Position numbers and translations under genes: made by a program. This document shows, piece after piece, positions 1 to 64,000 of a stretch of DNA of 64,000 nucleotides. The notes under the pieces were generated by a model. The model was not told the DNA's origin and made no database searches. It saw only the letters and a program-made list of their open reading frames with translations. The DNA is taken from contig MEDZ01000007.1 of assembly GCA_001724275.1 (NCBI GenBank), forward strand, positions 1 through 64,000, given 5' to 3'. This DNA is from Gemmatimonadetes bacterium SCN 70-22 (GTDB lineage Bacteria > Gemmatimonadota > Gemmatimonadetes > Gemmatimonadales > Gemmatimonadaceae). Position 1 is the first letter of the stretch; the number at the start of each line of letters is the position of its first letter.

Positions 1-54
1 CGCAGCGCGGCGCCTGCCGGCGCGGTGCGCAGCGCGGCGCCTGCCGGCGCGAGC
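1..54 (+). repeat. Two tandem copies of a 27-bp unit at the window edge
   Basis: Bases 1-24 and 28-51 are identical and the period is 27 bp. The unit keeps the fliP reading frame and encodes a nine-residue Ala/Pro/Gly-rich block twice. The left edge of the window cuts the array, so more copies may lie upstream. The repeat includes the first possible fliP start (GTG at 25), so it matters for deciding where that protein begins. Confidence 0.8.
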
Positions 55-1056
55 GTTCCCCCAGCGGCGGCGAAGCGCCGCCTGACACTCGGTTGGGGCA
101 TTCTCCTGATCCTCGCTGCCTTGGCCGGCGCCGCAGCGATCGCGCCGCTCCTCGCGCAGGGCGCGACGGCCGCCTCCAGCCCGCCGGGTCCTGCGCAACG
201 CCCACCGTCGCAGGGCGTGGCCGCGCCGACGACGCGCCCCACGCTCCCCGCCTCGCCCCAGCCGATCGCGCCGGCGCCGGCCACCACGCCGGTTCAGGCC
301 ACCACGCCGGCCGCGGGGACCGGCAACGCGGTCGCGACGGCGTCCCAGGTCGTGACGCGCCTCGCGCCGCAGCTCGATCTCCAGCTGGGCACACCGGGCG
401 CCGCAGGGGCGGGTGGCGCCGGTGGAGTGCGACTCTCCGGTACCGTCGGAGTCGTCGTCATGCTCGGCTTGCTCACGCTGCTCCCGACGCTCGTCCTCAT
501 GATGACGAGCTTCACGCGCATCCTCCTCGTGCTCCACTTCGTGAAGCAGGGCGTCGGGACGCAGACCGGGCTGCCGAACCAGCTCATCGCCGCGCTGGCG
601 CTCATCCTCACCTTCTTCGTGATGGGCCCGACGTTGAGCCAGGTGAACCGGGACGCGATCACCCCGTGGATGGACGGGCGCATGGAGCAGGGGGAGATGC
701 TGGAGATCGGTGCCAAGCCGCTTCGTGCCTTCATGCTGCGCCAGACGCGCCCCTCCGACGTTCGCGCCTTCGTGCGGATGAGCGGCGCGGCGGCGCCCGC
801 TTCGCTCGCCGACGTGCCGCTCGTGACGCTGATGTCTGCCTTCGCGACGAGCGAACTGCGCACCGCCTTCGCGATCGGGTTCGCCGTGCTGCTCCCCTTC
901 CTGGTCATCGACGTCGTCGTGTCGTCCACGCTGATGAGCATGGGCTTCGTGATGCTGCCACCGGCGATGGTGTCACTGCCGTTCAAGCTGCTGCTGTTCG
1001 TGCTCGTCGATGGCTGGTCGCTCGTGATGCAGAGTCTCGTCACGAGCTTCCGGTGA
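25..1056 (+). CDS. fliP: Flagellar export gate protein FliP, N-terminally extended
   Basis: FliP is a core subunit of the FliPQR inner-membrane export gate of the flagellar type III secretion system. The last 200 or so residues are typical: a TSFTRI-like motif followed by GTQTGLPNQ and FFVMGP, then further membrane segments near the C-terminus. Ahead of this lie a cleavable-looking hydrophobic segment (about residues 20-45) and an Ala/Pro/Thr-rich linker of about 80 residues. That makes 343 residues, against roughly 245 in enteric FliP. The frame is open back to base 1, so the GTG at 25 is only the first start in the window and the true start may lie upstream, perhaps joined to a FliO-like part. 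A small unknown gene and then fliQ follow. Confidence 0.9.
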   Translation: MRSAAPAGASVPPAAAKRRLTLGWGILLILAALAGAAAIAPLLAQGATAASSPPGPAQRPPSQGVAAPTTRPTLPASPQPIAPAPATTPVQATTPAAGTGNAVATASQVVTRLAPQLDLQLGTPGAAGAGGAGGVRLSGTVGVVVMLGLLTLLPTLVLMMTSFTRILLVLHFVKQGVGTQTGLPNQLIAALALILTFFVMGPTLSQVNRDAITPWMDGRMEQGEMLEIGAKPLRAFMLRQTRPSDVRAFVRMSGAAAPASLADVPLVTLMSAFATSELRTAFAIGFAVLLPFLVIDVVVSSTLMSMGFVMLPPAMVSLPFKLLLFVLVDGWSLVMQSLVTSFR

Positions 1057-1116
1057 CGCTCGCCCGTCCGACACCTTCACCCGCGCCGCCTCGTGCGCGC
1101 CACTCTCCGTGACTTC

Positions 1117-1407
1117 ATGAGCCGCTTCGATGCCGATCCGATGCTCCGCGCCTGGGCGGACACCGCTCCCGAGCTGGTGGAGCGCGTCCTCGACGCGTTG
1201 GCCGCCGCGCCACGTGCCCAGCTCCCGCTGGAGCCGGTCGCGTCGCCCGCGGAGGCGGCGAGCGCGCTGCTCGACCTGCGCGCCGGGCACGCCCGCGCCG
1301 GCGCGGTGCGCGTCGTCTTCTCGGACGAATCGCAGATCGCGGCGCTCTTTCGCGGCGCGTGCGATGGCGCCACGCGCGCCGACGTTCGCGACGTAGCCGT
1401 CGCCTGA
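1117..1407 (+). CDS. Small hypothetical protein between fliP and fliQ
   Basis: I do not recognise this 96-residue protein. It is mostly helical by composition, rich in Ala, Arg and Asp, and has no signal peptide, cysteine or membrane segment. ATG 1117 is chosen, and an in-frame GTG at 1093 would add eight residues. It sits 60 bp after fliP and 10 bp before fliQ, where these two genes are normally adjacent, so it is probably co-transcribed with the export-gate genes. Codon use resembles its neighbours. Export-apparatus accessory, chaperone or regulator are all possible, and nothing in the sequence decides between them. Confidence 0.55.
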   Translation: MSRFDADPMLRAWADTAPELVERVLDALAAAPRAQLPLEPVASPAEAASALLDLRAGHARAGAVRVVFSDESQIAALFRGACDGATRADVRDVAVA

Positions 1408-1417
1408 GCCGCCGCGC

Positions 1418-1687
1418 ATGTCGCAACAGCTCGCGGTGGAACTGGCGCGACACGCGCTTGTGACGATGGCGCTCCTGGCGGCGCCGATGCTCGTCGTCGC
1501 CCTGGTGGTCGGCCTGCTCGTGAGCGTCTTCCAGTCGTTGACGCAGATCCAGGAGCAGACGCTCTCCTTCCTCCCCAAGCTTCTCGCCGTTGGGGGGGTC
1601 TTCCTGGTCACCCTGCCGTGGATGCTCACGATGATGCGGGAATACACGGTGGAGCTGTACCGCAGCCTGCCGATGCTGGCACGCTGA
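1418..1687 (+). CDS. fliQ: Flagellar export gate protein FliQ
   Basis: FliQ is the small subunit of the FliP5-FliQ4-FliR1 gate that passes flagellar substrates through the inner membrane. The 89-residue length matches the family. Two long hydrophobic helices (about residues 15-38 and 48-72) flank the conserved FQSLTQIQEQTLSF loop. It starts at ATG 1418, just after the small orphan gene, and fliR begins 16 bp downstream. Confidence 0.95.
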   Translation: MSQQLAVELARHALVTMALLAAPMLVVALVVGLLVSVFQSLTQIQEQTLSFLPKLLAVGGVFLVTLPWMLTMMREYTVELYRSLPMLAR

Positions 1688-1703
1688 GCACCGGGGGAAC
1701 GGC

Positions 1704-2486
1704 GTGGATCTCTTCGCCCCGGGGATGACGGCGGCCCTCGCGTTGCTGGGCATGCGCGTGACGGGGCTCCTGCTCGTCGCGCCGGCGTTCAGCGCGCGGA
1801 ACGTCCCGACGCCGCTCCGCGCGGGGCTCACGATCCTCCTGACGGTGCTGCTGGCGCCGATCGCGCACCAGCGGGCGACGGCCTCCGGCCTCGCGCTCGT
1901 CATCACGCCTGCCGCCATGCTCGGCGAGGCACTCGTCGGCGTCGTGATCGGCGTGGGCGCCGCGATCCTCGTCGGTGCGGCGAGCGTCGCCGGCGAGGCG
2001 GCGGGGATGCAGGCCGGCCTCTCCGGCGCCGCGATCTTCGACCCCCTCGGCGGACACGACTCCACCGCGCTGCAGCAGTTCTTCACCCTTTTCGCCACCG
2101 TGATCATGTTCGCGGTGAACGGGCACCTGGTGATGCTCGAGGCGCTCGCCACGAGCGTGCAGCGGCTCCCGCTCGGCGCGACGCTTCACACCGCCGACGG
2201 ATTGCGGGCGCTCGTGCTCCAGGGCGACGCGCTCTTCTCGCTGGGGCTCCAGTTCGCGGCGCCCGCGATTGCCGCCGCGGTGCTCGCCAACACCGCGCTC
2301 GCGGTCCTCGGACGTGCCGCCCCGCAGCTCAACCTGCTCAGCGTCGCCTTCCCGCTGCAGATCGGCGTCGGGCTGATCACGCTCGCGCTCGCGGTGCCGT
2401 TCATCGGCATGCTGCTCGGCGACTGGTGGCTCTCCTTCGGGAGCCGGTCCGGGCAGCTGCTCGGGATCCTCGCCCGCGGGCAGTGA
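1704..2486 (+). CDS. fliR: Flagellar export gate protein FliR
   Basis: FliR is the single-copy subunit of the FliPQR gate and the site where FlhB docks. The protein has 260 residues and about six hydrophobic segments, with the family-typical pattern ending in a long C-terminal membrane helix. Start GTG 1704 is preceded by a GGGGG run suited to ribosome binding. The fliQ-fliR-flhB order with short spacers is the usual one and supports co-expression. The region around residues 90-115, with repeated GLSGAAIFDP-like small residues, matches the conserved FliR core. Confidence 0.93.
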   Translation: MDLFAPGMTAALALLGMRVTGLLLVAPAFSARNVPTPLRAGLTILLTVLLAPIAHQRATASGLALVITPAAMLGEALVGVVIGVGAAILVGAASVAGEAAGMQAGLSGAAIFDPLGGHDSTALQQFFTLFATVIMFAVNGHLVMLEALATSVQRLPLGATLHTADGLRALVLQGDALFSLGLQFAAPAIAAAVLANTALAVLGRAAPQLNLLSVAFPLQIGVGLITLALAVPFIGMLLGDWWLSFGSRSGQLLGILARGQ

Positions 2487-2501
2487 CGCCCGCGAGGGAA
2501 C

Positions 2502-3581
2502 ATGGCGGAGGAGAGCGGACAGGAACGCACCGAGGAGGCGACCCCGCGACGGCGACAGAAAGCCGTCGACGAGGGGCAGTTCCCCCGCAGCCAGGACCTC
2601 ACCATCGCGCTGTCGCTGCTCGGCTGCGCGATGGTCCTGCGCGCGCTCGCCCCAGGACTCGGCGAGGCGCTGCGCGAACTGATGGGAGAGAGCCTTGCCG
2701 CTGCCGGCGCCATCGAGCTGACGCCGGGCGCCGCCACCGCGCTCTTCCGCCGGGCCGCTGCGAAGACGGGCATGGCTACGCTGCTCCTCGCCGGAGCGAT
2801 CGCGGCGATCACCTTCGCGATCGCCGCCGCGCAGGCGCGCGGGACGTTCACGGCCAAGCCCCTCCAGCCGAAGCTCGAGCGCCTCAGCCCCGCGCATAAC
2901 GCGAAGCGCATCTTCAGCGCCCGCCAGCTCGTCGAGATGGTCAAGTCGGTGTTGAAGCTCCTGGCGATCGGTGGCGTGGCGTACGTCGCGCTTCGCGCGG
3001 CGATTCCGGAGACCACGGCGCTGGCGCAGGGCGGCCCCTTCGCCTTGCTCGACTTCCTCCATCGCTACATCGCGCGCCTCTTCCTCTGGACGGGCATCGC
3101 CTACCTGGCCCTCGGCGCCGCCGACTACGGCTGGCAGTGGTGGCAGCACGAGAAGTCGCTGCGCATGACGCGCGAGGAGCTGAAGCAGGAGTTCAAGGAG
3201 GATGAGGGTGACCCGCACGTGAAGGGCCGCCGACGCGAGATCGCGCGAAGCTACGCGCAGGGCCAGATGCTGCGCGACGTCGCCAGGGCCGACGTGGTCG
3301 TCACGAACCCGACGCACATTGCGGTCGCGATCCTCTTCGACCCGGAGGTCGCGCCCGTGCCGATCGTGCTCGCCATGGGCCAGGAGCTCGTCGCCAGGCG
3401 CATTCGCGAGCTGGCGCATGAAGCCGGCGTCCCGGTGATCGAGAACAAGCCGCTCGCGCGCGCCCTGTGGGGGGCGGCAGCGGTGGGCACGGTGATCCCC
3501 CCCGAGCTCTGGGCCGCCGTCGCCGAGGTGCTGGGCTTCGTGTACCGCGCGCGAGGCTACGCGCCGGCGCAAGTGCTCTGA
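2502..3581 (+). CDS. flhB: Flagellar export switch protein FlhB
   Basis: FlhB sits on the export gate and switches substrate class from rod/hook to filament proteins after cutting itself. The N-terminus has the family signature of a charged AEESGQERTEEATPRR-type segment followed by four membrane helices. The cytoplasmic domain carries the autocleavage motif NPTH at residues 269-272, the same position as in Salmonella FlhB, so cleavage after Asn269 is expected. Length (359 residues) is normal. The ATG at 2502 has a GAGGGAAC ribosome-binding region and follows fliR by 15 bp. Confidence 0.96.
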   Translation: MAEESGQERTEEATPRRRQKAVDEGQFPRSQDLTIALSLLGCAMVLRALAPGLGEALRELMGESLAAAGAIELTPGAATALFRRAAAKTGMATLLLAGAIAAITFAIAAAQARGTFTAKPLQPKLERLSPAHNAKRIFSARQLVEMVKSVLKLLAIGGVAYVALRAAIPETTALAQGGPFALLDFLHRYIARLFLWTGIAYLALGAADYGWQWWQHEKSLRMTREELKQEFKEDEGDPHVKGRRREIARSYAQGQMLRDVARADVVVTNPTHIAVAILFDPEVAPVPIVLAMGQELVARRIRELAHEAGVPVIENKPLARALWGAAAVGTVIPPELWAAVAEVLGFVYRARGYAPAQVL

Positions 3582-3881
3582 CGCGGCGCACGCCGGGGCG
3601 GGGGAGCGCCGGGAACACAGGGCCAGGCGTGAGGCGACGACGCGCGGTCGCAGTCCCCCCGCCGCTTCGACGCGTGTCCCAACAGGGAAGTCGAACCAGG
3701 CGTTGCAGGAGGCAGAGGCAGACACCGAGCGAGGGCGCCGCGCATCACGTCGGGAGGCAACTTCCGCCAGCTCGCGTCAGGCAGCAGTTGCCGCTCGGCA
3801 GGTGTTGCCCGATCCGGCCGAAGGGCAAGCGAATTCGCAAGTCGTTGCAGCCGCGATCGTTGGCTTGCGCGCACGAGCGGT
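3582..3881. other. 300-bp gap between flhB and flhA, no convincing gene
   Basis: Both flanking genes read plus. The short open frames here show neither family features nor ribosome-binding sites. The gap is long for this otherwise tight cluster, so it probably carries the flhA promoter. It holds a perfect 10-bp palindrome, GCGAATTCGC, at 3829-3838, inside a motif shared with the gap before fliA (see 3824-3838). Confidence 0.5.
3824..3838 (+). promoter_or_regulatory. Candidate promoter/operator motif upstream of flhA
   Basis: The 15-mer beginning GGCAAGCG and ending GC lies 44 bp before the flhA start. A related 15-mer (11 of 15 positions identical, including all of GGCAAGCG) lies in the other long gap of the flagellar cluster, before fliA. 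The spacing resembles a sigma-54 -24/-12 pair but the GG-to-GC distance is one base too long, so the factor that would use it is unknown. Confidence 0.3.
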
Positions 3882-6041
3882 ATGTGCCCTGCCTTGCCGT
3901 CTGGCGTGAGTCAGACCCAGCCACCCCCCCCCACGTCATGGCGCGCCCTCACCGGTCCGATCGCCACCCTCATCGGCGACGGGCCGGCCCGCCGCGCTCC
4001 CACCGCCGAAGTGGCGTTCGCCATCGCGGTGCTGGTGGTGATCGCCCTCTTCGTGATTCCGCTCCCGGCGGTGCTCCTCGACCTCGGGATCGCGCTGTCG
4101 ATCGGCCTCTCGCTCGTCGTGCTGCTCGTGGCCCTGCAGGCGACCGACCCGCTCGATTTCTCGTCGTTCCCGCAGTTGCTGTTGCTGCTGACGCTGTATC
4201 GCCTGGTGTTGAATGTCGCCTCGACACGCCTCATCCTGTCGGACGGGCACGCCGGCGCCATCATCCAGGCGTTCGGCAACTTTGTCATCGGCGGCAACTA
4301 CGCGGTCGGGCTGATCCTCTTTCTCATCCTGATCACGATCAACTTCATCGTGATCACGAAGGGCTCGGGGCGCGTGGCCGAGGTCTCGGCGCGCTTCGTC
4401 CTCGATGCGATGCCCGGCAAGCAGATGGCGATCGACGCCCAGCTCAACGCCGGGCACATCGACCACGTCGAGGCCGAGCGGAAGCGCGAGCGGATCACGC
4501 GCCATGCCGACTTCTACGCCGGCATGGACGGCGCCTCGAAGTTCGTGAAGGGCGACGCGATCGCCGGACTGCTGATTACCGCGGTCAATATCATCGGCGG
4601 CTTCTTCATCGGCGTGATCCAGAAGGGGCTGCCGTTCGGTGAGGCGCTCGCGAAGTTCACCGTCCTCTCGGTGGGCGATGGGCTCGTCACGCAGGTGCCC
4701 GCGCTGATCATCTCCACCGCGGCTGGCATCATGGTGACGCATGCGGGGGGCGAGGATCGCATGGGCGTCACGGTCGCGACGCAGCTCGGCGCGCAGTCGA
4801 AGCCGATGTACCTCTCCGCCGGCGTACTCGCGCTCTTCGCGGTCATCCCCGGGCTCCCGGCCATCCCGTTCCTCGTGCTCGGCGCCGGGCTCTTCCTCGT
4901 CGGACGTGCGGCGCAGCGCAGCGAGGAGAAGCGCCGCACGGCCGCGCAGGTGGCGGAGCACGCGCCACCGGCGCCGCCGGCCGACCCGCTCGAGGACCTC
5001 CTGCAGACCGACACGATCGAGCTCGACGTGGGCTTCGGCCTGGTCAGCCTGGTGCAGGAGCAGTCCGGCGGCCACCTCATGGAGAAGCTCGCCCTGCTGC
5101 GCAAGCAGGCGGGGCTCGAGCTGGGGATCCTGATGCCGGCGGTGCGTACGCGCGACAACGCCGGCCTCGCGGCCAACGGTTACGTCATCCGCTTCCGCGG
5201 GACCGAGGTGGCGCGCGGCGAGGTGCTCCCGCGCTTCTTCCTCGCCGTCGACACCGGCCACACCAGCGGCATCGTCGACGGCATCGACACCGTCGATCCC
5301 AGCTTCGGCATGCGGGCCAAGTGGATCGCTGGCAACCGGAAGTCCGACGCGGAGGCGCTCGGCTACGTCGTCGTCGATGCCACGACGGTGATCACGACGC
5401 ACCTGCTCGAGGTGCTCAAGGCGCACGCCGCCGAGGTGCTCGGGAGGCAGGATGTGCAGGAGGTCCTCAACACGCTGAAGAAGACGCACCCCGCGCTCGT
5501 GGAGGAGGTCGTCCCCGCGAAGCTGTCGCTCGGCGTCGTGCATCGCGTAGTGCAGCGGCTGTTGCGCGAACGCGTGCCGATCCGCGACCTCGTGACGATC
5601 CTCGAGTCGATCGGCGACGCCGCGGATTCCACGAAGGATCCCGAGCTGCTCACGGAGCATGCGCGTCGCGCGCTCGGTCCCGTCATCGCGCGGCAGTTCG
5701 CCGACGAATCCGGCACCGTCTACGCCATCACGGTCGGGCCGCGACTCGAGCAGGCGCTGTCATCGCTCTTCAGTCCGCGCCCCGGTCAGGTGTCGGCGCC
5801 GCTGGGTCCCGACGTGCTTCCGAACCTCATCGGGCAGCTCGCCGAACTGTCCACGCATCACGGCAGCGTGGGGCGTCCCGCCCCGCTGATCGTGCCCAGT
5901 CACCTTCGCCTGCACATGCGACGGATGCTCGATCCGGTATTTCCACAGGTCCCCGTGCTCTCGCTCGCCGAGCTCCCTCCGTCGGTTGAGATCAGCAAGG
6001 TCGCGTCGTGGGAGATGCCGGCGCAGGTGGTCGCCGCGTGA
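3882..6041 (+). CDS. flhA: Flagellar export gate protein FlhA
   Basis: FlhA forms the nonameric ring of the flagellar export gate and couples the proton-motive force and chaperone docking to secretion. The protein has 719 residues: about eight N-terminal membrane helices (roughly 35-330), the conserved cytoplasmic loop between helices 4 and 5 around GSGRVAEVSARFVLDAMPGK, and a large C-terminal cytoplasmic domain. ATG 3882 is used, and GTG 3906 is an alternative eight residues in. The next gene starts on the last base of its stop codon (TGATG). Confidence 0.96.
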   Translation: MCPALPSGVSQTQPPPPTSWRALTGPIATLIGDGPARRAPTAEVAFAIAVLVVIALFVIPLPAVLLDLGIALSIGLSLVVLLVALQATDPLDFSSFPQLLLLLTLYRLVLNVASTRLILSDGHAGAIIQAFGNFVIGGNYAVGLILFLILITINFIVITKGSGRVAEVSARFVLDAMPGKQMAIDAQLNAGHIDHVEAERKRERITRHADFYAGMDGASKFVKGDAIAGLLITAVNIIGGFFIGVIQKGLPFGEALAKFTVLSVGDGLVTQVPALIISTAAGIMVTHAGGEDRMGVTVATQLGAQSKPMYLSAGVLALFAVIPGLPAIPFLVLGAGLFLVGRAAQRSEEKRRTAAQVAEHAPPAPPADPLEDLLQTDTIELDVGFGLVSLVQEQSGGHLMEKLALLRKQAGLELGILMPAVRTRDNAGLAANGYVIRFRGTEVARGEVLPRFFLAVDTGHTSGIVDGIDTVDPSFGMRAKWIAGNRKSDAEALGYVVVDATTVITTHLLEVLKAHAAEVLGRQDVQEVLNTLKKTHPALVEEVVPAKLSLGVVHRVVQRLLRERVPIRDLVTILESIGDAADSTKDPELLTEHARRALGPVIARQFADESGTVYAITVGPRLEQALSSLFSPRPGQVSAPLGPDVLPNLIGQLAELSTHHGSVGRPAPLIVPSHLRLHMRRMLDPVFPQVPVLSLAELPPSVEISKVASWEMPAQVVAA

Positions 6042-6865
6042 TGGACTGGTCGATGGACGTCGCGACGCCAGGCGCCCCGCTCGTCGAGCGCCTGCCTGCC
6101 GCCCTTGTGGTCGCGGCGGGCACTCCACAGCTCGGGACCACGACCACGGCGGGGCTCATCGCGCTCGCGGCCTACGACACCGGCGCGTCGGTGCTGCTCG
6201 TGGACGCCGCCGGCGACTGGGCACGCGCGCACGGTGTCTCACCGGTCGCACGCCTGTTCGGTGCAGGCGCGGCGGTCCCGTCTCTCACGCATCTCCCTCT
6301 CGCCGACCACTTCGCGCTGTGGTCGGGCGGGGCCGATGCCCGCGCCCTCGCCGACGACGCGCGGGCGCGCGTGCTCGCGCATGCGGGCGCGCACGACGTG
6401 GTCGTGTTCGACGCAGGCCGTCAGTGGGCGACCATGCGATGGGTCGGGGACGTGATGACCGCGCTCGCGCTCGGCCCCACTGCGCACGCCCCGGCGGCGC
6501 TGATCCTCACCGGCGAGGCGCGCGAAGCGATCGCGGCGTCGTACGCGGCCGCGAAGGTCTTGCGGCAGCACGCCGGCGCTGCCGGCGGTGCGGCGCATCG
6601 CCCGCTGCCGGTGGCCGTGACCACTGCGCGACTCGAGCGCGACCGGGGAACGTCCGCCAGCCGCACGCTGGCCGACGCGTGCGAGGCGCTGCTCGGGGCC
6701 GACGTACGCGTGCTCACCGGACTTCCCGACGATCCCATTCTGCCGCGTGCGATCGGTGGCGGGATGTCGATCGCCGACTCCACATACGGGTCGCCGACGC
6801 GCACGACGGCCGCACACCTGGCGCGCGCGCTGCTGCCGCTGCGCCCCGCGGACGCACTGAGATGA
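6041..6865 (+). CDS. FlhG/MinD-like protein with a broken P-loop
   Basis: The position right after flhA and before fliA is where flhF and flhG usually lie. The 274-residue protein has the fold signs of a MinD/FlhG ATPase: an early hydrophobic strand, a loop ending in TTTT, then a helix and an LLVDAAG strand. The P-loop, however, reads GTPQLGTTTT where the family has a lysine-containing KGGVGKT, so the catalytic and deviant-Walker lysines are both missing. ATP hydrolysis is therefore doubtful. ATG 6041 overlaps the flhA stop, and an upstream in-frame start at 6008 would lie inside flhA. It could be a non-catalytic FlhG acting on flagellar number or on FliA. Confidence 0.65.
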   Translation: MDWSMDVATPGAPLVERLPAALVVAAGTPQLGTTTTAGLIALAAYDTGASVLLVDAAGDWARAHGVSPVARLFGAGAAVPSLTHLPLADHFALWSGGADARALADDARARVLAHAGAHDVVVFDAGRQWATMRWVGDVMTALALGPTAHAPAALILTGEAREAIAASYAAAKVLRQHAGAAGGAAHRPLPVAVTTARLERDRGTSASRTLADACEALLGADVRVLTGLPDDPILPRAIGGGMSIADSTYGSPTRTTAAHLARALLPLRPADALR

Positions 6866-6952
6866 TCGCGCCGGCAATTCTCGCCGTGATGCGTGCGGCA
6901 CGTGCTGCCGGTGGGCAGGAAACGTCCCTGCGGGGCGATCGTGTCGCGAGTT

Positions 6953-6967
6953 GGCAAGCGCAAGTGC
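6953..6967 (+). promoter_or_regulatory. Second copy of the flagellar-gap motif, upstream of fliA
   Basis: The motif lies in the 238-bp gap 6866-7103 and shares GGCAAGCG plus the closing GC with the element before flhA. A small inverted repeat (CGAGTT, 5-base loop, AACTCG) follows within 20 bp. The gap contains no credible gene. A promoter or operator for fliA and the genes downstream is the natural reading, but the factor is not known. Confidence 0.3.
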
Positions 6968-7103
6968 CGCAACGAGTTCGTACAACTCGGTCGAGGGGCA
7001 TGGCCCCTGCCTGTTCCCGAGTCATCTCGCTCCCCGCCGCCCCTCGTCGCAAGTGACCGCCGTCTCCTGGCCCTCCTCGTCGCCTCCGCTCGCCGCGCCC
7101 GCC

Positions 7104-7901
7104 ATGTCGTCCGCCCTCCCTCCCTCTTCCGTCACGTCGGCGATGCCCGATGCCTCCCTCGACCGCTGGGCGGCGATGGCGGCCGGTGACACGAGCGCGC
7201 GCGATGCGCTGGTGCAGGAGAACCTGAATCTCGTGCACCACGTCGCGCAGCAGGTGGCGCGCTCGCTCTCGTCGGAGGTCGATGCCGACGAGTTGGTGAG
7301 CGCCGGGGTTCTCGGACTCATGAGCGCCGTCAGTGGATTCGAGGCGCAGCGCGGCCTCGCCTTCAGCACCTTTGCCGTGCCGCGCATCCGCGGCGCGATC
7401 CTCGACGAGCTGCGGCGCCAGGATCACGTGCCGCGCTCCGTACGGCGAAAGGCGCGCGAGATCGCCGCTGCGCGGGCAACCCTCGCACGCGAGCTGGGAC
7501 GCCCCCCCGAGGATCGCGAGGTGGCGGCGCATCTCGGCATCGACATGCGAAGCTACTGGCGTTGGCAGGCGGACCTGGAGTCCGCGACGCAGGTCTCGCT
7601 CGACCGGCCCGTAGGCGACAGTGAGGGGAGCGCGCCCTCGGCGTGGGACCTCATGACGACCGACGACGCGGAGTCGATCGAGGACGTCCTCACCCGCGGC
7701 CAGGAGCGTGAGGTCCTCCGCCGCGCGGTGCTGGCCCTCGCGGAGCAGGAGCGGATCGTCCTGACGCTGTACTACTTCGAGGAGCTCAAGCTGCACGAGA
7801 TCGCGGAGGTGCTCGGGCTCACCGAGTCGCGCGTGTCGCAGGTGCGCTCGAAGGCGTTGCGCACCCTGCAGCGCGCCTGTCGCTCGCTTCGCGACGCCTG
7901 A
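7104..7901 (+). CDS. fliA: Flagellar sigma factor FliA (sigma-28 class)
   Basis: FliA directs RNA polymerase to late flagellar genes and is normally held by FlgM until the hook is complete. Region 2 (LVQENLNLVHHVAQQVA through GLMSAVSGFEAQRG, FSTFAVPRIRGAILDELR) and region 4 (EQERIVLTLYYFEELKLHEIA, then a helix-turn-helix ending in SRVSQVRSKALR) are intact, with region 3 between them. ATG 7104 gives 265 residues, and ATG 7143 gives 252, closer to the usual 240. Neither has a good ribosome-binding site. No flgM was found nearby. flgF follows after 11 bp. Confidence 0.93.
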   Translation: MSSALPPSSVTSAMPDASLDRWAAMAAGDTSARDALVQENLNLVHHVAQQVARSLSSEVDADELVSAGVLGLMSAVSGFEAQRGLAFSTFAVPRIRGAILDELRRQDHVPRSVRRKAREIAAARATLARELGRPPEDREVAAHLGIDMRSYWRWQADLESATQVSLDRPVGDSEGSAPSAWDLMTTDDAESIEDVLTRGQEREVLRRAVLALAEQERIVLTLYYFEELKLHEIAEVLGLTESRVSQVRSKALRTLQRACRSLRDA

Positions 7902-7912
7902 GCGCACGAACA

Positions 7913-8644
7913 ATGCGCCCCCTCCCGAACCCTGGGCCCACCGGCATGGCGAGTGCTGCGCGCGCGCTCCAGTACCTCGAGCGGCGTCAGGAGGTCGTGG
8001 CCAACAACCTCGCCAATGCCACGACTGACGGCTTCAAGGCGGAGCGGGTCTTCGCACGGCTCATGGGGCGCGCCACTGCCCCCACGGGACTCCCGGCAGC
8101 CGCAACAGCCACCGACCTCTCCAGCGGGTCGCTCCGCGCGACGAACGAGCCGCTCGACCTTGCCATCGAGCAGGATGGCTTCCTGGTCGTCGCGACCGCG
8201 AACGGCGAGCGTTTCACGCGCGGCGGCACGCTGCACCTCGATGCCGAGCGCCGCCTCGTCGACGCGAACGGCAATCCGTTGCTCGGCACGCGCGGCCCGA
8301 TCGCCGTTCCCCGGGAGCTCGACGGCACGCTGACGATCGACGCGGCGGGAGTCGTGGCAGTCGGCGGCGCGCGCCTCGACGTGCTGCGCTTCGAGCGGGC
8401 GGCGCCCGGCGACCTCCAGCACGAAGGCTCCTCCCTGTTCATCCCCGGCACCAGCCGCGCCGAGGTCCCCCTTGAGGCGCGGACGATCCGCCAGGGCTTT
8501 CTCGAGGGGAGCAACGTGAACACGGTCGGCACGATGGTCGACATGATCGACGTCCAGCGCGCACACGCCGCGGTCGAGCGCGCCGTTCGTGTCCTCGACG
8601 AGATCCGCGGCACCGCCAGCAACCAGCTCGGCAAGCCGGTCTGA
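7913..8644 (+). CDS. flgF: Flagellar rod protein FlgF
   Basis: FlgF is a proximal-rod subunit exported by the flagellar apparatus. The N-terminus has the rod/hook signature VVANNLANATTDGFKAERV, and the C-terminus ends with the matching SNVNTVGTMVDMIDVQRA motif that forms the outer coiled coil. The length of 243 residues suits FlgF. flgG follows after 35 bp, the normal flgF-flgG order, which is the main reason for choosing FlgF over another rod paralogue. Confidence 0.87.
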   Translation: MRPLPNPGPTGMASAARALQYLERRQEVVANNLANATTDGFKAERVFARLMGRATAPTGLPAAATATDLSSGSLRATNEPLDLAIEQDGFLVVATANGERFTRGGTLHLDAERRLVDANGNPLLGTRGPIAVPRELDGTLTIDAAGVVAVGGARLDVLRFERAAPGDLQHEGSSLFIPGTSRAEVPLEARTIRQGFLEGSNVNTVGTMVDMIDVQRAHAAVERAVRVLDEIRGTASNQLGKPV

Positions 8645-8679
8645 CCCGCCAATCGTCCTGTCCTCCCTCACTCCCTCCC

Positions 8680-9462
8680 ATGAATCCCGCCCTTCGCACC
8701 GCGGCCAGCGGCATGGCCGCGCAGCAGACCCGCACCGAGGTCATCGCCAACAACCTCGCGAACGTCAACACGACGGCGTTCAAGCGTAGCCGCGCGCAGT
8801 TCACCGACCTGCTGTACCAGAACGTTCAGCAGATGACCGTGGTCGGGCAGCCAGACGCGGAGACGCGCGACGCGATCCAGGTCGGGCGTGGCGTCCGCCT
8901 CGTCGCGGTGACGCGGCTCGAGACGCAGGGTGCGATGGCGCAGACGGGGCGCGCACTCGATGTCGGCATCCAGGGCGACGGCTACTTCCAGGTGTCGCTC
9001 CCCGACGGCAGCACGGCGTACACGCGCGACGGCAACTTCGGGCTCTCCGACAAGGGCCTGCTCGTCACGAACGACGGCTACCAGGTCGTCCCCGGCATCA
9101 CCTTCCCCGACGGCGCCACCGATGTCTCGATATCGCGCACCGGCATCATCAGCGCCACGAAGGACGGCCAGCCGATCGAGCTCGGCCGCATCGAGCTGGC
9201 GCGCTTCATCAACCCTGCAGGGCTCCAGGGGCGCGGCGGAAGCCTCTACACCGCGACGCTCTCGGCGGGCGAGCCGATGACCGGCTATCCGGACGAACAA
9301 GGGATGGGCGCCCTCGTCACCGGGATGCTCGAGACCTCGAACGTGGAGATCGTGCAGGAGATGGTCGACATGATCGAGGCGCAGCGTGCCTACCAGATCA
9401 ACTCGAAGGCGGTGCAAGCGGCCGACGAGATGTCGCAGACCACGACGCAAATGGTGCGCTGA
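8680..9462 (+). CDS. flgG: Distal rod protein FlgG
   Basis: FlgG builds the distal rod that runs through the P- and L-rings. The 260-residue protein has the N-terminal ASGMAAQQTRTEVIANNLAN helix and the C-terminal TSNVEIVQEMVDMIEAQRAY helix typical of the family. Length is exactly standard. It follows flgF and is eight bases from flgA, in an order (flgFGAHIJ-N-K) that assembles rod, rings and hook-junction proteins. Confidence 0.95.
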   Translation: MNPALRTAASGMAAQQTRTEVIANNLANVNTTAFKRSRAQFTDLLYQNVQQMTVVGQPDAETRDAIQVGRGVRLVAVTRLETQGAMAQTGRALDVGIQGDGYFQVSLPDGSTAYTRDGNFGLSDKGLLVTNDGYQVVPGITFPDGATDVSISRTGIISATKDGQPIELGRIELARFINPAGLQGRGGSLYTATLSAGEPMTGYPDEQGMGALVTGMLETSNVEIVQEMVDMIEAQRAYQINSKAVQAADEMSQTTTQMVR

Positions 9463-9470
9463 GGCGACCG

Positions 9471-9944
9471 ATGCGGAGTGGATTCCTGGCGCCGCATCAC
9501 CCCCGAGCCTCGCGCGGCCGGATGGCGGTTCTTGTGCCGCTGCTTGCGTCAGCGCTCGCGATCGCGATCCCGTCACACGCTCTCGCCCAGGTGGCCGCGC
9601 GCGACCTGCCCCGGAACTCCGTGTTGACCGCCAACGACATCATGGTGGACACGGGGGCATCGGCATCGCCCGTCGGCTGGATCACGCGTCGCACCATCCG
9701 GCTCGGCGAGCCGCTCGCGGCGCCGGCGATCGCGCCGCCGCGAGTCGTGCGGCGCGGTGCGACGATCACCATCGTCCACGACGACGGCACGGTGCGCGTC
9801 AGCCGCCGCGCCGAGGCGCTGTGCGATGCCGCGGTCGACGAGCCCTGCCGCGTTCGTGTGCGCGGCCACGAGGATTCCCGCCCGCGCCTGCTGTCCGGCC
9901 GCGTCGTCGCGCCCGGCGTCGTCGCCATCGAACGTCCTCACTGA
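9471..9944 (+). CDS. flgA: P-ring assembly chaperone FlgA (short form)
   Basis: FlgA is a periplasmic chaperone for FlgI polymerisation into the P-ring. A signal peptide is visible (about residues 18-39, ending at an ALAQ-type site), followed by a SAF domain: NSVLTANDI and a GEPLAAPAI turn. The mature part is only about 117 residues, shorter than proteobacterial FlgA (about 220 in full), so one of the usual sub-domains seems reduced. Its place just before flgH and flgI supports the call. Confidence 0.8.
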   Translation: MRSGFLAPHHPRASRGRMAVLVPLLASALAIAIPSHALAQVAARDLPRNSVLTANDIMVDTGASASPVGWITRRTIRLGEPLAAPAIAPPRVVRRGATITIVHDDGTVRVSRRAEALCDAAVDEPCRVRVRGHEDSRPRLLSGRVVAPGVVAIERPH

Positions 9945-10052
9945 CCCACGCCACACATGTGCACCTCCAACAGCTCCCCTCCGCGCCGCACATACGGCCG
10001 TCTCCCCCAGCCCGCCTTCGTCGTTCGCTGCGCGGCTCTGCGGCCGAGTGCG

Positions 10053-10718
10053 ATGCGTGTCGAGCGCGCACGGCTCGCCGGTGCGCTCCTCGCCCATGTG
10101 CTGCTCCTTGCGACGCCGAGCGTGGCGCCCGCACAGGCGGCCGCACAGGCGGCCGCGCAGGGCGGCGCTGCTGCGGTCGCAACGACGCCCGGCACTCCCG
10201 TCTCGCCGCGCCGCGCCTCGTGGACGTCGGACCGGCGCGACTATGGCGTCGGCGACATCATCACCGTGCTGCTGGACGAGTCGACGCTCGCGACGGCGAC
10301 GAAGGACCAGCGAGGAGTCGACCGCCAGGACCGCGACATGAGGCTCGCCGCCGATCTCCCGGGGGGCGCCGGCTCCACCTCGCCCTCCGGGGCGATGCGC
10401 ACGGGTAAGTCGTCGTCGTCCGACCAGTCGGGGATCGCGCGCCGCAACCTCCGCTTCGTCAGCGAGATGAGCGTGCGGGTGGTGGAGCGCGACCCCGACG
10501 GCCTTCTCCGCGTCGAGGGGACGAAGCTCGTCGACCTCGATCGGAACAAGCAGGAGTTCGCCTTCAAGGGATGGGTGCGTCCCGAAGACGTTTCCCGCAA
10601 GAACGTCGTCCTCAGCGCGCGTGTGGCGAACGCTGAGCTCACCTACAAGAGCGCCGGCAACCTCGGGAAGACGCGCGGAGGGATGATCGGCCGCGTCCTG
10701 GGCATGCTCTGGCCATGA
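10053..10718 (+). CDS. flgH: Flagellar L-ring protein FlgH without a lipobox
   Basis: FlgH forms the L-ring bushing in the outer membrane. The core is clear: YGVGDIITVLLDE near residue 65, then a central part ending in the GWVRPEDV and NAELTYKSAGNLG motifs, and a short GMLWP tail. FlgH is normally a lipoprotein, but here the leader ends in an APAQA-type site with no cysteine, so the protein looks like a substrate of ordinary signal peptidase. ATG 10053 is preferred because the leader follows it directly. An in-frame ATG at 9957 would put 32 hydrophilic residues first. A short AAQ-type repeat follows the cleavage site. The 3' end overlaps flgI. Confidence 0.88.
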   Translation: MRVERARLAGALLAHVLLLATPSVAPAQAAAQAAAQGGAAAVATTPGTPVSPRRASWTSDRRDYGVGDIITVLLDESTLATATKDQRGVDRQDRDMRLAADLPGGAGSTSPSGAMRTGKSSSSDQSGIARRNLRFVSEMSVRVVERDPDGLLRVEGTKLVDLDRNKQEFAFKGWVRPEDVSRKNVVLSARVANAELTYKSAGNLGKTRGGMIGRVLGMLWP

Positions 10719-11788
10719 TGCGCTGCATCGAGTCGGTCCTCCTGGCCGCGCGCATGGCGGCGTCCGCCATGCACGCGCAGGAGGTGCGAGTTGCCGAGTT
10801 GAGCCTCGAGGAACAGGCCGTCCCGGTGCGCCTCGTGGGGTACGGCATCGTCGTCGGGCTCACGAACACCGGCGACCGCAATACCAGCCCTCGCCACGGT
10901 GGCGGGATGACGGTGCAGGCGGTCGCCAACATCCTCCGCCGCTTCGATCTCGAGGTCCCGCCCGAGGCGATGCGCACTCGCAATGCAGCCGCGGTGCTCG
11001 TGACGGCGGAGGTGAGCCCTTGGCTCCGCGCCGGCGCCCGCTTCAACATCGAGGTGTCATCCATCGGTGACGCGTATTCGCTGCGCGGCGGTGTGCTCTG
11101 GATGACTCCTCTCCAGGCGGACCCCGACGGGCCGGTGCTCGCGACGGCACAGGGCCCGCTCCTCATCACCGAAGCCGTGACCGCGCGAGGCTACCGGGTG
11201 ATAGGGGAGGGGGCCAACACCGCCCGCATCCCCCACGGGGGTGTCGTCGAGGGTGCGCTCCCTCGTCCGGACTTCGCGCAGACCGCGCGCATCAATCTCC
11301 GCACGCCGGACATCGGGACCGCGGTGCGCATCGCGACGGTCGTGAACGCACAGATCGGCGCAGGCACGGCGACGGTCGAGGATCCCGGCTCGATCGCGCT
11401 GAATCTCGCTGCGGAGCTGGCGACGCGGACCGAGCAGCTCGCACGCATCCGCGAGCTTCGGGTGGCGCCGTCGCGCCGGTCCGTCCTCGTCATCGATGTG
11501 CGGGCGGGCACCGTCGTCGCCGGAGGTGACCTGCCGGTGGGTGACGCGACGGTGTCGCACGAGGGGCTCACGCTCAGCATCGGTGGGGCATCGGGGGACT
11601 CCGCGTCGGCGCCGCCCGCGCAGTCCGGTGCCGGCGAGAGCGCACCGGTGCGCCTGGCCTCGGGTACCAACGCGCTGCGCATCGCCGAGGCGCTGCGCGT
11701 CCTCGGCGCCTCGCCCCGCGCGGTGGCGTCGATCTTCGTCGCCCTGCGCGAGGCGGGCGCGCTGTCCGCGGATGTCGAGATCCGGTGA
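10715..11788 (+). CDS. flgI: Flagellar P-ring protein FlgI
   Basis: FlgI polymerises in the periplasm into the P-ring around the rod. The family landmarks are present: LVGYGIVVGLTNTGD near the N-terminus, the RNAAAVLVTAE strand, SSIGDAYSLRGGVLWMTPL, and the VVVNAQ region. The leader is short (about 20 residues). At 357 residues the length is normal. ATG 10715 overlaps the end of flgH (ATGATG) and the stop overlaps the next start. Confidence 0.95.
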   Translation: MMRCIESVLLAARMAASAMHAQEVRVAELSLEEQAVPVRLVGYGIVVGLTNTGDRNTSPRHGGGMTVQAVANILRRFDLEVPPEAMRTRNAAAVLVTAEVSPWLRAGARFNIEVSSIGDAYSLRGGVLWMTPLQADPDGPVLATAQGPLLITEAVTARGYRVIGEGANTARIPHGGVVEGALPRPDFAQTARINLRTPDIGTAVRIATVVNAQIGAGTATVEDPGSIALNLAAELATRTEQLARIRELRVAPSRRSVLVIDVRAGTVVAGGDLPVGDATVSHEGLTLSIGGASGDSASAPPAQSGAGESAPVRLASGTNALRIAEALRVLGASPRAVASIFVALREAGALSADVEIR

Positions 11789-12252
11789 TGGCGATCACGC
11801 TCTCCCCCAAGGGAACTCCCGCTCGTGACGGAGGCGCGGCGCCGGCCGATGCCATCGAAGCGCGCCTGCGCGTGACCGCACTCCAGCTGCAAGGCGTCTT
11901 CGTCCAGCAGCTGTTCCAGGCCATGCGGGAGACCGTGCCGAGCGACGACCCCCTCGTCGCCGGCGGGCTCGGTGAGGACATCTTCCGCGGCATGTTCGAC
12001 GAGCACGTCGCCGGGTCGGTGCCCGCGGCGCTCGATCGCGTGAACGGCCTCACCGACGCCATCGTGCGCCAGCTCCGCGCTCGGGTGCAGGACGGCGGGT
12101 CCTCGCGGTTCCCCGTCGGGGACGAAGTCGCAGCGCGCGCTGCCGATACTACGAGTACCACCCGTGCCACCGGGCACGCGGAGGCACCTGCTCCAGCGTC
12201 CGCGCCCGATCCGGTTCGCGTGCGGGAGCATCGCCAGGAGAATCCGAAGTGA
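11788..12252 (+). CDS. flgJ: Rod-binding protein FlgJ, N-terminal domain only
   Basis: This 154-residue protein matches the rod-capping domain of FlgJ: LQLQGVFVQQLFQAMRETV followed by GLGEDIFRGMFDEHVA. The C-terminal peptidoglycan hydrolase domain of enteric FlgJ is absent, as in many non-enteric bacteria that use a separate muramidase. The tail from about residue 105 is Ala/Pro/Thr-rich. ATG 11788 shares its A with the flgI stop, and GTG 11785 is a less likely alternative. Confidence 0.85.
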   Translation: MAITLSPKGTPARDGGAAPADAIEARLRVTALQLQGVFVQQLFQAMRETVPSDDPLVAGGLGEDIFRGMFDEHVAGSVPAALDRVNGLTDAIVRQLRARVQDGGSSRFPVGDEVAARAADTTSTTRATGHAEAPAPASAPDPVRVREHRQENPK

Positions 12253-12821
12253 CGGCGTCCGCACCGCTCGACCAGATCCCGCGGCGCACCGGCCCGGCCG
12301 CCGGCGCGTCGATTCCGCACCTCGTCGCCGCGCTGCGCGAGGAGGAGCGGCTCATCCTCGACCTCATCGACATCATGCACGTGCAGCGCGTGGCCGTCGC
12401 GCAGGACGACCTCCGCAGGGTGGACGACAGCGTCTTCGCCACGCACCGGATTCTCTGCACCCTCCGGGAGGCGCAACGCCGGCGCCAGAACCTGGCCGTG
12501 GTGCTCTGCGACGGCGCGAGCGTCGACATCCACGACGTCGACCGTTACCTCGGTGTCCGCATGAGCGACGAGCTGGGCGAGGCGCGCGCCGCGTTGCGCC
12601 TGGCGGCCGAGCGGCTCTCGGCGGAAGTCGCGCAGAACCGACGCGTGCTCCGCGGCGCCATGCAGGCCAACGAGTCCCAGATGCGCGTCGTCGCCGGCGC
12701 ACCTCCTGCGGGCGGCGCGCCAGGCGGTCATGCCGCCGGCGCGTCCTATGGTGGCGCGATGCGCCGTGAGGCCGACGTCGCGTCCCTCGGCGGCGGCATC
12801 ATGCTCGACACGAGGATCTGA
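12249..12821 (+). CDS. flgN: FlgN-like export chaperone
   Basis: FlgN-family chaperones hold the hook-junction proteins FlgK and FlgL before export. The 190-residue protein is largely helical, with an acidic-basic coiled pattern between about residues 25 and 145 (LREEERLILDLIDI, then RREAQRRRQNLAVVL-type helices), which fits the FlgN fold. The tail is Gly/Ala-rich. The family is weakly conserved, so the call leans on its place one codon-overlap after flgJ and two bases before flgK. GTG 12249 is the start. Confidence 0.7.
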   Translation: MTASAPLDQIPRRTGPAAGASIPHLVAALREEERLILDLIDIMHVQRVAVAQDDLRRVDDSVFATHRILCTLREAQRRRQNLAVVLCDGASVDIHDVDRYLGVRMSDELGEARAALRLAAERLSAEVAQNRRVLRGAMQANESQMRVVAGAPPAGGAPGGHAAGASYGGAMRREADVASLGGGIMLDTRI

Positions 12822-12823
12822 CC

Positions 12824-14257
12824 GTGGCCGGCATCTTCGGGCTCCTGGGAATCGCGCGCTCCGGCATGCTCGCCAGCCAGCAGGCGGTAGACGTGACCGG
12901 CCAGAACGTCGCCAACGTTCACACCCCCGGCTACACGCGGCAGCGCGTCGACCAGGTCGCCCTGCCGTCCGTGTACCTGCCCCCGGCAGGACACTTCGGC
13001 GTCGGCACCATGGTGACCGACGTCGCCCGCACGCGCGACGCCCTGCTCGACCAGGTCTATCGCGCGAATGCCGGAGGCGCCGGCGCCGCGTCGGCACGCG
13101 AGGACGGACTCTCGCGACTCGAGGGCATCTTCGGCGAACCGTCGTCCAGCGGACTGGCCGCGGGGCTCGATGCATTCTGGAACGGGTGGAGCGATCTCGC
13201 CTCCGACCCCACCTCACTCGCCGCCCGGGGCGTCGTGCAGCAGCGGGGGGCCGCCGTCGCCAGTCAGCTCAATCGCTTCGCCGCCCAGATCGATACGCTC
13301 GCCAACGACGGGCGCCAGCGCGCACAGCTCACCGTCGACGAGATCAACTCACTCGTGGCGCAGGTCGCGGGGCTGAATCGCGACATCGTGGCCGCGGAAT
13401 CGGGGGGCCATACCGCCAACACGTTGCGTGATACGCGCGACCTGCTCCTCGACCGGCTTGCAGCTCACGGTGACCTGCAGGTGACCGAGGCTGCCGACGG
13501 CAGCGTCGGCGTCCGCCTCGGCGGGCTGCTCCTCGTGGACTCCGCCGATCCCGGCAAACTGACTCTCTCGTCCATCGGGGGACGGTGGCAGGTCGCGTCG
13601 GCCCGCACCCCCGATCGCCCCGTCGACGTCGGCGGGGCGCTCCAGGCGACGCTCGACCTGGTCAACGACGACTACCCCGAGGCGATGGCGACCCTCGATG
13701 GCCTCGCCCGCGCCCTCGTCGGCGCCGTGAATGGCATCCACCAGTCGGGCGAGCTGTTCGGGACGACACCGCCGGTAGCGGCGCCCGAGTTCTTCCGCAC
13801 CGACCCGCTGGCGCCTACGCCCGAGGCGGACCCGTTCCGGACGGCGCGCGGCATTCGGCTCGGTGTCCAGGTCGCCGCCGACCTGCGGAACATCGCCGCC
13901 GGCGACGCAGGGACCGGGGCGTCGAACACTGGAGTCGCGAGCCGGCTCGCGGCTCTGCGCGACACGCCGGTCACGTTCGTCAACGGCAGCGGCGTCCCCG
14001 AGACCGAGACCATCGGCAACATCCACCGTGGACTCGTCACGGGCGTCGCCCTTCGGGTCAGCCGCGCGGAATCGAACGACGCGGTGCAGCGCGCGCTGGT
14101 GCAGAGCGCCGACGCTCGGCGTGCTTCGGTGAGCGGTGTCTCCCAGGACGAGGAACTCGCAAACCTCATCAAGTACCAGCAGTCGTACGCGGCGGCCGCG
14201 AGGCTCATCACCGTCGCAGACGAGCTTGCGCAGACGCTGATCGGGATGGCCCGCTAG
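12824..14257 (+). CDS. flgK: Hook-filament junction protein FlgK
   Basis: FlgK links hook to filament. The N-terminal helix MLASQQAVDVTGQNVANVHT and the tryptophan-containing FWNGWSDLASDP segment are characteristic, and the C-terminal DEELANLIKYQQSYAAAARL helix completes the coiled-coil pair. The length of 477 residues is normal. No flgL follows: the flagellar run ends here and a kinase gene begins 340 bp later. Start GTG 12824 follows the chaperone gene directly. Confidence 0.95.
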   Translation: MAGIFGLLGIARSGMLASQQAVDVTGQNVANVHTPGYTRQRVDQVALPSVYLPPAGHFGVGTMVTDVARTRDALLDQVYRANAGGAGAASAREDGLSRLEGIFGEPSSSGLAAGLDAFWNGWSDLASDPTSLAARGVVQQRGAAVASQLNRFAAQIDTLANDGRQRAQLTVDEINSLVAQVAGLNRDIVAAESGGHTANTLRDTRDLLLDRLAAHGDLQVTEAADGSVGVRLGGLLLVDSADPGKLTLSSIGGRWQVASARTPDRPVDVGGALQATLDLVNDDYPEAMATLDGLARALVGAVNGIHQSGELFGTTPPVAAPEFFRTDPLAPTPEADPFRTARGIRLGVQVAADLRNIAAGDAGTGASNTGVASRLAALRDTPVTFVNGSGVPETETIGNIHRGLVTGVALRVSRAESNDAVQRALVQSADARRASVSGVSQDEELANLIKYQQSYAAAARLITVADELAQTLIGMAR

Positions 14258-14598
14258 TCGCCGACGCCACCGCGTGGGTCGTGGCGGGGCTGGATTTCGG
14301 GGTGTGTTCGGGGTTCGCTGGGGTGATCGATCCGGAGGGGCAGGGGAGACGGTCGCGACGGCGCTGTCGGGGGGGATATCGCGGGCGCCGGCTCCGTCGG
14401 AGCCGCTGCAACGGCAGCTGTGGCGGCATGTGCCCCTCCGGGCCGATCCCGAGGGCGCGGGGGGCTCGCCGCCGTCGGACGAAGGGGCCGAGACCTCGCT
14501 AGCACCATTCCTGCAGCTTGTGCGTGTGCGAGAATACGGTGATTCTCCCTCGTCCTCCCCCCTCCCACCCTCGCCGGCAGTCCAGCGACCGCACCGTC
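14258..14598. other. 341-bp gap after flgK, no convincing gene
   Basis: No reading frame here looks real. It contains a small hairpin at 14390-14404 (GGCTCC, GTC loop, GGAGCC) without a T-run, which could slow transcription leaving flgK. The kinase promoter must lie in its right half, where GC content drops around GAGAATACGGTG at 14529-14540, but no clean -35/-10 pair can be fixed. Confidence 0.4.
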
Positions 14599-16683
14599 GT
14601 GAAGTCCATCAGCGGCAGCAGCCCCATCGACATCGGAGACCTCCAGCGCACCTACGCGGTCGTTCGCGAGATCGGGCGCGGAGGGATGGGGGCCGTCGTC
14701 CTGGCGCGGCACCGCGAGGCGCGGCACTACGTCGCCATCAAGATCGCCTCCACCGACAAGCTCGATGCCGAGGCGCTCGCCCGGTTCTCGCGCGAGGCGT
14801 ACCTCATGGCGCGCTTTCGCCACCCGAACATCGTGTCACTGTACTCGGTGGAGCCGATCGGTCAGGGACGTGTCGGGATCGTCATGGAGTACGTGCGTGG
14901 CCAGAGCCTCGCCCGTCTCCTCTCCAGCGGGAAGCGGCTTCCGCTCGAGGCGTGCACGCGGATCGTTCGCGATCTGGGCAAGGCGTTGGCGCACGCGCAC
15001 GCGCATGGTGTCGTGCACCGCGACGTGAAGCCTCAGAACGTGCTGGTCGAGGACGAGAGCGGCGCCGCCAAGCTCGCCGACTTCGGGATCGCGAAGGTCA
15101 CCACCGACACGGCCGACGTGACGGCGACCGGGGCCGCCCTCGGCACGCCGGCCTACATGTCGCCGGAGCAGATCGACGGTGCCCCGCTCGACGGGCGCAG
15201 CGACATCTACAGCCTCGGCGTGCTGGCGTGGGAGATGGTCACCGGACAGCGGCCGTGGGCGGGCGAGCCGCTCTTCAAGCTGCTCTACAAGCAGAAGCAC
15301 GAGGCGCTCCCCGCGGTCACGATCTTCCGGCCCGACACGGGCATGGGGCTGCAGCTGGCGATCGAGGGGGCACTGGCCAAGGACCCCGCCGCCCGATGGG
15401 CCACGGTCAACGACATGCTGGCGCAGCTCGAGGAGGACCATCCGACGCCAGCGCTCCTGGCCCGTCGCGAGCGCGAAGCCGGACTCCTGCGCGCACGCGG
15501 CGCCGGGGCCCCGAGCGATGCTTCGACCGTCCCGGTCCGGCGACACGCTCCCGCGATTTCCGAGTCGCCGACACCGCCGGAATCCTCGGCGGGCGAGGAA
15601 CTCGCCGCGAGGGGAGAGAGGGCACGCACCCCGGTGGAGCAGGTGCCGCAACCTCCTGAGCCGTCGCGTGCCGTCACCCGCACGCAGCTGCCATGGTGGC
15701 GACGGCAGCTCCCGTTCGTCGGAGGACTGATCCTGGGGACGGTGGCGATGCTCAGCGTGTTCTGGTGGCGCTCGTCGTCACCCGTCGTCGCCGGCGAAGC
15801 CGTCGCCGCGCCGCCGGCATCCGAAGCCGTGAGCGCCGGCGCTGCGCCGGGGTTGGCGACGTCCTCGGTCGAGTCGCGCACGGGGGGAAGCGTCCTCCCG
15901 CCTCCTCCCGCCTCCGCTCCGGCGGATGGGGGGCCGGCAGGCGGAGTGGCGCCTCCGGCTGGCCGTGGCGGCACGAGGGGGCGCGCGTCGTCATCGCCCG
16001 ATGTGGCGCCCGATGTGGCGCCACCCACGGCGCCCCGGGGTGGCACGCGATCGCCGGCACGTGGCGCTGAACCCGCAGCGGCCATCACGCCACGCCCCGC
16101 GACGTCGACAGCTGCAGCGGCGGTCGCCAACGTGCCGGGGAGCAGCGGCGCGGCGACGACGCTCGGCGAGCGGGCCGCCGCCTACGCGCTGGCGAACCAG
16201 GCCAGGGGGCTCGTCTACGCCGGGGAGCGGTCGCGCGTCAGCGCGCTGATCGACTCCGCGCTCGTGCTCGATCCGCGGAATGGGAGCGCGTACGCCCTGC
16301 GGGCACGCCTGCGCACGGCCGAAGGGGAGGTGCGCGATGCGTGGACCGATGTCGAGATGGCGGCGCGCACGGGGGCGCGATGGGAGTCGCTCGCGCTGTC
16401 CACGATGCTGCGCGTGCGCGAGGAAGGGACGGGGGCGGCGGCGCGTCGACTGACTGGGGAAGTGCGCGCAGCGCTGACGCCGCGTCGACCGCTCGATGCG
16501 GAGCGGGCAGTCGGTCTCGCGGCGGCCCTCGCGCAGGTGGGCGACACGGCGACGGCGCTCACCATCCTGGAGCAGGGGAACCGCCACGACCCCGGGATGC
16601 GCACGCTCCTGATGGACCCGTTGCTGCACCCCCTCCGCCGCAGCGCCCGGTTCGACGCCGTGCGGCGGGAAGCCGGTCGTTAG
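14599..16683 (+). CDS. Membrane-anchored Ser/Thr protein kinase with periplasmic TPR-like tail
   Basis: This is a Hanks-type (Pkn) kinase. With GTG 14599 as start the ATP lysine is K48 (VAIKIA), the catalytic loop is HRDVKPQN with D142, and the DFG aspartate is D161. The GTPAYMSPEQ activation segment follows and the kinase domain ends near residue 285. A linker, a single membrane helix (about 371-391) and a Pro/Ala-rich periplasmic stretch come next. The last 180 residues are helical with TPR-like spacing. An earlier in-frame ATG at 14518 would add 27 residues rich in Pro and Ser. The gene is alone, so its signal and substrates are unknown; the nearness to the flagellar run may be coincidence. 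Confidence 0.9.
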   Translation: MKSISGSSPIDIGDLQRTYAVVREIGRGGMGAVVLARHREARHYVAIKIASTDKLDAEALARFSREAYLMARFRHPNIVSLYSVEPIGQGRVGIVMEYVRGQSLARLLSSGKRLPLEACTRIVRDLGKALAHAHAHGVVHRDVKPQNVLVEDESGAAKLADFGIAKVTTDTADVTATGAALGTPAYMSPEQIDGAPLDGRSDIYSLGVLAWEMVTGQRPWAGEPLFKLLYKQKHEALPAVTIFRPDTGMGLQLAIEGALAKDPAARWATVNDMLAQLEEDHPTPALLARREREAGLLRARGAGAPSDASTVPVRRHAPAISESPTPPESSAGEELAARGERARTPVEQVPQPPEPSRAVTRTQLPWWRRQLPFVGGLILGTVAMLSVFWWRSSSPVVAGEAVAAPPASEAVSAGAAPGLATSSVESRTGGSVLPPPPASAPADGGPAGGVAPPAGRGGTRGRASSSPDVAPDVAPPTAPRGGTRSPARGAEPAAAITPRPATSTAAAAVANVPGSSGAATTLGERAAAYALANQARGLVYAGERSRVSALIDSALVLDPRNGSAYALRARLRTAEGEVRDAWTDVEMAARTGARWESLALSTMLRVREEGTGAAARRLTGEVRAALTPRRPLDAERAVGLAAALAQVGDTATALTILEQGNRHDPGMRTLLMDPLLHPLRRSARFDAVRREAGR

Positions 16684-16867
16684 GCGCGGACGACGGCAGT
16701 CCCGGCGCGGCGCCGCCGATATTTGCGCCGGCTTTGCGCGCCTCGGCTCGCCCATCGCGGGCGCGCGCATCGCTCCCGTGGAGTTGCGCGTAAGGGGCGC
16801 AGGTAGCACGATCTACCCGCGCCGGCCGAGGGACCGGTGCATCTTCACCCCTCGCTTGAAGGTGACA

Positions 16868-19807
16868 ATGTCGCACAGTGCGCGACGCGCTCGCTGGCTG
16901 GCCGGTGGTGCCGCCCTCGTCCTGGGTGCGGTGGCGCTCCCGGTGCCGGGAGGCGCCCAGAATGCCCAGCAGAACGACGAGGAGTACACGCGCCTCATCA
17001 AGGAGAACCTGCGCGACCCGCGCATCACGACCGAACTGGTCGACCATCTCCCGGCGTCGGCCACCGTCCCGACGCCGCTCAAGTTCCACGGGCGGATCGT
17101 CGGCCAGCCGGGGGAGCTGACCTACGCCAGGGACATCCAGCGCTACTTCGACGCCCTCGCCAAGGCGTCGCCGCGGGCGAAGTTCTGGACGATCGGGAAG
17201 TCGGAAGAGGGGCGCGACATGTTCGTCCTCGCGATCGCCGACGAGGCGACGATCCGGGATCTCGACCGGTACAAGGGGTACCTGGCGCAGCTGACCGACG
17301 CGCGCAAGACGAGCGACGACCAGGCGAAGGCGATCGTCGCCCAGGCCAAGCCGATCTACTGGCTCACGAGCGGGATGCACTCGCCCGAGACCGGCGGTCC
17401 GGAGACGCTGCAGGAGCTGGCGTACCGCCTCATCGTGGAGGAAACGCCGTACGTGCAGGCGATCCGCAACAACGTGATCACCTTCATCACGCCGGTGATC
17501 GAGGTCGACGGGCGCGAGAAGCAGGTGGACACCTACTACTTCAACAAGAAGCGCCCGCAGGGGAGCGAGCGTCTCCCGCTGATGTACTGGGGGAAGTACG
17601 TGGCCCACGACAACAACCGCGACAACATCGGGCAGTTCCTCAAGCTGTCGCAGCACGTGAACCGGTTCTTCCTCGAGTGGCACCCTCCCATCATGCACGA
17701 CCTGCACGAGGCCTCGAACTACCTCTACACCTCGACCGGGACCGGGCCGTACAACGAGGCGATCGACCCCATCACGGTCGACGAGTGGTGGCTCCTGGCC
17801 AAGACCGAGGTCATGGAGTTGACGAAGCGCGGCGTGCCGGGGGTGTGGACGTACGGCTTCTACGATGGATGGGTCCCGAACTACATGTTCTTCGCGGCGC
17901 ATGCGCATAACGCGACGGGACGCTTCTACGAGGTGCAGAGCTACGGGCCGGATACCACCACGGTGCGCCTCGGCGCCACGCAGACGAGCCGGGAGTGGTT
18001 CCGCCCCAACCCGCCGCTCGCGAGCATCAAGTGGGGGCCGCGCAACAACGTCAACATCCAGCAGTCGGCGCTCCTCATCGCCCTCAACCACGTGGCGAAG
18101 AACAAGGAGACCTACCTGGAGAACTACTGGCTCAAGAACAAGCGCCAGGTGGAGAAGGGGCGGAACGGTCCGGTGCACGCCTGGGTCATCCCGGCGGGGC
18201 AGCGGCGCAAGGGCGAGGTGGCCGATGCGGTCAACGCCCTCCGGACACAGGGGCTCGAGTTCCACACCGCCAGCGCCGCGTTCAAGGCGGGGAACGTCGA
18301 GGTGCAGGCGGGGGACTACATCATCCGCGCCGACCAGCCGTATCGCATCATCCCCGAGATGTACTTCTCCACGCAGAACTTCCCGCCGGCGAACCCGCGC
18401 CCGTATGACGACACCGGCTGGACGTACCAGCTCACGCGCAACTTCAAGGTGCTGGAGGTGACGGACAAGGCGATCCTCACCGCCGCCATGGCGCCGGTGA
18501 CGGCAGACGTCAAGCCGGCCGGGGGGATCGAGGGGACGGGGCCGGTGGTGGTCGTGGAACACACGACCGACAACAACCTGATGAAGTTCCGCTTCGCGAA
18601 TGCGTCGGTGCGGATGCTGGCCGCCGAGGCCGACTTCACGCTCAACGGGAAGAGCTATCGCGCCGGCTCGTTCATCATCCCCAGCGCCGACCGTGCGCGC
18701 CTCGACGCCTCGCTGCGCGAGCTCGGGCTCACCGCGGTCGCGGTCGCCGCGGCGCCCACCGTCGCGACGCACGATCTCGACATCCCCCGTATCGGCTACG
18801 TGCACGCCTGGCAACGCACCCAGGACGAGGGGTGGGTGCGGGCCGCGCTCGACACGTATGGCGTCCCCTACACGTACTTCGCCGACCAGAAGCTCAAGGA
18901 GGGAAATCTCCGGGCGAAGTATGACGTGATCGTCTTCCCGCACGTCGGGGGGAACGCGGTGTCGCAGGTGAACGGGATTTCCAGGACGTCGGCCCACCCG
19001 CTCCCCTACAAGAAGACAGCAGCCACGCCAAACCTGGGCGCCCTCGACCAGTCCGACGACATCCGCGGCGGCATGGGAATCGAGGGGCTGGCCGAGCTCG
19101 CGAAGTTCGTGCGTTCGGGGGGGACCCTGATCGTCGAGGGGTCGACGGCGACCATCTTCCCGACCTTCGGCCTGACCTCCGGGATCACGATCGAGGAGCC
19201 CGCGGCCCTGTTCGCGCGCGGGTCGATCATGCGGGGGATGATCGCCGACAAGGCGAGCCCGATCGTCTATGGCTACGAAGGGGGGCAGTTCCCCGTGTAC
19301 TTCAATCAGGCCCCGGTCATCAGTGCGGGGGGAAGCGGGGTGCCGCCGCAGTTCGCCGCCCTCCTCGGTGGTGGCGGGGGGCCGAGCCAGAACATCACCC
19401 CCATGGCCGGCCGGTTGCACCTGTCGCCATGGGAGCCCGACTCGTCCGCGGCGCGACGCGTCAGCGAAGGGGCCCAGAACGAGGCCGCCAACCTGCGGTC
19501 CATGGCGGCCCAGTTCGGGATCAACCTCGACCAGGGGCGCCCGCGCGTCGTGATGTCGTTCCCCACCAACCCGAACGACATGCTGCTGTCGGGGACGCTG
19601 CAGAACGGGCAGCTCCTGTCGGGACGCGCGCAGGTCGTCGACGCCCAGGTCGGCGACGGACACGTGGTCATGTTCGCCATCCGTCCCTTCTGGCGGTGGC
19701 AGACGCAGGGGACCTACTTCCTGGGCTTCAACGCGATCCTCAACTGGAACGACCTCAACGCGGGGAAGGGGAGCCAACCCGCATCCACGACGTCGCCAGG
19801 TCGCTAG
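16868..19807 (+). CDS. Secreted M14-family zinc carboxypeptidase-like protein
   Basis: A signal peptide (about residues 5-30, ending at GGAQ) precedes an M14-type peptidase domain. The zinc motif HSPE (H171, E174) lies in a TSGMHSPETGG context, and HDLHEAS further on supplies the likely third ligand. The remaining 550 residues hold beta-rich regions and a glutamine-amidotransferase-like fold hint (GGTLIVEGS), as in large M14 proteins of soil bacteria. Length 979 residues. ATG 16868 starts directly before the leader; an in-frame ATG 30 codons earlier gives a poor leader. It probably trims peptides outside the inner membrane. An 8-bp repeat array and a convergent gene follow. Confidence 0.85.
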   Translation: MSHSARRARWLAGGAALVLGAVALPVPGGAQNAQQNDEEYTRLIKENLRDPRITTELVDHLPASATVPTPLKFHGRIVGQPGELTYARDIQRYFDALAKASPRAKFWTIGKSEEGRDMFVLAIADEATIRDLDRYKGYLAQLTDARKTSDDQAKAIVAQAKPIYWLTSGMHSPETGGPETLQELAYRLIVEETPYVQAIRNNVITFITPVIEVDGREKQVDTYYFNKKRPQGSERLPLMYWGKYVAHDNNRDNIGQFLKLSQHVNRFFLEWHPPIMHDLHEASNYLYTSTGTGPYNEAIDPITVDEWWLLAKTEVMELTKRGVPGVWTYGFYDGWVPNYMFFAAHAHNATGRFYEVQSYGPDTTTVRLGATQTSREWFRPNPPLASIKWGPRNNVNIQQSALLIALNHVAKNKETYLENYWLKNKRQVEKGRNGPVHAWVIPAGQRRKGEVADAVNALRTQGLEFHTASAAFKAGNVEVQAGDYIIRADQPYRIIPEMYFSTQNFPPANPRPYDDTGWTYQLTRNFKVLEVTDKAILTAAMAPVTADVKPAGGIEGTGPVVVVEHTTDNNLMKFRFANASVRMLAAEADFTLNGKSYRAGSFIIPSADRARLDASLRELGLTAVAVAAAPTVATHDLDIPRIGYVHAWQRTQDEGWVRAALDTYGVPYTYFADQKLKEGNLRAKYDVIVFPHVGGNAVSQVNGISRTSAHPLPYKKTAATPNLGALDQSDDIRGGMGIEGLAELAKFVRSGGTLIVEGSTATIFPTFGLTSGITIEEPAALFARGSIMRGMIADKASPIVYGYEGGQFPVYFNQAPVISAGGSGVPPQFAALLGGGGGPSQNITPMAGRLHLSPWEPDSSAARRVSEGAQNEAANLRSMAAQFGINLDQGRPRVVMSFPTNPNDMLLSGTLQNGQLLSGRAQVVDAQVGDGHVVMFAIRPFWRWQTQGTYFLGFNAILNWNDLNAGKGSQPASTTSPGR

Positions 19808-19880
19808 CGCTCGAGATCCGCGCCGGCACTGCCCGAGAACGAAAGGCGAGAGGGCGAGCACACCAGCTCGTCCTCTCGGC

Positions 19881-19936
19881 TTCTCGTCTTCTCGTCTTCT
19901 CGTCTTCTCGTCTTCTCGTCTTCTCGTCTTCTCGTC
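19881..19936. repeat. Seven perfect tandem copies of an 8-bp unit
   Basis: The unit TTCTCGTC is repeated seven times without change. The array fills most of the gap between two convergent genes and its right end touches the stop codon of the minus-strand gene (stop 19937-19939). The unit length is not a multiple of three and the array is outside both genes, so copy number can vary freely. Confidence 0.95.
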
Positions 19937-20629
19937 CTAAGACGCCTTGATGTAGGCGCACCCCGCTTCCTGCGCACGAATGACGGCAAAGACGCCGGAT
20001 GGCTGCAGGATCACGCCGGGGACGAGGGCATCGAGCGCGACCTTCTGCGCCGCCTCCTCGCTGGACTTGTCGGCATCCTTCACCAGCGCGACCAGGTCCT
20101 GCAGGGCAAGGTTGCACGCCAGGACCGTGACGCCGCGCGCCAGCTGCTTGTGGAGCCCGGCCTGGTCGAACGGGGCCGGCACTCCGTCCTTCTCGTCGAT
20201 CAGCGCCGGGTTCTTGTCGATCGGTTCGCCGGTGAGCGGATGGGTGACGCCCTTGAGCTTGGCGATGCCATAGCGGTCCCAGAACGACGGCTGCATGGCC
20301 AGGACGATCGCGTTGTGGCGAATCACGATCACCGGCGACATGTCCTTCGGGGCGATCCTGAGCACCTGCTGGTATTGCCCGACCCACGCGTTGGCGCGCC
20401 AGACTCCGAATCCGCTCTCGATCTCGGCGACGTCGAACACCGCCTTGTGGCGTCCGCTGATCCGGGTCGGCCAGCTGGTGTTCCACTCCTCGGCGACGGG
20501 ACCTGTCGGCCCACTTCGGTGGGCGGCGGGCGCGGATTGGATCGGAAGGAGATCGAGCGGGAGCGACCAGGCGCCGAGCAGGGCGGCGCTGGCGGTGGAG
20601 CGTCCGAGAAACTCGCGGCGCGTCGACAT
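19937..20629 (-). CDS. Tat-exported DsrE-like protein, copy 1
   Basis: The N-terminus is a twin-arginine signal (STRREFLGR plus hydrophobic stretch), so the 230-residue protein should be exported folded. The body resembles the DsrE/YchN fold: a VIVIRHNAIVLAM strand, LARGVTVLACNLAL with a cysteine where DsrE proteins carry their sulfur-relay cysteine, and the closing VPGVILQPSGVFAVIRAQEAGCAYI, close to the family's PSGV-RLQE-G-AYI ending. A second cysteine lies in that last motif. DsrE proteins are normally cytoplasmic sulfur carriers; a periplasmic role in sulfur handling is inferred from the neighbours. Confidence 0.75.
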   Translation of the reverse strand: MSTRREFLGRSTASAALLGAWSLPLDLLPIQSAPAAHRSGPTGPVAEEWNTSWPTRISGRHKAVFDVAEIESGFGVWRANAWVGQYQQVLRIAPKDMSPVIVIRHNAIVLAMQPSFWDRYGIAKLKGVTHPLTGEPIDKNPALIDEKDGVPAPFDQAGLHKQLARGVTVLACNLALQDLVALVKDADKSSEEAAQKVALDALVPGVILQPSGVFAVIRAQEAGCAYIKAS

Positions 20630-20777
20630 GATGGGGGTCCCTGAGGGGAAGAGTTCCTAAAAACCTAGCCCATCCGTCGCGAGCGCAGCAAGCGCGCGTG
20701 TGCCGGGCGGCGACGCGACACAGGGGCGAACGCCGATCGCGCTCGCCCCTGTCTCGTCCCCCGGGGGGATGAGCCCC

Positions 20778-21476
20778 TCACGCCGACCGGATGTAGGTGC
20801 ACCCGGCCTCCTGCGCCCGGGTGGCGGCGAAGACCCCCGACGGCTGCAAGATCACGCCCGGGACGAGGGCCTCCACCGCGGCACGGTGCGCCGCGTCGTC
20901 GCCGAGCTTGTGCTTGTCCTTGATGAACGGGAGGATGAAGGCGCCCAGCGCGAGGTTGCAGGCCAGCACCACGACCCCGCTCGCCAGCTGCTTGTGCAGC
21001 CCGGCGTTGGTGAACGGCGCGGGAATGCCGTCCTTCTCGTCGAGCAGCACCGGGTTCTGGTCGAGCGGCTGCCCGGTGAGGGGGTGCATGACGCCCTTGG
21101 CCTTGCCCACGCCGTACTTGTCCCAGAACGACTGCTGCATGGCCAGGATGATGGCGTTGTGGCGCAGGACGATGACCGGGGAGAGCTGGGCGGCGGTCAC
21201 GTTCATGAGCTGGGCGTACTGCCCGGCCCACGCCGCGGCGCGCCAGACGCCGAAGCCGCTCTCCACTTCGGCGACGTCGAAGAGCGCCTTGTACTTGCCG
21301 GTGATGCGCGATGGCCAGGAGAGATTCCATCCGTCCTGGGTGGCGGGCGAATCGTTAGGTGGGGCAGCCGGTGCCGCGGCCGCGGGGGAGGGGTGGAGGG
21401 CCAGCGGAAGGGCCATGGTGCCGAACAGGGCGGCTCCGGTGGCTCCCTGTTGCAGGAAGGCGCGACGCGTCGACAT
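20778..21476 (-). CDS. Tat-exported DsrE-like protein, copy 2
   Basis: This 232-residue protein is a tandem paralogue of the preceding gene. Both share the Tat leader, the ESGFGVWRA block, the PLTGQPLDQNP-type segment, the VVVLACNLAL cysteine strand and the PSGVFAATRAQEAGC ending. Spacing of 148 bp and the same strand suggest one transcription unit, with this copy first. It is divergent from the YeiH-type exporter gene, placing both copies at the edge of the thiosulfate locus. DsrE-type proteins often act as hetero-oligomers, so the pair may form one. Confidence 0.75.
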   Translation of the reverse strand: MSTRRAFLQQGATGAALFGTMALPLALHPSPAAAAPAAPPNDSPATQDGWNLSWPSRITGKYKALFDVAEVESGFGVWRAAAWAGQYAQLMNVTAAQLSPVIVLRHNAIILAMQQSFWDKYGVGKAKGVMHPLTGQPLDQNPVLLDEKDGIPAPFTNAGLHKQLASGVVVLACNLALGAFILPFIKDKHKLGDDAAHRAAVEALVPGVILQPSGVFAATRAQEAGCTYIRSA

Positions 21477-21580
21477 GGGTGTCCCTCGAGGGAAGGGTCG
21501 AGCGCACTACATAGGGATGGCCGGGGGGGAATTGCAAGCAACCCGGGCGGTGGCCTTGGCTGGATGGTTGAGCAGGTTTA

Positions 21581-22690
21581 ATGGCCGAGCCCGTTGAATT
21601 GGCGCCGGTCCCCCCGCTCTATTCGGGGATGAACTCCCACATGCCGGATCCCCCCCGTGGAGTGGAGCGCGGCCTCGCCGCGCGCGTGACGCGCATCGCC
21701 CCCGGCTTCGCGCTCTCGGTGGCGCTCACGGCCGTTGGGGTCGCCCTGTCCTCGTTGTTGCACCCGCTGCTCGGGCGCGCGGCGCCCGACGCGATCGTCC
21801 TGTCGCTGGTGGGCGGGGTCGTCGTCCGGGCGCTGTGGGTGCCGACGTCCCGCTTCCAGCCGGGGATCGGCTTCTCCGCGAAGGAGGTGCTGGAGTGGGC
21901 GATCGTCCTGCTGGGGCTGACGACCAACCTCCGCACCTTCGCCTCGGCGGGCGGCCCGCTCCTGGCGGGGATCATCGGCGCGGTCACGACGGCGATCGTC
22001 GTCGGATTCGTCGTGGGGCGCGCCGTCGGGCTGAGCCACCCGCACGCCCTTCTCGTGGCGAGCGGCAACGCGATCTGCGGCAACTCGGCGATCGTCGCCG
22101 TCGCGGCGGTGAACGGTGCCACGAAGGAGGAGGTCGCCTCATCCATCGCCTACACCGCGGTCTTCGGTCTCGCCGTCGTGCTCGCGCTCCCCGTCCTTGC
22201 TCCGCTCCTCCACCTCAGCGACTTCCAGTACGGCATCGTGACGGGGCTGTCGGTGTACGCCGTCCCCCAGGTGCTCGCGGCGGCGTATCCCGTGAGCGTG
22301 GTCTCGGGACAGACCGGGATGCTCGTGAAACTGGTACGCGTGCTACTGCTTGGCCCGGTCGTCCTCCTGGTGGCGCTGTGGGAGCGGCGCCGCGGCATCG
22401 CGCGTGACACCGCGGCGACGCGGAAGGCTTCCTATCTCCCGTGGTTCGTGGTGGGGTTCATGGTGGCTGCCGTCGTCCAGACGGCGGGGGTGGTGCCGTC
22501 GCCGGTCACGACGGCGGCCAAGGCGATCTCGCACTGGGCGACGATCGCCTCCATGGCGGCACTGGGGCTGGCCGTGGAGGTGGCGGCGGTGCGGCGTGTC
22601 GGGGGGCGGGTGGCGGCGGCCGTCACGGCATCGCTGGCGTTCCTGCTGGTCCTGAGCGTATGGTTGGCGAGAGTCGTGTTGCCCACCTGA
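21581..22690 (+). CDS. YeiH-family putative sulfate/sulfite exporter
   Basis: The 369-residue protein has about ten membrane helices and the conserved features of the YeiH/UPF0324 family: GIGFSAKEVLEWAIVLLG, ASGNAICGNSAIVAVA, and the SGLSVYAVPQVLAAA-type helix. Family members are annotated as sulfate exporters, on limited experimental support. ATG 21581 is used; ATGs at 21629 and 21641 would drop a hydrophilic lead. Its place immediately before tsdA/soxC fits disposal of the sulfite or sulfate that those enzymes produce. Confidence 0.82.
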   Translation: MAEPVELAPVPPLYSGMNSHMPDPPRGVERGLAARVTRIAPGFALSVALTAVGVALSSLLHPLLGRAAPDAIVLSLVGGVVVRALWVPTSRFQPGIGFSAKEVLEWAIVLLGLTTNLRTFASAGGPLLAGIIGAVTTAIVVGFVVGRAVGLSHPHALLVASGNAICGNSAIVAVAAVNGATKEEVASSIAYTAVFGLAVVLALPVLAPLLHLSDFQYGIVTGLSVYAVPQVLAAAYPVSVVSGQTGMLVKLVRVLLLGPVVLLVALWERRRGIARDTAATRKASYLPWFVVGFMVAAVVQTAGVVPSPVTTAAKAISHWATIASMAALGLAVEVAAVRRVGGRVAAAVTASLAFLLVLSVWLARVVLPT

Positions 22691-22717
22691 ACGGGTAGGT
22701 GGCGCGATTGCGGGCCG

Positions 22718-22746
22718 TTGACGGGCAGGAAGTATATTACCGTATC
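22718..22746 (+). promoter_or_regulatory. Promoter/operator region of the tsdA operon
   Basis: A TTGACG box at 22718-22723 lies 17 bp before CGTATC at 22741-22746, a weak sigma-70 type pair. Between them is the AT-rich near-palindrome GTATATTAC (22732-22740). Its AGTATATTA core (22731-22739) recurs exactly at the promoter of the second ArsR gene. In DNA this rich in GC, a shared nine-base AT-rich word in two promoters suggests one regulator, probably ArsR. The function is inferred. Confidence 0.5.
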
Positions 22747-22786
22747 GGCGTATCTCGGAATAATGATCCAGAGCGAGGGGAAATCC

Positions 22787-23761
22787 ATGGGCAGGAAGCT
22801 GATGGGGATGGCGCTGGCCGCCACGGCGGTCGCCCTGGCCGCGTGCCAGGGAGCGGGGAAGGAAGCGGCGCCGGCGGCGGCCGCCGCCGGCGAGGGCAAG
22901 GCGGTCCAGTTCGTCGAGGCCAACTGGCGCCCGGCCACCGAGCAGGACATCCCGAACGACTCGTTAGGTGCGTCGATCCGCCGCGGGCTCTACCTCCTGC
23001 GCTTCACGCCGGAGTCCCTCCCCAACTACGCCACCTCGAGCCTGCGCTGCACCAGCTGCCACCAGCAGGACGGGCTCAAGGCCAGCGCCGCCCCGCTCAC
23101 CGGGAGCCACGCGCGATTCCCCAAGTACATGCCGCGCACCGGCGCCGTCATCGGCCTCGCCGACCGCGTGAACTACTGCTTCACCCGGTCGCTGGCCGGC
23201 AATGCGATCCCGGTCCAGAGCCGCGAGATGCAAGACATCCTCGCCTACCTCTATTTCATCTCCAGGGACGTCCCCGTCGGGACGAAGATCGCCGGCACCG
23301 AAGGGCTCATCAGCATGAAGGACACCCTCGACGGCGACATCGCGCGTGGCGAGACGGTCTTCAAGCGCGACTGCGTCGTCTGCCACCAGGCGGACGGGCA
23401 GGGAAATGCCGCCTTCCCCGCGCTCTGGGGGCCGAAGTCGTACTCCATCGGGGCGTCGATGGCGCGCCAGGAGCGGGCCGCCTCCTTCATCTGGCACAAC
23501 ATGCCGCAGACGAAGCCGGGGTCGCTGACGCCGCAGGAGGCGTTCGACGTCGCGGCCTTCATCAACTCGCACCCCCGGCCGGATTCGCCGGGGAAGGAAC
23601 AGGACTGGCCGACGGGCGGGGCACCCAAGGACGTCCCGTACGGCACCAACGGGCACGAGGCCTATCGCCCGCCCGCGACGCTGGTGCCGCGCAAGAACCC
23701 CAAGGGGACCATCGTGCCGAAGCCGGCCCCGATCGGTGACAGCCGCAAGGCTGGGGAGTAG
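22787..23761 (+). CDS. tsdA: Diheme thiosulfate dehydrogenase TsdA (lipoprotein)
   Basis: TsdA couples two thiosulfates to tetrathionate in the periplasm, passing two electrons to cytochromes. Heme motifs are CTSCH (88-92) and CVVCH (196-200). The VNYCF cysteine (C131) sits where TsdA has its unusual axial Cys ligand to the active-site heme. The FPKYMPRTG, LEDRVN-like and EAFDVAAFINSHPRPD-type blocks match the family. ATG 22787 has a GAGGGG ribosome-binding site and yields a lipoprotein leader with the lipidated Cys at residue 20 (LAAC). soxC follows after 3 bp. The length of 324 residues is usual. Confidence 0.85.
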   Translation: MGRKLMGMALAATAVALAACQGAGKEAAPAAAAAGEGKAVQFVEANWRPATEQDIPNDSLGASIRRGLYLLRFTPESLPNYATSSLRCTSCHQQDGLKASAAPLTGSHARFPKYMPRTGAVIGLADRVNYCFTRSLAGNAIPVQSREMQDILAYLYFISRDVPVGTKIAGTEGLISMKDTLDGDIARGETVFKRDCVVCHQADGQGNAAFPALWGPKSYSIGASMARQERAASFIWHNMPQTKPGSLTPQEAFDVAAFINSHPRPDSPGKEQDWPTGGAPKDVPYGTNGHEAYRPPATLVPRKNPKGTIVPKPAPIGDSRKAGE

Positions 23762-23764
23762 ACC

Positions 23765-25084
23765 ATGTCGACGTCGACCCGCGCCCCCCGCGCGGTGGCT
23801 GCCCCGGGCGATGCCGACCGGGACGCCTCGGCGGAGGGGGGCGCCCTCACCAGGCGCGACCTGCTCGCCGGGGCGGCCGGCGCCGTGGGCGGTGCGCTCC
23901 TCACCGGCATTCCCGGTGTAGCCTCCAGCCAGGCGAAGCCGCCGGCCACGGCGCGACCGGTCGTCCCGGCCGATCCCACCAAGGTCCAGGGGGCACCCAC
24001 CAGCGCCGTCGGCAAGCGCACGCCGTTCTTCGATCCCGCGCGCAACCCGACCGGTGAAGTCGTCGGCAACTCGCTGACGCCGATCGAGAAGCTCAGCGGG
24101 ACGATTACCCCCGCCGACCTGCACTTCGAGCGGCACCACGCGGGAATCCCGGCCATCGATCCCGAGCGGCATACGCTCATGGTGCACGGCCTGGTCGACC
24201 GTCCGACCGTCCTGACGATGGAGGACATCAAGCGCTTCCCGCAGGTGACCCGCACGTACTTCATCGAGTGCTCGGGAAACGGGCGCAACGCCTTCCGCGA
24301 TCCCAAGCCCGAGATGACGCCGCAGAAGGTTGCCGGCATGTCGTGCAACACCGAGTGGACGGGCGTCCCGCTGGCGGTGATCCTGCGCGAAACGGGCGTC
24401 TTGGATTCCGCCAAGTGGTTCCTGGCCGAAGGAGGTGACGCCTGCCTCATGACGCGCTCCGTCCCGATCGAGAAGGCGTGGGATGATGCCATGCTGGTGT
24501 GGGGGCAGAACGGCGAGCTCCTCCGCCCCGAGCAGGGCTTCCCCCTCCGCCTCCTCCTCCCGGGATGGGAGGGCAACATCAACATCAAGTGGCTGCGCCG
24601 CCTCGAGTTCGGGACGCGGCCGTGGATGACGCGGTGGGAGACGTCGAAGTACACGGACCCGCTCCCCAACGGCACGGCGCGCTCGTTCAGCTTCGAGGTC
24701 GACGCCAAGTCGATCATCACCTCTCCCGCCCACCCCGACGTCCTCAAGGGAAAGGGGTGGCGCCCGATCAACGGGATCGCGTGGTCGGGACGCGGGCGCA
24801 TCACGCGCGTCGAGGTGTCGACCGACGGCGGCGCCACGTGGCACGAGGCGGAGTTGATGAATGCGCCGACGCCCAAGGCGCACGTGCGCTTTCAGTACAT
24901 GTGGAACTGGAACGGACGGGCGTCCATCCTGCTCAGCCGCGCGACCGACGAGACGGGGTACCTCCAGCCGACGAGGGCCAAGCTGATCGAGGTGCGCGGG
25001 ATCGGCACCGACTTCCACTTCAACCCGATCTACGGCGCCCGGGTGCAGGCGGACGGCAAGGTCTTCTTCCACGGGGAGACATGA
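23765..25084 (+). CDS. soxC: Sulfane dehydrogenase SoxC (molybdenum cofactor subunit)
   Basis: SoxC is the sulfite-oxidase-fold subunit that oxidises carrier-bound sulfane sulfur and gives electrons to SoxD. A Tat signal (TRRDLL plus hydrophobic run) precedes the SUOX-type domain. The molybdenum-ligating cysteine is C169 in YFIECSGNGR. The dimerisation domain (RGRITRVEVSTDGGATW) and C-terminal signature are present. Length 439 residues. It follows tsdA in the same unit and overlaps the SoxD-like gene by ATGA. No soxXYZAB genes lie in the window, so its substrate carrier is unclear. SorA-type sulfite oxidase is an alternative, less likely given the linked cytochrome's SoxD-like shape. Confidence 0.85.
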   Translation: MSTSTRAPRAVAAPGDADRDASAEGGALTRRDLLAGAAGAVGGALLTGIPGVASSQAKPPATARPVVPADPTKVQGAPTSAVGKRTPFFDPARNPTGEVVGNSLTPIEKLSGTITPADLHFERHHAGIPAIDPERHTLMVHGLVDRPTVLTMEDIKRFPQVTRTYFIECSGNGRNAFRDPKPEMTPQKVAGMSCNTEWTGVPLAVILRETGVLDSAKWFLAEGGDACLMTRSVPIEKAWDDAMLVWGQNGELLRPEQGFPLRLLLPGWEGNINIKWLRRLEFGTRPWMTRWETSKYTDPLPNGTARSFSFEVDAKSIITSPAHPDVLKGKGWRPINGIAWSGRGRITRVEVSTDGGATWHEAELMNAPTPKAHVRFQYMWNWNGRASILLSRATDETGYLQPTRAKLIEVRGIGTDFHFNPIYGARVQADGKVFFHGET

Positions 25085-25764
25085 TGCGGCCCTTGATCGT
25101 CGGACTCGGCGTGCTGGCCGTGGCGGCGTGCGGTGGCGCCGAAGGCGCGCGTGGACGCCGGGGCGACGCCGCGGAGGGCGCGGCCGCTCCGCCAGCGGCA
25201 ACGCCGGCCGCGCCCGCGTTCGCCGACTACGACGCCGGTGCGGTGGCCGGAGGTCCCGGGCGCGACAAGCGCTACGGCTTCGGTCGCAAGGCCACCGACG
25301 CCGAGATCGCCAGGTGGAACCTCGACGTCGGCCCCGACGGCGCCGAGCTCCCGCCGGGGAAGGGGTCGGTGGCCGAGGGCGAGCAGCTGTACCAGGCCCA
25401 GTGCATGATGTGCCACAACCGGAATGGCGAAGGGGTGCCGCCGCTGTACCCCGCACTCATCGGACGCGACCCGAAGGCGGAGGGCTTCCACTTCGCCAGC
25501 GACCCGAAGCTGGTGAAGACGATCGGCAACTATTGGCCGCATGCGACCACCGTGTTCGACTACGTGAAACGCGCCATGCCGCTCACCGCGCCAGGGTCGC
25601 TGACGGACAACCAGGTCTATGCGCTGACGGCATTCCTGCTGTCGGCCAACAAGGTCATCCCCGCGGATGCGGTGCTCGACGCCGACGCCTTGCGCGCGGT
25701 CAGGATGCCGTACGCCGACAAGTTCGTCCCCGACGATCGTCGGGGCGGTCCGGAAGTGAAATGA
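25081..25764 (+). CDS. soxD: SoxD-like cytochrome c lipoprotein
   Basis: This 227-residue monoheme cytochrome c has a lipoprotein leader (LAVAAC), a KRYGFGRKATDAEIARWN segment typical of SoxD partners, one CMMCH heme site and a downstream methionine in KRAMPL that fits as sixth ligand. It would take electrons from SoxC. Canonical Paracoccus SoxD is diheme and longer, so this is a short monoheme form. ATG 25081 overlaps the soxC stop. A 129-bp gap separates it from the transporter genes. Confidence 0.78.
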   Translation: MMRPLIVGLGVLAVAACGGAEGARGRRGDAAEGAAAPPAATPAAPAFADYDAGAVAGGPGRDKRYGFGRKATDAEIARWNLDVGPDGAELPPGKGSVAEGEQLYQAQCMMCHNRNGEGVPPLYPALIGRDPKAEGFHFASDPKLVKTIGNYWPHATTVFDYVKRAMPLTAPGSLTDNQVYALTAFLLSANKVIPADAVLDADALRAVRMPYADKFVPDDRRGGPEVK

Positions 25765-25893
25765 TCGGTGCCCCGACCGAGCCGCCGTCCCGGGATGCGG
25801 CCCGGCGGATCGCGAGGTGAAGTCTCCCACCCCACCCGTCCCACCCGTCCGCTCAGCGAGACGGCAACGCGAGTTCCCACGAAAGGAGGAATC

Positions 25894-26442
25894 ATGGCGC
25901 ACGCAGCTGCATCAGAGTCACCCCCGGTGACCGCCTCGCGCGATGAGGCGTCGGGGATGCCCACCTGGCTGAAACTCGGCATCGTCTTCGGCCTCGTCGG
26001 GGCCGCCTCGGTCGTGCTGTGGGGACCGATCGGCGTGTCCGGCACCTACCCGCGCGTCATCGGTGCCATCACGCGCGTGGTCGACCCATCGTACGCGGCC
26101 TCGAACCCGTACCTGGTCAAGATGGGTGAACTGTTCAAGCCGGAGACCTGGCTCGTCGTCGGCCTGATCATCGGCGGCTTCGTTGCCGCTCGCACGGGAC
26201 GCCAGCCCAAGGCGCCGGCCATCGAGAAGGTGCATGCGATGGAGACCACGGTCGGCAAGCGCTACCGTGACGCCTTCCTCGGCGGCCTCCTGATCGTCTT
26301 CGGGGCCCGCATGGCCGGCGGCTGCACGTCCGGGCACATCATATCAGGGATCATGCAGCTGTCGATCAGTGGCATGATCTTCGGCGCGGCGGTCTTCGCG
26401 TCGGGAATCTTCACCGCGAAGATGATTCGCAAGGGGGCGTGA
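25894..26442 (+). CDS. YeeE/YedE-family half-transporter 1 (sulfur species uptake)
   Basis: The 182-residue membrane protein has about four to five helices and the family motif GGCTSGHIISG. YeeE/YedE proteins (TsuA, PmpA/B) move thiosulfate or other sulfur species through a path lined by cysteines. Here the function is split between two consecutive genes, each carrying one cysteine motif. ATG 25894 has a strong AAAGGAGGA ribosome-binding site, and no longer start is as good. The next gene overlaps it by four bases. Confidence 0.85.
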   Translation: MAHAAASESPPVTASRDEASGMPTWLKLGIVFGLVGAASVVLWGPIGVSGTYPRVIGAITRVVDPSYAASNPYLVKMGELFKPETWLVVGLIIGGFVAARTGRQPKAPAIEKVHAMETTVGKRYRDAFLGGLLIVFGARMAGGCTSGHIISGIMQLSISGMIFGAAVFASGIFTAKMIRKGA

Positions 26443-26987
26443 TCATGGCACCGCTCTATGCACTCCTCGTCGGCGTCGCGATGGGCGTCCTCATCCAGCG
26501 CGTGCGCGCCTCGAGCCCCGGGATGATCCTGCAGAACCTGCGGCTCGAGAACCTGTCGATCATCAAGTTCATGGCGACCACCATCGCCGTCGGGATGATC
26601 GCCATCTACGTGCTCGACCTGTTCATTCCGCAGGCAATGCATTTCGACGTCAAGCCGGCGTACGTCGTCGGAGTCGCGCTCGGCGGGCTGATCTTCGGCG
26701 TCGGCTTCGCCCTCGGCGGCTACTGCCCCGGGACGTGCGTGGTCGGGGCCGGCGAAGGCAGGAAGGATGCGTTGTGGGCGGTCGGGGGCGGCGTCGTCGG
26801 TGCCCTCCTCTTCACGCTGCTCTACAACGTGCTCTTCGACCCGTTCATCAAGCCGATGGACCTGGGCAAGGTCCGCCTGCAGGACTACATCCACATTCCC
26901 ACCGTCGTGCTGGCGCTGCTCGTGGCGGGGATCATGCTGACCATCGTCAAGATCCTCCCGACCACGCCGGGACGCCCGGCCAAGTAG
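26439..26987 (+). CDS. YeeE/YedE-family half-transporter 2
   Basis: This is the second half of the pair: 182 residues, about five helices and the double-cysteine motif GGYCPGTCVVG. It should assemble with the upstream half. GTG 26439 overlaps the previous stop; ATG 26445 is a two-codon-shorter alternative. A very stable hairpin follows 7 bp after the stop, ending this sulfur operon before the convergent FadL gene. Confidence 0.85.
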   Translation: MIMAPLYALLVGVAMGVLIQRVRASSPGMILQNLRLENLSIIKFMATTIAVGMIAIYVLDLFIPQAMHFDVKPAYVVGVALGGLIFGVGFALGGYCPGTCVVGAGEGRKDALWAVGGGVVGALLFTLLYNVLFDPFIKPMDLGKVRLQDYIHIPTVVLALLVAGIMLTIVKILPTTPGRPAK

Positions 26988-26993
26988 CACGGC

Positions 26994-27029
26994 GCGGGCT
27001 CCGCGCGCCCGCAGGTGCGCGGAGCCCGC
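26994..27029. terminator. Hairpin with a 13-bp perfect stem between convergent operons
   Basis: The arms 26994-27006 and 27017-27029 (GCGGGCTCCGCGC and its complement) pair perfectly around a 10-base loop. It sits between the end of the sulfur operon and the 3' end of the minus-strand FadL gene, so it can stop transcription from both sides. It lacks a long T-run. Confidence 0.8.
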
Positions 27030-27056
27030 CGGTCCCCACGAGGCGCGCGGCGCCTG

Positions 27057-28385
27057 CTACTGCCGCGGGGTGAAGGAGAAGCCCAGGAGCACCGAGTCCT
27101 CGAACATCGAGTTGGTCACCGATGTCCCCGGCAGCGCGCCGTTGGGGCGCACGATGGGACCGGTGATCGAGTTCTCGAAGGCCCGATAGTAACCGAGGTT
27201 GAGCTGGAGCTCCTTCGTGACCTGCAGCCCGAGCCCGAAGGTGGCGTGATGCTCGATCACCGCGGGCGCGGGAATGTTGAACATCGATTGCCCGTCCGGG
27301 ATCGGGTTCTGGGAGTAATTGTACCCGCCGCGCAGCGTCACGACGTCGTTGGCCTTGAACTGCACGCCAGCGGCGACCACGGCGATGTCGTCCCAGCCGA
27401 AGCCTTTCACCGAGCCGTCGGCGTTGAACCCCTTCTCCTTGAAGCCGTTGGTGCTGCCGTAGGTGATGTACTTGCCGTCCAGCGCGATCGACAGGCGGTC
27501 GTTCGGCGTCAGGGCGATCCCCGCGGCATACACGGCCGGGACGTCCATGGCAAAGCTGAAGGTGCGTGCGGTGTTGTAGCTCGCGAGGTTCGGGTTCTCG
27601 TAGACCGCGTCGTACTCGAAGTCCTGGAAGAGCTGCGGGCTGGAGTACGACAGGCCGACGGCGAACTTCGGCGTGGCCTGATAGAGCACTCCCGCCTGGA
27701 TCCCCGCGCCGAAGGCGCCATCGGCGTGTGCGGCGCCGGAATAGTAGGCGCGATCGTCCTGCGTCCCCGGCGTCTTGTCGGGGCCCGGGTCGAAGGCGGG
27801 GGATGCCGTGGGCATCGGGTCGACCGCGAGCGAGGCCCAGTCGACGTTGAGCGCCACGCCGAGCTTGAGCTTGTCGGAGGCCGACCACGCAAGCGCGGGC
27901 GCGATCTTCATCAGCGAGAAGTTGGAGTACACTTGCCCGAATCCGTTCGGGCGCGGCATGAGGATCGGGTTGCCCGGATCGGCGGCGTAGCGGACGCCGA
28001 AGCCGCCGATGCCCAGTCCGCTCAGGCCGACCACGAGATCGCCGTCGTTGAATGACGTGGTCCAGCCGAAGGCCGGGATGGGAACGAACTCGCTGCGGCT
28101 CTGGGTGGAGCCACGGAACGTGCCGAAGGCGCTCTCGACCGTCCGCGAAGGCTTCATCATCTCGAAGCCCATCTCGACGTGCGTCCCCTCGAAGAGGGCC
28201 AGCCCGGCCGGGTTCACGTAGAAGGCGCCGAGGATCGAATGGGGGGCGGCGACGCCCGCTCCCCCGAGCGCGGAATTGATGGCGCCGACGCCGTGCAGGA
28301 GGTGGCCGTCGGTGGCCCGCGCCGTGAGGGGGGCGAGGACGAGGCACGCCGAGAAGGCAAGGCGGAATGCGCGACTGCGTATCAT
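27057..28385 (-). CDS. FadL/OmpP1/TodX-family outer-membrane porin
   Basis: FadL porins let hydrophobic molecules enter by sideways diffusion through the outer membrane. After a signal peptide (ending TARA, about residue 24) comes the FadL N-terminus with GVGAINSALGGAGVA and AFYVNPAGLA, the NPA plug-region motif of the family. The rest is beta-strand-rich and ends in an aromatic-rich FSFTPRQ-like last strand. The length of 442 residues is usual. The gene is co-directional with the secreted protein 12 bp upstream. A role in taking up hydrophobic sulfur compounds or polysulfide is possible from context, with no direct support. Confidence 0.87.
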   Translation of the reverse strand: MIRSRAFRLAFSACLVLAPLTARATDGHLLHGVGAINSALGGAGVAAPHSILGAFYVNPAGLALFEGTHVEMGFEMMKPSRTVESAFGTFRGSTQSRSEFVPIPAFGWTTSFNDGDLVVGLSGLGIGGFGVRYAADPGNPILMPRPNGFGQVYSNFSLMKIAPALAWSASDKLKLGVALNVDWASLAVDPMPTASPAFDPGPDKTPGTQDDRAYYSGAAHADGAFGAGIQAGVLYQATPKFAVGLSYSSPQLFQDFEYDAVYENPNLASYNTARTFSFAMDVPAVYAAGIALTPNDRLSIALDGKYITYGSTNGFKEKGFNADGSVKGFGWDDIAVVAAGVQFKANDVVTLRGGYNYSQNPIPDGQSMFNIPAPAVIEHHATFGLGLQVTKELQLNLGYYRAFENSITGPIVRPNGALPGTSVTNSMFEDSVLLGFSFTPRQ

Positions 28386-28397
28386 GGAGTCCTCCCG

Positions 28398-29432
28398 TCA
28401 GTGCTGACGAGAAAGCAGGGCAGGATGCAAGGCGCCGCGGCCCGATCGCTGCGGCGGGACGGCGCGTGCGAGCTCCGTCCGGATGGCGTGATCCAACGGT
28501 GGATCGATGGGAAAGGCCTCCTGGAAGGCGAGGGGATCGGTGGTGGGCGAACGGCGGGCGAATGACAGCCACTGCTGCCGATACGCCTCCGCCAGCTCGG
28601 GAAGGGCGCGTTTGGTGAGGTAGGCGCCGCACCGCACGGCGCCGAAGCTCGCGCGCCACGCCTGCTGTTCACGGTTGGAGCGATCGTCCGCGCCGCGCGA
28701 GGCGAGGCGCGTCACGAGTGGGAAGCACAGCTCGCGCACGAGGGCGAAGAGGGATGCGTCGCCGTCGGCGGCCGGCGGCAGGTAGGCCACGGCCGCGAGG
28801 TTGTCCGCGGGGTCGTCGGCGCGACCGGTGAAGATGCGCCCCTCGGGGCCGAGCGCCTCGGACAGGAGCACGACGCCGCTTCGCAGCCCCTGGGCCTCGA
28901 GGTAGGGGGCAAGTCGGGGGGCGAAGGCCTCATCCCATCGCCGTTGCATCGCCACGAGCGAGGGCGACGGCGGGAGCGCCGCCGCGGCGCGCTCGACGAC
29001 GGGGGCGAGCGCAGCGAGCACGGCGCGCTGGTCGGGACGCGGGAGGACGTCGGCGAGGGCGGCGGATGCGAACGCCGTCGGTTGCCCCCGCGCCGGAACT
29101 CGACCGCTGGCGGCGGCGCGCAGCGTGGCGGCCACGAGGCGGGCGTCACCCGGGGGGAGATAGAGCGGGAGGAAGTGCAGGACCTCGTAGCTGGCATCGC
29201 GCTCGAGGGTCCGGCCGATCGAGTCGGGGAGCGGCGCCGCGTATCGCGGGCGGTAGTAGGGGAGCGGCCCCGGCCCCGACGCGTGCGCTCCCGCCATCAC
29301 GGCGAACCAGGCCCGGGCACCGTCGGGGGCGACGAAACGCCATCCGCTCCCCTGGGCGCCGGCAGGGGTGCTGGCCAGCGCCGCCGCGAGGATCAGCGAC
29401 GGCCAGGCCGACAGGCGGGAGGAAGTGCACAT
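28398..29432 (-). CDS. Secreted hypothetical protein, FadL partner
   Basis: I do not recognise this 344-residue protein. It has a signal peptide (about residues 5-26, ending PAGAQG) and a mostly helical mature part. It carries two cysteines in the second half (LCFPLV, VRCGAYL) and a DRSNREQQAW segment. Start ATG 29432 (on the minus strand) is used; ATG 29456 would add eight residues. It lies 12 bp upstream of the FadL gene, so the two are co-expressed, and it is divergent from the first ArsR gene across 141 bp. A lipid- or small-molecule-related periplasmic role is only a guess. Confidence 0.65.
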   Translation of the reverse strand: MCTSSRLSAWPSLILAAALASTPAGAQGSGWRFVAPDGARAWFAVMAGAHASGPGPLPYYRPRYAAPLPDSIGRTLERDASYEVLHFLPLYLPPGDARLVAATLRAAASGRVPARGQPTAFASAALADVLPRPDQRAVLAALAPVVERAAAALPPSPSLVAMQRRWDEAFAPRLAPYLEAQGLRSGVVLLSEALGPEGRIFTGRADDPADNLAAVAYLPPAADGDASLFALVRELCFPLVTRLASRGADDRSNREQQAWRASFGAVRCGAYLTKRALPELAEAYRQQWLSFARRSPTTDPLAFQEAFPIDPPLDHAIRTELARAVPPQRSGRGALHPALLSRQH

Positions 29433-29573
29433 GCGCGGGTTCGACGGTATGCACATTCGCGACCACAGGAATGTCGATCGCGGCGCTGCACACGCGCATT
29501 GGGGAAACCCCGGAGCGTGCGTGCGGGAACGCGCGCCGTACCCGGGGGGAGAGGGGCGCGTTACATTGGAACC

Positions 29574-29933
29574 ATGGCACTCAAGCGCGGCGCCCGTGCC
29601 GGGGCCAAACGGCAGCTGACCCCCGGGTTGCTGGCCATGGTCGCTCGCCGCTTTCGCGCGCTGGCCGAGCCCGCCCGCCTGCACGTCCTGCATGCGCTGG
29701 AGGGCGGGGCGCGCTCGGTCTCGGAGCTGGCCGAGGAGACGGGAATCGCGCAGGGGACGCTCTCGAAGCACCTGCAGGTGCTGCACGAGGGGGGCTACCT
29801 GAAGCGCCGGCGCGACGGACAGTTCGTCTACTACGAGCTGGCGGACGCGCAGGTCCTGCAACTGTGCGAGCTGATGTGCGGGCGACTCGAGCTGGAGGTG
29901 GACGCGGTGCGGGGGGCGATCGCCCGGCGCTGA
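29574..29933 (+). CDS. ArsR-family repressor 1
   Basis: The 119-residue protein is a winged-helix ArsR regulator: ALAEPARLHVLHAL, the recognition helix in GIAQGTLSKHLQVL, and the wing RRRDGQFVYYEL. Two cysteines lie in the last helix (QLCELMCGRLE), the same place as in the second ArsR protein of this window, suggesting a thiol or persulfide sensor more than a classical metal sensor. ATG 29574 has a GGGGAGAGGGG region upstream. A clear ArsR-type operator lies just downstream at 30017-30040 before the efflux genes, and the FadL pair is divergent. Confidence 0.85.
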   Translation: MALKRGARAGAKRQLTPGLLAMVARRFRALAEPARLHVLHALEGGARSVSELAEETGIAQGTLSKHLQVLHEGGYLKRRRDGQFVYYELADAQVLQLCELMCGRLELEVDAVRGAIARR

Positions 29934-29943
29934 GGCCCGCGCG

Positions 29944-29977
29944 CGCCGAGACGCCGAGACGCCGAGACGCCGAGACG
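29944..29977. repeat. About four tandem copies of an 8-bp unit
   Basis: The unit CGCCGAGA is repeated four times with a partial fifth, directly after the stop of the first ArsR gene. It is outside any gene and shortly upstream of the efflux promoter. Confidence 0.85.
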
Positions 29978-30004
29978 CGGGTGACAGGAACGGCACGATA
30001 AGGG

Positions 30005-30040
30005 TTGACGGGGTGGCTATATGACTATATGGTTATATAG
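30005..30040 (+). promoter_or_regulatory. Sigma-70 promoter with an ArsR-type operator before tolC-like gene
   Basis: TTGACG at 30005-30010 and TATGGT at 30028-30033 are 17 bp apart, a good sigma-70 pair. Overlapping the spacer and the -10 is a 24-bp inverted repeat (30017-30040) with 12-base halves CTATATGACTAT and ATGGTTATATAG, matching at 10 of 12 positions. AT-rich imperfect 12-12 repeats over the promoter are typical of ArsR/SmtB operators. The repressor is probably the ArsR encoded 72 bp upstream. Confidence 0.8.
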
Positions 30041-30096
30041 GTGCGCGGCGAACACGGCCGCGCATGCCACGTTCCCACCGATCACCCCTGTCACGC

Positions 30097-31488
30097 ATGC
30101 GATACCTCACTCCTGCCGGGCTCCTCGGCGCGGCGCTCCTCGCGGGAGCCCCGCTCGGAGCCCAGGGGGCCGCCGCACGGCTGACGCTCGGCGATGCCCT
30201 CGCGCGCGCGGAGCAAGGCGCCTACGCCAACCGCGCCCACGGCGCCATGGCCGACGCCCAGCGCGCCCAGGCGCTCCTCCCGCTGCGTGGTGTGCTCCCC
30301 AGCGTCCGCTTCGATGCCGGATTCATGCGCACCACCGATCCGATCGGCGCCTTCGGCACCTCACTGCGCCAGCGGATCATCACCCAGCAGGACTTCGACC
30401 CGCGGCGCCTCAACTACCCCGCCGTGGCCCAGAACTACACCGGCGCCGTCGTCCTCGAGCAGCCGCTCCTCAACGCCGACGCCCTCGTCGGGCGCAAGGC
30501 CGCCACGCGTGCCAGCCACGCGGCCCGCGCCAACGCCGAATGGTCGGCGATCGGGACGCGCGTCGACGTGATCCGCGCCTATTACGGCGCCGTCCTCGCC
30601 ACCGAGAAGGTCGCCACGCTCGAGGCCGCGGTGCGCGCCGCGCGCGAGCACGTGCGCCAGGCCGAGCTCATGGCCAGGAACGGTCTCGTCACCCCGTCGG
30701 ATGCCCTCCTCGCCTCGGTGAAGGCGGGGGAGGTCGAGACGCAGTGGCTCGAGGCACAGGGCGACGCGCAGAACGCGCGACTCGGCCTCGCGACGCTCCT
30801 CGGCACACCGGGCGACACCACGTGGCAGCTCCCCGACGGCCTCCCGGCGAGCGATGCCCTGCGCGCCCTGGCCACCGAGGCGCTGGATGCCACGGCGCGT
30901 GAGGTCCGGGCGGACGTCGACGCCGCCCGCGCGGGGGCCGATGCGGCCAGCGCCGACCTCACGCGCGCGCGCTCGCTCTACATGCCGCGCCTCAACGGCT
31001 TCGCGCGCTACGACTGGAACTCCGCCGCGCGCCCGTTCGGCGGCGACAACAACTGGACCGTCGGCGTGATGGCCTCCTGGACGCCCTTCGCCGGCGCCTC
31101 CGAGCTGGCCGACGTGCGCACCACGAAGAGCCGCCTCGCCGCGGCCGATGCGATGCGCGACGGGGCCGAAGCCAAGGCGCAGCTCGAATTGCAGCAGACG
31201 GCGACCGCCATCAGGACGGCGCTGGCCCGTCTCGAGATCGCGGAGCGCGGCGTGCGCCAGAGCATCGACGCGCACCGCATCGTGTCGAAGCGGTACGCGG
31301 GGGGGCTGGCCCCGGTGGTCGAGCTCCTCGATGCCGCCGCGATCGAGACGCAGTCGCGGCTGGGGCACACGGGAGCGCGCTATGCCCTCCTCGTGTCGAC
31401 CGCCGAACGGCGCAAGGCGCTCGGGCTCGACCCGGCCGCCCTACGTGCCCTGGATGATGCGCCCGTCGTGGCGCACTCGAATCAGTAG
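30097..31488 (+). CDS. TolC-like outer-membrane efflux protein
   Basis: TolC-type proteins form the outer-membrane tunnel of tripartite pumps. A signal peptide (RYLTPAGLLGAALLAGAPLGAQG) is followed by two OEP repeats of long helices. Each has the family pattern of helix, short beta hairpin and helix, with TRARSLYMPRLNGFARYDWN in the second. ATG 30097 is used since the leader begins there; ATG 30064 would add 11 residues. The length of 463 residues is usual. It is first in a four- to five-gene efflux operon under an ArsR operator. Confidence 0.88.
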   Translation: MRYLTPAGLLGAALLAGAPLGAQGAAARLTLGDALARAEQGAYANRAHGAMADAQRAQALLPLRGVLPSVRFDAGFMRTTDPIGAFGTSLRQRIITQQDFDPRRLNYPAVAQNYTGAVVLEQPLLNADALVGRKAATRASHAARANAEWSAIGTRVDVIRAYYGAVLATEKVATLEAAVRAAREHVRQAELMARNGLVTPSDALLASVKAGEVETQWLEAQGDAQNARLGLATLLGTPGDTTWQLPDGLPASDALRALATEALDATAREVRADVDAARAGADAASADLTRARSLYMPRLNGFARYDWNSAARPFGGDNNWTVGVMASWTPFAGASELADVRTTKSRLAAADAMRDGAEAKAQLELQQTATAIRTALARLEIAERGVRQSIDAHRIVSKRYAGGLAPVVELLDAAAIETQSRLGHTGARYALLVSTAERRKALGLDPAALRALDDAPVVAHSNQ

Positions 31489-31514
31489 CCCCTCACGGAC
31501 AACGGAGAATCGTT

Positions 31515-32549
31515 ATGCAGTCATTGAAGGTGGGCGCCCTGGCCGCGACGGTCGTCGTCCTCGGGGCGTGCGGCGGGAAGGAAGAGCGCGCGGCGGTCCG
31601 CGACGCGGTGGCGGCGGAGCCTGCGGGCGCGGTCTACGTCGTGCGCGATTCGCTGGTCCCCGCGACGCAGGAGGCGACCGCGGTGGCCGAGCCGTTCGCG
31701 CAGGCCACCCTGAGCACGAAGCTGATGGGGACGGTCGTCGCCGTCCTCGTGAAGGAAGGGGATCGCGTGGCCGCCGGCCAGCCGCTGGTGCGCATCGATG
31801 CCCGTGACCTCGACGCCAAGCGCCAGCAGGTACAGGCGGGGATCGCCGGGGCGGAAGCGCAGGCGCGCGAAGCCGAGCTGATGGCGACGCGCCTGCGGGC
31901 GCTCTACGCCGACAGCGCGGCTCCCAAGGCGCAGCTGGACGCCGCCGAGGCCGGGCTGGCGCGGGCGCAGGCCGGGCTGGCCGCGGCGCGCGCGGGGCAG
32001 TCCGAGCTCGACGCGATTGCCGGCTACTCGGTCGTGCGCGCGGCGTTCGCCGGCGTGGTGACCCGGCGCTTCGTGGATCCCGGGGCCTTCGCCGCGCCCG
32101 GGGCGCCGCTGGTGGCGGTGCAGGACGACTCGCGCCTGCGCATCGCGGCCACGGTCTCGCCGACCCTCGCGCGTGACGTGAGGCGCGGGAGCCGGGTGCC
32201 GGTGAGCGTGGAGGGGGTGCCGGCCACCGCCACGGTGGAGGGGGTGGTCCCCTCGGCCGGGGGGAGCCTGTACACGATCAACGCCATCGCCGACAACACG
32301 GGGGGATCCCTTGCGGCTGGCGGGGCCGCCCGGCTGCAGGTGGGCGAAGGGACGCGCGCGGCACTCCTCGTCCCGTCCGGCGCCCTGCGGCGCGAGGGCG
32401 ACCTCACGGGCGTGACGGTGACGAGCGGCGGCGTGACGACGACGCGGTGGATCCGCGTCGGCGCGACGGTGGGCGACCGGGTCGAGGTCCTGGCCGGGTT
32501 GGCCGCCGGTGACACGGTGCGGGTGCCTGTCGGCGCCGCGAAGGAGTAA
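31515..32549 (+). CDS. RND periplasmic adaptor (membrane fusion lipoprotein)
   Basis: The adaptor bridges pump and outer-membrane tunnel. The leader has a lipobox (VVVLGAC). The lipoyl half-motif VLVKEGDRVAAGQPLVRID, a coiled-coil hairpin around residues 95-165, and the beta-barrel motif FAGVVTRRFVDPGAFAAPG are all in order. 344 residues. It lies 26 bp after the TolC-like gene and 3 bp before the RND pump. Confidence 0.9.
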   Translation: MQSLKVGALAATVVVLGACGGKEERAAVRDAVAAEPAGAVYVVRDSLVPATQEATAVAEPFAQATLSTKLMGTVVAVLVKEGDRVAAGQPLVRIDARDLDAKRQQVQAGIAGAEAQAREAELMATRLRALYADSAAPKAQLDAAEAGLARAQAGLAAARAGQSELDAIAGYSVVRAAFAGVVTRRFVDPGAFAAPGAPLVAVQDDSRLRIAATVSPTLARDVRRGSRVPVSVEGVPATATVEGVVPSAGGSLYTINAIADNTGGSLAAGGAARLQVGEGTRAALLVPSGALRREGDLTGVTVTSGGVTTTRWIRVGATVGDRVEVLAGLAAGDTVRVPVGAAKE

Positions 32550-32552
32550 CCC

Positions 32553-35500
32553 ATGGGCATCTCAGGACGCATTGCCAAGGCATTCCTGCAGTCCAAGCTG
32601 ACGCCGCTGGTGACGGTGGCGTCGCTGATCGTCGGGCTGCTCGGGATGATGGCCACGCCGCGGGAAGAGGAGCCGCAGATCTCCGTCCCGATGATCGACG
32701 TGATCGCCGCCCTCCCGGGGGCCGGTGCGCAGGAGGTCGAGAACCTCGTCACCCGCCCCATCGAGCGGCGGATGTGGGAGATTCCCGGTGTCGAGCATGT
32801 GTACTCGCTGGCCGGCGAGGGCTACACGATGGTGACGGTGCGCTTCAACGTGGGCGAGGACCAGGAGCGCAGCATCACCAGGGTGCACGCCAAGCTGGCC
32901 TCGGCCATGGACCAGGCGCCGGCCGGGGCGATGCCACCGCTGGTCAAGCCGCACTCGATCGACGACGTCCCCGTGATGACGCTGACGCTGGCCTCGTCGC
33001 GGTACAACTCGAACGAGCTGCGCCAGATCGCCACGCACCTCGAGGACGAGATCCGCACGGTGACCGACGTGTCGGAGACGTTCGTCGTGGGCGGGCAGCC
33101 GAAGCAGATCCGGGTGACGATCGACCCGGCGCGCCTCGCGGCGCGCGGGGTGACCCCGGGCGAGGTGGCGATGGCGCTGCGCGGCGCCAACGCCCGCTTG
33201 CAGGCGGGGGAGTTCTCGTCGGGCAACCAGGTCTTCCGGGTCGACGCCGGGGCGGCCCTCGCCACCGCCACCGACGTCGCGAGCGTGGTGATCAGCGCAC
33301 GCGGCGGGGCGCCGGTGATGCTGCGCGACGTGGCGGCGGTGACCGAGGAGTTCGGCGAGCTGTCGGACTACGTGTCGCACGCCCAGGCGGGCGGCCCGTC
33401 GATGCCGGCGGTGACGATCAGCGTCGCCAAGCGGAAGGGGGCCAACGCCACGGTCGTGACCAAGGCGGTCGGTGCGCGCGTGGAGGCGGCCCGTGAGCGC
33501 ATCCTCCCGCAGGACGTGACGCTCGAGGTGACGCGCGACTACGGCGAGACGGCGGGGCACAAGGCGCAGGAGCTGATCTTGCACCTGCTCATCGCCACGG
33601 TCTCGGTGACGCTCCTGGTCGGCCTGTTCCTGGGGTGGCGCGAGGCGCTGGTGGTGCTGGTGGCGGTCCCCGTCACGCTGGCACTCACGCTCTTCGTGTA
33701 CTACGCGCTGGGCTACACGCTCAACCGCATCACGCTCTTCGCGCTGATCTTCTCCATCGGGATCCTGGTCGACGACGCCATCGTGGTGGTGGAGAACATC
33801 TATCGCCACATGATCCGCGGCGACCGCACCCCCGAGGTGGCGGCGGTGGAGGGGGTGGACGAGGTCGGGAACCCGACGATCCTGGCCACGCTCACCGTGA
33901 TCGCGGCCATCCTCCCGATGGCCTTCGTGTCGGGGATGATGGGGCCGTACATGCGTCCGATCCCGGTGGGGGCCTCGGTGGCGATGATCGCGTCGCTGGC
34001 GGTGGCGTTCATCGTGACGCCGTGGATCGCGCTCAAGCTGCTGCGCGGCCACGTGGCCAAGGCGCGCCTCAAGGTCGACCGGGCGCACGAGCCCGAGGAA
34101 GGGGGGAAGTTCGGCGCGTTCTACACGCGCCTCATGACCCCGCTCATCGAGAAGAAGGGGCGCCGTTATGCCTTCTACGGGGCCACGGTGGCGATGCTCC
34201 TCGTCTCGGTGGGGCTGCTCGCCGTGAAGGCGGTGCAGGTGAAGATGCTCCCGTTCGACAACAAGAGCGAGTTCCAGGTCATCGCCGACCTCCCCGAGGG
34301 GACGACGCTGGAGACGAGCCAGGCGCTGGGCGAGTCGATCGCCTCGTACCTGCGGACGGTGCCCGAGGTGAAGAGCACCGAGGTGTACGCGGGGACGGCG
34401 GCGCCGTTCAACTTCAACGGGCTGGTGCGGCACTACTTCATGCGCCGCGGCGCCAACGTGGTGGACGTGCAGGTGAACCTGCTCGACAAGGGGGCGCGCG
34501 ACCGGCAGAGCCACGATATCGCGGTCGCCGTGCGCCCGCACCTTGACAGCATCGCGCAGCGGTACCAGGCGTCGGTGAAGGTGGCCGAGATCCCGCCGGG
34601 GCCGCCCGTGATGTCGACGCTGGTGGCCGAGGTGTACGGCCCCAACGACAGCGTGCGCATCGCCGCGGCGACCGAGGTGAAGAAGATCTTCGAGTCGACC
34701 GAGGGCGTGGTGGACGTCGACTGGACCATCGAGGCGCCGCAGGCCAAGCGCACCTTCCGGGTGGATCGCGTGGTGGCGGCGCGCAGCGGGGCGAGCGTGG
34801 AGCAGGTCACGCAGACGCTCTACCTCGCGCTCTCGGGGGCACCGGCCGGGATCGCCTCCACCCCGGAGGCGCGCGAGGGGACGGCAATCGTCCCGCGCCT
34901 GGCGCTCGAGGACCGCTCGTCGGTCGAGGCGCTGCTCGCGATCCCGGTGGCCACGATGATGGGGCCGCAGCCGCTCGGGCGGTTCGTCACGGTGGAGGAG
35001 GGGGTGCGCGAGAGCGCGCGGGTCCGTCGCAACCTGCGCCCGGTCATCTACGTCACGGGTGACGTGGCGGGGTCGGTCGAGTCGCCGGTGTACGCCATCC
35101 TCGCGATGAACGAGAAGCTGGATGCGCTGCGCATCAACGGGGCGGAGATCGCCAGGTACAACGCGGTGCAGCCGGAGCGGGTCGACGAGCTGGCGATGAA
35201 GTGGGACGGGGAGTGGCAGGTGACGATCGAGGTCTTCCGCGACCTGGGGATCGCGTTCGCCGCCGTCCTGATCCTGATCTACGTCCTGGTGGTCGGCTGG
35301 TTCCAGTCGTTCAAGACGCCGCTGGTGATCATGGCGCCCATTCCGCTGACGCTGATCGGGATCCTCCCCGGCCACGCGGTGACGGGGGCCTTCTTCACTG
35401 CCACGTCGATGATCGGGATGATCGCCCTGGCGGGGATCATCGTCCGCAACTCGATCCTCCTGGTGGACTTCATCCAGCTGGCCGAGGCACGCGGCCGAAC

Positions 35501-35783
35501 GCTGCGCGAGGCGGTGATCGAGGCCGGGAGCGTCCGCTTCCGTCCCATCGCCCTCACCGCCGCGGCGGTCGTGATCGGCGGCCTCGTGATGGTGCTCGAC
35601 CCGATCTTCCAGGGGCTGGCGGTGGCGCTCATGTCGGGCGCGATCGTCGCCACCCTCCTCACCATGGTGGTGGTGCCACTCCTCTACTGGGAGCTGATGC
35701 ACCGCCGTTCCGGAGATTCAGATGAAGTTGTTGCTGCTGATCTACAGCGGGCCGACGCCGCAGCGCATCGCGGCGTTGCTTGA
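32553..35783 (+). CDS. RND-family efflux pump
   Basis: A 1,076-residue RND (AcrB/HAE-type) pump with twelve membrane helices in two halves and the usual two periplasmic loops. The proton-relay segment in helix 4 reads GILVDDAIVVVENIYRH with the twin aspartates. The N-terminus (PLVTVASLIVGLLG) and GWFQSFKTPLVIMAPIP are typical. The substrate cannot be read from sequence. The last 20 residues overlap the next gene by 62 bp, so the exact C-terminus is uncertain. The regulator, PII-like and DUF2892 genes suggest a sulfur- or thiol-responsive pump. Confidence 0.92.
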   Translation: MGISGRIAKAFLQSKLTPLVTVASLIVGLLGMMATPREEEPQISVPMIDVIAALPGAGAQEVENLVTRPIERRMWEIPGVEHVYSLAGEGYTMVTVRFNVGEDQERSITRVHAKLASAMDQAPAGAMPPLVKPHSIDDVPVMTLTLASSRYNSNELRQIATHLEDEIRTVTDVSETFVVGGQPKQIRVTIDPARLAARGVTPGEVAMALRGANARLQAGEFSSGNQVFRVDAGAALATATDVASVVISARGGAPVMLRDVAAVTEEFGELSDYVSHAQAGGPSMPAVTISVAKRKGANATVVTKAVGARVEAARERILPQDVTLEVTRDYGETAGHKAQELILHLLIATVSVTLLVGLFLGWREALVVLVAVPVTLALTLFVYYALGYTLNRITLFALIFSIGILVDDAIVVVENIYRHMIRGDRTPEVAAVEGVDEVGNPTILATLTVIAAILPMAFVSGMMGPYMRPIPVGASVAMIASLAVAFIVTPWIALKLLRGHVAKARLKVDRAHEPEEGGKFGAFYTRLMTPLIEKKGRRYAFYGATVAMLLVSVGLLAVKAVQVKMLPFDNKSEFQVIADLPEGTTLETSQALGESIASYLRTVPEVKSTEVYAGTAAPFNFNGLVRHYFMRRGANVVDVQVNLLDKGARDRQSHDIAVAVRPHLDSIAQRYQASVKVAEIPPGPPVMSTLVAEVYGPNDSVRIAAATEVKKIFESTEGVVDVDWTIEAPQAKRTFRVDRVVAARSGASVEQVTQTLYLALSGAPAGIASTPEAREGTAIVPRLALEDRSSVEALLAIPVATMMGPQPLGRFVTVEEGVRESARVRRNLRPVIYVTGDVAGSVESPVYAILAMNEKLDALRINGAEIARYNAVQPERVDELAMKWDGEWQVTIEVFRDLGIAFAAVLILIYVLVVGWFQSFKTPLVIMAPIPLTLIGILPGHAVTGAFFTATSMIGMIALAGIIVRNSILLVDFIQLAEARGRTLREAVIEAGSVRFRPIALTAAAVVIGGLVMVLDPIFQGLAVALMSGAIVATLLTMVVVPLLYWELMHRRSGDSDEVVAADLQRADAAAHRGVA

Positions 35784-36012
35784 GGCGTACGACGCGCCCG
35801 GGTACACCGAGTTCGTGAACGCCCGCGGGGCCGGGGCGACGGGGAAGATCGAGGGGACGCGGGCCTGGCCCGGGACGGCGACGGTGTTCATCAGCGTCGT
35901 CCCGGCCGACCGGGTGGCCGAGCTGCGCGCCGCCCTGATCGACTACAAGGCAAGAGCGGCGGAGGGGGAGCACCTCCACGTCGCCACGATGCCGACGGAA
36001 GACTACCTCTGA
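35722..36012 (+). CDS. PII-like small regulatory protein
   Basis: The 96-residue protein has a PII-like ferredoxin-fold pattern: MKLLLLIYSG strand, helix, then a T-loop-like ARGAGATGKIEG and TATVFISVVPADRVAELRAAL. Small PII-like proteins of this kind sit beside RND and other transport genes and are thought to bind the pump or its substrate. The start ATG 35722 lies inside the RND gene, giving a 62-bp overlap in a different frame. Canonical PII signatures for uridylylation are absent. Confidence 0.65.
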   Translation: MKLLLLIYSGPTPQRIAALLEAYDAPGYTEFVNARGAGATGKIEGTRAWPGTATVFISVVPADRVAELRAALIDYKARAAEGEHLHVATMPTEDYL

Positions 36013-36029
36013 CTGGAGAACCGATTGCC

Positions 36030-36230
36030 ATGTGTCGTGACCACATCATCCGCCGCTTCGCCGGCGTCTTCATCCTCCTCTCGCTGGCGCTCGGCACCTG
36101 GGTCGACCCCTGGTGGTACGCCTTCACGGCGTTCGTGGGGGTGAACCTGCTGCAGTCGAGCTTCACGCAGTTCTGCCCGCTGGAGAAGATCCTGGCACGG
36201 TTCGGCCTGTTCGGGTGCCGTACGACCTGA
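36030..36230 (+). CDS. DUF2892 membrane protein (YgaP-like)
   Basis: This 66-residue protein has two membrane helices and the family pattern: an N-terminal RRFAGVFILLS helix, WVDPWWYAFTAFVGVNLLQS, and the FCPLEKILARFG ending. DUF2892 domains are common next to rhodanese and other sulfur-transfer genes, for example in YgaP. It lies 17 bp after the PII-like gene with a GGAGAA ribosome-binding site before ATG 36030, and ends the efflux operon at a strong hairpin. Confidence 0.85.
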   Translation: MCRDHIIRRFAGVFILLSLALGTWVDPWWYAFTAFVGVNLLQSSFTQFCPLEKILARFGLFGCRTT

Positions 36231-36265
36231 TGGTGGAAACGGCAGGGGGCGCCCGCGGCAGGCGG

Positions 36266-36308
36266 CCGGACGGCCGGCGCGGGGGCCCCGGTGCGCCGGC
36301 CGTTCCGG
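36266..36308. terminator. Long GC-rich hairpin between convergent genes
   Basis: Arms 36270-36280 and 36293-36303 (ACGGCCGGCGC and complement) pair perfectly. The stem extends five more base pairs outward past a one-base bulge (CCGGA/TCCGG). It separates the DUF2892 gene from the minus-strand DUF302 gene and can serve both. Confidence 0.75.
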
Positions 36309-36328
36309 CGCGCCGGGTGGCGGGGCGT

Positions 36329-36751
36329 CTAGCGCCCCGCCCCCTGTTCCACGTCGGCCAGCGCGCGTTCCAGCCGCTGCCGGACGTCGAGCGCCATCTC
36401 GCGGATGTCGTCGCGTCCCGTGAGCTGCAACGCCTCGACCGGGTCCATCGCGGCCACCACGCTCGTCCCCTCGTCGTCGCCGGCGTAGACCACGACGTTG
36501 CACGGGAGGAGGAGGCCGATGTCGCGCTCGGCGCTCAGCGCCCGGTGCGCGATCGGTGGGTTGCAGGCCCCCAGGATGATGTAGGGGCGGAAGTCGACGT
36601 CGAGCTTCTTCTTCATCGTGGCGCGGACGTCGATCTCCGTGAGCACGCCGAAGCCCTCGCGGGCCAGCGCCTCGCGGGTCCGGGCCACCGCCTCGTCGTA
36701 GGACAGGGGGACGGTGATCCCGATACCGTAACGCGTCGTCTGCCGTACCAT
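36329..36751 (-). CDS. DUF302-family protein
   Basis: A 140-residue DUF302 protein: TVPLSYDEAVARTREALAREGFGVLTEIDV, then RPYIILGACNPPIAHRAL, then the DIGLLLPCNVVVYA strand, all in family order. Two cysteines lie in the GACNPP and LLPCNV positions that recur in the family. The function is not established; DUF302 genes often cluster with sulfur or redox functions. Start ATG 36751 on the minus strand has GAGGAGG upstream. Earlier in-frame starts are less credible. It is divergent from the second ArsR gene. Confidence 0.85.
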   Translation of the reverse strand: MVRQTTRYGIGITVPLSYDEAVARTREALAREGFGVLTEIDVRATMKKKLDVDFRPYIILGACNPPIAHRALSAERDIGLLLPCNVVVYAGDDEGTSVVAAMDPVEALQLTGRDDIREMALDVRQRLERALADVEQGAGR

Positions 36752-36809
36752 GGGTTCCTCCTCGCGGGTGGACCGGCCCCCCGGGCCAGCGGGGGCGGGT
36801 GGCTGCCAC

Positions 36810-36831
36810 AATATTACTGAGTGAGTATATT
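36810..36831. promoter_or_regulatory. Shared promoter/operator of the DUF302 and ArsR2 genes
   Basis: An AT-rich, imperfect 22-bp inverted repeat has arms AATATTACT and AGTATATT around a GAGTG centre. It lies between divergent genes and is the typical form of an ArsR operator. The right arm contains AGTATATTA, found again before tsdA. TATATT (36827-36832) could act as -10 for the plus strand. A transcript starting there would skip the ATG at 36832, which supports GTG 36889 as the ArsR2 start. Confidence 0.65.
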
Positions 36832-36888
36832 ATGGTCCAGCAGTCCGATTGCCCCCTCCCCCCGTGGTGCTGCGAAGGAGACGACGCC

Positions 36889-37221
36889 GTGGCCAAGTCG
36901 ATGTCCCCGGAACTCCTGACCCTGGTGGCCGAGCGCTTCAAGGCGCTCGCCGACCCGGCCCGCCTCCGCCTGCTCAACGCCCTGCGCCCGGGCGAGATGA
37001 CGGTCGGGGACCTGGTCGATGCGACGGAGCTGTCCCAGGCCAACGTCTCCAAGCACCTGGCGCACCTCCACACGCTGGGCTTCGTGCGCCGCCGCAAGGA
37101 AGGGCTGTTCGTCTACTACGCCCTGATGGACAAGGACATCTTCCGCCTCTGCGACGTCATGTGCGGGCGCATCGAGGCGGAGCTCAAGGACCGCGAAAAG
37201 CTCCTGCGCCCCGTGGGATAG
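36889..37221 (+). CDS. ArsR-family repressor 2
   Basis: GTG 36889 is chosen because it has a near-perfect AAGGAG site eight bases upstream and follows the promoter correctly. The 110-residue protein has ALADPARLRLLNAL, the recognition helix ELSQANVSKHLAHL and the RRRKEGLFVYYAL wing. Two cysteines in the last helix (RLCDVMCGRIE) match those of the first ArsR. A sulfur-reactive sensor of the BigR/SqrR kind is possible, though the cysteine positions are not the same. Likely targets are itself, the divergent DUF302 gene and, by the shared operator word, tsdA. Confidence 0.85.
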   Translation: MAKSMSPELLTLVAERFKALADPARLRLLNALRPGEMTVGDLVDATELSQANVSKHLAHLHTLGFVRRRKEGLFVYYALMDKDIFRLCDVMCGRIEAELKDREKLLRPVG

Positions 37222-37295
37222 GGCGCTGTTGCGACGGATGGGGCGCGACGCCATCGTTCGGCGACGCCTGACGCTCCCTGTCGCCATGCCCTCCC

Positions 37296-38411
37296 ATGGA
37301 CTTCCTCCATTCCAAGCAACAGCGCGCGGCGCTGGTCATCGTCCTGCTGGGCGTCGGGATCCTGATCGCGCTCGCCCCCTTCGCCTCGGGACTCCTCGGG
37401 GCGGCGGTCCTGTACGTGATCTGCTCGCCGGCGTACCAGCGCCTCAGGCGGGTGATGAACCCCGACCTCGCCGCCGCCATCACCCTCATCGGCGCCATCC
37501 TCGGCATCGCCCTCCCGGTCGCGTGGATCATCTTCCTCGCCGCCGACCAGCTCCCTGACGCGCTCCGCAGCACCCAACAGAGCGACGTCATCCAGCGTCT
37601 GTCGCTGATCCGCATCGGGAACATCGACGTCGGAAGCGAGATCGCGAAGGCCAGCGGGACCTTCACCCAGTGGCTGTCACGGCAGGCCTTCCTGTTCGTC
37701 GGCGGGGCCGCCAAGGCCACGCTCAACCTCGTCATCTCGTTCTTCGCCCTCTACTACATGCTGGTCTCGTCGGAGACGTCGTGGCGCACCTTCCGGCGCG
37801 TCCTCCCGTTCTCCGCCGAGACCGCGGACGAGCTGCGCACGCGCTTCTACAGCGTGACGCACGCCACCCTCCTCGGCACGGCGCTCACGGCCGTGCTGCA
37901 GGGGACGATCATCGGCGTCGGCTTCCGCGTGGTCGGCCTCCCGAACGCCTCGCTCTGGGGCGTGGTGACCGGCTTCGCCTCGATCCTCCCGGTGCTGGGG
38001 AGCGCCCTCGTCTGGCTCCCGGGAACGCTCGTCCTGGCCGCGCAGACGCGCTACGGCTCGGCGGTGGCGCTCTTCCTCATCGGGGCGGGGGTCGCGAGCA
38101 ACATCGACAACGTCATCCGCCCCATCGTCTTCAAGCGCGTCTCCAACATCCACCCGCTCATAACCCTGGTGGGCGCCTTTGCCGGTGTCGCCTACTTCGG
38201 GCTGCTGGGGGTCCTCCTCGGGCCGCTCGCCATCCAGTACTTCTTCGTGCTGTTGCGGCTGTACCGCGAGGAATACATCGACCGCAGCGTCACGCGGACG
38301 ATGGAGATGAAGGTCCCCTACCCGCTCGCCGACCCCACGGCCAACCGCGTGGGCTCGGCGGACGAGGGGGAGGGAGGGGCGGTCGCTTCCGACCCCCCGG
38401 CTCGCGCCTGA
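37296..38411 (+). CDS. AI-2E transporter family (PerM/UPF0118) permease
   Basis: A 371-residue membrane protein with about eight helices. The family features are the long cytoplasm-facing stretch between helices 3 and 4, the ALTAVLQGTIIGVGFRVVGLPNASLWGVVTGFASILPVLGSALVW block and VASNIDNVIRPIVFK. The family name comes from E. coli TqsA, but most members have no proven substrate and some move ions. It is 74 bp after the ArsR2 gene and probably separately expressed. Confidence 0.88.
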   Translation: MDFLHSKQQRAALVIVLLGVGILIALAPFASGLLGAAVLYVICSPAYQRLRRVMNPDLAAAITLIGAILGIALPVAWIIFLAADQLPDALRSTQQSDVIQRLSLIRIGNIDVGSEIAKASGTFTQWLSRQAFLFVGGAAKATLNLVISFFALYYMLVSSETSWRTFRRVLPFSAETADELRTRFYSVTHATLLGTALTAVLQGTIIGVGFRVVGLPNASLWGVVTGFASILPVLGSALVWLPGTLVLAAQTRYGSAVALFLIGAGVASNIDNVIRPIVFKRVSNIHPLITLVGAFAGVAYFGLLGVLLGPLAIQYFFVLLRLYREEYIDRSVTRTMEMKVPYPLADPTANRVGSADEGEGGAVASDPPARA

Positions 38412-38453
38412 CTCGCGTCACTCGGCCGGCGCCTGACTCGCGTCACCCGGCCG
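38404..38453. repeat. Two tandem 25-bp copies spanning a stop codon
   Basis: A 25-bp unit beginning GCGCCTGACTCG is present at 38404-38428 and 38429-38453 with one difference. The first copy contains the stop codon of the permease gene. Confidence 0.85.
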
Positions 38454-38497
38454 CCGCCTCCCCGGCCTCCGCCGGACAGCGGGCGAGCGCCTGACGC

Positions 38498-38552
38498 GTG
38501 CCCGGCGCGTGCCCGGCGAGCGCCCGGCGAGCGCCCGGCGAGTGCCCGGCGA
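38498..38552. repeat. Five tandem copies of an 11-bp GC-rich unit
   Basis: The unit is GCGCCCGGCGA, with GTG for GCG in three copies and a final C for A in the first copy. It ends seven bases before the stop codon of the minus-strand EAL gene, in the convergent gap. Confidence 0.85.
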
Positions 38553-38558
38553 GCGCCG

Positions 38559-40208
38559 CTAGTCCCGCCGCAGGAGCTCGAGGAAGCCGTCGGCCGTGAC
38601 CGGCTCGGAGAAGAGCGTCCCCTGCCCATACTCGCAGCGGAAGCGGAGGAGCTCCGCCAGCTGCTCCTCGCGTTCGATCCCCTCGGCTACGGTCCGCAGC
38701 CGCTTGAGCTTCCCCAGGGCGACGATGGCCCGCGTGGCCGCGTGCTCCTCGGGGCGGCGCGTCACCTGGCTGATGTAGCTGCGGTCGATCTTCAGGATGT
38801 CGACCGGGATGTCCGCCGGGTCGCCTAACGACGCGGACCGCGAGCCGTAATCGTCGATGGCGATCCGCACGCCGAGGGCGCGCACCTGGCGCAACCGCTC
38901 CAGCGCCTCGGCCATGGTGCTCGCCAGCGCCCCCTCGGCGATCTCGAGCACGAGGCGGTGCGGCTCGATCGCGCTCGCGCGGAGGGCCGCCGTCACGTCA
39001 TCGACGAAGCGGGGGTGGAGGAGTTGGCGCGCCGTGATGTTGACGGTCACGGTGAGCGAGCGATCGGGGCCGATGGTATCCTGCCAGGTCTTGGCCTGGC
39101 GGCACGCCTCCCTGAGGATCCAGCGCCCGAGCGGGACGATGAGCCCCGTCTCCTCGGCGACCGGGATGAAGGCCGCGGCGGGGATCAGCCCGCGCCCGCG
39201 ATGGTTCCAGCGCACCAGCGCCTCCACCCCCGCGATCCGGCGCGACCGCAGGATCACGATGGGCTGGTACACCAGCGAGAAGTCCCCGGCGTCGATCGCC
39301 TGGCGCAGGTCGTCCTCGAGACGCGTGTGCGCCAGCGCCGGCTCGTGCACGCGGGGATCGAACAGCTCGCACGCCCCGCGTCCGCGGCGCCGGGCCGCGC
39401 GGAGCGCGACGTCGGCGTGGCGCAGCATGTCGTCCACCGAATCCTCGGGCATGGCGCTGGCAATCCCGAGGTTGGCGTTGCCCACGAAGTCCTTGCCGTC
39501 GACGAGGATGGGGGCGGCGAAGGCCTGGCCGATCCGGTCGGCGACCTGCACGAAGTTCGACTCGTCGGCCATGTCCTCGAGGAGGATCGCGAAGCGCGCC
39601 CCCTCGATGCGCGCCGCCGAATCGGACGAGCGGAGGACCGTGGAGAGGCGGGTCGCGACGCCGACGATGATCCGCTCCAGCTCCTCGATGGTGGCGCGCT
39701 CGCCGCGCGCGCGGAAATCGTCGAACTCGAGGGAGAGGATCGCCAGGGGCAATTGCTGGCGGTGGGCGCGAGCCAGGGCGTGCTCGGCCCGGTCGCGCAG
39801 GAGGGCGCGCGTCGCGAGGCCGGTGAGCGGGTCGCGCAGGGCATCGGCCGTCGCGATCACGTGGCGGGCCGGGGCCTCGCGCAGCGCGAGGACGACGCAA
39901 CGCTCCGGGGGGGCGTCGGCGAGCCGGGTCGCAGTGCACTCGGCCTCCAGCCAGCTCCCGTCGGCGCGACGCACGCGCCAGCGCTGCGGCAGGTGCAATT
40001 CCACCCCTTCGGCGACGCGCGCCAGCGACTGCGTGGCCTCGGCCAGGACGTCCTCGTGGATGAGGCTCGCCACCCGACGCATGCGGAGGGCGTCCGGCGC
40101 CCAGCCGAGTACGCGCTCGGCCCCCCGGCTGGCACTGGCAATCACGCCATCGCGGCCGAGAATCAGGACCGCGTCGGAGAGCTTGGAAAGGAAGACTTCT
40201 TCGTTCAT
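38559..40208 (-). CDS. PAS, degenerate GGDEF and EAL protein (likely c-di-GMP phosphodiesterase)
   Basis: With ATG 40208 the protein has 549 residues: PAS domain (about 5-125), GGDEF-like domain (about 145-285) and EAL domain (about 300-545). The GGDEF active site is degenerate (EGARF in place of GGDEF), so cyclase activity is unlikely. The EAL domain keeps EALVRW (E329), NITARQLL, an EIAEGAL segment, DDYGSR and KIDRSYI, and VAEGIE, close enough to be catalytic; the usual DDFGTG loop reads DDYGSR. No membrane helix, so it is cytosolic. It would lower c-di-GMP, fitting with a motile cell. The input to its PAS is unknown. Confidence 0.88.
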   Translation of the reverse strand: MNEEVFLSKLSDAVLILGRDGVIASASRGAERVLGWAPDALRMRRVASLIHEDVLAEATQSLARVAEGVELHLPQRWRVRRADGSWLEAECTATRLADAPPERCVVLALREAPARHVIATADALRDPLTGLATRALLRDRAEHALARAHRQQLPLAILSLEFDDFRARGERATIEELERIIVGVATRLSTVLRSSDSAARIEGARFAILLEDMADESNFVQVADRIGQAFAAPILVDGKDFVGNANLGIASAMPEDSVDDMLRHADVALRAARRRGRGACELFDPRVHEPALAHTRLEDDLRQAIDAGDFSLVYQPIVILRSRRIAGVEALVRWNHRGRGLIPAAAFIPVAEETGLIVPLGRWILREACRQAKTWQDTIGPDRSLTVTVNITARQLLHPRFVDDVTAALRASAIEPHRLVLEIAEGALASTMAEALERLRQVRALGVRIAIDDYGSRSASLGDPADIPVDILKIDRSYISQVTRRPEEHAATRAIVALGKLKRLRTVAEGIEREEQLAELLRFRCEYGQGTLFSEPVTADGFLELLRRD

Positions 40209-40361
40209 GGCAGCAGGGAGGACGTCGCAGGGGCGACCGGGGTGAGCCGGCGTCGATGCGGCGATCGTCCGAAGGAACCGGCGCAGGGGCGCCGCGCCCC
40301 GTCCGGGAAAGACGCTCATTGCCGTGCGGGCGTTGCGGGCGGCATTCCCGGGACGCACCTC

Positions 40362-40387
40362 GGCGGTACTTTGGTGGTATAACCGCC
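40362..40387 (+). promoter_or_regulatory. Extended -10 promoter candidate before the VWA gene
   Basis: TATAAC at 40378-40383, preceded by TGG, looks like an extended -10. It lies inside an inverted repeat (GGCGGT at 40362-40367, ACCGCC at 40382-40387), so a repressor could compete with polymerase. The start codon of the VWA gene is 27 bp past the -10. Confidence 0.5.
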
Positions 40388-40409
40388 CAACTCCCCTCCC
40401 GCTCCGCCC

Positions 40410-41405
40410 GTGCCATCCTGGCTTACGCAACTCCAGTTCCACACGCCGTGGATCCTCCTGTTGCTCCTCCTCCTCCCTGGCTGGTGGTGGTGGCGCCGTC
40501 GTCGTCACCCCCCCGCCATCGTCTTCTCGCGGGTGGGGCTGCTGGCCAGGGGGCCACGACGGGGGGCATGGATCTCTCGCGCCATCATCGGGTTACGCAC
40601 CCTGGCGCTGGCGGGGCTCGTGGTGGCGATGGCGCGGCCGCGCATGGCCGGACGGAGCGAGCAGTCCAACAGCGAGGGGATCAACATCGTGATCGCCTTC
40701 GACATCTCGAGCTCGATGCTGGCTGAGGACTTCCAGCCACAGAACCGGCTGGAAGTGGCGCGGGAAAAGGTCAAGCAGTTCGTCGGGCTTCGCGGGAGCG
40801 ACCGGATCGGGATCGTCGCCTTCTCGGGTGAGGCGCTGACGCAGGTTCCCCTCACGACGGATTATCCGGTAGTGATTGCCGCCATCGATAACCTTCAACC
40901 GGGTCAATTGGAGGATGGGACGGCGATCGGGACGGCGATCGCGACGGCGGCCAACCGCCTGCGTACCGCCCCCGGGCGTTCGCGGGTGATCGTCCTGCTG
41001 ACGGATGGGGTGAACAACCGGGGGACGATCGACCCGCGGACGGCGGCGCAGGCGGCGGCCGAGTTCGGGGTGAAGATCTACGCGATCGGGGTGGGGACGG
41101 AGGGGATGGCGCCGGTCCCCGTGGGGCGCGGGGTGTTCGGGCTGCGGTACGAGAACCGCCCCGTGGAGATCGACGACGCCCTGCTGACGGAGGTGGCGCA
41201 GAAGACGGGAGGGCGCTACTTCCGTGCCCGCGACGCCGCGGCGCTGCAGCGCATCACCGAGGAGATCGACCGACTGGAGCGGAGCCCGGTGCACACGCGC
41301 GTCTACACGCGCTTCACCGAGCTCTTCCGCTGGCCGCTTGCGCTGGCGCTCGTCGCGTTGCTGCTGGAGCTGGGGATCACGGCCTGGCGGGGGCCGGTGC
41401 CGTGA
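40410..41405 (+). CDS. BatA-like VWA-domain membrane protein
   Basis: The 331-residue protein has an N-terminal membrane helix (FHTPWILLLLLLLPG), a second near residue 60, a von Willebrand factor A domain with a full MIDAS site (FDISSSM, then TDGVNNRG), and a C-terminal helix (about 305-325). This is the layout of BatA/aerotolerance-type proteins, often coupled to MoxR ATPases, which are not seen here. The start is GTG 40410. The role is presumed envelope stress or assembly and is not shown. Confidence 0.82.
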   Translation: MPSWLTQLQFHTPWILLLLLLLPGWWWWRRRRHPPAIVFSRVGLLARGPRRGAWISRAIIGLRTLALAGLVVAMARPRMAGRSEQSNSEGINIVIAFDISSSMLAEDFQPQNRLEVAREKVKQFVGLRGSDRIGIVAFSGEALTQVPLTTDYPVVIAAIDNLQPGQLEDGTAIGTAIATAANRLRTAPGRSRVIVLLTDGVNNRGTIDPRTAAQAAAEFGVKIYAIGVGTEGMAPVPVGRGVFGLRYENRPVEIDDALLTEVAQKTGGRYFRARDAAALQRITEEIDRLERSPVHTRVYTRFTELFRWPLALALVALLLELGITAWRGPVP

Positions 41406-41412
41406 CGACGGG

Positions 41413-41440
41413 CGGGAGACGGGAGACGGGAGACGGGAGT
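41413..41440. repeat. Four tandem copies of a 7-bp unit
   Basis: GGGAGAC is repeated three times followed by a GGGAGTC variant, directly after the VWA stop codon and before the convergent corA 3' end. Confidence 0.8.
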
Positions 41441-41472
41441 CAGTCGGCGCCGGTGGGGCACGGGACGAGGTC

Positions 41473-42540
41473 CTAGAGCCACTTCCGGCTGCGGAAGAGC
41501 CAGACCAGGACGCCGCCTAACGCGAGCTGTCCCACGAGCATGATCTCGAAGCCGTAGGGGTGCGCCGAGAGCGGGATGCGGGTGAAGTTCATCCCCCACA
41601 TCCCGCTCACGACGACGAACGGGACGCTGAGGGTCGCGACGACCGAGAGCCCCTTCGTGACCACGTTGAGGCGGTTCGACACCTGCGACAGGTACGACTC
41701 CATCGTACTGCTCATCAGGTCGCGGTAGGTGTCGAGCGCGTCGTTGATGCGCAGCATGTGGTCGTATATGTCGCGGAAGTACAGCTGCACCTCGGGGGGG
41801 AGGAGCGGGGAGGGGCGATTCGACAGGACGTTGAAGATCTCGCGCTGGGGCGAGAGGTAGCGCCGGAGCGAGAGCACCATCCGCTTGACGGCGAAGATGT
41901 CGCGCAGCGATTCCTCGTCGAAGCGTGCGAATACCCGCTCCTCCAGGGAGTCGACGAAGTCGTCGATGCGGTCGAGAATGGGGAAGAACGCATCGATCGC
42001 CGTGTCCATGATGTGGTGCGCCAGCCGTGCGGCGCCCCGCGACACGAGGTCGGGGGTGCGCAGCGCCACCGAGGCCACCTGGTCCACGTTCGGCGACGGC
42101 CCCGCGTGCGCCGTGACGAGGTAGCTGGGCCCGAGAAAGAAATAGAGGTTGTCCGTCTCCAGGTCGTACGGGTCGGTGGTCGCCTCCTGGAGGCGGACGA
42201 CCCGCAGCGTCACGAACAGGTAGCCGTCATATGGTTCGACTTTGGGGCGGCTCAGCGGGTTCAGCACGTCCTCGATGGCCAGCGGGTGGAAGTTGAAGAC
42301 CTTTTCGAGCAGGGCCAGCTGCTGGCGGCTCGTGGAGTCGATGTCGACCCACAAGGTCCCTTGCGCCTCGCGAACGGCGTTGGCGATCTCCTTCACCCCC
42401 AGGTCGCGGGAGACCGTCCCCCCGTCCGGGGCGACATGGAAGCAGCGCGGTAGTCTGGATTCCGCTCCCCCGTTCCCCCCGGCGTCGCCGCGCGGGGTCG
42501 GAGCGGAGCGGTCATTCGGCGGGGAGGGAAGGTCGGTCAC
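41473..42540 (-). CDS. corA: CorA-family magnesium/cobalt transporter
   Basis: CorA forms pentameric Mg2+ channels. The large N-terminal cytoplasmic domain is followed by two membrane helices near the C-terminus, with the selectivity motif GMN in SGMWGMNFTRIP. The length of 355 residues is normal. The start is GTG 42540 on the minus strand. A Ser/Pro-rich lead of about 30 residues precedes the domain. The gene stands alone, divergent from the ccm operon. Confidence 0.93.
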   Translation of the reverse strand: MTDLPSPPNDRSAPTPRGDAGGNGGAESRLPRCFHVAPDGGTVSRDLGVKEIANAVREAQGTLWVDIDSTSRQQLALLEKVFNFHPLAIEDVLNPLSRPKVEPYDGYLFVTLRVVRLQEATTDPYDLETDNLYFFLGPSYLVTAHAGPSPNVDQVASVALRTPDLVSRGAARLAHHIMDTAIDAFFPILDRIDDFVDSLEERVFARFDEESLRDIFAVKRMVLSLRRYLSPQREIFNVLSNRPSPLLPPEVQLYFRDIYDHMLRINDALDTYRDLMSSTMESYLSQVSNRLNVVTKGLSVVATLSVPFVVVSGMWGMNFTRIPLSAHPYGFEIMLVGQLALGGVLVWLFRSRKWL

Positions 42541-42559
42541 AGGGCTGCGAGTTCAGGGG

Positions 42560-43360
42560 ATGGACGACGCTCGTGTCAGGAACGTGCCCGGGTCACGACG
42601 GGCGTCCTCAACGATTAGATTGCCGACCGTGAATGTCAGGATAGGGCACGACGACGCGACAGCGGTCGAAATCGAGGGGGTCACCAGGCGCTATGGGCGC
42701 CGGTGGGCCCTGCGCGGCGTCACCCTGTCGGTCGCTGCGGGAGAAGTTGTGGGGGTCGAGGGGCACAACGGAAGCGGAAAGAGCACGCTTTTACGCATCC
42801 TCTCCACCGCCATCAAGCCGACGGGCGGCAAGGCCCGCGTCTTCGGGCGCGACGTCGCGAAGGAGGCGACTGCGGTCCGCGGGACGATCGCCTTCCTCAC
42901 GCACTACCCCGGGTTGTACGACGACCTCACGGCGGAAGAGAACCTCCAGTTCGCCTGCCGGATGCTGGGGCGCGACTTCGCGGAGATCCCCGATCTCCTG
43001 GAACGGGTCGGCCTCGGGCGCGAGACCAAGGAGACGGTGCGAACCTTCTCGGCCGGGATGCAGCGACGGCTCTCGCTTGCCCGCCTCCTCCTGCAGCGTC
43101 CCCGCCTGCTCCTCCTGGACGAGCCCTACAACAACTTCGATCCGGCGGGGATTGCCTTGGTCAACGACGTGGTACGCGAGGTGCGCGCGCGCGGCGGTTC
43201 GGCGATGATCGTCCTGCACGACCGCCACAGTGCCGGCGACATGCTCGACCGCCTGGTGCGCCTCAGGCACGGCGTCGTCGATGCCGACGTCCCCTTGCCG
43301 GAGCCCGGAGCGACCACGGCCGACGCGCTGGAACCGGTGTTCGGCGAGGGGGGCTCGTGA
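42560..43360 (+). CDS. ccmA: Heme ABC exporter ATPase CcmA
   Basis: CcmA powers release of heme-bound CcmE from the CcmC complex. The 266-residue ABC ATPase has Walker A GHNGSGKST, a signature FSAGMQRRLSLA and Walker B LLLLDEPYNNFD, followed by the H-loop LHDRH. The small size and place before ccmB and ccmC identify it. ATG 42560 is given, but GTG 42629 is equally possible and would give a length closer to CcmA proteins with a short lead. The frame overlaps ccmB by four bases. Confidence 0.9.
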   Translation: MDDARVRNVPGSRRASSTIRLPTVNVRIGHDDATAVEIEGVTRRYGRRWALRGVTLSVAAGEVVGVEGHNGSGKSTLLRILSTAIKPTGGKARVFGRDVAKEATAVRGTIAFLTHYPGLYDDLTAEENLQFACRMLGRDFAEIPDLLERVGLGRETKETVRTFSAGMQRRLSLARLLLQRPRLLLLDEPYNNFDPAGIALVNDVVREVRARGGSAMIVLHDRHSAGDMLDRLVRLRHGVVDADVPLPEPGATTADALEPVFGEGGS

Positions 43361-44043
43361 CGCTGCGCGACGAAGGGCGGCGGATCCTGGCGATCGTCTG
43401 GAAGGACCTCACCACCGAGCGGCGCTCGAAGGCGGGGATCAACGCCGTCGCCTTCATGGGAATCCTGGTCCTGCTCCTCTTCGGCTTCGCCGTCGGCCCC
43501 GACACGAACACCCTCCGCGCCGCCGCCGCCGGGGCGCTCTGGCTGGCGATCCTGTTTTCCGGCGTGCTGGCCTTCAACCGATCGTACCAACTCGAGCTGG
43601 ACGGCGGGGCGCTGGAATCCCTCCTGCTCTATCCCGGGGCGCGATGGGCGATCTTCATCGGGAAGCTGATCGCCAACCTGGTCTTCGTCCTGATCGTGGA
43701 AGCGATCGTGATCCCGGTGGCGTTCATCCTGTATCAGGTCGCCCTCCCTCCGGGGTGGGCGACACTCCTGGCCGTGACGCTCCTCGGGACCATCGGGTTC
43801 GTCACGCTGGGGACGTTCTACTCGGCGATGTCGAGCCGGAGCCGGGCGCGGGAAGTGCTCCTCCCGCTCCTCCTGTTCCCGATGCTGATCCCCGTCCTGC
43901 TGGCGGCGGTCGAGGCGTCGACGAGCCTGATGGGGGGCGACCCCATGCGTGAGGCCGGGGCTTGGGTGCGTTTGCTGGGTGCGTTCGATATCATCTTTCT
44001 CGTCGCAACCACGCTGGCCTTCGAATACGTGATCGAGGTGTGA
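43357..44043 (+). CDS. ccmB: Heme exporter permease CcmB
   Basis: The 228-residue protein has six membrane helices and the CcmB pattern, including IVWKDLTTERRSKAG at the start and AFNRSYQLELDGGALESLLLYP. It forms the membrane part of CcmAB. GTG 43357 overlaps the ccmA stop, and ccmC begins one base after the ccmB stop. Confidence 0.92.
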   Translation: MTLRDEGRRILAIVWKDLTTERRSKAGINAVAFMGILVLLLFGFAVGPDTNTLRAAAAGALWLAILFSGVLAFNRSYQLELDGGALESLLLYPGARWAIFIGKLIANLVFVLIVEAIVIPVAFILYQVALPPGWATLLAVTLLGTIGFVTLGTFYSAMSSRSRAREVLLPLLLFPMLIPVLLAAVEASTSLMGGDPMREAGAWVRLLGAFDIIFLVATTLAFEYVIEV

Positions 44044-44044
44044 G

Positions 44045-44779
44045 ATGGGAGTAACGACGGCAGACATGTCCACCTCCGCGCGTGCCGGGACACGCGCCCG
44101 TGGGCTCTGGCTGGGGGTCGGCGCCTTCGCGCTGGTGGCGGCGGCGCAGGCGTGGGCCATCGCCAGCAGCCCTGCCGACCGGGACATGGCGCACCTGCAG
44201 AAGATCATGTACGTCCACGTCCCGGCGGCGTGGAACATGATGATCGCCTTCTTCGTCGTCGCGATCGCTTCGCTGCGCTACCTGTGGAAGGGACAGGAGC
44301 GGGACGACCTGCTGGCCGCCTCCGCCGCCGAGTCGGGGACGATCCTCACCGGGCTGACGCTGGTACTGGGGATGATCTGGGCCAAGCCCACGTGGGGGAT
44401 CTGGTGGACGTGGGACCCGCGGCTGACGTCGACCGCGGTGCTCTTCTTCCTCTACGTGGGGTACCTCATCCTGCGGGCGTTCGTGGATGATCCCGACCGC
44501 CGGGCCCAGTGGAGCGCGGCCGTGGGGCTCCTGGGAGCGCTCAACGTCCCCATCGTATACATGTCGGTACGGTGGTGGCGGACGCTGCACCAGGTGCAGT
44601 CCAGTCCGCAGACCCTCGATTCGAGCTTCACGGTGGGGCTGCGGCTCAACGCGATCGCGATGATGGTGGTCCTCGTCTTCTTCATCCGGCACCGCTACGA
44701 GACGGCCAGGATGGAGCGCGAGGCGGAACTGCTGCAGGAGCGCGCCGCGTTAGGTGGCCGTGGGGGGATCAATGGATAG
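44045..44779 (+). CDS. ccmC: Heme-delivery protein CcmC
   Basis: CcmC loads heme onto CcmE in the periplasm. The protein has six membrane helices and the heme-handling tryptophan motif WGIWWTWDPR. Periplasmic histidines occur in MYVHVPAAW and near LHQVQSSP. 244 residues. It carries one of the rare TTA codons within CGTTAGGT (44748-44755). ATG 44045 is directly after ccmB. The ccmD start lies inside its last codons. Confidence 0.93.
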   Translation: MGVTTADMSTSARAGTRARGLWLGVGAFALVAAAQAWAIASSPADRDMAHLQKIMYVHVPAAWNMMIAFFVVAIASLRYLWKGQERDDLLAASAAESGTILTGLTLVLGMIWAKPTWGIWWTWDPRLTSTAVLFFLYVGYLILRAFVDDPDRRAQWSAAVGLLGALNVPIVYMSVRWWRTLHQVQSSPQTLDSSFTVGLRLNAIAMMVVLVFFIRHRYETARMEREAELLQERAALGGRGGING

Positions 44780-44921
44780 CAACACGAAGTTCATCGTCGC
44801 GGCGTTCACGATCACCTGGGCGGTGCTGCTCGCCTATGCGTGGCGCCTCGCGCGCGTGCGCGGCGAGGCCGAGCGCCGCCTCCGACACGCGAAGGCGGAA
44901 TATCCCGGAGAAGAGTCATGA
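44772..44921 (+). CDS. ccmD: CcmD-like single-helix protein
   Basis: This 49-residue gene is too short for most gene finders. It starts at ATG 44772, inside the ccmC end, and its stop overlaps the ccmE start (ATGA). The protein has one hydrophobic helix (about residues 7-24) followed by a basic, then acidic, cytoplasmic tail with RRLRHAKAE. That is the design and the place of CcmD, which ties CcmC to CcmE release. Sequence conservation in CcmD is low, so context carries the call. Confidence 0.75.
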   Translation: MDSNTKFIVAAFTITWAVLLAYAWRLARVRGEAERRLRHAKAEYPGEES

Positions 44922-45391
44922 GCGGAAATGTCGAGGGGCGCAAGCGGGCGGCCATGGTGGTCGCCGCCGTGATCGTCCTGGGAGCCTTCGGCTACCTGAT
45001 GTACGGTGGCCTGGACAAGAACGTCGTCTTCTTCCTCACGCCACAGGAGCTGCTGGCGAAGGGGACCGAAGTCGTCGACGTCCCGGTGCGACTCGGCGGG
45101 ATGGTCGCCCCCGGATCGGTGAAATGGAACGCGGAGACGCTCGACCTCCGCTTCCAGCTCAGCGACGGCGTCAAGACGGTCGAGGTGCACTCCAAGGGGG
45201 CGCCACCGCAGATGTTCCGTGACGGCATGGGGGTGGTCTGCGAAGGGCGCTTCGGCAAGGACGGCGTCTTCGAGTCGACCAACCTCATGATCAAGCACTC
45301 CGAGGAGTATCATCCGCCCAAGCCCGGGCAGACGCCGCAGGAGATGTACAAGGCGATGTTCGAGACACTGCGCGAGGACGGCAAGTCATGA
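44918..45391 (+). CDS. ccmE: Heme chaperone CcmE
   Basis: CcmE holds heme covalently and hands it to CcmF. The 157-residue protein has an N-terminal membrane anchor (about 12-32), an OB-fold domain, and the heme-binding HxxxY motif: H127 and Y131 in IKHSEEYHP. This is the histidine form, not the Cys variant. ATG 44918 overlaps ccmD and the stop overlaps ccmF. Confidence 0.95.
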   Translation: MSGNVEGRKRAAMVVAAVIVLGAFGYLMYGGLDKNVVFFLTPQELLAKGTEVVDVPVRLGGMVAPGSVKWNAETLDLRFQLSDGVKTVEVHSKGAPPQMFRDGMGVVCEGRFGKDGVFESTNLMIKHSEEYHPPKPGQTPQEMYKAMFETLREDGKS

Positions 45392-47442
45392 CGCGCCTCC
45401 TCGGGTACAACGCGCTGATGGCGGCCCTCGCCGTGGCGGCCTTCGGCGTCGTGGCGGTCCCGATCGGCATCCGGCGCTCGCGCGAGTCGCTCATTCACGC
45501 GACCTACTCGGCGACGTACGCCGTGTTCGCGCTCGTCACCGTGGCCACGTTCGCGATGATCTTCGCGCTCGTGACCCACGACTTCAGCGTGGGCTATGTG
45601 GCGCAGGTCGGGAGCCGGGCCACGCCGCTCTTCTATACCATCATCTCGCTGTGGGGGGCGCTGGAGGGGTCGATCCTCTTCTGGGCGTGGGTCCTCGCCC
45701 TCCTGTCCGCGCTGGTCGTCTTCTGGAACCGGGACCGCGAGGGGGCGCTCATCCCCTACACGACGATGGTGATGCTGGCCACCAGCGTCTTCTTCCTCAT
45801 CCTGCTGGTGGGTCCGGCCAACCCGTTCACGCCGGTCTCGCCCGTCCCCCCCGATGGCCCCGGGCCCAACCCGCTGTTGCAGAACCACATCCTGATGGGG
45901 GTGCACCCCCCGCTGCTCTACTTGGGATACGTGGGGCTCACCGTGCCGTTCGCCTTCGCCGTCGGGGCGATGGCGGCGGGCGAGGTGGCCAGCGACGACT
46001 GGATCCGCCTCTCGCGCCGCTGGACGCTGGGAGCCTGGGCCTTCCTGACCGCGGCGATCATCGCCGGGATGTGGTGGTCCTATGAAGTGCTCGGATGGGG
46101 CGGCTACTGGGCGTGGGACCCGGTCGAGAACGCCTCGTTCATGCCGTGGCTCACCGCGACCGCGTTCCTCCACTCGGTGATGGTCCAGGAGCGGCGCGGC
46201 ATGCTGAAGCTCTGGAACCTCAACCTCATCGTCACGACGTTCGCCCTGACCATCCTGGGCACCTTCCTGACGCGCTCGGGCGTGCTGTCGTCGGTGCACG
46301 CCTTCGGCGAAGGGCCGATCGGGATGTACTTCCTGGTGGCCATCGCCATCACGCTGGTCGTGTCGCTCGCCCTGGTCGCCGGCAATTCCGAGCAGCTGTC
46401 CAGCGACGGGCGCCTCGACAGCGTCGCGTCGCGCGAGACCGTCTTCCTGCTCAACAACCTGATGCTGACGGCCTTCACCTTCACGGTGCTGGTCGGGACG
46501 CTCTTCCCCATCGTGGCCGAAGCGGCGCGCGGGGTGAAGGTGAGCGTGGGGGAGCCGTTCTTCAACAAGATGACGCTCCCGTTGTGTGCGGCGCTCCTCT
46601 TCCTGATGGGTGTGGGGCCGGCGCTCCCCTGGCGCCGCGCGTCGAAGGAGGTGGTACGTCGCCAGCTGCTGCCGCCGACCATCGGGGCGTTCGTGGGGGC
46701 ACTCGTCGCCATCGGCGCCGGGGCGCGCGAGGTGTACGCGGTGTTGTCGTTCGCCTTCGCCTCGTTCGCCCTGGTGGCCAACGTGCGCGAGTACGTGACC
46801 GGGGTGCGGGCGCGCATGCGGGTCCGCAACGAGGACGCAGCGACCGCGCTGGCGCGCCTGGTGGGTGCCAACCGGCGGCGGTACGGCGGGTACGTCGCGC
46901 ACCTGGGGGTGGTCGCGGTGGCACTCGCCATCGCGGCGTCATCGACCTTCCGCTCCGAGCACGAGGCGACGCTCAAGAAGGGCGAGTCGATGCGCGCCGG
47001 GGCGTTCGAGCTCCGGCTCCTCGAGGTCTACGGGCGTGAGGAGCCGCAACGCTCCCGCATCGCGGCGTCCGTGGCCATCCTCCGGGAAGGGCGCGAGATC
47101 GGGCGGCTCGACCCGGCGATGAACTTCTATCCCACGTCGCAGCAGCCGATCCCGACGCCGGCCGTCCGCAGCCGGCCGTGGGGCGACATCTACCTGAACC
47201 TGATGGCCTTCAAGCCCGACGGCTCGGACGCCACCATCAAGGTGATCCTCGAGCCGCTCGTCCCGTGGATCTGGTTCGGCGGTGGCATCATCTGCCTGGG
47301 GGCGATCATCAGTATGTTCCCCACGCGGCGGCGCTCGCCGGCGTGGATGGGGGCGGTGGTGCCGCCGGTGGGGGTCGGCGTGTCGCCGGTGAGCGGGGCG
47401 GCGGGAATCATGGCGACCAATTCGCTCGAGGGAGCCGACTGA
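45388..47442 (+). CDS. ccmF: Cytochrome c heme lyase CcmF
   Basis: CcmF attaches heme to CXXCH apocytochromes. The 684-residue protein has about 14 helices, the WWD-type motif WGGYWAWDPVENASFMPW, and the MGVHPPLLYLGY segment. Length and position between ccmE and ccmG are standard. Overlapping starts and stops on both sides suggest translational coupling across the operon. Confidence 0.95.
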   Translation: MTRLLGYNALMAALAVAAFGVVAVPIGIRRSRESLIHATYSATYAVFALVTVATFAMIFALVTHDFSVGYVAQVGSRATPLFYTIISLWGALEGSILFWAWVLALLSALVVFWNRDREGALIPYTTMVMLATSVFFLILLVGPANPFTPVSPVPPDGPGPNPLLQNHILMGVHPPLLYLGYVGLTVPFAFAVGAMAAGEVASDDWIRLSRRWTLGAWAFLTAAIIAGMWWSYEVLGWGGYWAWDPVENASFMPWLTATAFLHSVMVQERRGMLKLWNLNLIVTTFALTILGTFLTRSGVLSSVHAFGEGPIGMYFLVAIAITLVVSLALVAGNSEQLSSDGRLDSVASRETVFLLNNLMLTAFTFTVLVGTLFPIVAEAARGVKVSVGEPFFNKMTLPLCAALLFLMGVGPALPWRRASKEVVRRQLLPPTIGAFVGALVAIGAGAREVYAVLSFAFASFALVANVREYVTGVRARMRVRNEDAATALARLVGANRRRYGGYVAHLGVVAVALAIAASSTFRSEHEATLKKGESMRAGAFELRLLEVYGREEPQRSRIAASVAILREGREIGRLDPAMNFYPTSQQPIPTPAVRSRPWGDIYLNLMAFKPDGSDATIKVILEPLVPWIWFGGGIICLGAIISMFPTRRRSPAWMGAVVPPVGVGVSPVSGAAGIMATNSLEGAD

Positions 47443-48065
47443 TGAACTGGAAGCGGGCAGCGACCGCGTCGCTCGTCGCCATCCCGATCGTCCTCCTGCT
47501 GGGCTACGGCATGACGCGCGATCCCAAGGAGATCCCCTCGCCGCTCCCCGGGCGAGCGGCGCCGCCGTTCTCGCTGGCGGTCTTCGCGGAGGGAGAGGGG
47601 GCCCAGCGTCGTGCCGTCGGCGACTCCGTCCGCCTGGCCGATCACGAGGGCGAGGTGGTGGTGCTCAACTTCTGGGCCTCATGGTGCCTGGCGTGCCGCG
47701 ACGAGCACAGCACGCTGTCGCAGGTGGCCGAGGCGTACGCCTCGAGAGGGGTGAAGTTCTACGGGGTGCTGTACAACGACGTTCCGGGCAACGGGACGCG
47801 CTGGATCGCCGAGATGGGGGGGCAGAGCTACCCCTCGCTGAACGATCCGCGGACGCGAACCGCCATCGACTACGGACTCTACGGGGTCCCCGAGACATTC
47901 TTCATCGGGCGCGATGGACGGGTGGCGTACAAGCACGTGGGGCCGGTGACGGCCACGGTGCTGGCGTGGAAGCTCGATTCGCTCCTGGCGCAGCCGGCAC
48001 CGCCGGGAGCGGTGCCGGGGGGCGACTCGGCCAGGCGCGTCGCCGTTCCCACGGCGGGGGAGTGA
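47442..48065 (+). CDS. ccmG: Thiol-disulfide oxidoreductase CcmG/DsbE
   Basis: CcmG reduces apocytochrome heme-site cysteines before heme attachment. A membrane anchor (about 5-22) leads into a thioredoxin fold with the active site WCLAC (C82, C85) in NFWASWCLACRDEH and the cis-proline region GVPETFFI. 207 residues. ATG 47442 overlaps the ccmF stop. Confidence 0.94.
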   Translation: MNWKRAATASLVAIPIVLLLGYGMTRDPKEIPSPLPGRAAPPFSLAVFAEGEGAQRRAVGDSVRLADHEGEVVVLNFWASWCLACRDEHSTLSQVAEAYASRGVKFYGVLYNDVPGNGTRWIAEMGGQSYPSLNDPRTRTAIDYGLYGVPETFFIGRDGRVAYKHVGPVTATVLAWKLDSLLAQPAPPGAVPGGDSARRVAVPTAGE

Positions 48066-48067
48066 CG

Positions 48068-48562
48068 ATGCAGCTGACGGAGACGACGCGCGGGCGTCGC
48101 GGCCGCCGAGGGCGCCGGCTGGCGAGGACGTTGCTTCTGGTGATGGCGCTGGCGGCCACGACGGGGCGAGGGGAGGGGCAGGAGCGGAGCGCCCCGGTCT
48201 CGAACGACCCCGTCCTGGAGGAGAAGACGCGCCAGGTGGCGTCGGAGCTGCGGTGCCCGGTGTGCCAGGGGAACAGCCTCCAGGATTCGCCGTCGGAGCT
48301 GGCGCAGGAGATGAAGGGGGTCGTGCGCGACCAGCTGGCGTCGGGGAAGACGCCGGAGCAGGTCAAGCAGTACTTCATCGACAAGTACGGCGAGTGGATC
48401 CTGTTGGAGCCCAAGGCGTCGGGTTTCAACCTGGTGGTGTACCTCCTCCCCCTCGTGATGGTCGTGATCGGTGGCGGGGTGATCTGGCTGGCGGTGCGGA
48501 AGTGGACCGCCGGGCCGGCTGGGACGGACGACGACGGTGCGGCGACGGAGGCTGCGCCCTAG
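48068..48562 (+). CDS. ccmH: Cytochrome c maturation protein CcmH
   Basis: CcmH handles apocytochrome thiols beside CcmG and CcmF. The 164-residue protein has a signal-anchor, the LRCPVCQ redox motif (C63, C66), the helical DSPSELAQEMKGVVRDQL segment, and a C-terminal membrane helix. No ccmI domain is attached or follows. The operon ends at a strong terminator 80 bp on. Confidence 0.94.
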   Translation: MQLTETTRGRRGRRGRRLARTLLLVMALAATTGRGEGQERSAPVSNDPVLEEKTRQVASELRCPVCQGNSLQDSPSELAQEMKGVVRDQLASGKTPEQVKQYFIDKYGEWILLEPKASGFNLVVYLLPLVMVVIGGGVIWLAVRKWTAGPAGTDDDGAATEAAP

Positions 48563-48644
48563 CGTCGTCACCCGCACGGGGGAGACGGCGTGGCGTCGTC
48601 ACCTGCAAGTCATGGCACGTGCCGTTAGGCGAGCTCGACCGAAA

Positions 48645-48668
48645 GCCGCACCGCGAGTGCGGCTTTTT
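48645..48668 (+). terminator. Rho-independent terminator of the ccm operon
   Basis: A GCCGCAC stem (48645-48651), CGCGA loop and GTGCGGC arm (48657-48663) are followed directly by TTTTT. This is the best intrinsic terminator in the window and closes the ccm operon. Confidence 0.92.
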
Positions 48669-48859
48669 CCATTTGTGCCCCACGGCACCGTACGCCACGG
48701 CACGATGTGGCCGGGGCGACGGTCGAGCTCGGGCGCCGGTAGGGAAGTCCGGCCGGAGTGCTAGGGGTTCGCCGGCGCGGTGCGCCTTGCAACGATTACG
48801 CAACTGTCGGGGATTCCCCCCGTGGCGTACTCCGCGCACGTACGTACTATTACGGCCAG

Positions 48860-48881
48860 TTGATTGGACGATGTCCATCAA
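48860..48881. promoter_or_regulatory. Inverted-repeat operator candidate before the multiheme cluster
   Basis: Arms TTGAT and GGAC pair with GTCC and ATCAA around GAT, with one unpaired T. It lies 75 bp upstream of the first multiheme gene. The outer TTGAT/ATCAA looks like an FNR half-site pair but the spacing of 12 bases is far from the FNR spacing of four, so the regulator is unknown. The flanking ACGTACGTACTATTACGG (48839-48854) is AT-richer and may hold the promoter. Confidence 0.5.
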
Positions 48882-48955
48882 TGGCAGGTGCACAGCGGTT
48901 TCCGGCACGCGAATTCCCAGGCGTTGGTGCGCCATACAAGGAGGAGGACGGGTCC

Positions 48956-50422
48956 ATGACGAGACGAAGTCAAACATTCGCAGCCGCGACCGGCATGGGC
49001 GTGCTGGTCCTCGTCGCGTTAGGCGGCTGCGTGGACGAGAAGATCGTCTACCGGGACGGCCCGAACTACGCGTCGCCGCCGCAGGCGGCGGCGAGCTTCG
49101 TGGGATACAGCGACGAAGCCAACAAGGTCACCGTCTGCGGCAACTGCCACGTGGGGCAGCAGGCCAAGTGGAAGCAGACGGCGCATGCCGACGCGTTTGC
49201 GACGCTCGAGAAGAGCGGCTCCATGCAGGGACTCTGCCAGGCGTGCCACACGGTCAACGACCGCGGCAACGCGCTGTCGGACACGCTGGCGGGGTGGCGC
49301 ACCACCAAGGACAAGCGCTACCACGACGTGCAGTGCGAGAGCTGTCACGGGGCCGGGCTGGCGCACATCCAGCGGCCGACGCGCGGGCAGATGCTTCCGT
49401 CCATCGCCGCCGACACGGGGACGAAGGCGACCAATGGGTGCGCCGAGTGCCACAGCGGCACGCATCACCCCTACGTCGACGAGTGGCGGCAGACGCGGCA
49501 CGCCCGGGTGTACAGCGGCACGTTCTCCAGCGGCGTCGCCAACCCCGCGTGCCAGTCGTGCCACATGGGGCAGAAGATCCTCGAGGCGTGGGGAGTGAAC
49601 ACCAACTTCGTGGAGAAGGCCGCGACGATCACCCCGGCGAACGCCGTCGGGACGACCTGCGCGGTCTGCCATGACCCACACGGCTCCAACAACCCCAAGC
49701 AGTTGCGGTTCCCGATCGACGTGCCGGACCTGGACCAGAACCTGTGCATGAAGTGCCACTACCGGCGCGCGAATCCCGACTTCACGTCGAGCCGCCTGTC
49801 ACCGCACTCGCCGCAGGGGCCGATGCTCCTGGGTGAGGCCGGGTGGTGGCCGCCGGGGCTCCAGGCCGACAGCACGCTGGTGGCCACGCACGGTACCTCG
49901 CGCAACCCGAAGCTCTGCGCCACCTGCCACGTCAACCGCTTCGACGTCACCGACAAGGCGACCGGCAAGTTCGTGCAGACCGTCACCGGGCACCGCTTCA
50001 CGGCGATCCCCTGCGTGGACGGGAACGGGCTCCCGCTCCCGCCGGACAAGCAGAACTGTTCGGTCACCGCTCGGTCGTACAAGTCGTGCGCCGGATCGGG
50101 GTGCCACTCCGAGACGACCGCGCGGACCGTCTTCGTGACGGCCGAGGCCGACATTGCCGGACTGGCCGCGGGGCTCAACGCGATGCTCGCCAAGGTCCCC
50201 GCGTCCGAGATGGCGGTTCCCAAGGTCAACTCGGCGCGTGGAGCCACGTTCAACGTCGCACTGGCGCTCCACCCGGGATCGGCGGCGCACAACCCGTTCC
50301 TGGCCAAGGCGCTGCTGCGGGCCAGCATCGTCGCGGTCGCCAACGACTACGGCATCACCCCGCCGCCGGGGCTGCAGCTGGCGCCGTTCGACAAGCAGCT
50401 TCGCGCGCGGAGCAGCAACTAG
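48956..50422 (+). CDS. Multiheme cytochrome c lipoprotein (nine heme motifs)
   Basis: The protein has 488 residues. ATG 48956 has an AAGGAGGAGG site eight bases upstream. The leader ends in a lipobox with the lipidated Cys at residue 25 (ALGGC). Eight CXXCH motifs (CGNCH, CQACH, CESCH, CAECH, CQSCH, CAVCH, CMKCH, CATCH) and one CX4CH (CAGSGCH) give up to nine hemes. The C-terminal 120 residues have no heme site. It is a periplasmic or surface lipoprotein that could feed or drain the conduit genes downstream. The fold resembles decaheme or cytochrome c554-type modules by motif spacing only, so no exact relative is named. Confidence 0.85.
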   Translation: MTRRSQTFAAATGMGVLVLVALGGCVDEKIVYRDGPNYASPPQAAASFVGYSDEANKVTVCGNCHVGQQAKWKQTAHADAFATLEKSGSMQGLCQACHTVNDRGNALSDTLAGWRTTKDKRYHDVQCESCHGAGLAHIQRPTRGQMLPSIAADTGTKATNGCAECHSGTHHPYVDEWRQTRHARVYSGTFSSGVANPACQSCHMGQKILEAWGVNTNFVEKAATITPANAVGTTCAVCHDPHGSNNPKQLRFPIDVPDLDQNLCMKCHYRRANPDFTSSRLSPHSPQGPMLLGEAGWWPPGLQADSTLVATHGTSRNPKLCATCHVNRFDVTDKATGKFVQTVTGHRFTAIPCVDGNGLPLPPDKQNCSVTARSYKSCAGSGCHSETTARTVFVTAEADIAGLAAGLNAMLAKVPASEMAVPKVNSARGATFNVALALHPGSAAHNPFLAKALLRASIVAVANDYGITPPPGLQLAPFDKQLRARSSN

Positions 50423-50446
50423 GCGGTGTCACCTCGCCGCCTTGTG

Positions 50447-50484
50447 ACGAAGCGGGTGAACGCCTCATCGTTCACCCGCTTCGT
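50447..50484. terminator. 15-bp perfect hairpin between multiheme genes
   Basis: Arms 50447-50461 and 50470-50484 (ACGAAGCGGGTGAAC and complement) pair without mismatch around eight bases. It sits between the nine-heme lipoprotein and the NapC-fusion gene. No T-run follows, so it may be a stabilising or attenuating hairpin that sets unequal levels of the two transcripts. Confidence 0.75.
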
Positions 50485-50531
50485 GTCTGGCGGGACGCCA
50501 CGATGATCGCCACCTCCCACTCCTCCCGATC

Positions 50532-52751
50532 ATGATCGGATCCGCAATCGCCGCGCTCCTCCAGGGGGTGCAGGGAACCGGCCAGGGGGACACCATCCAC
50601 GGCCCGCTCTCGGTCGACTCGATCCGCATGGACCAGCCGCCCCTTCCCGGCGGCGTCGCGCGCATCTTCCGCTTCCTCTTTTCCGGCGTTCCGCAGTGGA
50701 TCCAGGTTGCCGGCGTGGTGGTGGGGGCGATCGTGGCCGTGGTGGTCGTCACCGTGGCGTGGAAGCGGCGCGCCGACATCATCGCCTGGCTCGGGGCCAG
50801 GTCGCACGGCTACAAGGTGGCGTTAGGCGCCAGCGTGGCGACCGTGCTCCTGGCGGCGGGACTCGTGGGCGGCTGGTCGTACAACTACATGATGCAGGAG
50901 AACGACTTCTGTTCGAGCTGCCACGTCATGCGATCGGCGTTCGGCAAGTTCCAGACGTCGGAGCACTCCAAGCTCCAGTGCCACGCGTGCCACCAGCAGT
51001 CGATCTTCGCCAGCATGAAGGAGCTGTACTACTGGGTCCTGGAACGCCCCGACAAGATCCCGTCGCACTCTCCGGTCCCCGACCGGATCTGCGCCGAGTG
51101 CCACATCACCCAGCAGCGCGACAGCGTCTGGAAGTACATCAGCGCGACCGCCGGCCACCGGGTGCACCTGGAGTCGGACTCCTCGGCGCTCAAGGACGTG
51201 ATGTGCGTGACCTGCCACGCCAAGGAGGTCCACGCCTTCGCCCCCACCGACCTGTCGTGTAGCCAGTCCGGGTGCCACGAGAAGGTGAAGGTCACGCTGG
51301 GGAAGATGGCCGACCAGACGTCGCTGCATTGCACGACCTGCCACGAGTTCGCCCGCCCCGTGAACGAGACGGCACCGGTCGACTCCAGCCGCAAGGAGCT
51401 GGTCCCGTTCAAGCCGCAGTGCTTCGCCTGTCACGAGATGCGCGAGAAGCTGGCGGAACAGGGGCTGGACAACGATCCGCACAAGGCCAGGTGCGGAGAG
51501 TGCCACAACCCCCACAAGCAGACGAAGGCCGAGGGGGCCATCAAGAGCTGCGCCACCTCCACCTGCCACGCCAGCGCCGACACGCTCACCGCCTTCCATC
51601 GCGGCCTGGGCGATCACGCGATCGATGATTGCACCGCCTGCCACAAGGCGCATTCGTGGAAGGTGGAGTCCACCAACTGCATCGACTGCCACAAGTCGAT
51701 CTTCGAGGACCGCCCGCTGCGCCGCGGGCGGCTGCGGCGGACGGTGACGCCGCAGACCCCCTCCCCGGGGGCGAGCGCGAAGGTGCCGCAGAGCTCGCGC
51801 GCGGCGTCCTCGGCGAGTGCGCCCGCGGCGGCGGCCGGGACGTGGCCGGGGCCCTACATGCCACATGCATCCGTCCTGCCGCATGCCGCCGCGGTGCCGC
51901 AGGGCACGGCGGGGCGGGCGACCATGCGTGCGCCCGGAGGGCCCTCGGCCGTCGGGGCGACGCTGGAAGGCGTTGACTGGTGGGACGCGCCGCCAGCGGC
52001 CGATGGAGGGAGCGAGGAGCTGGAGCGTCCAGCGTCGCCCGCCGCGGGCGCGCCGACGTCCGCAATCCGCTCCGCATCGTCGTCGCTGGCGCGGCAGGGC
52101 GTGGCGCCGCGCACGCAAACGGGAGCGTTGGCACCACCGCAGCAGGGCGCCCGCCGGCCATCGGCGGCGCCCTTTCAGCATTCGCGGCATCGCAAGCTGG
52201 CGTGTACCACCTGTCACAGCACCGACCGGTCGCACGGCGAGCTCATCATCCGCGCCCCGGCCTCGTGCCAGGGGTGTCACCACGCCAGCGATGAGCGCGC
52301 CGGGAAGTGTTCCGCTTGTCACACCGCGGGCGAACTGGCGGCACCGCACGCCGTACCGGTCACGGTGAAGGTGTCGACGCGCCAACGCGAGCTGACACGA
52401 ACGCTCACGTTCGAGCACACGCGCCACGCGAACCTGGCGTGCAGCTCCTGCCACGCGGACGATGCCGCGCGCTCGCTGGTGAAGGACTGCACCGGCTGCC
52501 ACGTCGACCATCACTCCGTGCAGCGCGATTGCACCTCGTGCCACGCGTCGCCGAGGACGGAGCATACGCGCTGGACCCATGACGGGTGCGCGGCGTGTCA
52601 CAGCGACCGCACGGTGGCGCAGCTTCCCCCGGTGCGCACGCTGTGCCTGAGCTGCCACCCGGATCAGCGCACGCACTACGCCGCCAAGGAGTGTGTCGTG
52701 TGCCATCGCGTGAGCTGGAACGAGGGGCGTGATCGCGGAGGGACCCGATGA
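50532..52751 (+). CDS. NapC-like membrane cytochrome fused to a second multiheme half (20 heme motifs)
   Basis: A 739-residue protein. Two membrane helices (about 55-75 and 95-115) precede a NapC/NirT-style heme part with NDFCSSCH. The N-half (to residue about 393) has nine CXXCH and two CX4CH (CSQSGCH, CATSTCH) sites. A Ser/Ala/Pro linker (about 394-546) follows, and a C-half has nine more CXXCH. NapC proteins take electrons from quinol, and here one chain could carry them from the inner membrane across the periplasm. ATG 50532 is used; no strong ribosome-binding site is visible, and ATG 50628 is an alternative. It overlaps the barrel gene by ATGATG. A fusion of two once-separate genes is the simplest history. 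Confidence 0.85.
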   Translation: MIGSAIAALLQGVQGTGQGDTIHGPLSVDSIRMDQPPLPGGVARIFRFLFSGVPQWIQVAGVVVGAIVAVVVVTVAWKRRADIIAWLGARSHGYKVALGASVATVLLAAGLVGGWSYNYMMQENDFCSSCHVMRSAFGKFQTSEHSKLQCHACHQQSIFASMKELYYWVLERPDKIPSHSPVPDRICAECHITQQRDSVWKYISATAGHRVHLESDSSALKDVMCVTCHAKEVHAFAPTDLSCSQSGCHEKVKVTLGKMADQTSLHCTTCHEFARPVNETAPVDSSRKELVPFKPQCFACHEMREKLAEQGLDNDPHKARCGECHNPHKQTKAEGAIKSCATSTCHASADTLTAFHRGLGDHAIDDCTACHKAHSWKVESTNCIDCHKSIFEDRPLRRGRLRRTVTPQTPSPGASAKVPQSSRAASSASAPAAAAGTWPGPYMPHASVLPHAAAVPQGTAGRATMRAPGGPSAVGATLEGVDWWDAPPAADGGSEELERPASPAAGAPTSAIRSASSSLARQGVAPRTQTGALAPPQQGARRPSAAPFQHSRHRKLACTTCHSTDRSHGELIIRAPASCQGCHHASDERAGKCSACHTAGELAAPHAVPVTVKVSTRQRELTRTLTFEHTRHANLACSSCHADDAARSLVKDCTGCHVDHHSVQRDCTSCHASPRTEHTRWTHDGCAACHSDRTVAQLPPVRTLCLSCHPDQRTHYAAKECVVCHRVSWNEGRDRGGTR

Positions 52752-54232
52752 TGCACTCGATGCTTCGCTGGCGTGTCGCCGCGGGTTTGGGCGCCGTCCT
52801 CGGCGTGGGACTCGGCGCGACACCAGTCGCGGCCCAGGGGATCCGCATCACCGGGACGACGTGGCTCCAGTCGATCGACCTGCGCCCGCTGCGCCAGGAC
52901 TCGGTGTTGGCGTCGCAGACGGCGGGGACGGGATTGGTCCGGCGTGCTTCGGACGGGCAGCTGGTGCAATGCCCCGACGGGATGGCGTACTGCTACTTCG
53001 CCACCTCCGGCGCCCGCGAGACGACAAACCCGCTGCTGCAGGACCTGTCGATCGCGGCGTGGGGGCTGGGAGAGGGGATCAGCGCCCATGCCCACCTGCG
53101 CGCCCGCACGTCGGTGGGGGGCGAACCGGCGCTCTGGCCGCGCCTCGACGACCACTTCGACGCGCTCGAGGCGTACCTCCAGGTCGATCGCCGTCTCGGG
53201 CGTGCACGCCTCGGGCGCCTGTGGGCCACGAGCGGGCTGGGCGCCTACAACTTCGATGGCGCGTCGCTGATGCTGCGACGGGGGGCGCACTCGGTGGAGG
53301 CCTTCGGCGGGCGGGCGCTCGTGCAGGGACTCAACGAGCCGTACACCAGCGCCGAGATCGGGGCCGTGGACGACCTCCCCCCGGAGGACCAGGGATACCT
53401 GATCGGCGTGAGGCTGCGAGCGCGGCCGTCGGACCTGAGCGCCATCTCGGCCGTGTACCAGCGCGTGATCTTCGCCGATCGCTCGTCGCTCTACTCGGAG
53501 CGCGTGGCGCTGGACGGGATGACGCGCCTGGCCGGCATCGCGCTCGACGGGAGCGTGACGTACGACGTGGCGGGCGAGGTGCTCAACGAGGCGCGGCTGC
53601 GCCTCGCGCGACGCCTCCCGGCCGGCTTCGACGGCGCCATCGAGGGGCGGCGGCATCGCCCCTTCTTCGAACTCTGGACCATTTGGGGGGCCTTTGCCCC
53701 GATCGGCTTCGACGAGGGGCGCGCGGAACTGTCGTGGCGGACGGCGCGCGAGCGGCTGCAGCTGACGGCCCATGGCGGCTATCGTACCTACGCCGAGGAC
53801 CACGCGGGGGTCAACTCCTTGCCGCTGCGCTCCGACGGATGGCGGGCCGGGGTCGAGGGGACCTGGCTGGCCTCCGAGCAACTGGCGGCGTCGGCGAACT
53901 ACGCCACCGACATCGGCTTCGGCGCCTCGCGCACCGACGTGTCGGGCGGCGTGCGCTGGACGCCGCACGAACGCGTCACGGTGGGCGCCACCGTCTCGGG
54001 CTTCCAGTCGATCTACGAGTTTCGCGTGGGGACCGGGCGGGTCGTCGGGGGGATGGTCAATGGCGCCGTGCGCCTGACGCCGGATTTCCGCGTCGCCTTC
54101 GACGGCGGCGTGTATCGTCACCGCCTGACCCACGATGCGCCGGGAACCGATTGGAGCCAGCGGCGCGCCTCCGTCCGCCTCGAGTGGGTCGTGGGGAGCG
54201 AGCCCGGGATGTCCGGAGGGAGGGGGCGATGA
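52748..54232 (+). CDS. Outer-membrane beta-barrel candidate of the conduit
   Basis: A 494-residue protein with a signal peptide (ending PVAAQ), no heme sites and no lipobox. The body alternates short polar/hydrophobic strands with Asp/Arg turns, as in a large porin. A pair of cysteines (CPDGMAYC) near residue 77 may cap a loop. It is placed between two multiheme genes with coding overlaps on both sides, the arrangement of MtrB/PioB-type porins that hold a cytochrome through the outer membrane. No MtrB signature is clear, so the family is not claimed. Confidence 0.72.
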   Translation: MMHSMLRWRVAAGLGAVLGVGLGATPVAAQGIRITGTTWLQSIDLRPLRQDSVLASQTAGTGLVRRASDGQLVQCPDGMAYCYFATSGARETTNPLLQDLSIAAWGLGEGISAHAHLRARTSVGGEPALWPRLDDHFDALEAYLQVDRRLGRARLGRLWATSGLGAYNFDGASLMLRRGAHSVEAFGGRALVQGLNEPYTSAEIGAVDDLPPEDQGYLIGVRLRARPSDLSAISAVYQRVIFADRSSLYSERVALDGMTRLAGIALDGSVTYDVAGEVLNEARLRLARRLPAGFDGAIEGRRHRPFFELWTIWGAFAPIGFDEGRAELSWRTARERLQLTAHGGYRTYAEDHAGVNSLPLRSDGWRAGVEGTWLASEQLAASANYATDIGFGASRTDVSGGVRWTPHERVTVGATVSGFQSIYEFRVGTGRVVGGMVNGAVRLTPDFRVAFDGGVYRHRLTHDAPGTDWSQRRASVRLEWVVGSEPGMSGGRGR

Positions 54233-55773
54233 GACACGCCATGCGGTCCCTGGCGATGGCGCTCCTCGCGACGCTGGCGGCGACGGCCGGCGCGCCGCTC
54301 GAGGCGCAGGTGTACGCGCGGACGGGGCGCCCGCCGTTCCCGCACCAGAGGCACGAGAAGCTGTTCCCCACCTGCACCGGGTGCCACGCGGGGGCGATCA
54401 CCGGCGAGGCGTCGGCGCTCCTCCCGCCCGCCGCGTTATGCGGCGAATGCCACGACGGGACGATCTCCAGGCGCGTGCGCTACGAGGGCGCCTCACCGCG
54501 CCAGGATTTCCTCAAGTTCGCGCATCGCGAACACGCCGCGCAGGTGGATTCGGCGGGGCGCCTGTGCACCACGTGCCACGCGCGCGGACCGGATGCGCGC
54601 TGGCTCGACGTGCAGCGTGCCCGGCCGGAGACGTGCCAGTCGTGCCATACGCATCGCGCCACCGCGCACCTGGCGCCCGACAACCGGTGCGCCACGTGTC
54701 ATATCCCGCTGGCCCGGTCCCGCACCATCACGGCCGAGCAGATGGCGGGGCTGCCGAAGCCGCCGTCGCACGACGCCCCCCAGTTCGCGGCGCGGCACGC
54801 GGTGTCGGCCGCCGACGCCCAGGCGCAGTGCGCCACCTGCCACACGCGGGACTCGTGCGCGCGTTGCCACGTGAACGCCGCCGAGCTCGCGCCGGTCACC
54901 CAGCTGCAACCCGACGCGCGGATGGCCACGGCGCTGCGGGGGAAGCCGGCGTCGTACCTCACGCCCGACGATCACCGCGCCGACGCGTGGGTCGGGGCGC
55001 ATGGCCAGGCGGCCACGGCCAGCATCGCCCGGTGCGCCTCATGCCACGCCCAGCCGAGTTGCACGGTGTGCCATATCGGGAGCTCGGCGCGCGACGTCAT
55101 CCGGCGGCTTCCCGCCGGGCGGACGGGGGCTCCGGGGGTGCAGCTCGTCCTCCCGCGACGCGTGGCCACGACGCCGTCGCTGGCCATGCCGCACACCACG
55201 CTGGCGCAGCCGGTGGCCAACGTGCAGGGCCCGCGGGGGGTGCGCGCCGGAGGCGACACCACCCGCACCGTCGTGCGCGTCCACCCGGCGGGGTTCGAGC
55301 GCAACCATGCGGCGACGGCCGCGAGCGGGCGCCTGACGTGCGAGGGGTGCCACGCGCAGCGATTCTGCTCCGACTGCCACGCCGGCGAGTCGCGACGCGG
55401 CTTCCACCCCGCCAACTTCGTGCAGCGCCACGCCCCGGAGTCGTACGGGCGCGACCTCGAGTGCGCATCGTGCCACAACACCGAGGTCTTCTGCCGCAGC
55501 TGTCACCAGGCGCAGGGCATCGCCTCCCGGGGACAGCGTGCCGGGGTGTATCACAACGGACAGCCGCTATGGCTCCTCCAGCACGGGCAGGCGGCGCGCC
55601 GGGGGTTGCAGAGCTGCACGACGTGTCACACCCAGCGTGATTGCATGCAGTGTCACTCGCAGCGGGGGTGGGGGGTGAACCCGCACGGCCCCGACTTCGA
55701 TCCGTCGCGGCTCGGCGCCCGCGCCCGCGCGATGTGCGCGCGGTGCCATATTTCCGATCCCACCGTCCGATGA
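54229..55773 (+). CDS. Secreted 16-heme cytochrome c
   Basis: ATG 54229 overlaps the barrel stop and has a GGAGGGAGGGGG site. The 514-residue protein has a signal peptide (ending PLEAQ) and sixteen CXXCH motifs, about one per 30 residues: nine in the first half, then a 90-residue gap, then seven. There is no lipobox or membrane helix, so it should be soluble in the periplasm or held in the porin. Many extra histidines provide bis-His ligation. It overlaps the following lipoprotein gene. The high density of hemes suggests a wire rather than an enzyme. Confidence 0.88.
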   Translation: MRHAMRSLAMALLATLAATAGAPLEAQVYARTGRPPFPHQRHEKLFPTCTGCHAGAITGEASALLPPAALCGECHDGTISRRVRYEGASPRQDFLKFAHREHAAQVDSAGRLCTTCHARGPDARWLDVQRARPETCQSCHTHRATAHLAPDNRCATCHIPLARSRTITAEQMAGLPKPPSHDAPQFAARHAVSAADAQAQCATCHTRDSCARCHVNAAELAPVTQLQPDARMATALRGKPASYLTPDDHRADAWVGAHGQAATASIARCASCHAQPSCTVCHIGSSARDVIRRLPAGRTGAPGVQLVLPRRVATTPSLAMPHTTLAQPVANVQGPRGVRAGGDTTRTVVRVHPAGFERNHAATAASGRLTCEGCHAQRFCSDCHAGESRRGFHPANFVQRHAPESYGRDLECASCHNTEVFCRSCHQAQGIASRGQRAGVYHNGQPLWLLQHGQAARRGLQSCTTCHTQRDCMQCHSQRGWGVNPHGPDFDPSRLGARARAMCARCHISDPTVR

Positions 55774-56252
55774 TGAGGTCGATGCGTCTCCGTCCGTCAT
55801 TTCTCGTGCTCCTCGCCGTGCTGGCCTGCGGTCGCTCCAACGGCACACAGCAGGACAGCCTCGCGGCCATCCTCCCGCCGGGGCACGTGCCGATCACCAC
55901 GCCGTCGGGGGGCACGGTGCTCCCCGCCGTCACCAGGGCGCTGCTCGACAGCGGCAACACCGCGTTCCGGGTGAAGGACTTCCAGGGGGCGCTGGCGTAC
56001 TACCACAAGGCCGCGCTCAGCGCTCCCGAGCACGCCGCCCCCTGGTTCGGCACGTACATGGTGGGCAAGGCGATCAACGACACGGCGCTCGCCGACAGCG
56101 CCCTTCGGATGGTGCGCGCCCGCGCGCCGGAGATGCAGTCGCATCCGGCCACTCCCTCCGTGCCGGGAACGACGCCGGACTTCGTCACGCCGGGAGCACC
56201 CTACTCGCCGCACGGGACGCCTCCGCCGGCACGGGGCAAGTCCTCGTCCTGA
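55770..56252 (+). CDS. Small lipoprotein with a TPR-like helix pair
   Basis: A 160-residue lipoprotein (LLAVLAC). The middle contains a TPR-like pair (NTAFRVKDFQGALAYYHKAAL, then a second helix), and the tail is Pro/Thr-rich. It shares its start with the stop of the 16-heme gene, so it belongs to the same operon and may be an assembly or scaffolding factor for the conduit. No further homologue is recognised. Confidence 0.7.
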   Translation: MMRSMRLRPSFLVLLAVLACGRSNGTQQDSLAAILPPGHVPITTPSGGTVLPAVTRALLDSGNTAFRVKDFQGALAYYHKAALSAPEHAAPWFGTYMVGKAINDTALADSALRMVRARAPEMQSHPATPSVPGTTPDFVTPGAPYSPHGTPPPARGKSSS

Positions 56253-56368
56253 CGGCGCGAAACCCCCGACGCGCGCGTAGCGATTGTCCTACTGACGCAC
56301 GCCGCACCGGACGGCACCGTAGGGGCGGATGTGTTCACCTGCGACATCGCCGTCCGGCGGGAGGTCCC

Positions 56369-56947
56369 ATGCTCAAGGTCCGCGACATCATGACCCCCAG
56401 CGTCGTCACCTTGGAGCCCGACCAGACGCTGCGCGACGCCGTGGAAGTCCTCGTCTCGTGCCGGATCGGCGGCGCGCCGGTGGTCGAGGGCGACCGGGTG
56501 GTTGGCGTCCTCTCGGCGACGGACATCCTGGAGTTCGAGTCGGTGACCCCCGCGCCGGAGTCGAGGCGCGAGGAAGACGAGGCGCGGGAGGACGACGACG
56601 CGGAGGTGGAGGAGTGGACGGAGGGCGATCCGCTCTCGTCGAGCTACTTCACCGACTGGTGGCCTAACGAGGGCCCCGACGTGGCCGAGCGCATGTCGTC
56701 GTCGCAGGGGCCGCAGTGGGACCTGCTGGCCGATCACTCGGTCGGCGAGGCCATGTCGCGCACGGTGTGCACCGTCGATGCGGGCATGGAGGTGTCCCAT
56801 GCGGCGCAGCGCATGCTGGCGGCGGGGGCGCAGCGCGCGCTGGTCACCGAGGAAGGGGCACTCGCCGGCATCGTGACCACGACCGACATCGTGCGGGCCG
56901 TGGCCGAGCGCCGGCTCATGGTGCGCCAGTTCGTCTTCGAGAAGTAG
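56369..56947 (+). CDS. CBS-domain pair protein
   Basis: A 192-residue protein with two CBS motifs (VRDIMTPSVVTLEPDQTLRDAV, and VGEAMSRTVCTVDAGMEVSHAA) split by a long acidic insert (about 70-115). CBS pairs bind adenosyl ligands and sense energy state. The start ATG 56369 has a GGGAGGT site. A 116-bp gap separates it from the conduit genes, so it is probably not in that operon. Its target is unknown. Confidence 0.88.
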   Translation: MLKVRDIMTPSVVTLEPDQTLRDAVEVLVSCRIGGAPVVEGDRVVGVLSATDILEFESVTPAPESRREEDEAREDDDAEVEEWTEGDPLSSSYFTDWWPNEGPDVAERMSSSQGPQWDLLADHSVGEAMSRTVCTVDAGMEVSHAAQRMLAAGAQRALVTEEGALAGIVTTTDIVRAVAERRLMVRQFVFEK

Positions 56948-57482
56948 CCGGGACGGCTTCGGGCGGAAGCCGCGGCGCGGTCGTGCCGGGCGACTTCCGT
57001 GTCGCCCACCACCGCCCCTGCTGCGCCGGCGCCATTGGATCGCTGTGCGTGGAGGTGAAGGTCCCCTCGATCCGGTCGCCCGCCAGCGTGCCGCGAAAGA
57101 CGGTGCTGAGGGTGCAGCCGCAATCAGGCGAGGGATACGGCTCCAGCGTCCCGGAGACGACATTGGCGGAGATGCGCACGAAGGAGATGGACAGCACCTT
57201 CGGCGAGGTCGGCGTCATCCCCGACGGGGCGCGGGGCTCGGTGGGGAGCGGGGCGAGGGCCCGCGGGATCATGACCACGTCGCCGAAGGCGGTGTCGCTC
57301 CCGGCGCGCAGCGTGAAGGTGATGCTCCCGCTTCGCCCCGTCTCGACGCTGGTGTATTCTCCAGTCCACTCACCAGCCAACCGATCGATCTCGCTGGTCG
57401 CGCCGGCCACGTGCACCGGTGAAGGGTTGGCCGCGCACGCGGCGGTGAGCGACACGAGCGCGGCGATCGTGATGACTCGCAT
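56916..57482 (-). CDS. Hypothetical lipoprotein with a beta-rich domain
   Basis: A 188-residue lipoprotein (SLTAAC). It has beta-strand pattern LAGEWTGEYTSVETGRSGSITFTL and a cysteine pair CGC near residue 122, like small lipocalin-size secreted domains. The last 11 residues overlap the CBS gene 3' end convergently by 32 bp. Start ATG 57482 is used on the minus strand. No family is recognised. Confidence 0.65.
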   Translation of the reverse strand: MRVITIAALVSLTAACAANPSPVHVAGATSEIDRLAGEWTGEYTSVETGRSGSITFTLRAGSDTAFGDVVMIPRALAPLPTEPRAPSGMTPTSPKVLSISFVRISANVVSGTLEPYPSPDCGCTLSTVFRGTLAGDRIEGTFTSTHSDPMAPAQQGRWWATRKSPGTTAPRLPPEAVPATSRRRTGAP

Positions 57483-57563
57483 GAGACCTCCAGTGGTGGA
57501 CGTCGAGACGATGGACCGGGGACGACGGGAATTGCGGCTGACGAGCGGCGCGCGGGGGACGGC

Positions 57564-59435
57564 GTGACGGCTCCCCTCAACATACCCCGCGGCCACCTCG
57601 GCTGGGCGGCGATCCTGCATCCCGCCGTCGCGTTGCTGGGCATCCTCGTCGGCGCGGGGGCGTACTGGCGCGTGGGGGCCGGCGCGGCGGGGACCGTCTG
57701 GCTGGTCGCCCTCGCCATCACCGGCCTCCCGGTCCTCGCGCGGACCGCGGTCGCCGTGGTCCGCGGCAACTTCGCCACCGACGTGGTGGCGGCGCTCGCC
57801 ATCGGCGCGTCGCTCGCCCTGCGCGAGCCCCTCGCCGGCCTCGTGGTCGTGCTGATGCAGACCGGGGGCGAGGCGCTGGAGCGGTACGCCGCCGGGCGCG
57901 CCTCGGCCGCGGTGCGCGCCCTCGAGGACCTGGCGCCGCGCGTCGCGCACCGCGTGACGGTGGGCGGCGAGGTCGACATCACGGTCGACGAGATCGTCGT
58001 GGGAGACCCGCTCCTGGTGCGGCCGGGCGAGATGGTCCCGTGCGATGGCGACATCGTCGACGGGCACTCGGAGCTCGATACGTCGCGCCTGACCGGGGAG
58101 TCGCTGCCGCGGGTGGTGGCGCCGGGCGCCAGGGTGATGAGCGGGATGCTCAACGGCAGCGGGGCGTTCGTCATGCGGGCGAGCGCCGTGGCGAGCCAGA
58201 GCCAGTACGCCCGCATCGTCGAGCTCGTGCGTTCGGCCGAGGCGTCCAAGTCGCCGCTGCAGCGCCTGGCCGATCGCTATGCAGGGTGGTTCACCCCGTT
58301 CACGCTCGTGGCGTGCGCCGTGACCTGGCTCGTGACCGGCGACGCGACGCGCGTGCTGGCCGTCCTCGTCGTCGCGACGCCCTGTCCGCTGATCCTCGCC
58401 ACCCCGATCGCCATCATCGGCGGGATCAACCGCGCCGCCCGGCGACACATCATCGTCCGCAGCGGCTCGGCGCTCGAGCGGCTCTCGGACGCGCAGGTCG
58501 CCGTCTTCGACAAGACGGGGACGATCACCGAAGGACGCGCGCGGGTGAGCCGGGTGACCGTGGTCGACGGCGTGTCGGAGCGCGAGCTGTTGCGGCTGGC
58601 GGGAGCGGTCGAGCAGCGGTCCGGTCACCTGCTCGCCCGATCGCTGGTCGATGTGGCGCGCGCGGCGGCCGGCCCGCTCCCGACACCCGCGCACGTGCGC
58701 GAGTCCCCGGGACGCGGGGTCGCCGGCGACGTCGAGGGCCGCCGGGTCGTGGTGGGCTCCCGCGCCTACGTGCTCGAGGCCCTCGGACTCCCGCCGGACA
58801 CCGCGACCCCGCTCGACGACGGCTCGGCGACGGTGCGCGCCCTGGTGGGAGTCGACGGCGCGCTGCGCGGAGCGGTGGACTACGACGACCAGGTCCGCCC
58901 GTCGGCCGCCCCCCTGCTGGCCGAGCTGCCATCGTTAGGCGTGCGGCGGACGCTCCTCCTCTCGGGCGACAATGCGCGCAACACACGCGCCGTGGCCGAT
59001 CAGGTCGGGATCGCCGAGGCGCTCGGCGACCTCCTCCCGGGCGACAAGGTGGAGCGCGTCGCCGAGCTGTCGCAGGTGGAGGGACGCGTCCTCATGGTGG
59101 GCGATGGCACCAACGACGCGCCGGCGCTCTCGCGCGCCGACGTCGGGATCGCCATGGCGAGCGCCGGCGGCGGCATCACCGCCGAAGCCGCCGATGTCGT
59201 GATCCTCGTCGACGACCTCGCCCGCGTGGGCGAGGCCATACGCATCGCCCAGCGGACGATGCGCATCGCGAGGCAGAGCATCCTGGTCGGGCTCGGGTTG
59301 AGTGCGGTCGGGATGCTCGCGGCGGCCCTCGGCTACCTCCCGCCGGTGGCCGGTGCGCTGGTGCAGGAGGGGATCGACGTGGCGGTCATCCTCAATGCCG
59401 TGCGCGCCAGCCAGGTCCCGGCCGCGACGCGATAG
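57564..59435 (+). CDS. Heavy-metal P-type ATPase with TPCPL motif
   Basis: The protein has 623 residues, no N-terminal metal-binding domain and about seven to eight helices. The phosphorylation site is D316 in DKTGT. TGES, MVGDGTNDAPAL and the transmembrane motif TPCPL (C274) are clear. In most P1B pumps this site is CPC, SPC or APC, so the metal cannot be assigned. The HP locus reads SGHLLA where SSHPLA is usual. The gene starts at ATG/GTG 57564 just after the divergent lipoprotein. A UspA gene follows. Confidence 0.87.
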   Translation: MTAPLNIPRGHLGWAAILHPAVALLGILVGAGAYWRVGAGAAGTVWLVALAITGLPVLARTAVAVVRGNFATDVVAALAIGASLALREPLAGLVVVLMQTGGEALERYAAGRASAAVRALEDLAPRVAHRVTVGGEVDITVDEIVVGDPLLVRPGEMVPCDGDIVDGHSELDTSRLTGESLPRVVAPGARVMSGMLNGSGAFVMRASAVASQSQYARIVELVRSAEASKSPLQRLADRYAGWFTPFTLVACAVTWLVTGDATRVLAVLVVATPCPLILATPIAIIGGINRAARRHIIVRSGSALERLSDAQVAVFDKTGTITEGRARVSRVTVVDGVSERELLRLAGAVEQRSGHLLARSLVDVARAAAGPLPTPAHVRESPGRGVAGDVEGRRVVVGSRAYVLEALGLPPDTATPLDDGSATVRALVGVDGALRGAVDYDDQVRPSAAPLLAELPSLGVRRTLLLSGDNARNTRAVADQVGIAEALGDLLPGDKVERVAELSQVEGRVLMVGDGTNDAPALSRADVGIAMASAGGGITAEAADVVILVDDLARVGEAIRIAQRTMRIARQSILVGLGLSAVGMLAAALGYLPPVAGALVQEGIDVAVILNAVRASQVPAATR

Positions 59436-59610
59436 CCCCCGCCAGCGCCGCTCTCCTGTGCGGCATCGCCCGACAGCGCCCGTCGGCGTCCCTCACGATC
59501 TCTCAGCGGCAGGCGGACAGACGCTTCCCTCCAGCGGCCGCAATATCGGGTTGAGCTGCGCAGCGTCCGCGCCCGGCGGACCCGCAGCGGTCGCATCGGA
59601 GGATCCGACC

Positions 59611-60894
59611 ATGTCAACCGCACTCGCAACCCCTCGGGCGGGAGTGGCTACCGTGACGAGCGACCTGAACCTGACCGGCCCCATCATCGTTGCCACCGAC
59701 GGAACGGCGTCGGCGAGCGCGGCCATCAAGGCGGCGGCGCTGATGGCCGACCGCACCGGTGCCCACGTGACGGTGCTGGCCGTCCTCGAGCCGCTCCCGC
59801 TGGTGGCGGCCGATTACGGACTCCTGCTCCCCCCCGCCGAGACGGACGAGGCGCGCCGGCAGGCGCTCGCCCAGCGTGTCCGCGATCAGCTGTCGGAAAC
59901 CGTCGGCGCACGCCCCAACTGGGATGTGCAGGTGCGCGACGGCGATCCGGCCGCCGTCATCGCCCGCATGGGGCGTGAGGCCAAGGCCCGCATGATCATC
60001 GCCGGCATCGGCCATCACGACCTGCTCGACCGGATGTTCGGGGGCGAGACGGCCCTGCACACGTTGCGGCTGTCGCGGGTCCCGGTCCTGGCCGTTCCCC
60101 CGGGATTCACCGCACTCCCGCAGCGCCTGGCCATCGCGATCGACTTCAGCGAACCGTCCGTCATCGCCGCGCGCGCGGCCCTCGCCCTCCTGCCGTCGGT
60201 CACCATGGCATACCTGGTCCATGTCGCCCCCCGGCTCGAGCTGCAGCCCGAGGCGTACGCGGCGTGGATGTCCGACTACAGCGAAGGTGTGGAGCCCGCG
60301 TTCGCCCGCGTGCGCCAGCAGCTGGAGTTCCCGGCCGGCGTGACGGTGGAAACCATCACCCTGACCGGAAAGCCCACCAAGGCGCTCCTGGACTTCGTGA
60401 AGTCGGCGCACGTCGACGCCATCGTCACCGGGAGCCGCGGGGCGGGGCTCGTCGATCGCATCCTCGTGGGGAGCACGGCGACGGGGCTCATTCGCGGCGC
60501 GCACTGCGCCGTCTTCGCCGTGCCGACTCCCCTGGGCACCGAGCCTCGCCGAGCGGCCGGCTCGCCCGACGAGATCCCGGAGCACGAGTGGGCCGATGCC
60601 CTCGAGGCGTTCACCCGGCGCAACGCGGGACGCATCGCGACCCTCGAGGTCGACGATCCGGAGATCGGCGCGCAGGCGCAGCAGCACGACTACCCCTTCC
60701 TCGGCGCGGCCTACGATCACAACGACCGCCGCATCGAGCTCATGCTGGGTGACATGGAGAACACCACCCGGCACCTCACGCGCGGCATTGGCGACGTACG
60801 GCAGCTGGACCTCCTCAAGGATGCCGCCGGACGAGACCGGGTGCTTCGAATTGCGCATGGCTCGGGACAAACCATCCTGACGCTCGCTCGCTGA
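59611..60894 (+). CDS. UspA-UspA-DUF5335 fusion protein
   Basis: ATG 59611 has a GGAGGA site. The 427-residue protein has two UspA-type domains (about 20-165 and 170-310; GDPAAVIAR and GSRGAGLVDRILVGSTATGLIR are the characteristic stretches). The C-terminal 105 residues match DUF5335, a small domain of unknown role. The second UspA domain has the fuller ATP-type motif GSRG-9x-GSTA. Fusion to DUF5335 suggests a link between stress signalling and a sensor module. Confidence 0.83.
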   Translation: MSTALATPRAGVATVTSDLNLTGPIIVATDGTASASAAIKAAALMADRTGAHVTVLAVLEPLPLVAADYGLLLPPAETDEARRQALAQRVRDQLSETVGARPNWDVQVRDGDPAAVIARMGREAKARMIIAGIGHHDLLDRMFGGETALHTLRLSRVPVLAVPPGFTALPQRLAIAIDFSEPSVIAARAALALLPSVTMAYLVHVAPRLELQPEAYAAWMSDYSEGVEPAFARVRQQLEFPAGVTVETITLTGKPTKALLDFVKSAHVDAIVTGSRGAGLVDRILVGSTATGLIRGAHCAVFAVPTPLGTEPRRAAGSPDEIPEHEWADALEAFTRRNAGRIATLEVDDPEIGAQAQQHDYPFLGAAYDHNDRRIELMLGDMENTTRHLTRGIGDVRQLDLLKDAAGRDRVLRIAHGSGQTILTLAR

Positions 60895-60941
60895 GGGGGC
60901 GCGCGAGTCCGAGGAGGGGGCAACCCCAAGTCGGCATGCGC

Positions 60942-60979
60942 AAGCGGCGCCGTTCCGGGTCCCCCGGACGGCGCCGCTT
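60942..60979. terminator. 17-bp hairpin after the UspA gene
   Basis: Arms 60942-60959 and 60963-60979 pair over 17 bp with one bulged T and a three-base loop. It is followed by TTGACG rather than a T-run, and by 16-bp repeats. It probably ends the UspA transcript. Confidence 0.75.
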
Positions 60980-60990
60980 GACGTTCCGGA

Positions 60991-61054
60991 TGGCGCGCCG
61001 GTCCCGTGGCGCGCCGGTCCCGTGGCGCGCCGGTCCCGTGGCGCGCCGGTCCCG
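60991..61054. repeat. Four perfect copies of a 16-bp unit
   Basis: TGGCGCGCCGGTCCCG is repeated four times without change, directly after the hairpin at 60942-60979. Confidence 0.92.
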
Positions 61055-61060
61055 TGGCGC

Positions 61061-61134
61061 GCCCGCACCCGCTGCCCGCACCCGCTGCCCGCACCCGCCG
61101 CCCGCACCCGCCGCCCCCTCGCCGCCCCCTCGCC
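61061..61134. repeat. Four 13-bp then two 11-bp tandem units
   Basis: The 13-mer GCCCGCACCCGCT (T or C last) occurs four times at 61061-61112, then the 11-mer GCCCCCTCGCC twice at 61113-61134. Together with the 16-mer array this makes an all-repeat gap between the UspA gene and the convergent MgtC gene. Confidence 0.9.
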
Positions 61135-61163
61135 GCCGGCAGGCGCCCCCGGCCGCCGGGTGC

Positions 61164-62432
61164 CTAACGATTGATGAGGACGATCGCGCCGATCCCCAGC
61201 GCCAGCAGGATCCCCAGCCCGGTGACGGCCCGGACGCGATACGCCGGGCCACCGAGCGCCAGGGCGATCACCATCTTGACCAGCGCATTGGCACTGACCC
61301 CCACCGCAATCGCCTCCGCCGCGAGGGCAACCGCCCCGGTGGAGCGCCCCAGCCGGTTCATGGAGAGCGTGAGGGCGTCGGTATCCGACAAGCCGAGGAG
61401 TGCGGCCGAGACGAGCACGCCGTTCGAGCCAAACTGCGCGCGCACGAACTCGATCAGCATCAGCGTCGCCTGGAAGGCGAGCGCCATCTTGATGGATGTC
61501 GTCAGCCCCAACGGGTTGCGTTCCACGAACTCGTCCACACCGTCGTGATGGCTTGCCTCCGATCGCACCAGGAGCACGGTGACCATCGTGGCGCCGGCGA
61601 GGAATGCCGGCCCCAGGTACGGCAGGAGGGCGACGGCTACCTCGTGGTTCAGCAGGTACGAGAGGATGAGGATGCGCGGGACCAGGACGGTCGTCGCGGC
61701 CACGGTGCCGACGGCGAGCGGCGTGGACAGGGCGGCCCGTTCGCGGCTGAGCCGTGAGAACTGCAGCGCCACCGCGGTCGACGACACGAGTCCGCCCAAC
61801 GCACCGGTGACGCCGTAGCCGCGGGAGTCTCCCACCAGCTTCCGGGCGATGAACCCGACGAAGGAGAGCCCCGAGAAGATCAGGACGACCCCCCACAGGG
61901 TGCGTGGATTGATCCCCCCGAGCGGACCGTACGCCTTGTCCGGCAGCACCGGGAGGACCACGAGGGAGAGCACGGCGAACTGGAGCGCCGCTCGCATCTC
62001 GGTTTCATCCAGGCGCGCGATGGCGGCACGAATCGCGTCCTTCTCCGACAGCGCGAGGACGGCGAGCGCCCCCGCGCCGCCGGCAACCGCCGTTTCACCG
62101 ATCCCCGCCAGGACGCCGAGGCCGAGGACGAGGATCGCCGCGACCTCGGTCGTCCCGTCCAGGGCGGCTCCCCCTTCGCGTGCCGCCGCCCAGTAGGCGG
62201 CGGCGGCCAGGAGCGACGTTCCCGCCACCAGCGCGACCGCGATCGCGGTGTAGTCCATCGTCAGCAACCACCCCGCGATCCCGCCCGTCCCCCCCATGAG
62301 GAGGAAGGTGCGCACTCCCGCGAAGCGAGGCTCGGGGCCGGTGGCGCCATGCCCCGACCACTCCCGCTCGATCCCCACCGCAAGCCCCACGAGGGCGGCG
62401 ATGGCCAGGCGAATCACGAGCGCGCTCGTCAT
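61164..62432 (-). CDS. MgtC/SapB and DUF4010 membrane protein
   Basis: A 422-residue protein with about 12 helices. The N-terminal MgtC-type part (GLAVGIEREWSGHGA, FAGVRTFLLMGGTGG) joins a DUF4010 part (GLVSSTAVALQFSR, DADALTLSM-like). Family members are thought to affect magnesium homeostasis or act as transporters, with no settled substrate. The stop codon lies within a CGTTAGGC octamer. The gene is upstream, in transcription, of the 3' repeat field. Confidence 0.88.
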   Translation of the reverse strand: MTSALVIRLAIAALVGLAVGIEREWSGHGATGPEPRFAGVRTFLLMGGTGGIAGWLLTMDYTAIAVALVAGTSLLAAAAYWAAAREGGAALDGTTEVAAILVLGLGVLAGIGETAVAGGAGALAVLALSEKDAIRAAIARLDETEMRAALQFAVLSLVVLPVLPDKAYGPLGGINPRTLWGVVLIFSGLSFVGFIARKLVGDSRGYGVTGALGGLVSSTAVALQFSRLSRERAALSTPLAVGTVAATTVLVPRILILSYLLNHEVAVALLPYLGPAFLAGATMVTVLLVRSEASHHDGVDEFVERNPLGLTTSIKMALAFQATLMLIEFVRAQFGSNGVLVSAALLGLSDTDALTLSMNRLGRSTGAVALAAEAIAVGVSANALVKMVIALALGGPAYRVRAVTGLGILLALGIGAIVLINR

Positions 62433-62524
62433 GGCGTGACGCTAGCGCCGACGACGCGCGCCGGCAATCGCCGGCGCCGTGGGGTCGAGGTCATGCCGAG
62501 CGCTGCTCGTCGGTCGCTCGCACC

Positions 62525-63538
62525 TCAGGCGGCTGTTGCCGTCCTCCCCCCACGCCGATGCGCGTCGCGCGCCGATCCCGCCGACGAGAAGTCGAAGCGC
62601 ACGATCGCCTGGGGGGCGCCATCGGCAAACAGGACGGAGCGCAACGCATCGCGTAGCAGGGGGTGACGCAGCGGCTCGTTGAGGAACGTCGCGCTGAGCC
62701 CCTGCACGCTGGCGTGCAGCAGGACGCGCTGCAGCGCGGCGCCGGCTCGCAACCATCCCCTGGGGGTGTCATCCGTGGCCCCCAGCACCGCGAGGAGGGG
62801 AGCCTCGAGCGCGCTCTCGCGCAGCTTGGCCGCGCGCCCGGCACTCCACTCATTTACCGGCTGGACACTCGCGCCGAGCGTGTACAGCAGCTCACCCAGC
62901 GCCGGCGCCCCCCCGAGCGCGAACTGTGGCCCCAGCGTCCCGGCCCCGTATCGAGCGGACAGGAGTCGCCGCGCGCTGCGCTCGGCGTCGGTGATCGCGA
63001 CCGCTTCCGATTCGAGATCTCCCACGATGGCGCGCCGCGCGTCGTCCGAAACGACGTCCAGCCATCCCCCTTCCGACCTCGCCCCGTGTCTGAGAATGGC
63101 GACCAGCGCCGGCGAGACGCTCGTCCCGCCGTGGGCCAGCGACCGCACCCCATGTTCGAGGACGTCGAAGAGCGCCTCATCTTCCCGCCCCGGAGATACC
63201 TCCCGACCCACTGTCAGACGCGCGACGATCGGTGACCCCGTTCCGTCGGGAAAGAGCTCCATCCTGACGTCGTGTCCCAGATGGTGCGCCGCGATCTTGA
63301 GGTTCGCGAGCACTGCGCCGCACGCCAGGAGCACTTCCCGGTTCGCTGGATCGCCAAGCAGTTCGTCCTGCAGCTGCTCCGCGCGCAGCAGGAGCGCGTC
63401 TCCACTTCGCGTCACCGACCAGGGGAGTGTCCTCCACCAGGTGGGGGGCGTCCCTGCGAAGGCCGGGATGAGCGCGAGCGGATCCTTGCCGTTGGGGGAG
63501 TGGCGCATCGATTCCGCGGACGCTGGCGCGTCGATCAT
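62525..63538 (-). CDS. Acg-family (nitroreductase-like) FMN protein
   Basis: A 337-residue protein that resembles mycobacterial Acg/Rv2032-type proteins, two joined nitroreductase-like halves of which one has lost dimer features. Visible marks are LLLRAEQLQDEL with DPANREVLLACGAVLANLKIAAHHLGH in the first half, and LRAGAALQRVLLHASVQGLSATFLNEP in the second. Acg-type proteins are dormancy-induced and may bind flavin without reducing substrates. The start ATG 63538 follows a 400-bp gap. Confidence 0.75.
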   Translation of the reverse strand: MIDAPASAESMRHSPNGKDPLALIPAFAGTPPTWWRTLPWSVTRSGDALLLRAEQLQDELLGDPANREVLLACGAVLANLKIAAHHLGHDVRMELFPDGTGSPIVARLTVGREVSPGREDEALFDVLEHGVRSLAHGGTSVSPALVAILRHGARSEGGWLDVVSDDARRAIVGDLESEAVAITDAERSARRLLSARYGAGTLGPQFALGGAPALGELLYTLGASVQPVNEWSAGRAAKLRESALEAPLLAVLGATDDTPRGWLRAGAALQRVLLHASVQGLSATFLNEPLRHPLLRDALRSVLFADGAPQAIVRFDFSSAGSARDAHRRGGRTATAA

Positions 63539-63936
63539 GTCCGCCTCCGAGGCAGTCGGTGTTGGTGGATCGGTACGGTGTACGAGGCAAGTTCGGACGC
63601 GAGCGGAGCCGAATCTGTCAGGGGGGACGCCGAGCTATCTCACGCTCCTGCTGACACTTGGCGCGGGAAACCCCGACCGCGTGGCGGAATGTCGGGCGTT
63701 CCCGCACACGGTGTGGGCGGTTCCTGCGGGGATAATCCGACGACACCCGACAAAGCCTGACTTTCCCGCACACCATAATGCGGGCCCAGCGGTGGGGGCG
63801 TGCGACGACTTCGACGCCTCGCTCCTCCTCCGCCATCCGACGTCGCGCGCCGAGGGGGGCCGGTCGAACGGCACATCTCGGCGCCGTCGCGAACGGACGC
63901 ACGTTCGCCTTCAGGGATCACGCACTGTCTACGACC
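63539..63936. other. About 400-bp gap upstream of the Acg-type gene
   Basis: No gene is credible here. It contains TTCCCGCACAC twice (63699-63709 and 63763-63773), 64 bp apart, and the hairpin CCCGC...GCGGG at 63765-63784 around CATAAT. GATAATCC at 63730-63737 and CATAAT at 63774-63779 are possible -10 boxes. The repeated word is likely a regulator site for the Acg-type gene or for the gene at the right edge. Confidence 0.4.
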
Positions 63937-64000
63937 ATGTCGCCAATGGACGGAATCGCACCGCCCAGCGCTCCCGCAGCGTCGGGGGCGGAGGTGCGGA
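63937..64000 (+). CDS. Possible start of a gene cut by the window edge
   Basis: ATG 63937 opens a plus-strand frame that runs to the edge (21 codons, Pro/Ala-rich). No ribosome-binding site stands out. The preceding gap looks like a promoter region. The frame is too short to identify, so this is a low-confidence call. Confidence 0.3.
   Translation, partial: MSPMDGIAPPSAPAASGAEVR

Follow-up and report, generated by a model that had tools for sequence, protein, structure and literature searches.

We propose that five adjoining genes, here called A to E, in the 64,000-nucleotide stretch of DNA analysed (the window) encode a complete porin-cytochrome conduit across the cell envelope, in which the barrel is distinct, the inner-membrane quinol cytochrome is tethered and the terminal lipoprotein resembles OmhA and OcwA, a reading to which we assign a probability of roughly 78%. 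The cluster belongs to the porin-cytochrome class in that a predicted outer-membrane beta-barrel is encoded beside multiheme cytochromes, and its predicted products carry 45 heme motifs in total (9 + 20 + 16). The proposal is based directly on the genes present, the conserved heme motifs, additional conserved histidines, co-occurrence, lipoprotein and transmembrane features and the 11 + 9 heme architecture of protein B, together with a modelled barrel fold. A conduit had been suggested in the original prediction, and both the barrel model and the phylum-wide co-occurrence now lend support to it. No earlier description of the cluster was found in the literature searched.

Gene organisation and distribution

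All five genes lie on the forward strand. Gene A (48956..50422) encodes a 488-residue lipoprotein with eight CXXCH motifs and one CX4CH motif, assigned to the DmsE/MtrA/c554/OcwA superfamily. The product of gene B (50532..52751) is a NapC/NrfH-like inner-membrane protein of 739 residues with 20 hemes (18 CXXCH and 2 CX4CH). Gene C (52748..54232; 494 residues) is devoid of heme motifs and encodes the predicted barrel; gene D (54229..55773; 514 residues) encodes a secreted cytochrome with a signal peptide and 16 CXXCH motifs; and gene E (55770..56252; 160 residues), which is present in some loci only, has a lipoprotein-type leader and a weak TPR match. Four nucleotides are shared at each of the B/C, C/D and D/E junctions, and a promoter and terminator scan gave no signal above shuffled sequences. 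Directly upstream on the same strand (42242..48562), Pfam identified the cytochrome c maturation genes ccmB, C, E, F, G and H, of which CcmG was assigned through its AhpC-TSA/redoxin fold, with an ABC ATPase occupying the ccmA position. Linkage of ccm genes to the cluster is seen in six of the surveyed loci. Our gene calls reproduce the gene order, and our motif counts the heme numbers (9, 20, 0 and 16), of the original prediction, which had also correctly described the overlaps among the last four genes and the upstream ccm genes.

Co-occurrence in other genomes, on which the original prediction had also staked the conduit, was found. Among 298 sampled Gemmatimonadota genomes, C was found in 84, more than a quarter, D in 86 and both in 83, and A accompanies C in 75 of the 84 C-bearing genomes; the Fisher p values for this co-occurrence of A, C and D are inflated by shared ancestry. 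D follows C directly in all 74 loci, 71 of which have the four-nucleotide C-to-D overlap, and the corresponding B-to-C overlap is present in 53 of 60 loci. Between C and D, the distance matrices show a correlation of 0.95, which is higher than for any other pair. The distribution of B is known from gene neighbourhoods only, where it is missing from 6 of 43 loci. As far as searched, the cluster is specific to Gemmatimonadota. Two loci in a record titled Candidatus Kuenenia were considered as spread beyond the phylum. They were rejected on the grounds that the gene there is split between contigs 21 and 8 in the manner seen in a genome that a genome search placed in the window's own family.

The predicted barrel and the multiheme cytochromes

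The AlphaFold2 model of C is an outer-membrane beta-barrel of 22 alternating strands without a plug (mean pLDDT 83.4, pTM 0.77). Its strands are amphipathic (z = 8.6 against shuffles), with an Arg-rich interior and a hydrophobic exterior. Foldseek and VIA returned outer-membrane barrels as structural matches, the best by VIA being TonB-type receptors (Z about 19), and MtrB (6r2q_B) was among the Foldseek matches (1.2e-7). A globular fold would have spoken against the barrel candidate of the original prediction; instead, the model is a barrel, and its best structural matches are transmembrane barrels. C has no match in Pfam or NCBIfam, none of its 29 homologues matches PF11854 (MtrB/PioB), and hhalign of C against Gemmatimonadota MtrB gave a probability of 43% over 65 columns. 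On these grounds we rejected C as a relative of MtrB/PioB at the family level, in line with the earlier claim that the barrel carries no such signature. PF11854 is also without a match in the window's own genome, whereas 17 of 200 other genomes exceed its cut-off. Separate, canonical pairs of MtrA and MtrB are encoded in 17 of 200 Gemmatimonadota genomes; MtrCAB has been reported for one Gemmatimonadetes genome (PMC8805035). A TonB receptor would fit the strand number and the Z scores of C, yet this candidate was rejected in view of the missing plug, the lack of a family match and the obligate cytochrome neighbours. Conservation in C is no higher at lumen-facing than at lipid-facing positions (p = 0.45) and therefore provides no direct signal of a partner inside the lumen.

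The heme motifs of A (9), B (20) and D (16) are all invariant in alignments of 23, 23 and 24 homologues, respectively, reaching down to about 35–40% identity, which rules out chance or artefact as the origin of the motif counts. Another 9 (A), 20 (B) and 15 (D) conserved histidines outside the motifs are possible distal ligands and, judged from the alignments, would suffice for nearly all 45 hemes to be bis-His-ligated. In D, the 15 further histidines are invariant like the motifs, at 32 residues per heme. The structure model of D is poor (pLDDT 58) and Foldseek returned nothing with it, so no conclusion was drawn from this model.

B has two predicted hydrophobic segments (residues 57–75 and 94–112, by hydropathy; 50700..50867) followed by a CxxCHxM-type first heme (CSSCHVM), as in NapC/NrfH proteins, and Met133 of this motif is kept in 22 of 23 sequences. 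It matches the solved NrfH structure 2j7a_C (3.1e-10) and the NrfH model TIGR03153 (6.5e-10), with scores below the curated cut-offs for both TIGR03153 (39.2 against 134.2 bits) and PF03264 (19.5 against 24.1 bits). The NapC/NrfH-like 11-heme module (50910..51692) is separated by a Pro/Ala-rich linker (51693..52172) from a 9-heme class III/c7-like module (52173..52706; Pfam Cytochrom_CIII, 1.8e-9). This 11 + 9 architecture, with 20 proximal and 20 further invariant histidines, recurs in all 23 homologues, in which the gap between hemes 11 and 12 spans 65–175 residues (175 in the window). In three loci, B is divided at the linker into two separate genes. An NrfB-like family had no match in the window's own genome.

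The lipobox of A (LVALGG before the Cys) has a Cys that is invariant in 23 of 23 homologues and is never followed by Asp at position +2. The protein has 54 residues per heme. Its profile matches the solved structures of OmhA (6qvm, 2.3e-18), OcwA (6i5b, 2.7e-14) and MtrA (6r2q_A, 2.9e-8), the nearest being OmhA of Carboxydothermus ferrireducens and OcwA of Thermincola potens, with both of which the C-terminal region of A aligns; OcwA likewise has nine hemes. Against the MtrA/DmsE decaheme model TIGR03508, A scored 48.1 bits (cut-off 192.2) and has nine motifs rather than ten, while hhalign identified homology to the Gemmatimonadota MtrA profile (E 5.7e-20). These comparisons support placing A outside the TIGR03508 family and within the wider superfamily. 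The original prediction had seen no clear Mtr, Omb, Ext or Pio signatures in any of the genes; this view stands for MtrB/PioB and fails for A, with its sub-cut-off DmsE/MtrA match and its profile matches to OmhA, OcwA and MtrA.

OmhA and OcwA have been reported as surface terminal Fe(III) reductases (PMC7829351, PMC6703420). Their hosts are single-membrane bacteria with no barrel, whereas A carries a lipobox. OcwA has two open hemes; in A, the nine further histidines are conserved in 21–23 of 23 sequences, so that all nine hemes could be bis-His-ligated, which would leave no clear open catalytic heme. We infer that A is a terminal oxidoreductase on the outer face, although it could instead face the periplasm, because a lipobox does not tell which leaflet it occupies.

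Proposed electron path and alternative readings

In the proposed path, B would oxidise quinol at the inner membrane with its NrfH-like N-terminal part, and the electrons would run along its 11 hemes to the 9-heme module on the flexible linker. This module might span the periplasm by tethered diffusion and hand the electrons to D, which would serve as a 16-heme low-spin wire that crosses the outer membrane inside or through C, the 22-strand barrel. A, as kin of OmhA and OcwA, would be the last oxidoreductase at the outer face. Electron export seems more likely than uptake as the main direction, which nothing in the sequence fixes. The same conduit working inward, with Fe(II), a mineral or a partner cell as electron donor and B as a quinone reductase, is unlikely but has precedent, since organisms with MtoAB or PioAB are known to take up electrons by way of NapC-type proteins and porin-cytochrome conduits (PMC5566968). 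Against uptake, the nearest solved relatives of A are reductases, and RuBisCO is absent from the 99.98%-complete genome to which the window belongs, making Calvin-cycle autotrophy on Fe(II) unlikely.

Other readings keep the genes together and change the roles of A, C and D. A might reduce a specific soluble small molecule, either outside the cell or in the periplasm, as DmsE-linked or c554/NrfA-like enzymes do, rather than serve as an interface to minerals or electrodes. Its c554/NrfA/OcwA superfamily and DmsE matches would fit, and OcwA itself reduces nitrite slowly (PMC6703420); the operon without a separate reductase subunit and the probable lack of a clear open heme in A make this rather improbable. 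We find it similarly improbable that A occupies the barrel in place of D, which would then be located in the periplasm or outside the cell. Relatedness to MtrA would permit such an arrangement, whereas A is a conserved lipoprotein with wide heme spacing and an OcwA/OmhA-like C-terminal region, and some genomes carry C and D without A while D is almost never missing. Polymeric cytochrome nanowires are known, and they provide a precedent for D, a fully His-rich chain with dense hemes and a signal peptide, being released as an extracellular filament with C as its exporter or anchor. The strict one-to-one adjacency of C and D, together with their overlap, resembles barrel-wire pairs instead and renders the filament very improbable; that the poor model of D found no filament cytochromes is uninformative rather than negative.

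Comparison with known conduits

Our preferred reading of an outward conduit shares with MtrCAB, MtoAB and PioAB an outer-membrane barrel paired with a multiheme wire, as proposed for C and D, and the surface lipoprotein cytochrome of MtrC-type systems and the NapC/NirT-type quinol dehydrogenase CymA would have their counterparts in A and B. In contrast to the 26-strand barrels of the MtrB/PioB family and their 10-heme wires, C is predicted to have 22 strands and falls outside that family, D has 16 hemes, the terminal cytochrome is OcwA/OmhA-like, and the 20 hemes of B lie on a single chain. We regard it as evenly balanced whether these features amount to a conduit peculiar to Gemmatimonadota, with a barrel of a family not related to MtrB/PioB and with three cytochromes (45 hemes) that connect quinol, wire and surface, the tethered 9-heme shuttle of B crossing the periplasm in place of free carriers. 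Flexible linkers between heme domains are shared with PgcA of Geobacter sulfurreducens, for which tethered-diffusion electron transfer has been demonstrated by experiment (PMC11520253); PgcA is a triheme extracellular protein, whereas B would use its tether on a quinol cytochrome crossing the periplasm. B might thereby be a concrete and testable answer to how the periplasm is crossed without soluble shuttles.

Gemmatimonadota is a widespread soil phylum, in which the use of extracellular electron acceptors is, to our knowledge, barely documented. A phylum-wide conduit with a barrel invisible to the MtrB/PioB model would be missed by marker-based surveys, and it would render extracellular respiration, or electron uptake, in the phylum directly testable. 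The Geobacter Pcc system (OmbB-OmaB-OmcB) also encodes its barrel beside the wire cytochrome, like C and D, with different heme numbers (8 + 12). In the two-gene pcc clusters of Anaeromyxobacter and Kuenenia, a barrel is paired with a 12- or 14-heme cytochrome (PMC4245776). PCC3 of iron oxidisers combines, like our cluster, a barrel, two many-heme cytochromes and an inner-membrane partner (PMC5566968). That partner has five helices, HX13H motifs and no NapC domain, and the outer cytochromes have a median of 34 hemes, whereas B, the sole candidate for such a partner in the cluster, has two predicted segments and a NapC/NrfH match.

Gene order and conservation of the cluster

The cluster begins with a lipoprotein gene bearing nine heme motifs (A, 48956–50422), followed by a gene for an inner-membrane protein with twenty motifs and a pair of hydrophobic segments near its N terminus (B, 50532–52751), a signal-peptide-bearing protein with zero (C, 52748–54232), a signal-peptide-bearing cytochrome with sixteen (D, 54229–55773), and a small lipoprotein that matches TPR weakly (E, 55770–56252). 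Gene calls and motif counts agree with the five-gene layout and heme counts (9/20/0/16) of the original prediction, as do the four-base overlaps at B/C, C/D and D/E, claimed for the last four genes, and the ccm genes 5′ of the cluster.

The neighborhood survey proposed there found that the genes co-occur. With figures inflated by kinship of the genomes, C was present in 84 of 298 Gemmatimonadota genomes (omitting four weak matches, E about 1e-5, from another family), D in 86, both together in 83, and A alongside C in 75, and the distances of C and D correlated at 0.95. D followed C in all 74 loci from named records, with a 4-nt C/D overlap in 71; B and C overlapped in 53 of 60. Where enough sequence was available (43 loci), A lay 5′ of C–D in 36, and B was full-length in 25, reduced to its C-terminal part in 12 and absent in 6. 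The retention of gene order and overlaps despite divergence down to about 30% identity is strong evidence for a joint function. C–D forms the core, with A second, and what varies between loci is the inner-membrane input.

Some loci (L038, L039, L080, L103, L114, L122, L123 and L129) combine the core with other cytochromes of 9, 11, 14 or 19–24 hemes, replacing B or accompanying it. A divergent pair of c7-like ORFs with 4 + 5 heme motifs lies 5′ of the cluster in seven loci (L078, L086, L116, L119, L125, L128 and L134). All relatives from a genome-wide pattern scan belong to Gemmatimonadota by record title, or, for one misnamed and one untitled record, by match to a phylum-placed genome. The cluster in the record titled Candidatus Kuenenia stuttgartiensis (L134 and L137) is split over contigs 21 and 8; G232, a sampled genome placed in the window genome's own family, shows the identical break, so the title looks wrong.

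The CBS-domain gene directly 3′ of the cluster opens a stretch of CBS-domain, P-type ATPase and Usp-like genes (56369–60894), partly retained in near relatives. ARAGORN called a tRNA-Ala (GGC) at 56474–56556, which is probably false, since it lies within the CBS-domain ORF (56369–56947) and Rfam found no RNA genes across the window.

The predicted barrel and the cytochromes

The AlphaFold2 model of C, built with 29 homologues (pLDDT 83.4, pTM 0.77), has 22 transmembrane strands and no plug, the strands alternate hydrophobic and polar faces (z = 8.6 against shuffled columns), and Arg, Asp and Glu are abundant on the inner face. Nearly all top Foldseek and VIA matches were transmembrane barrels, the strongest VIA matches being TonB-type receptors (Z about 19), and MtrB was among the Foldseek matches (E 1.2e-7). 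The proposed beta-barrel is thereby upheld, but a common fold does not show a common function. Simple barrel geometry gives a C-alpha radius of about 19–20 Å, wider than a 16-strand porin (14 Å) but narrower than MtrB-like barrels of 26 strands (23 Å), so that the modeled barrel could hold a cytochrome.

The heme motifs of A, B and D were all invariant among aligned homologues. Beyond the proximal histidines, nine further histidines are conserved in A, exactly twenty in B and fifteen in D, the number wanted for putative bis-His low-spin wires. The layout of B is constant, with eleven hemes, the protein's longest gap (65–175 residues, often Pro/Ala-rich) and nine hemes; separate genes encode the halves in L083, L088 and L135. 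The first half starts with transmembrane segments and CSSCHVM, like NrfH/NapC; the similarity of the second half is to class III/c7 cytochromes. We propose that the gap may serve as a tether from which the nine-heme half shuttles toward the outer membrane; a precedent is PgcA, whose heme domains were established as tethered by experiment (PMC11520253).

Candidate outer contact and direction of electron flow

Profile searches grouped A with MtrA, OcwA and 6qvm, which we take to be OmhA from the entry name and a 681-residue chain matching the published gene length. Among homologues of A the lipobox cysteine is always present, and in no case is Asp the next residue. In E. coli, a lipobox cysteine without a following Asp directs sorting to the outer membrane; if this rule holds in this host, A would be sorted there. 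OmhA (PMC7829351) and OcwA (PMC6703420) are reported surface Fe(III) reductases, and together with the lipobox these relatives single out A as the strongest candidate for making the conduit's outer contact. In a less likely arrangement, suggested by the relationship to MtrA, A rather than D would occupy barrel C.

Sequence does not fix the direction of flow. Export is favored by the NapC/NrfH-type quinol module, by the kinship of A to reductases and by the lack of RuBisCO in the window's own, nearly complete 4.7 Mb genome; electron uptake through the same conduit is the less likely rival.

Relation to known conduits

The cluster is probably a variant on a known conduit type. No earlier description of the cluster was found in a literature search that missed most subscription journals and preprints but did return general surveys. 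C had no Pfam or NCBIfam match, and family-model and profile comparison ruled it out as a member of MtrB/PioB. The predicted lack of a clear Mtr signature stands for C; A is likewise excluded from the decaheme DmsE/MtrA models (48 vs 192 bits), yet is profile-related to MtrA. The inner-membrane protein of PCC3 is unlike that of this cluster (PMC5566968). The literature search also yielded CbcL/ImcH homologues (PMC6295460).

The window's own genome has no canonical MtrA–MtrB pair. Elsewhere in the phylum such pairs exceeded the cut-off in 17 of 200 genomes, whereas the literature searched gave a single Gemmatimonadetes genome with MtrCAB (PMC8805035). Decaheme MtrA adjoins MtrB/PioB barrels at L138–L154, L156 and L157.
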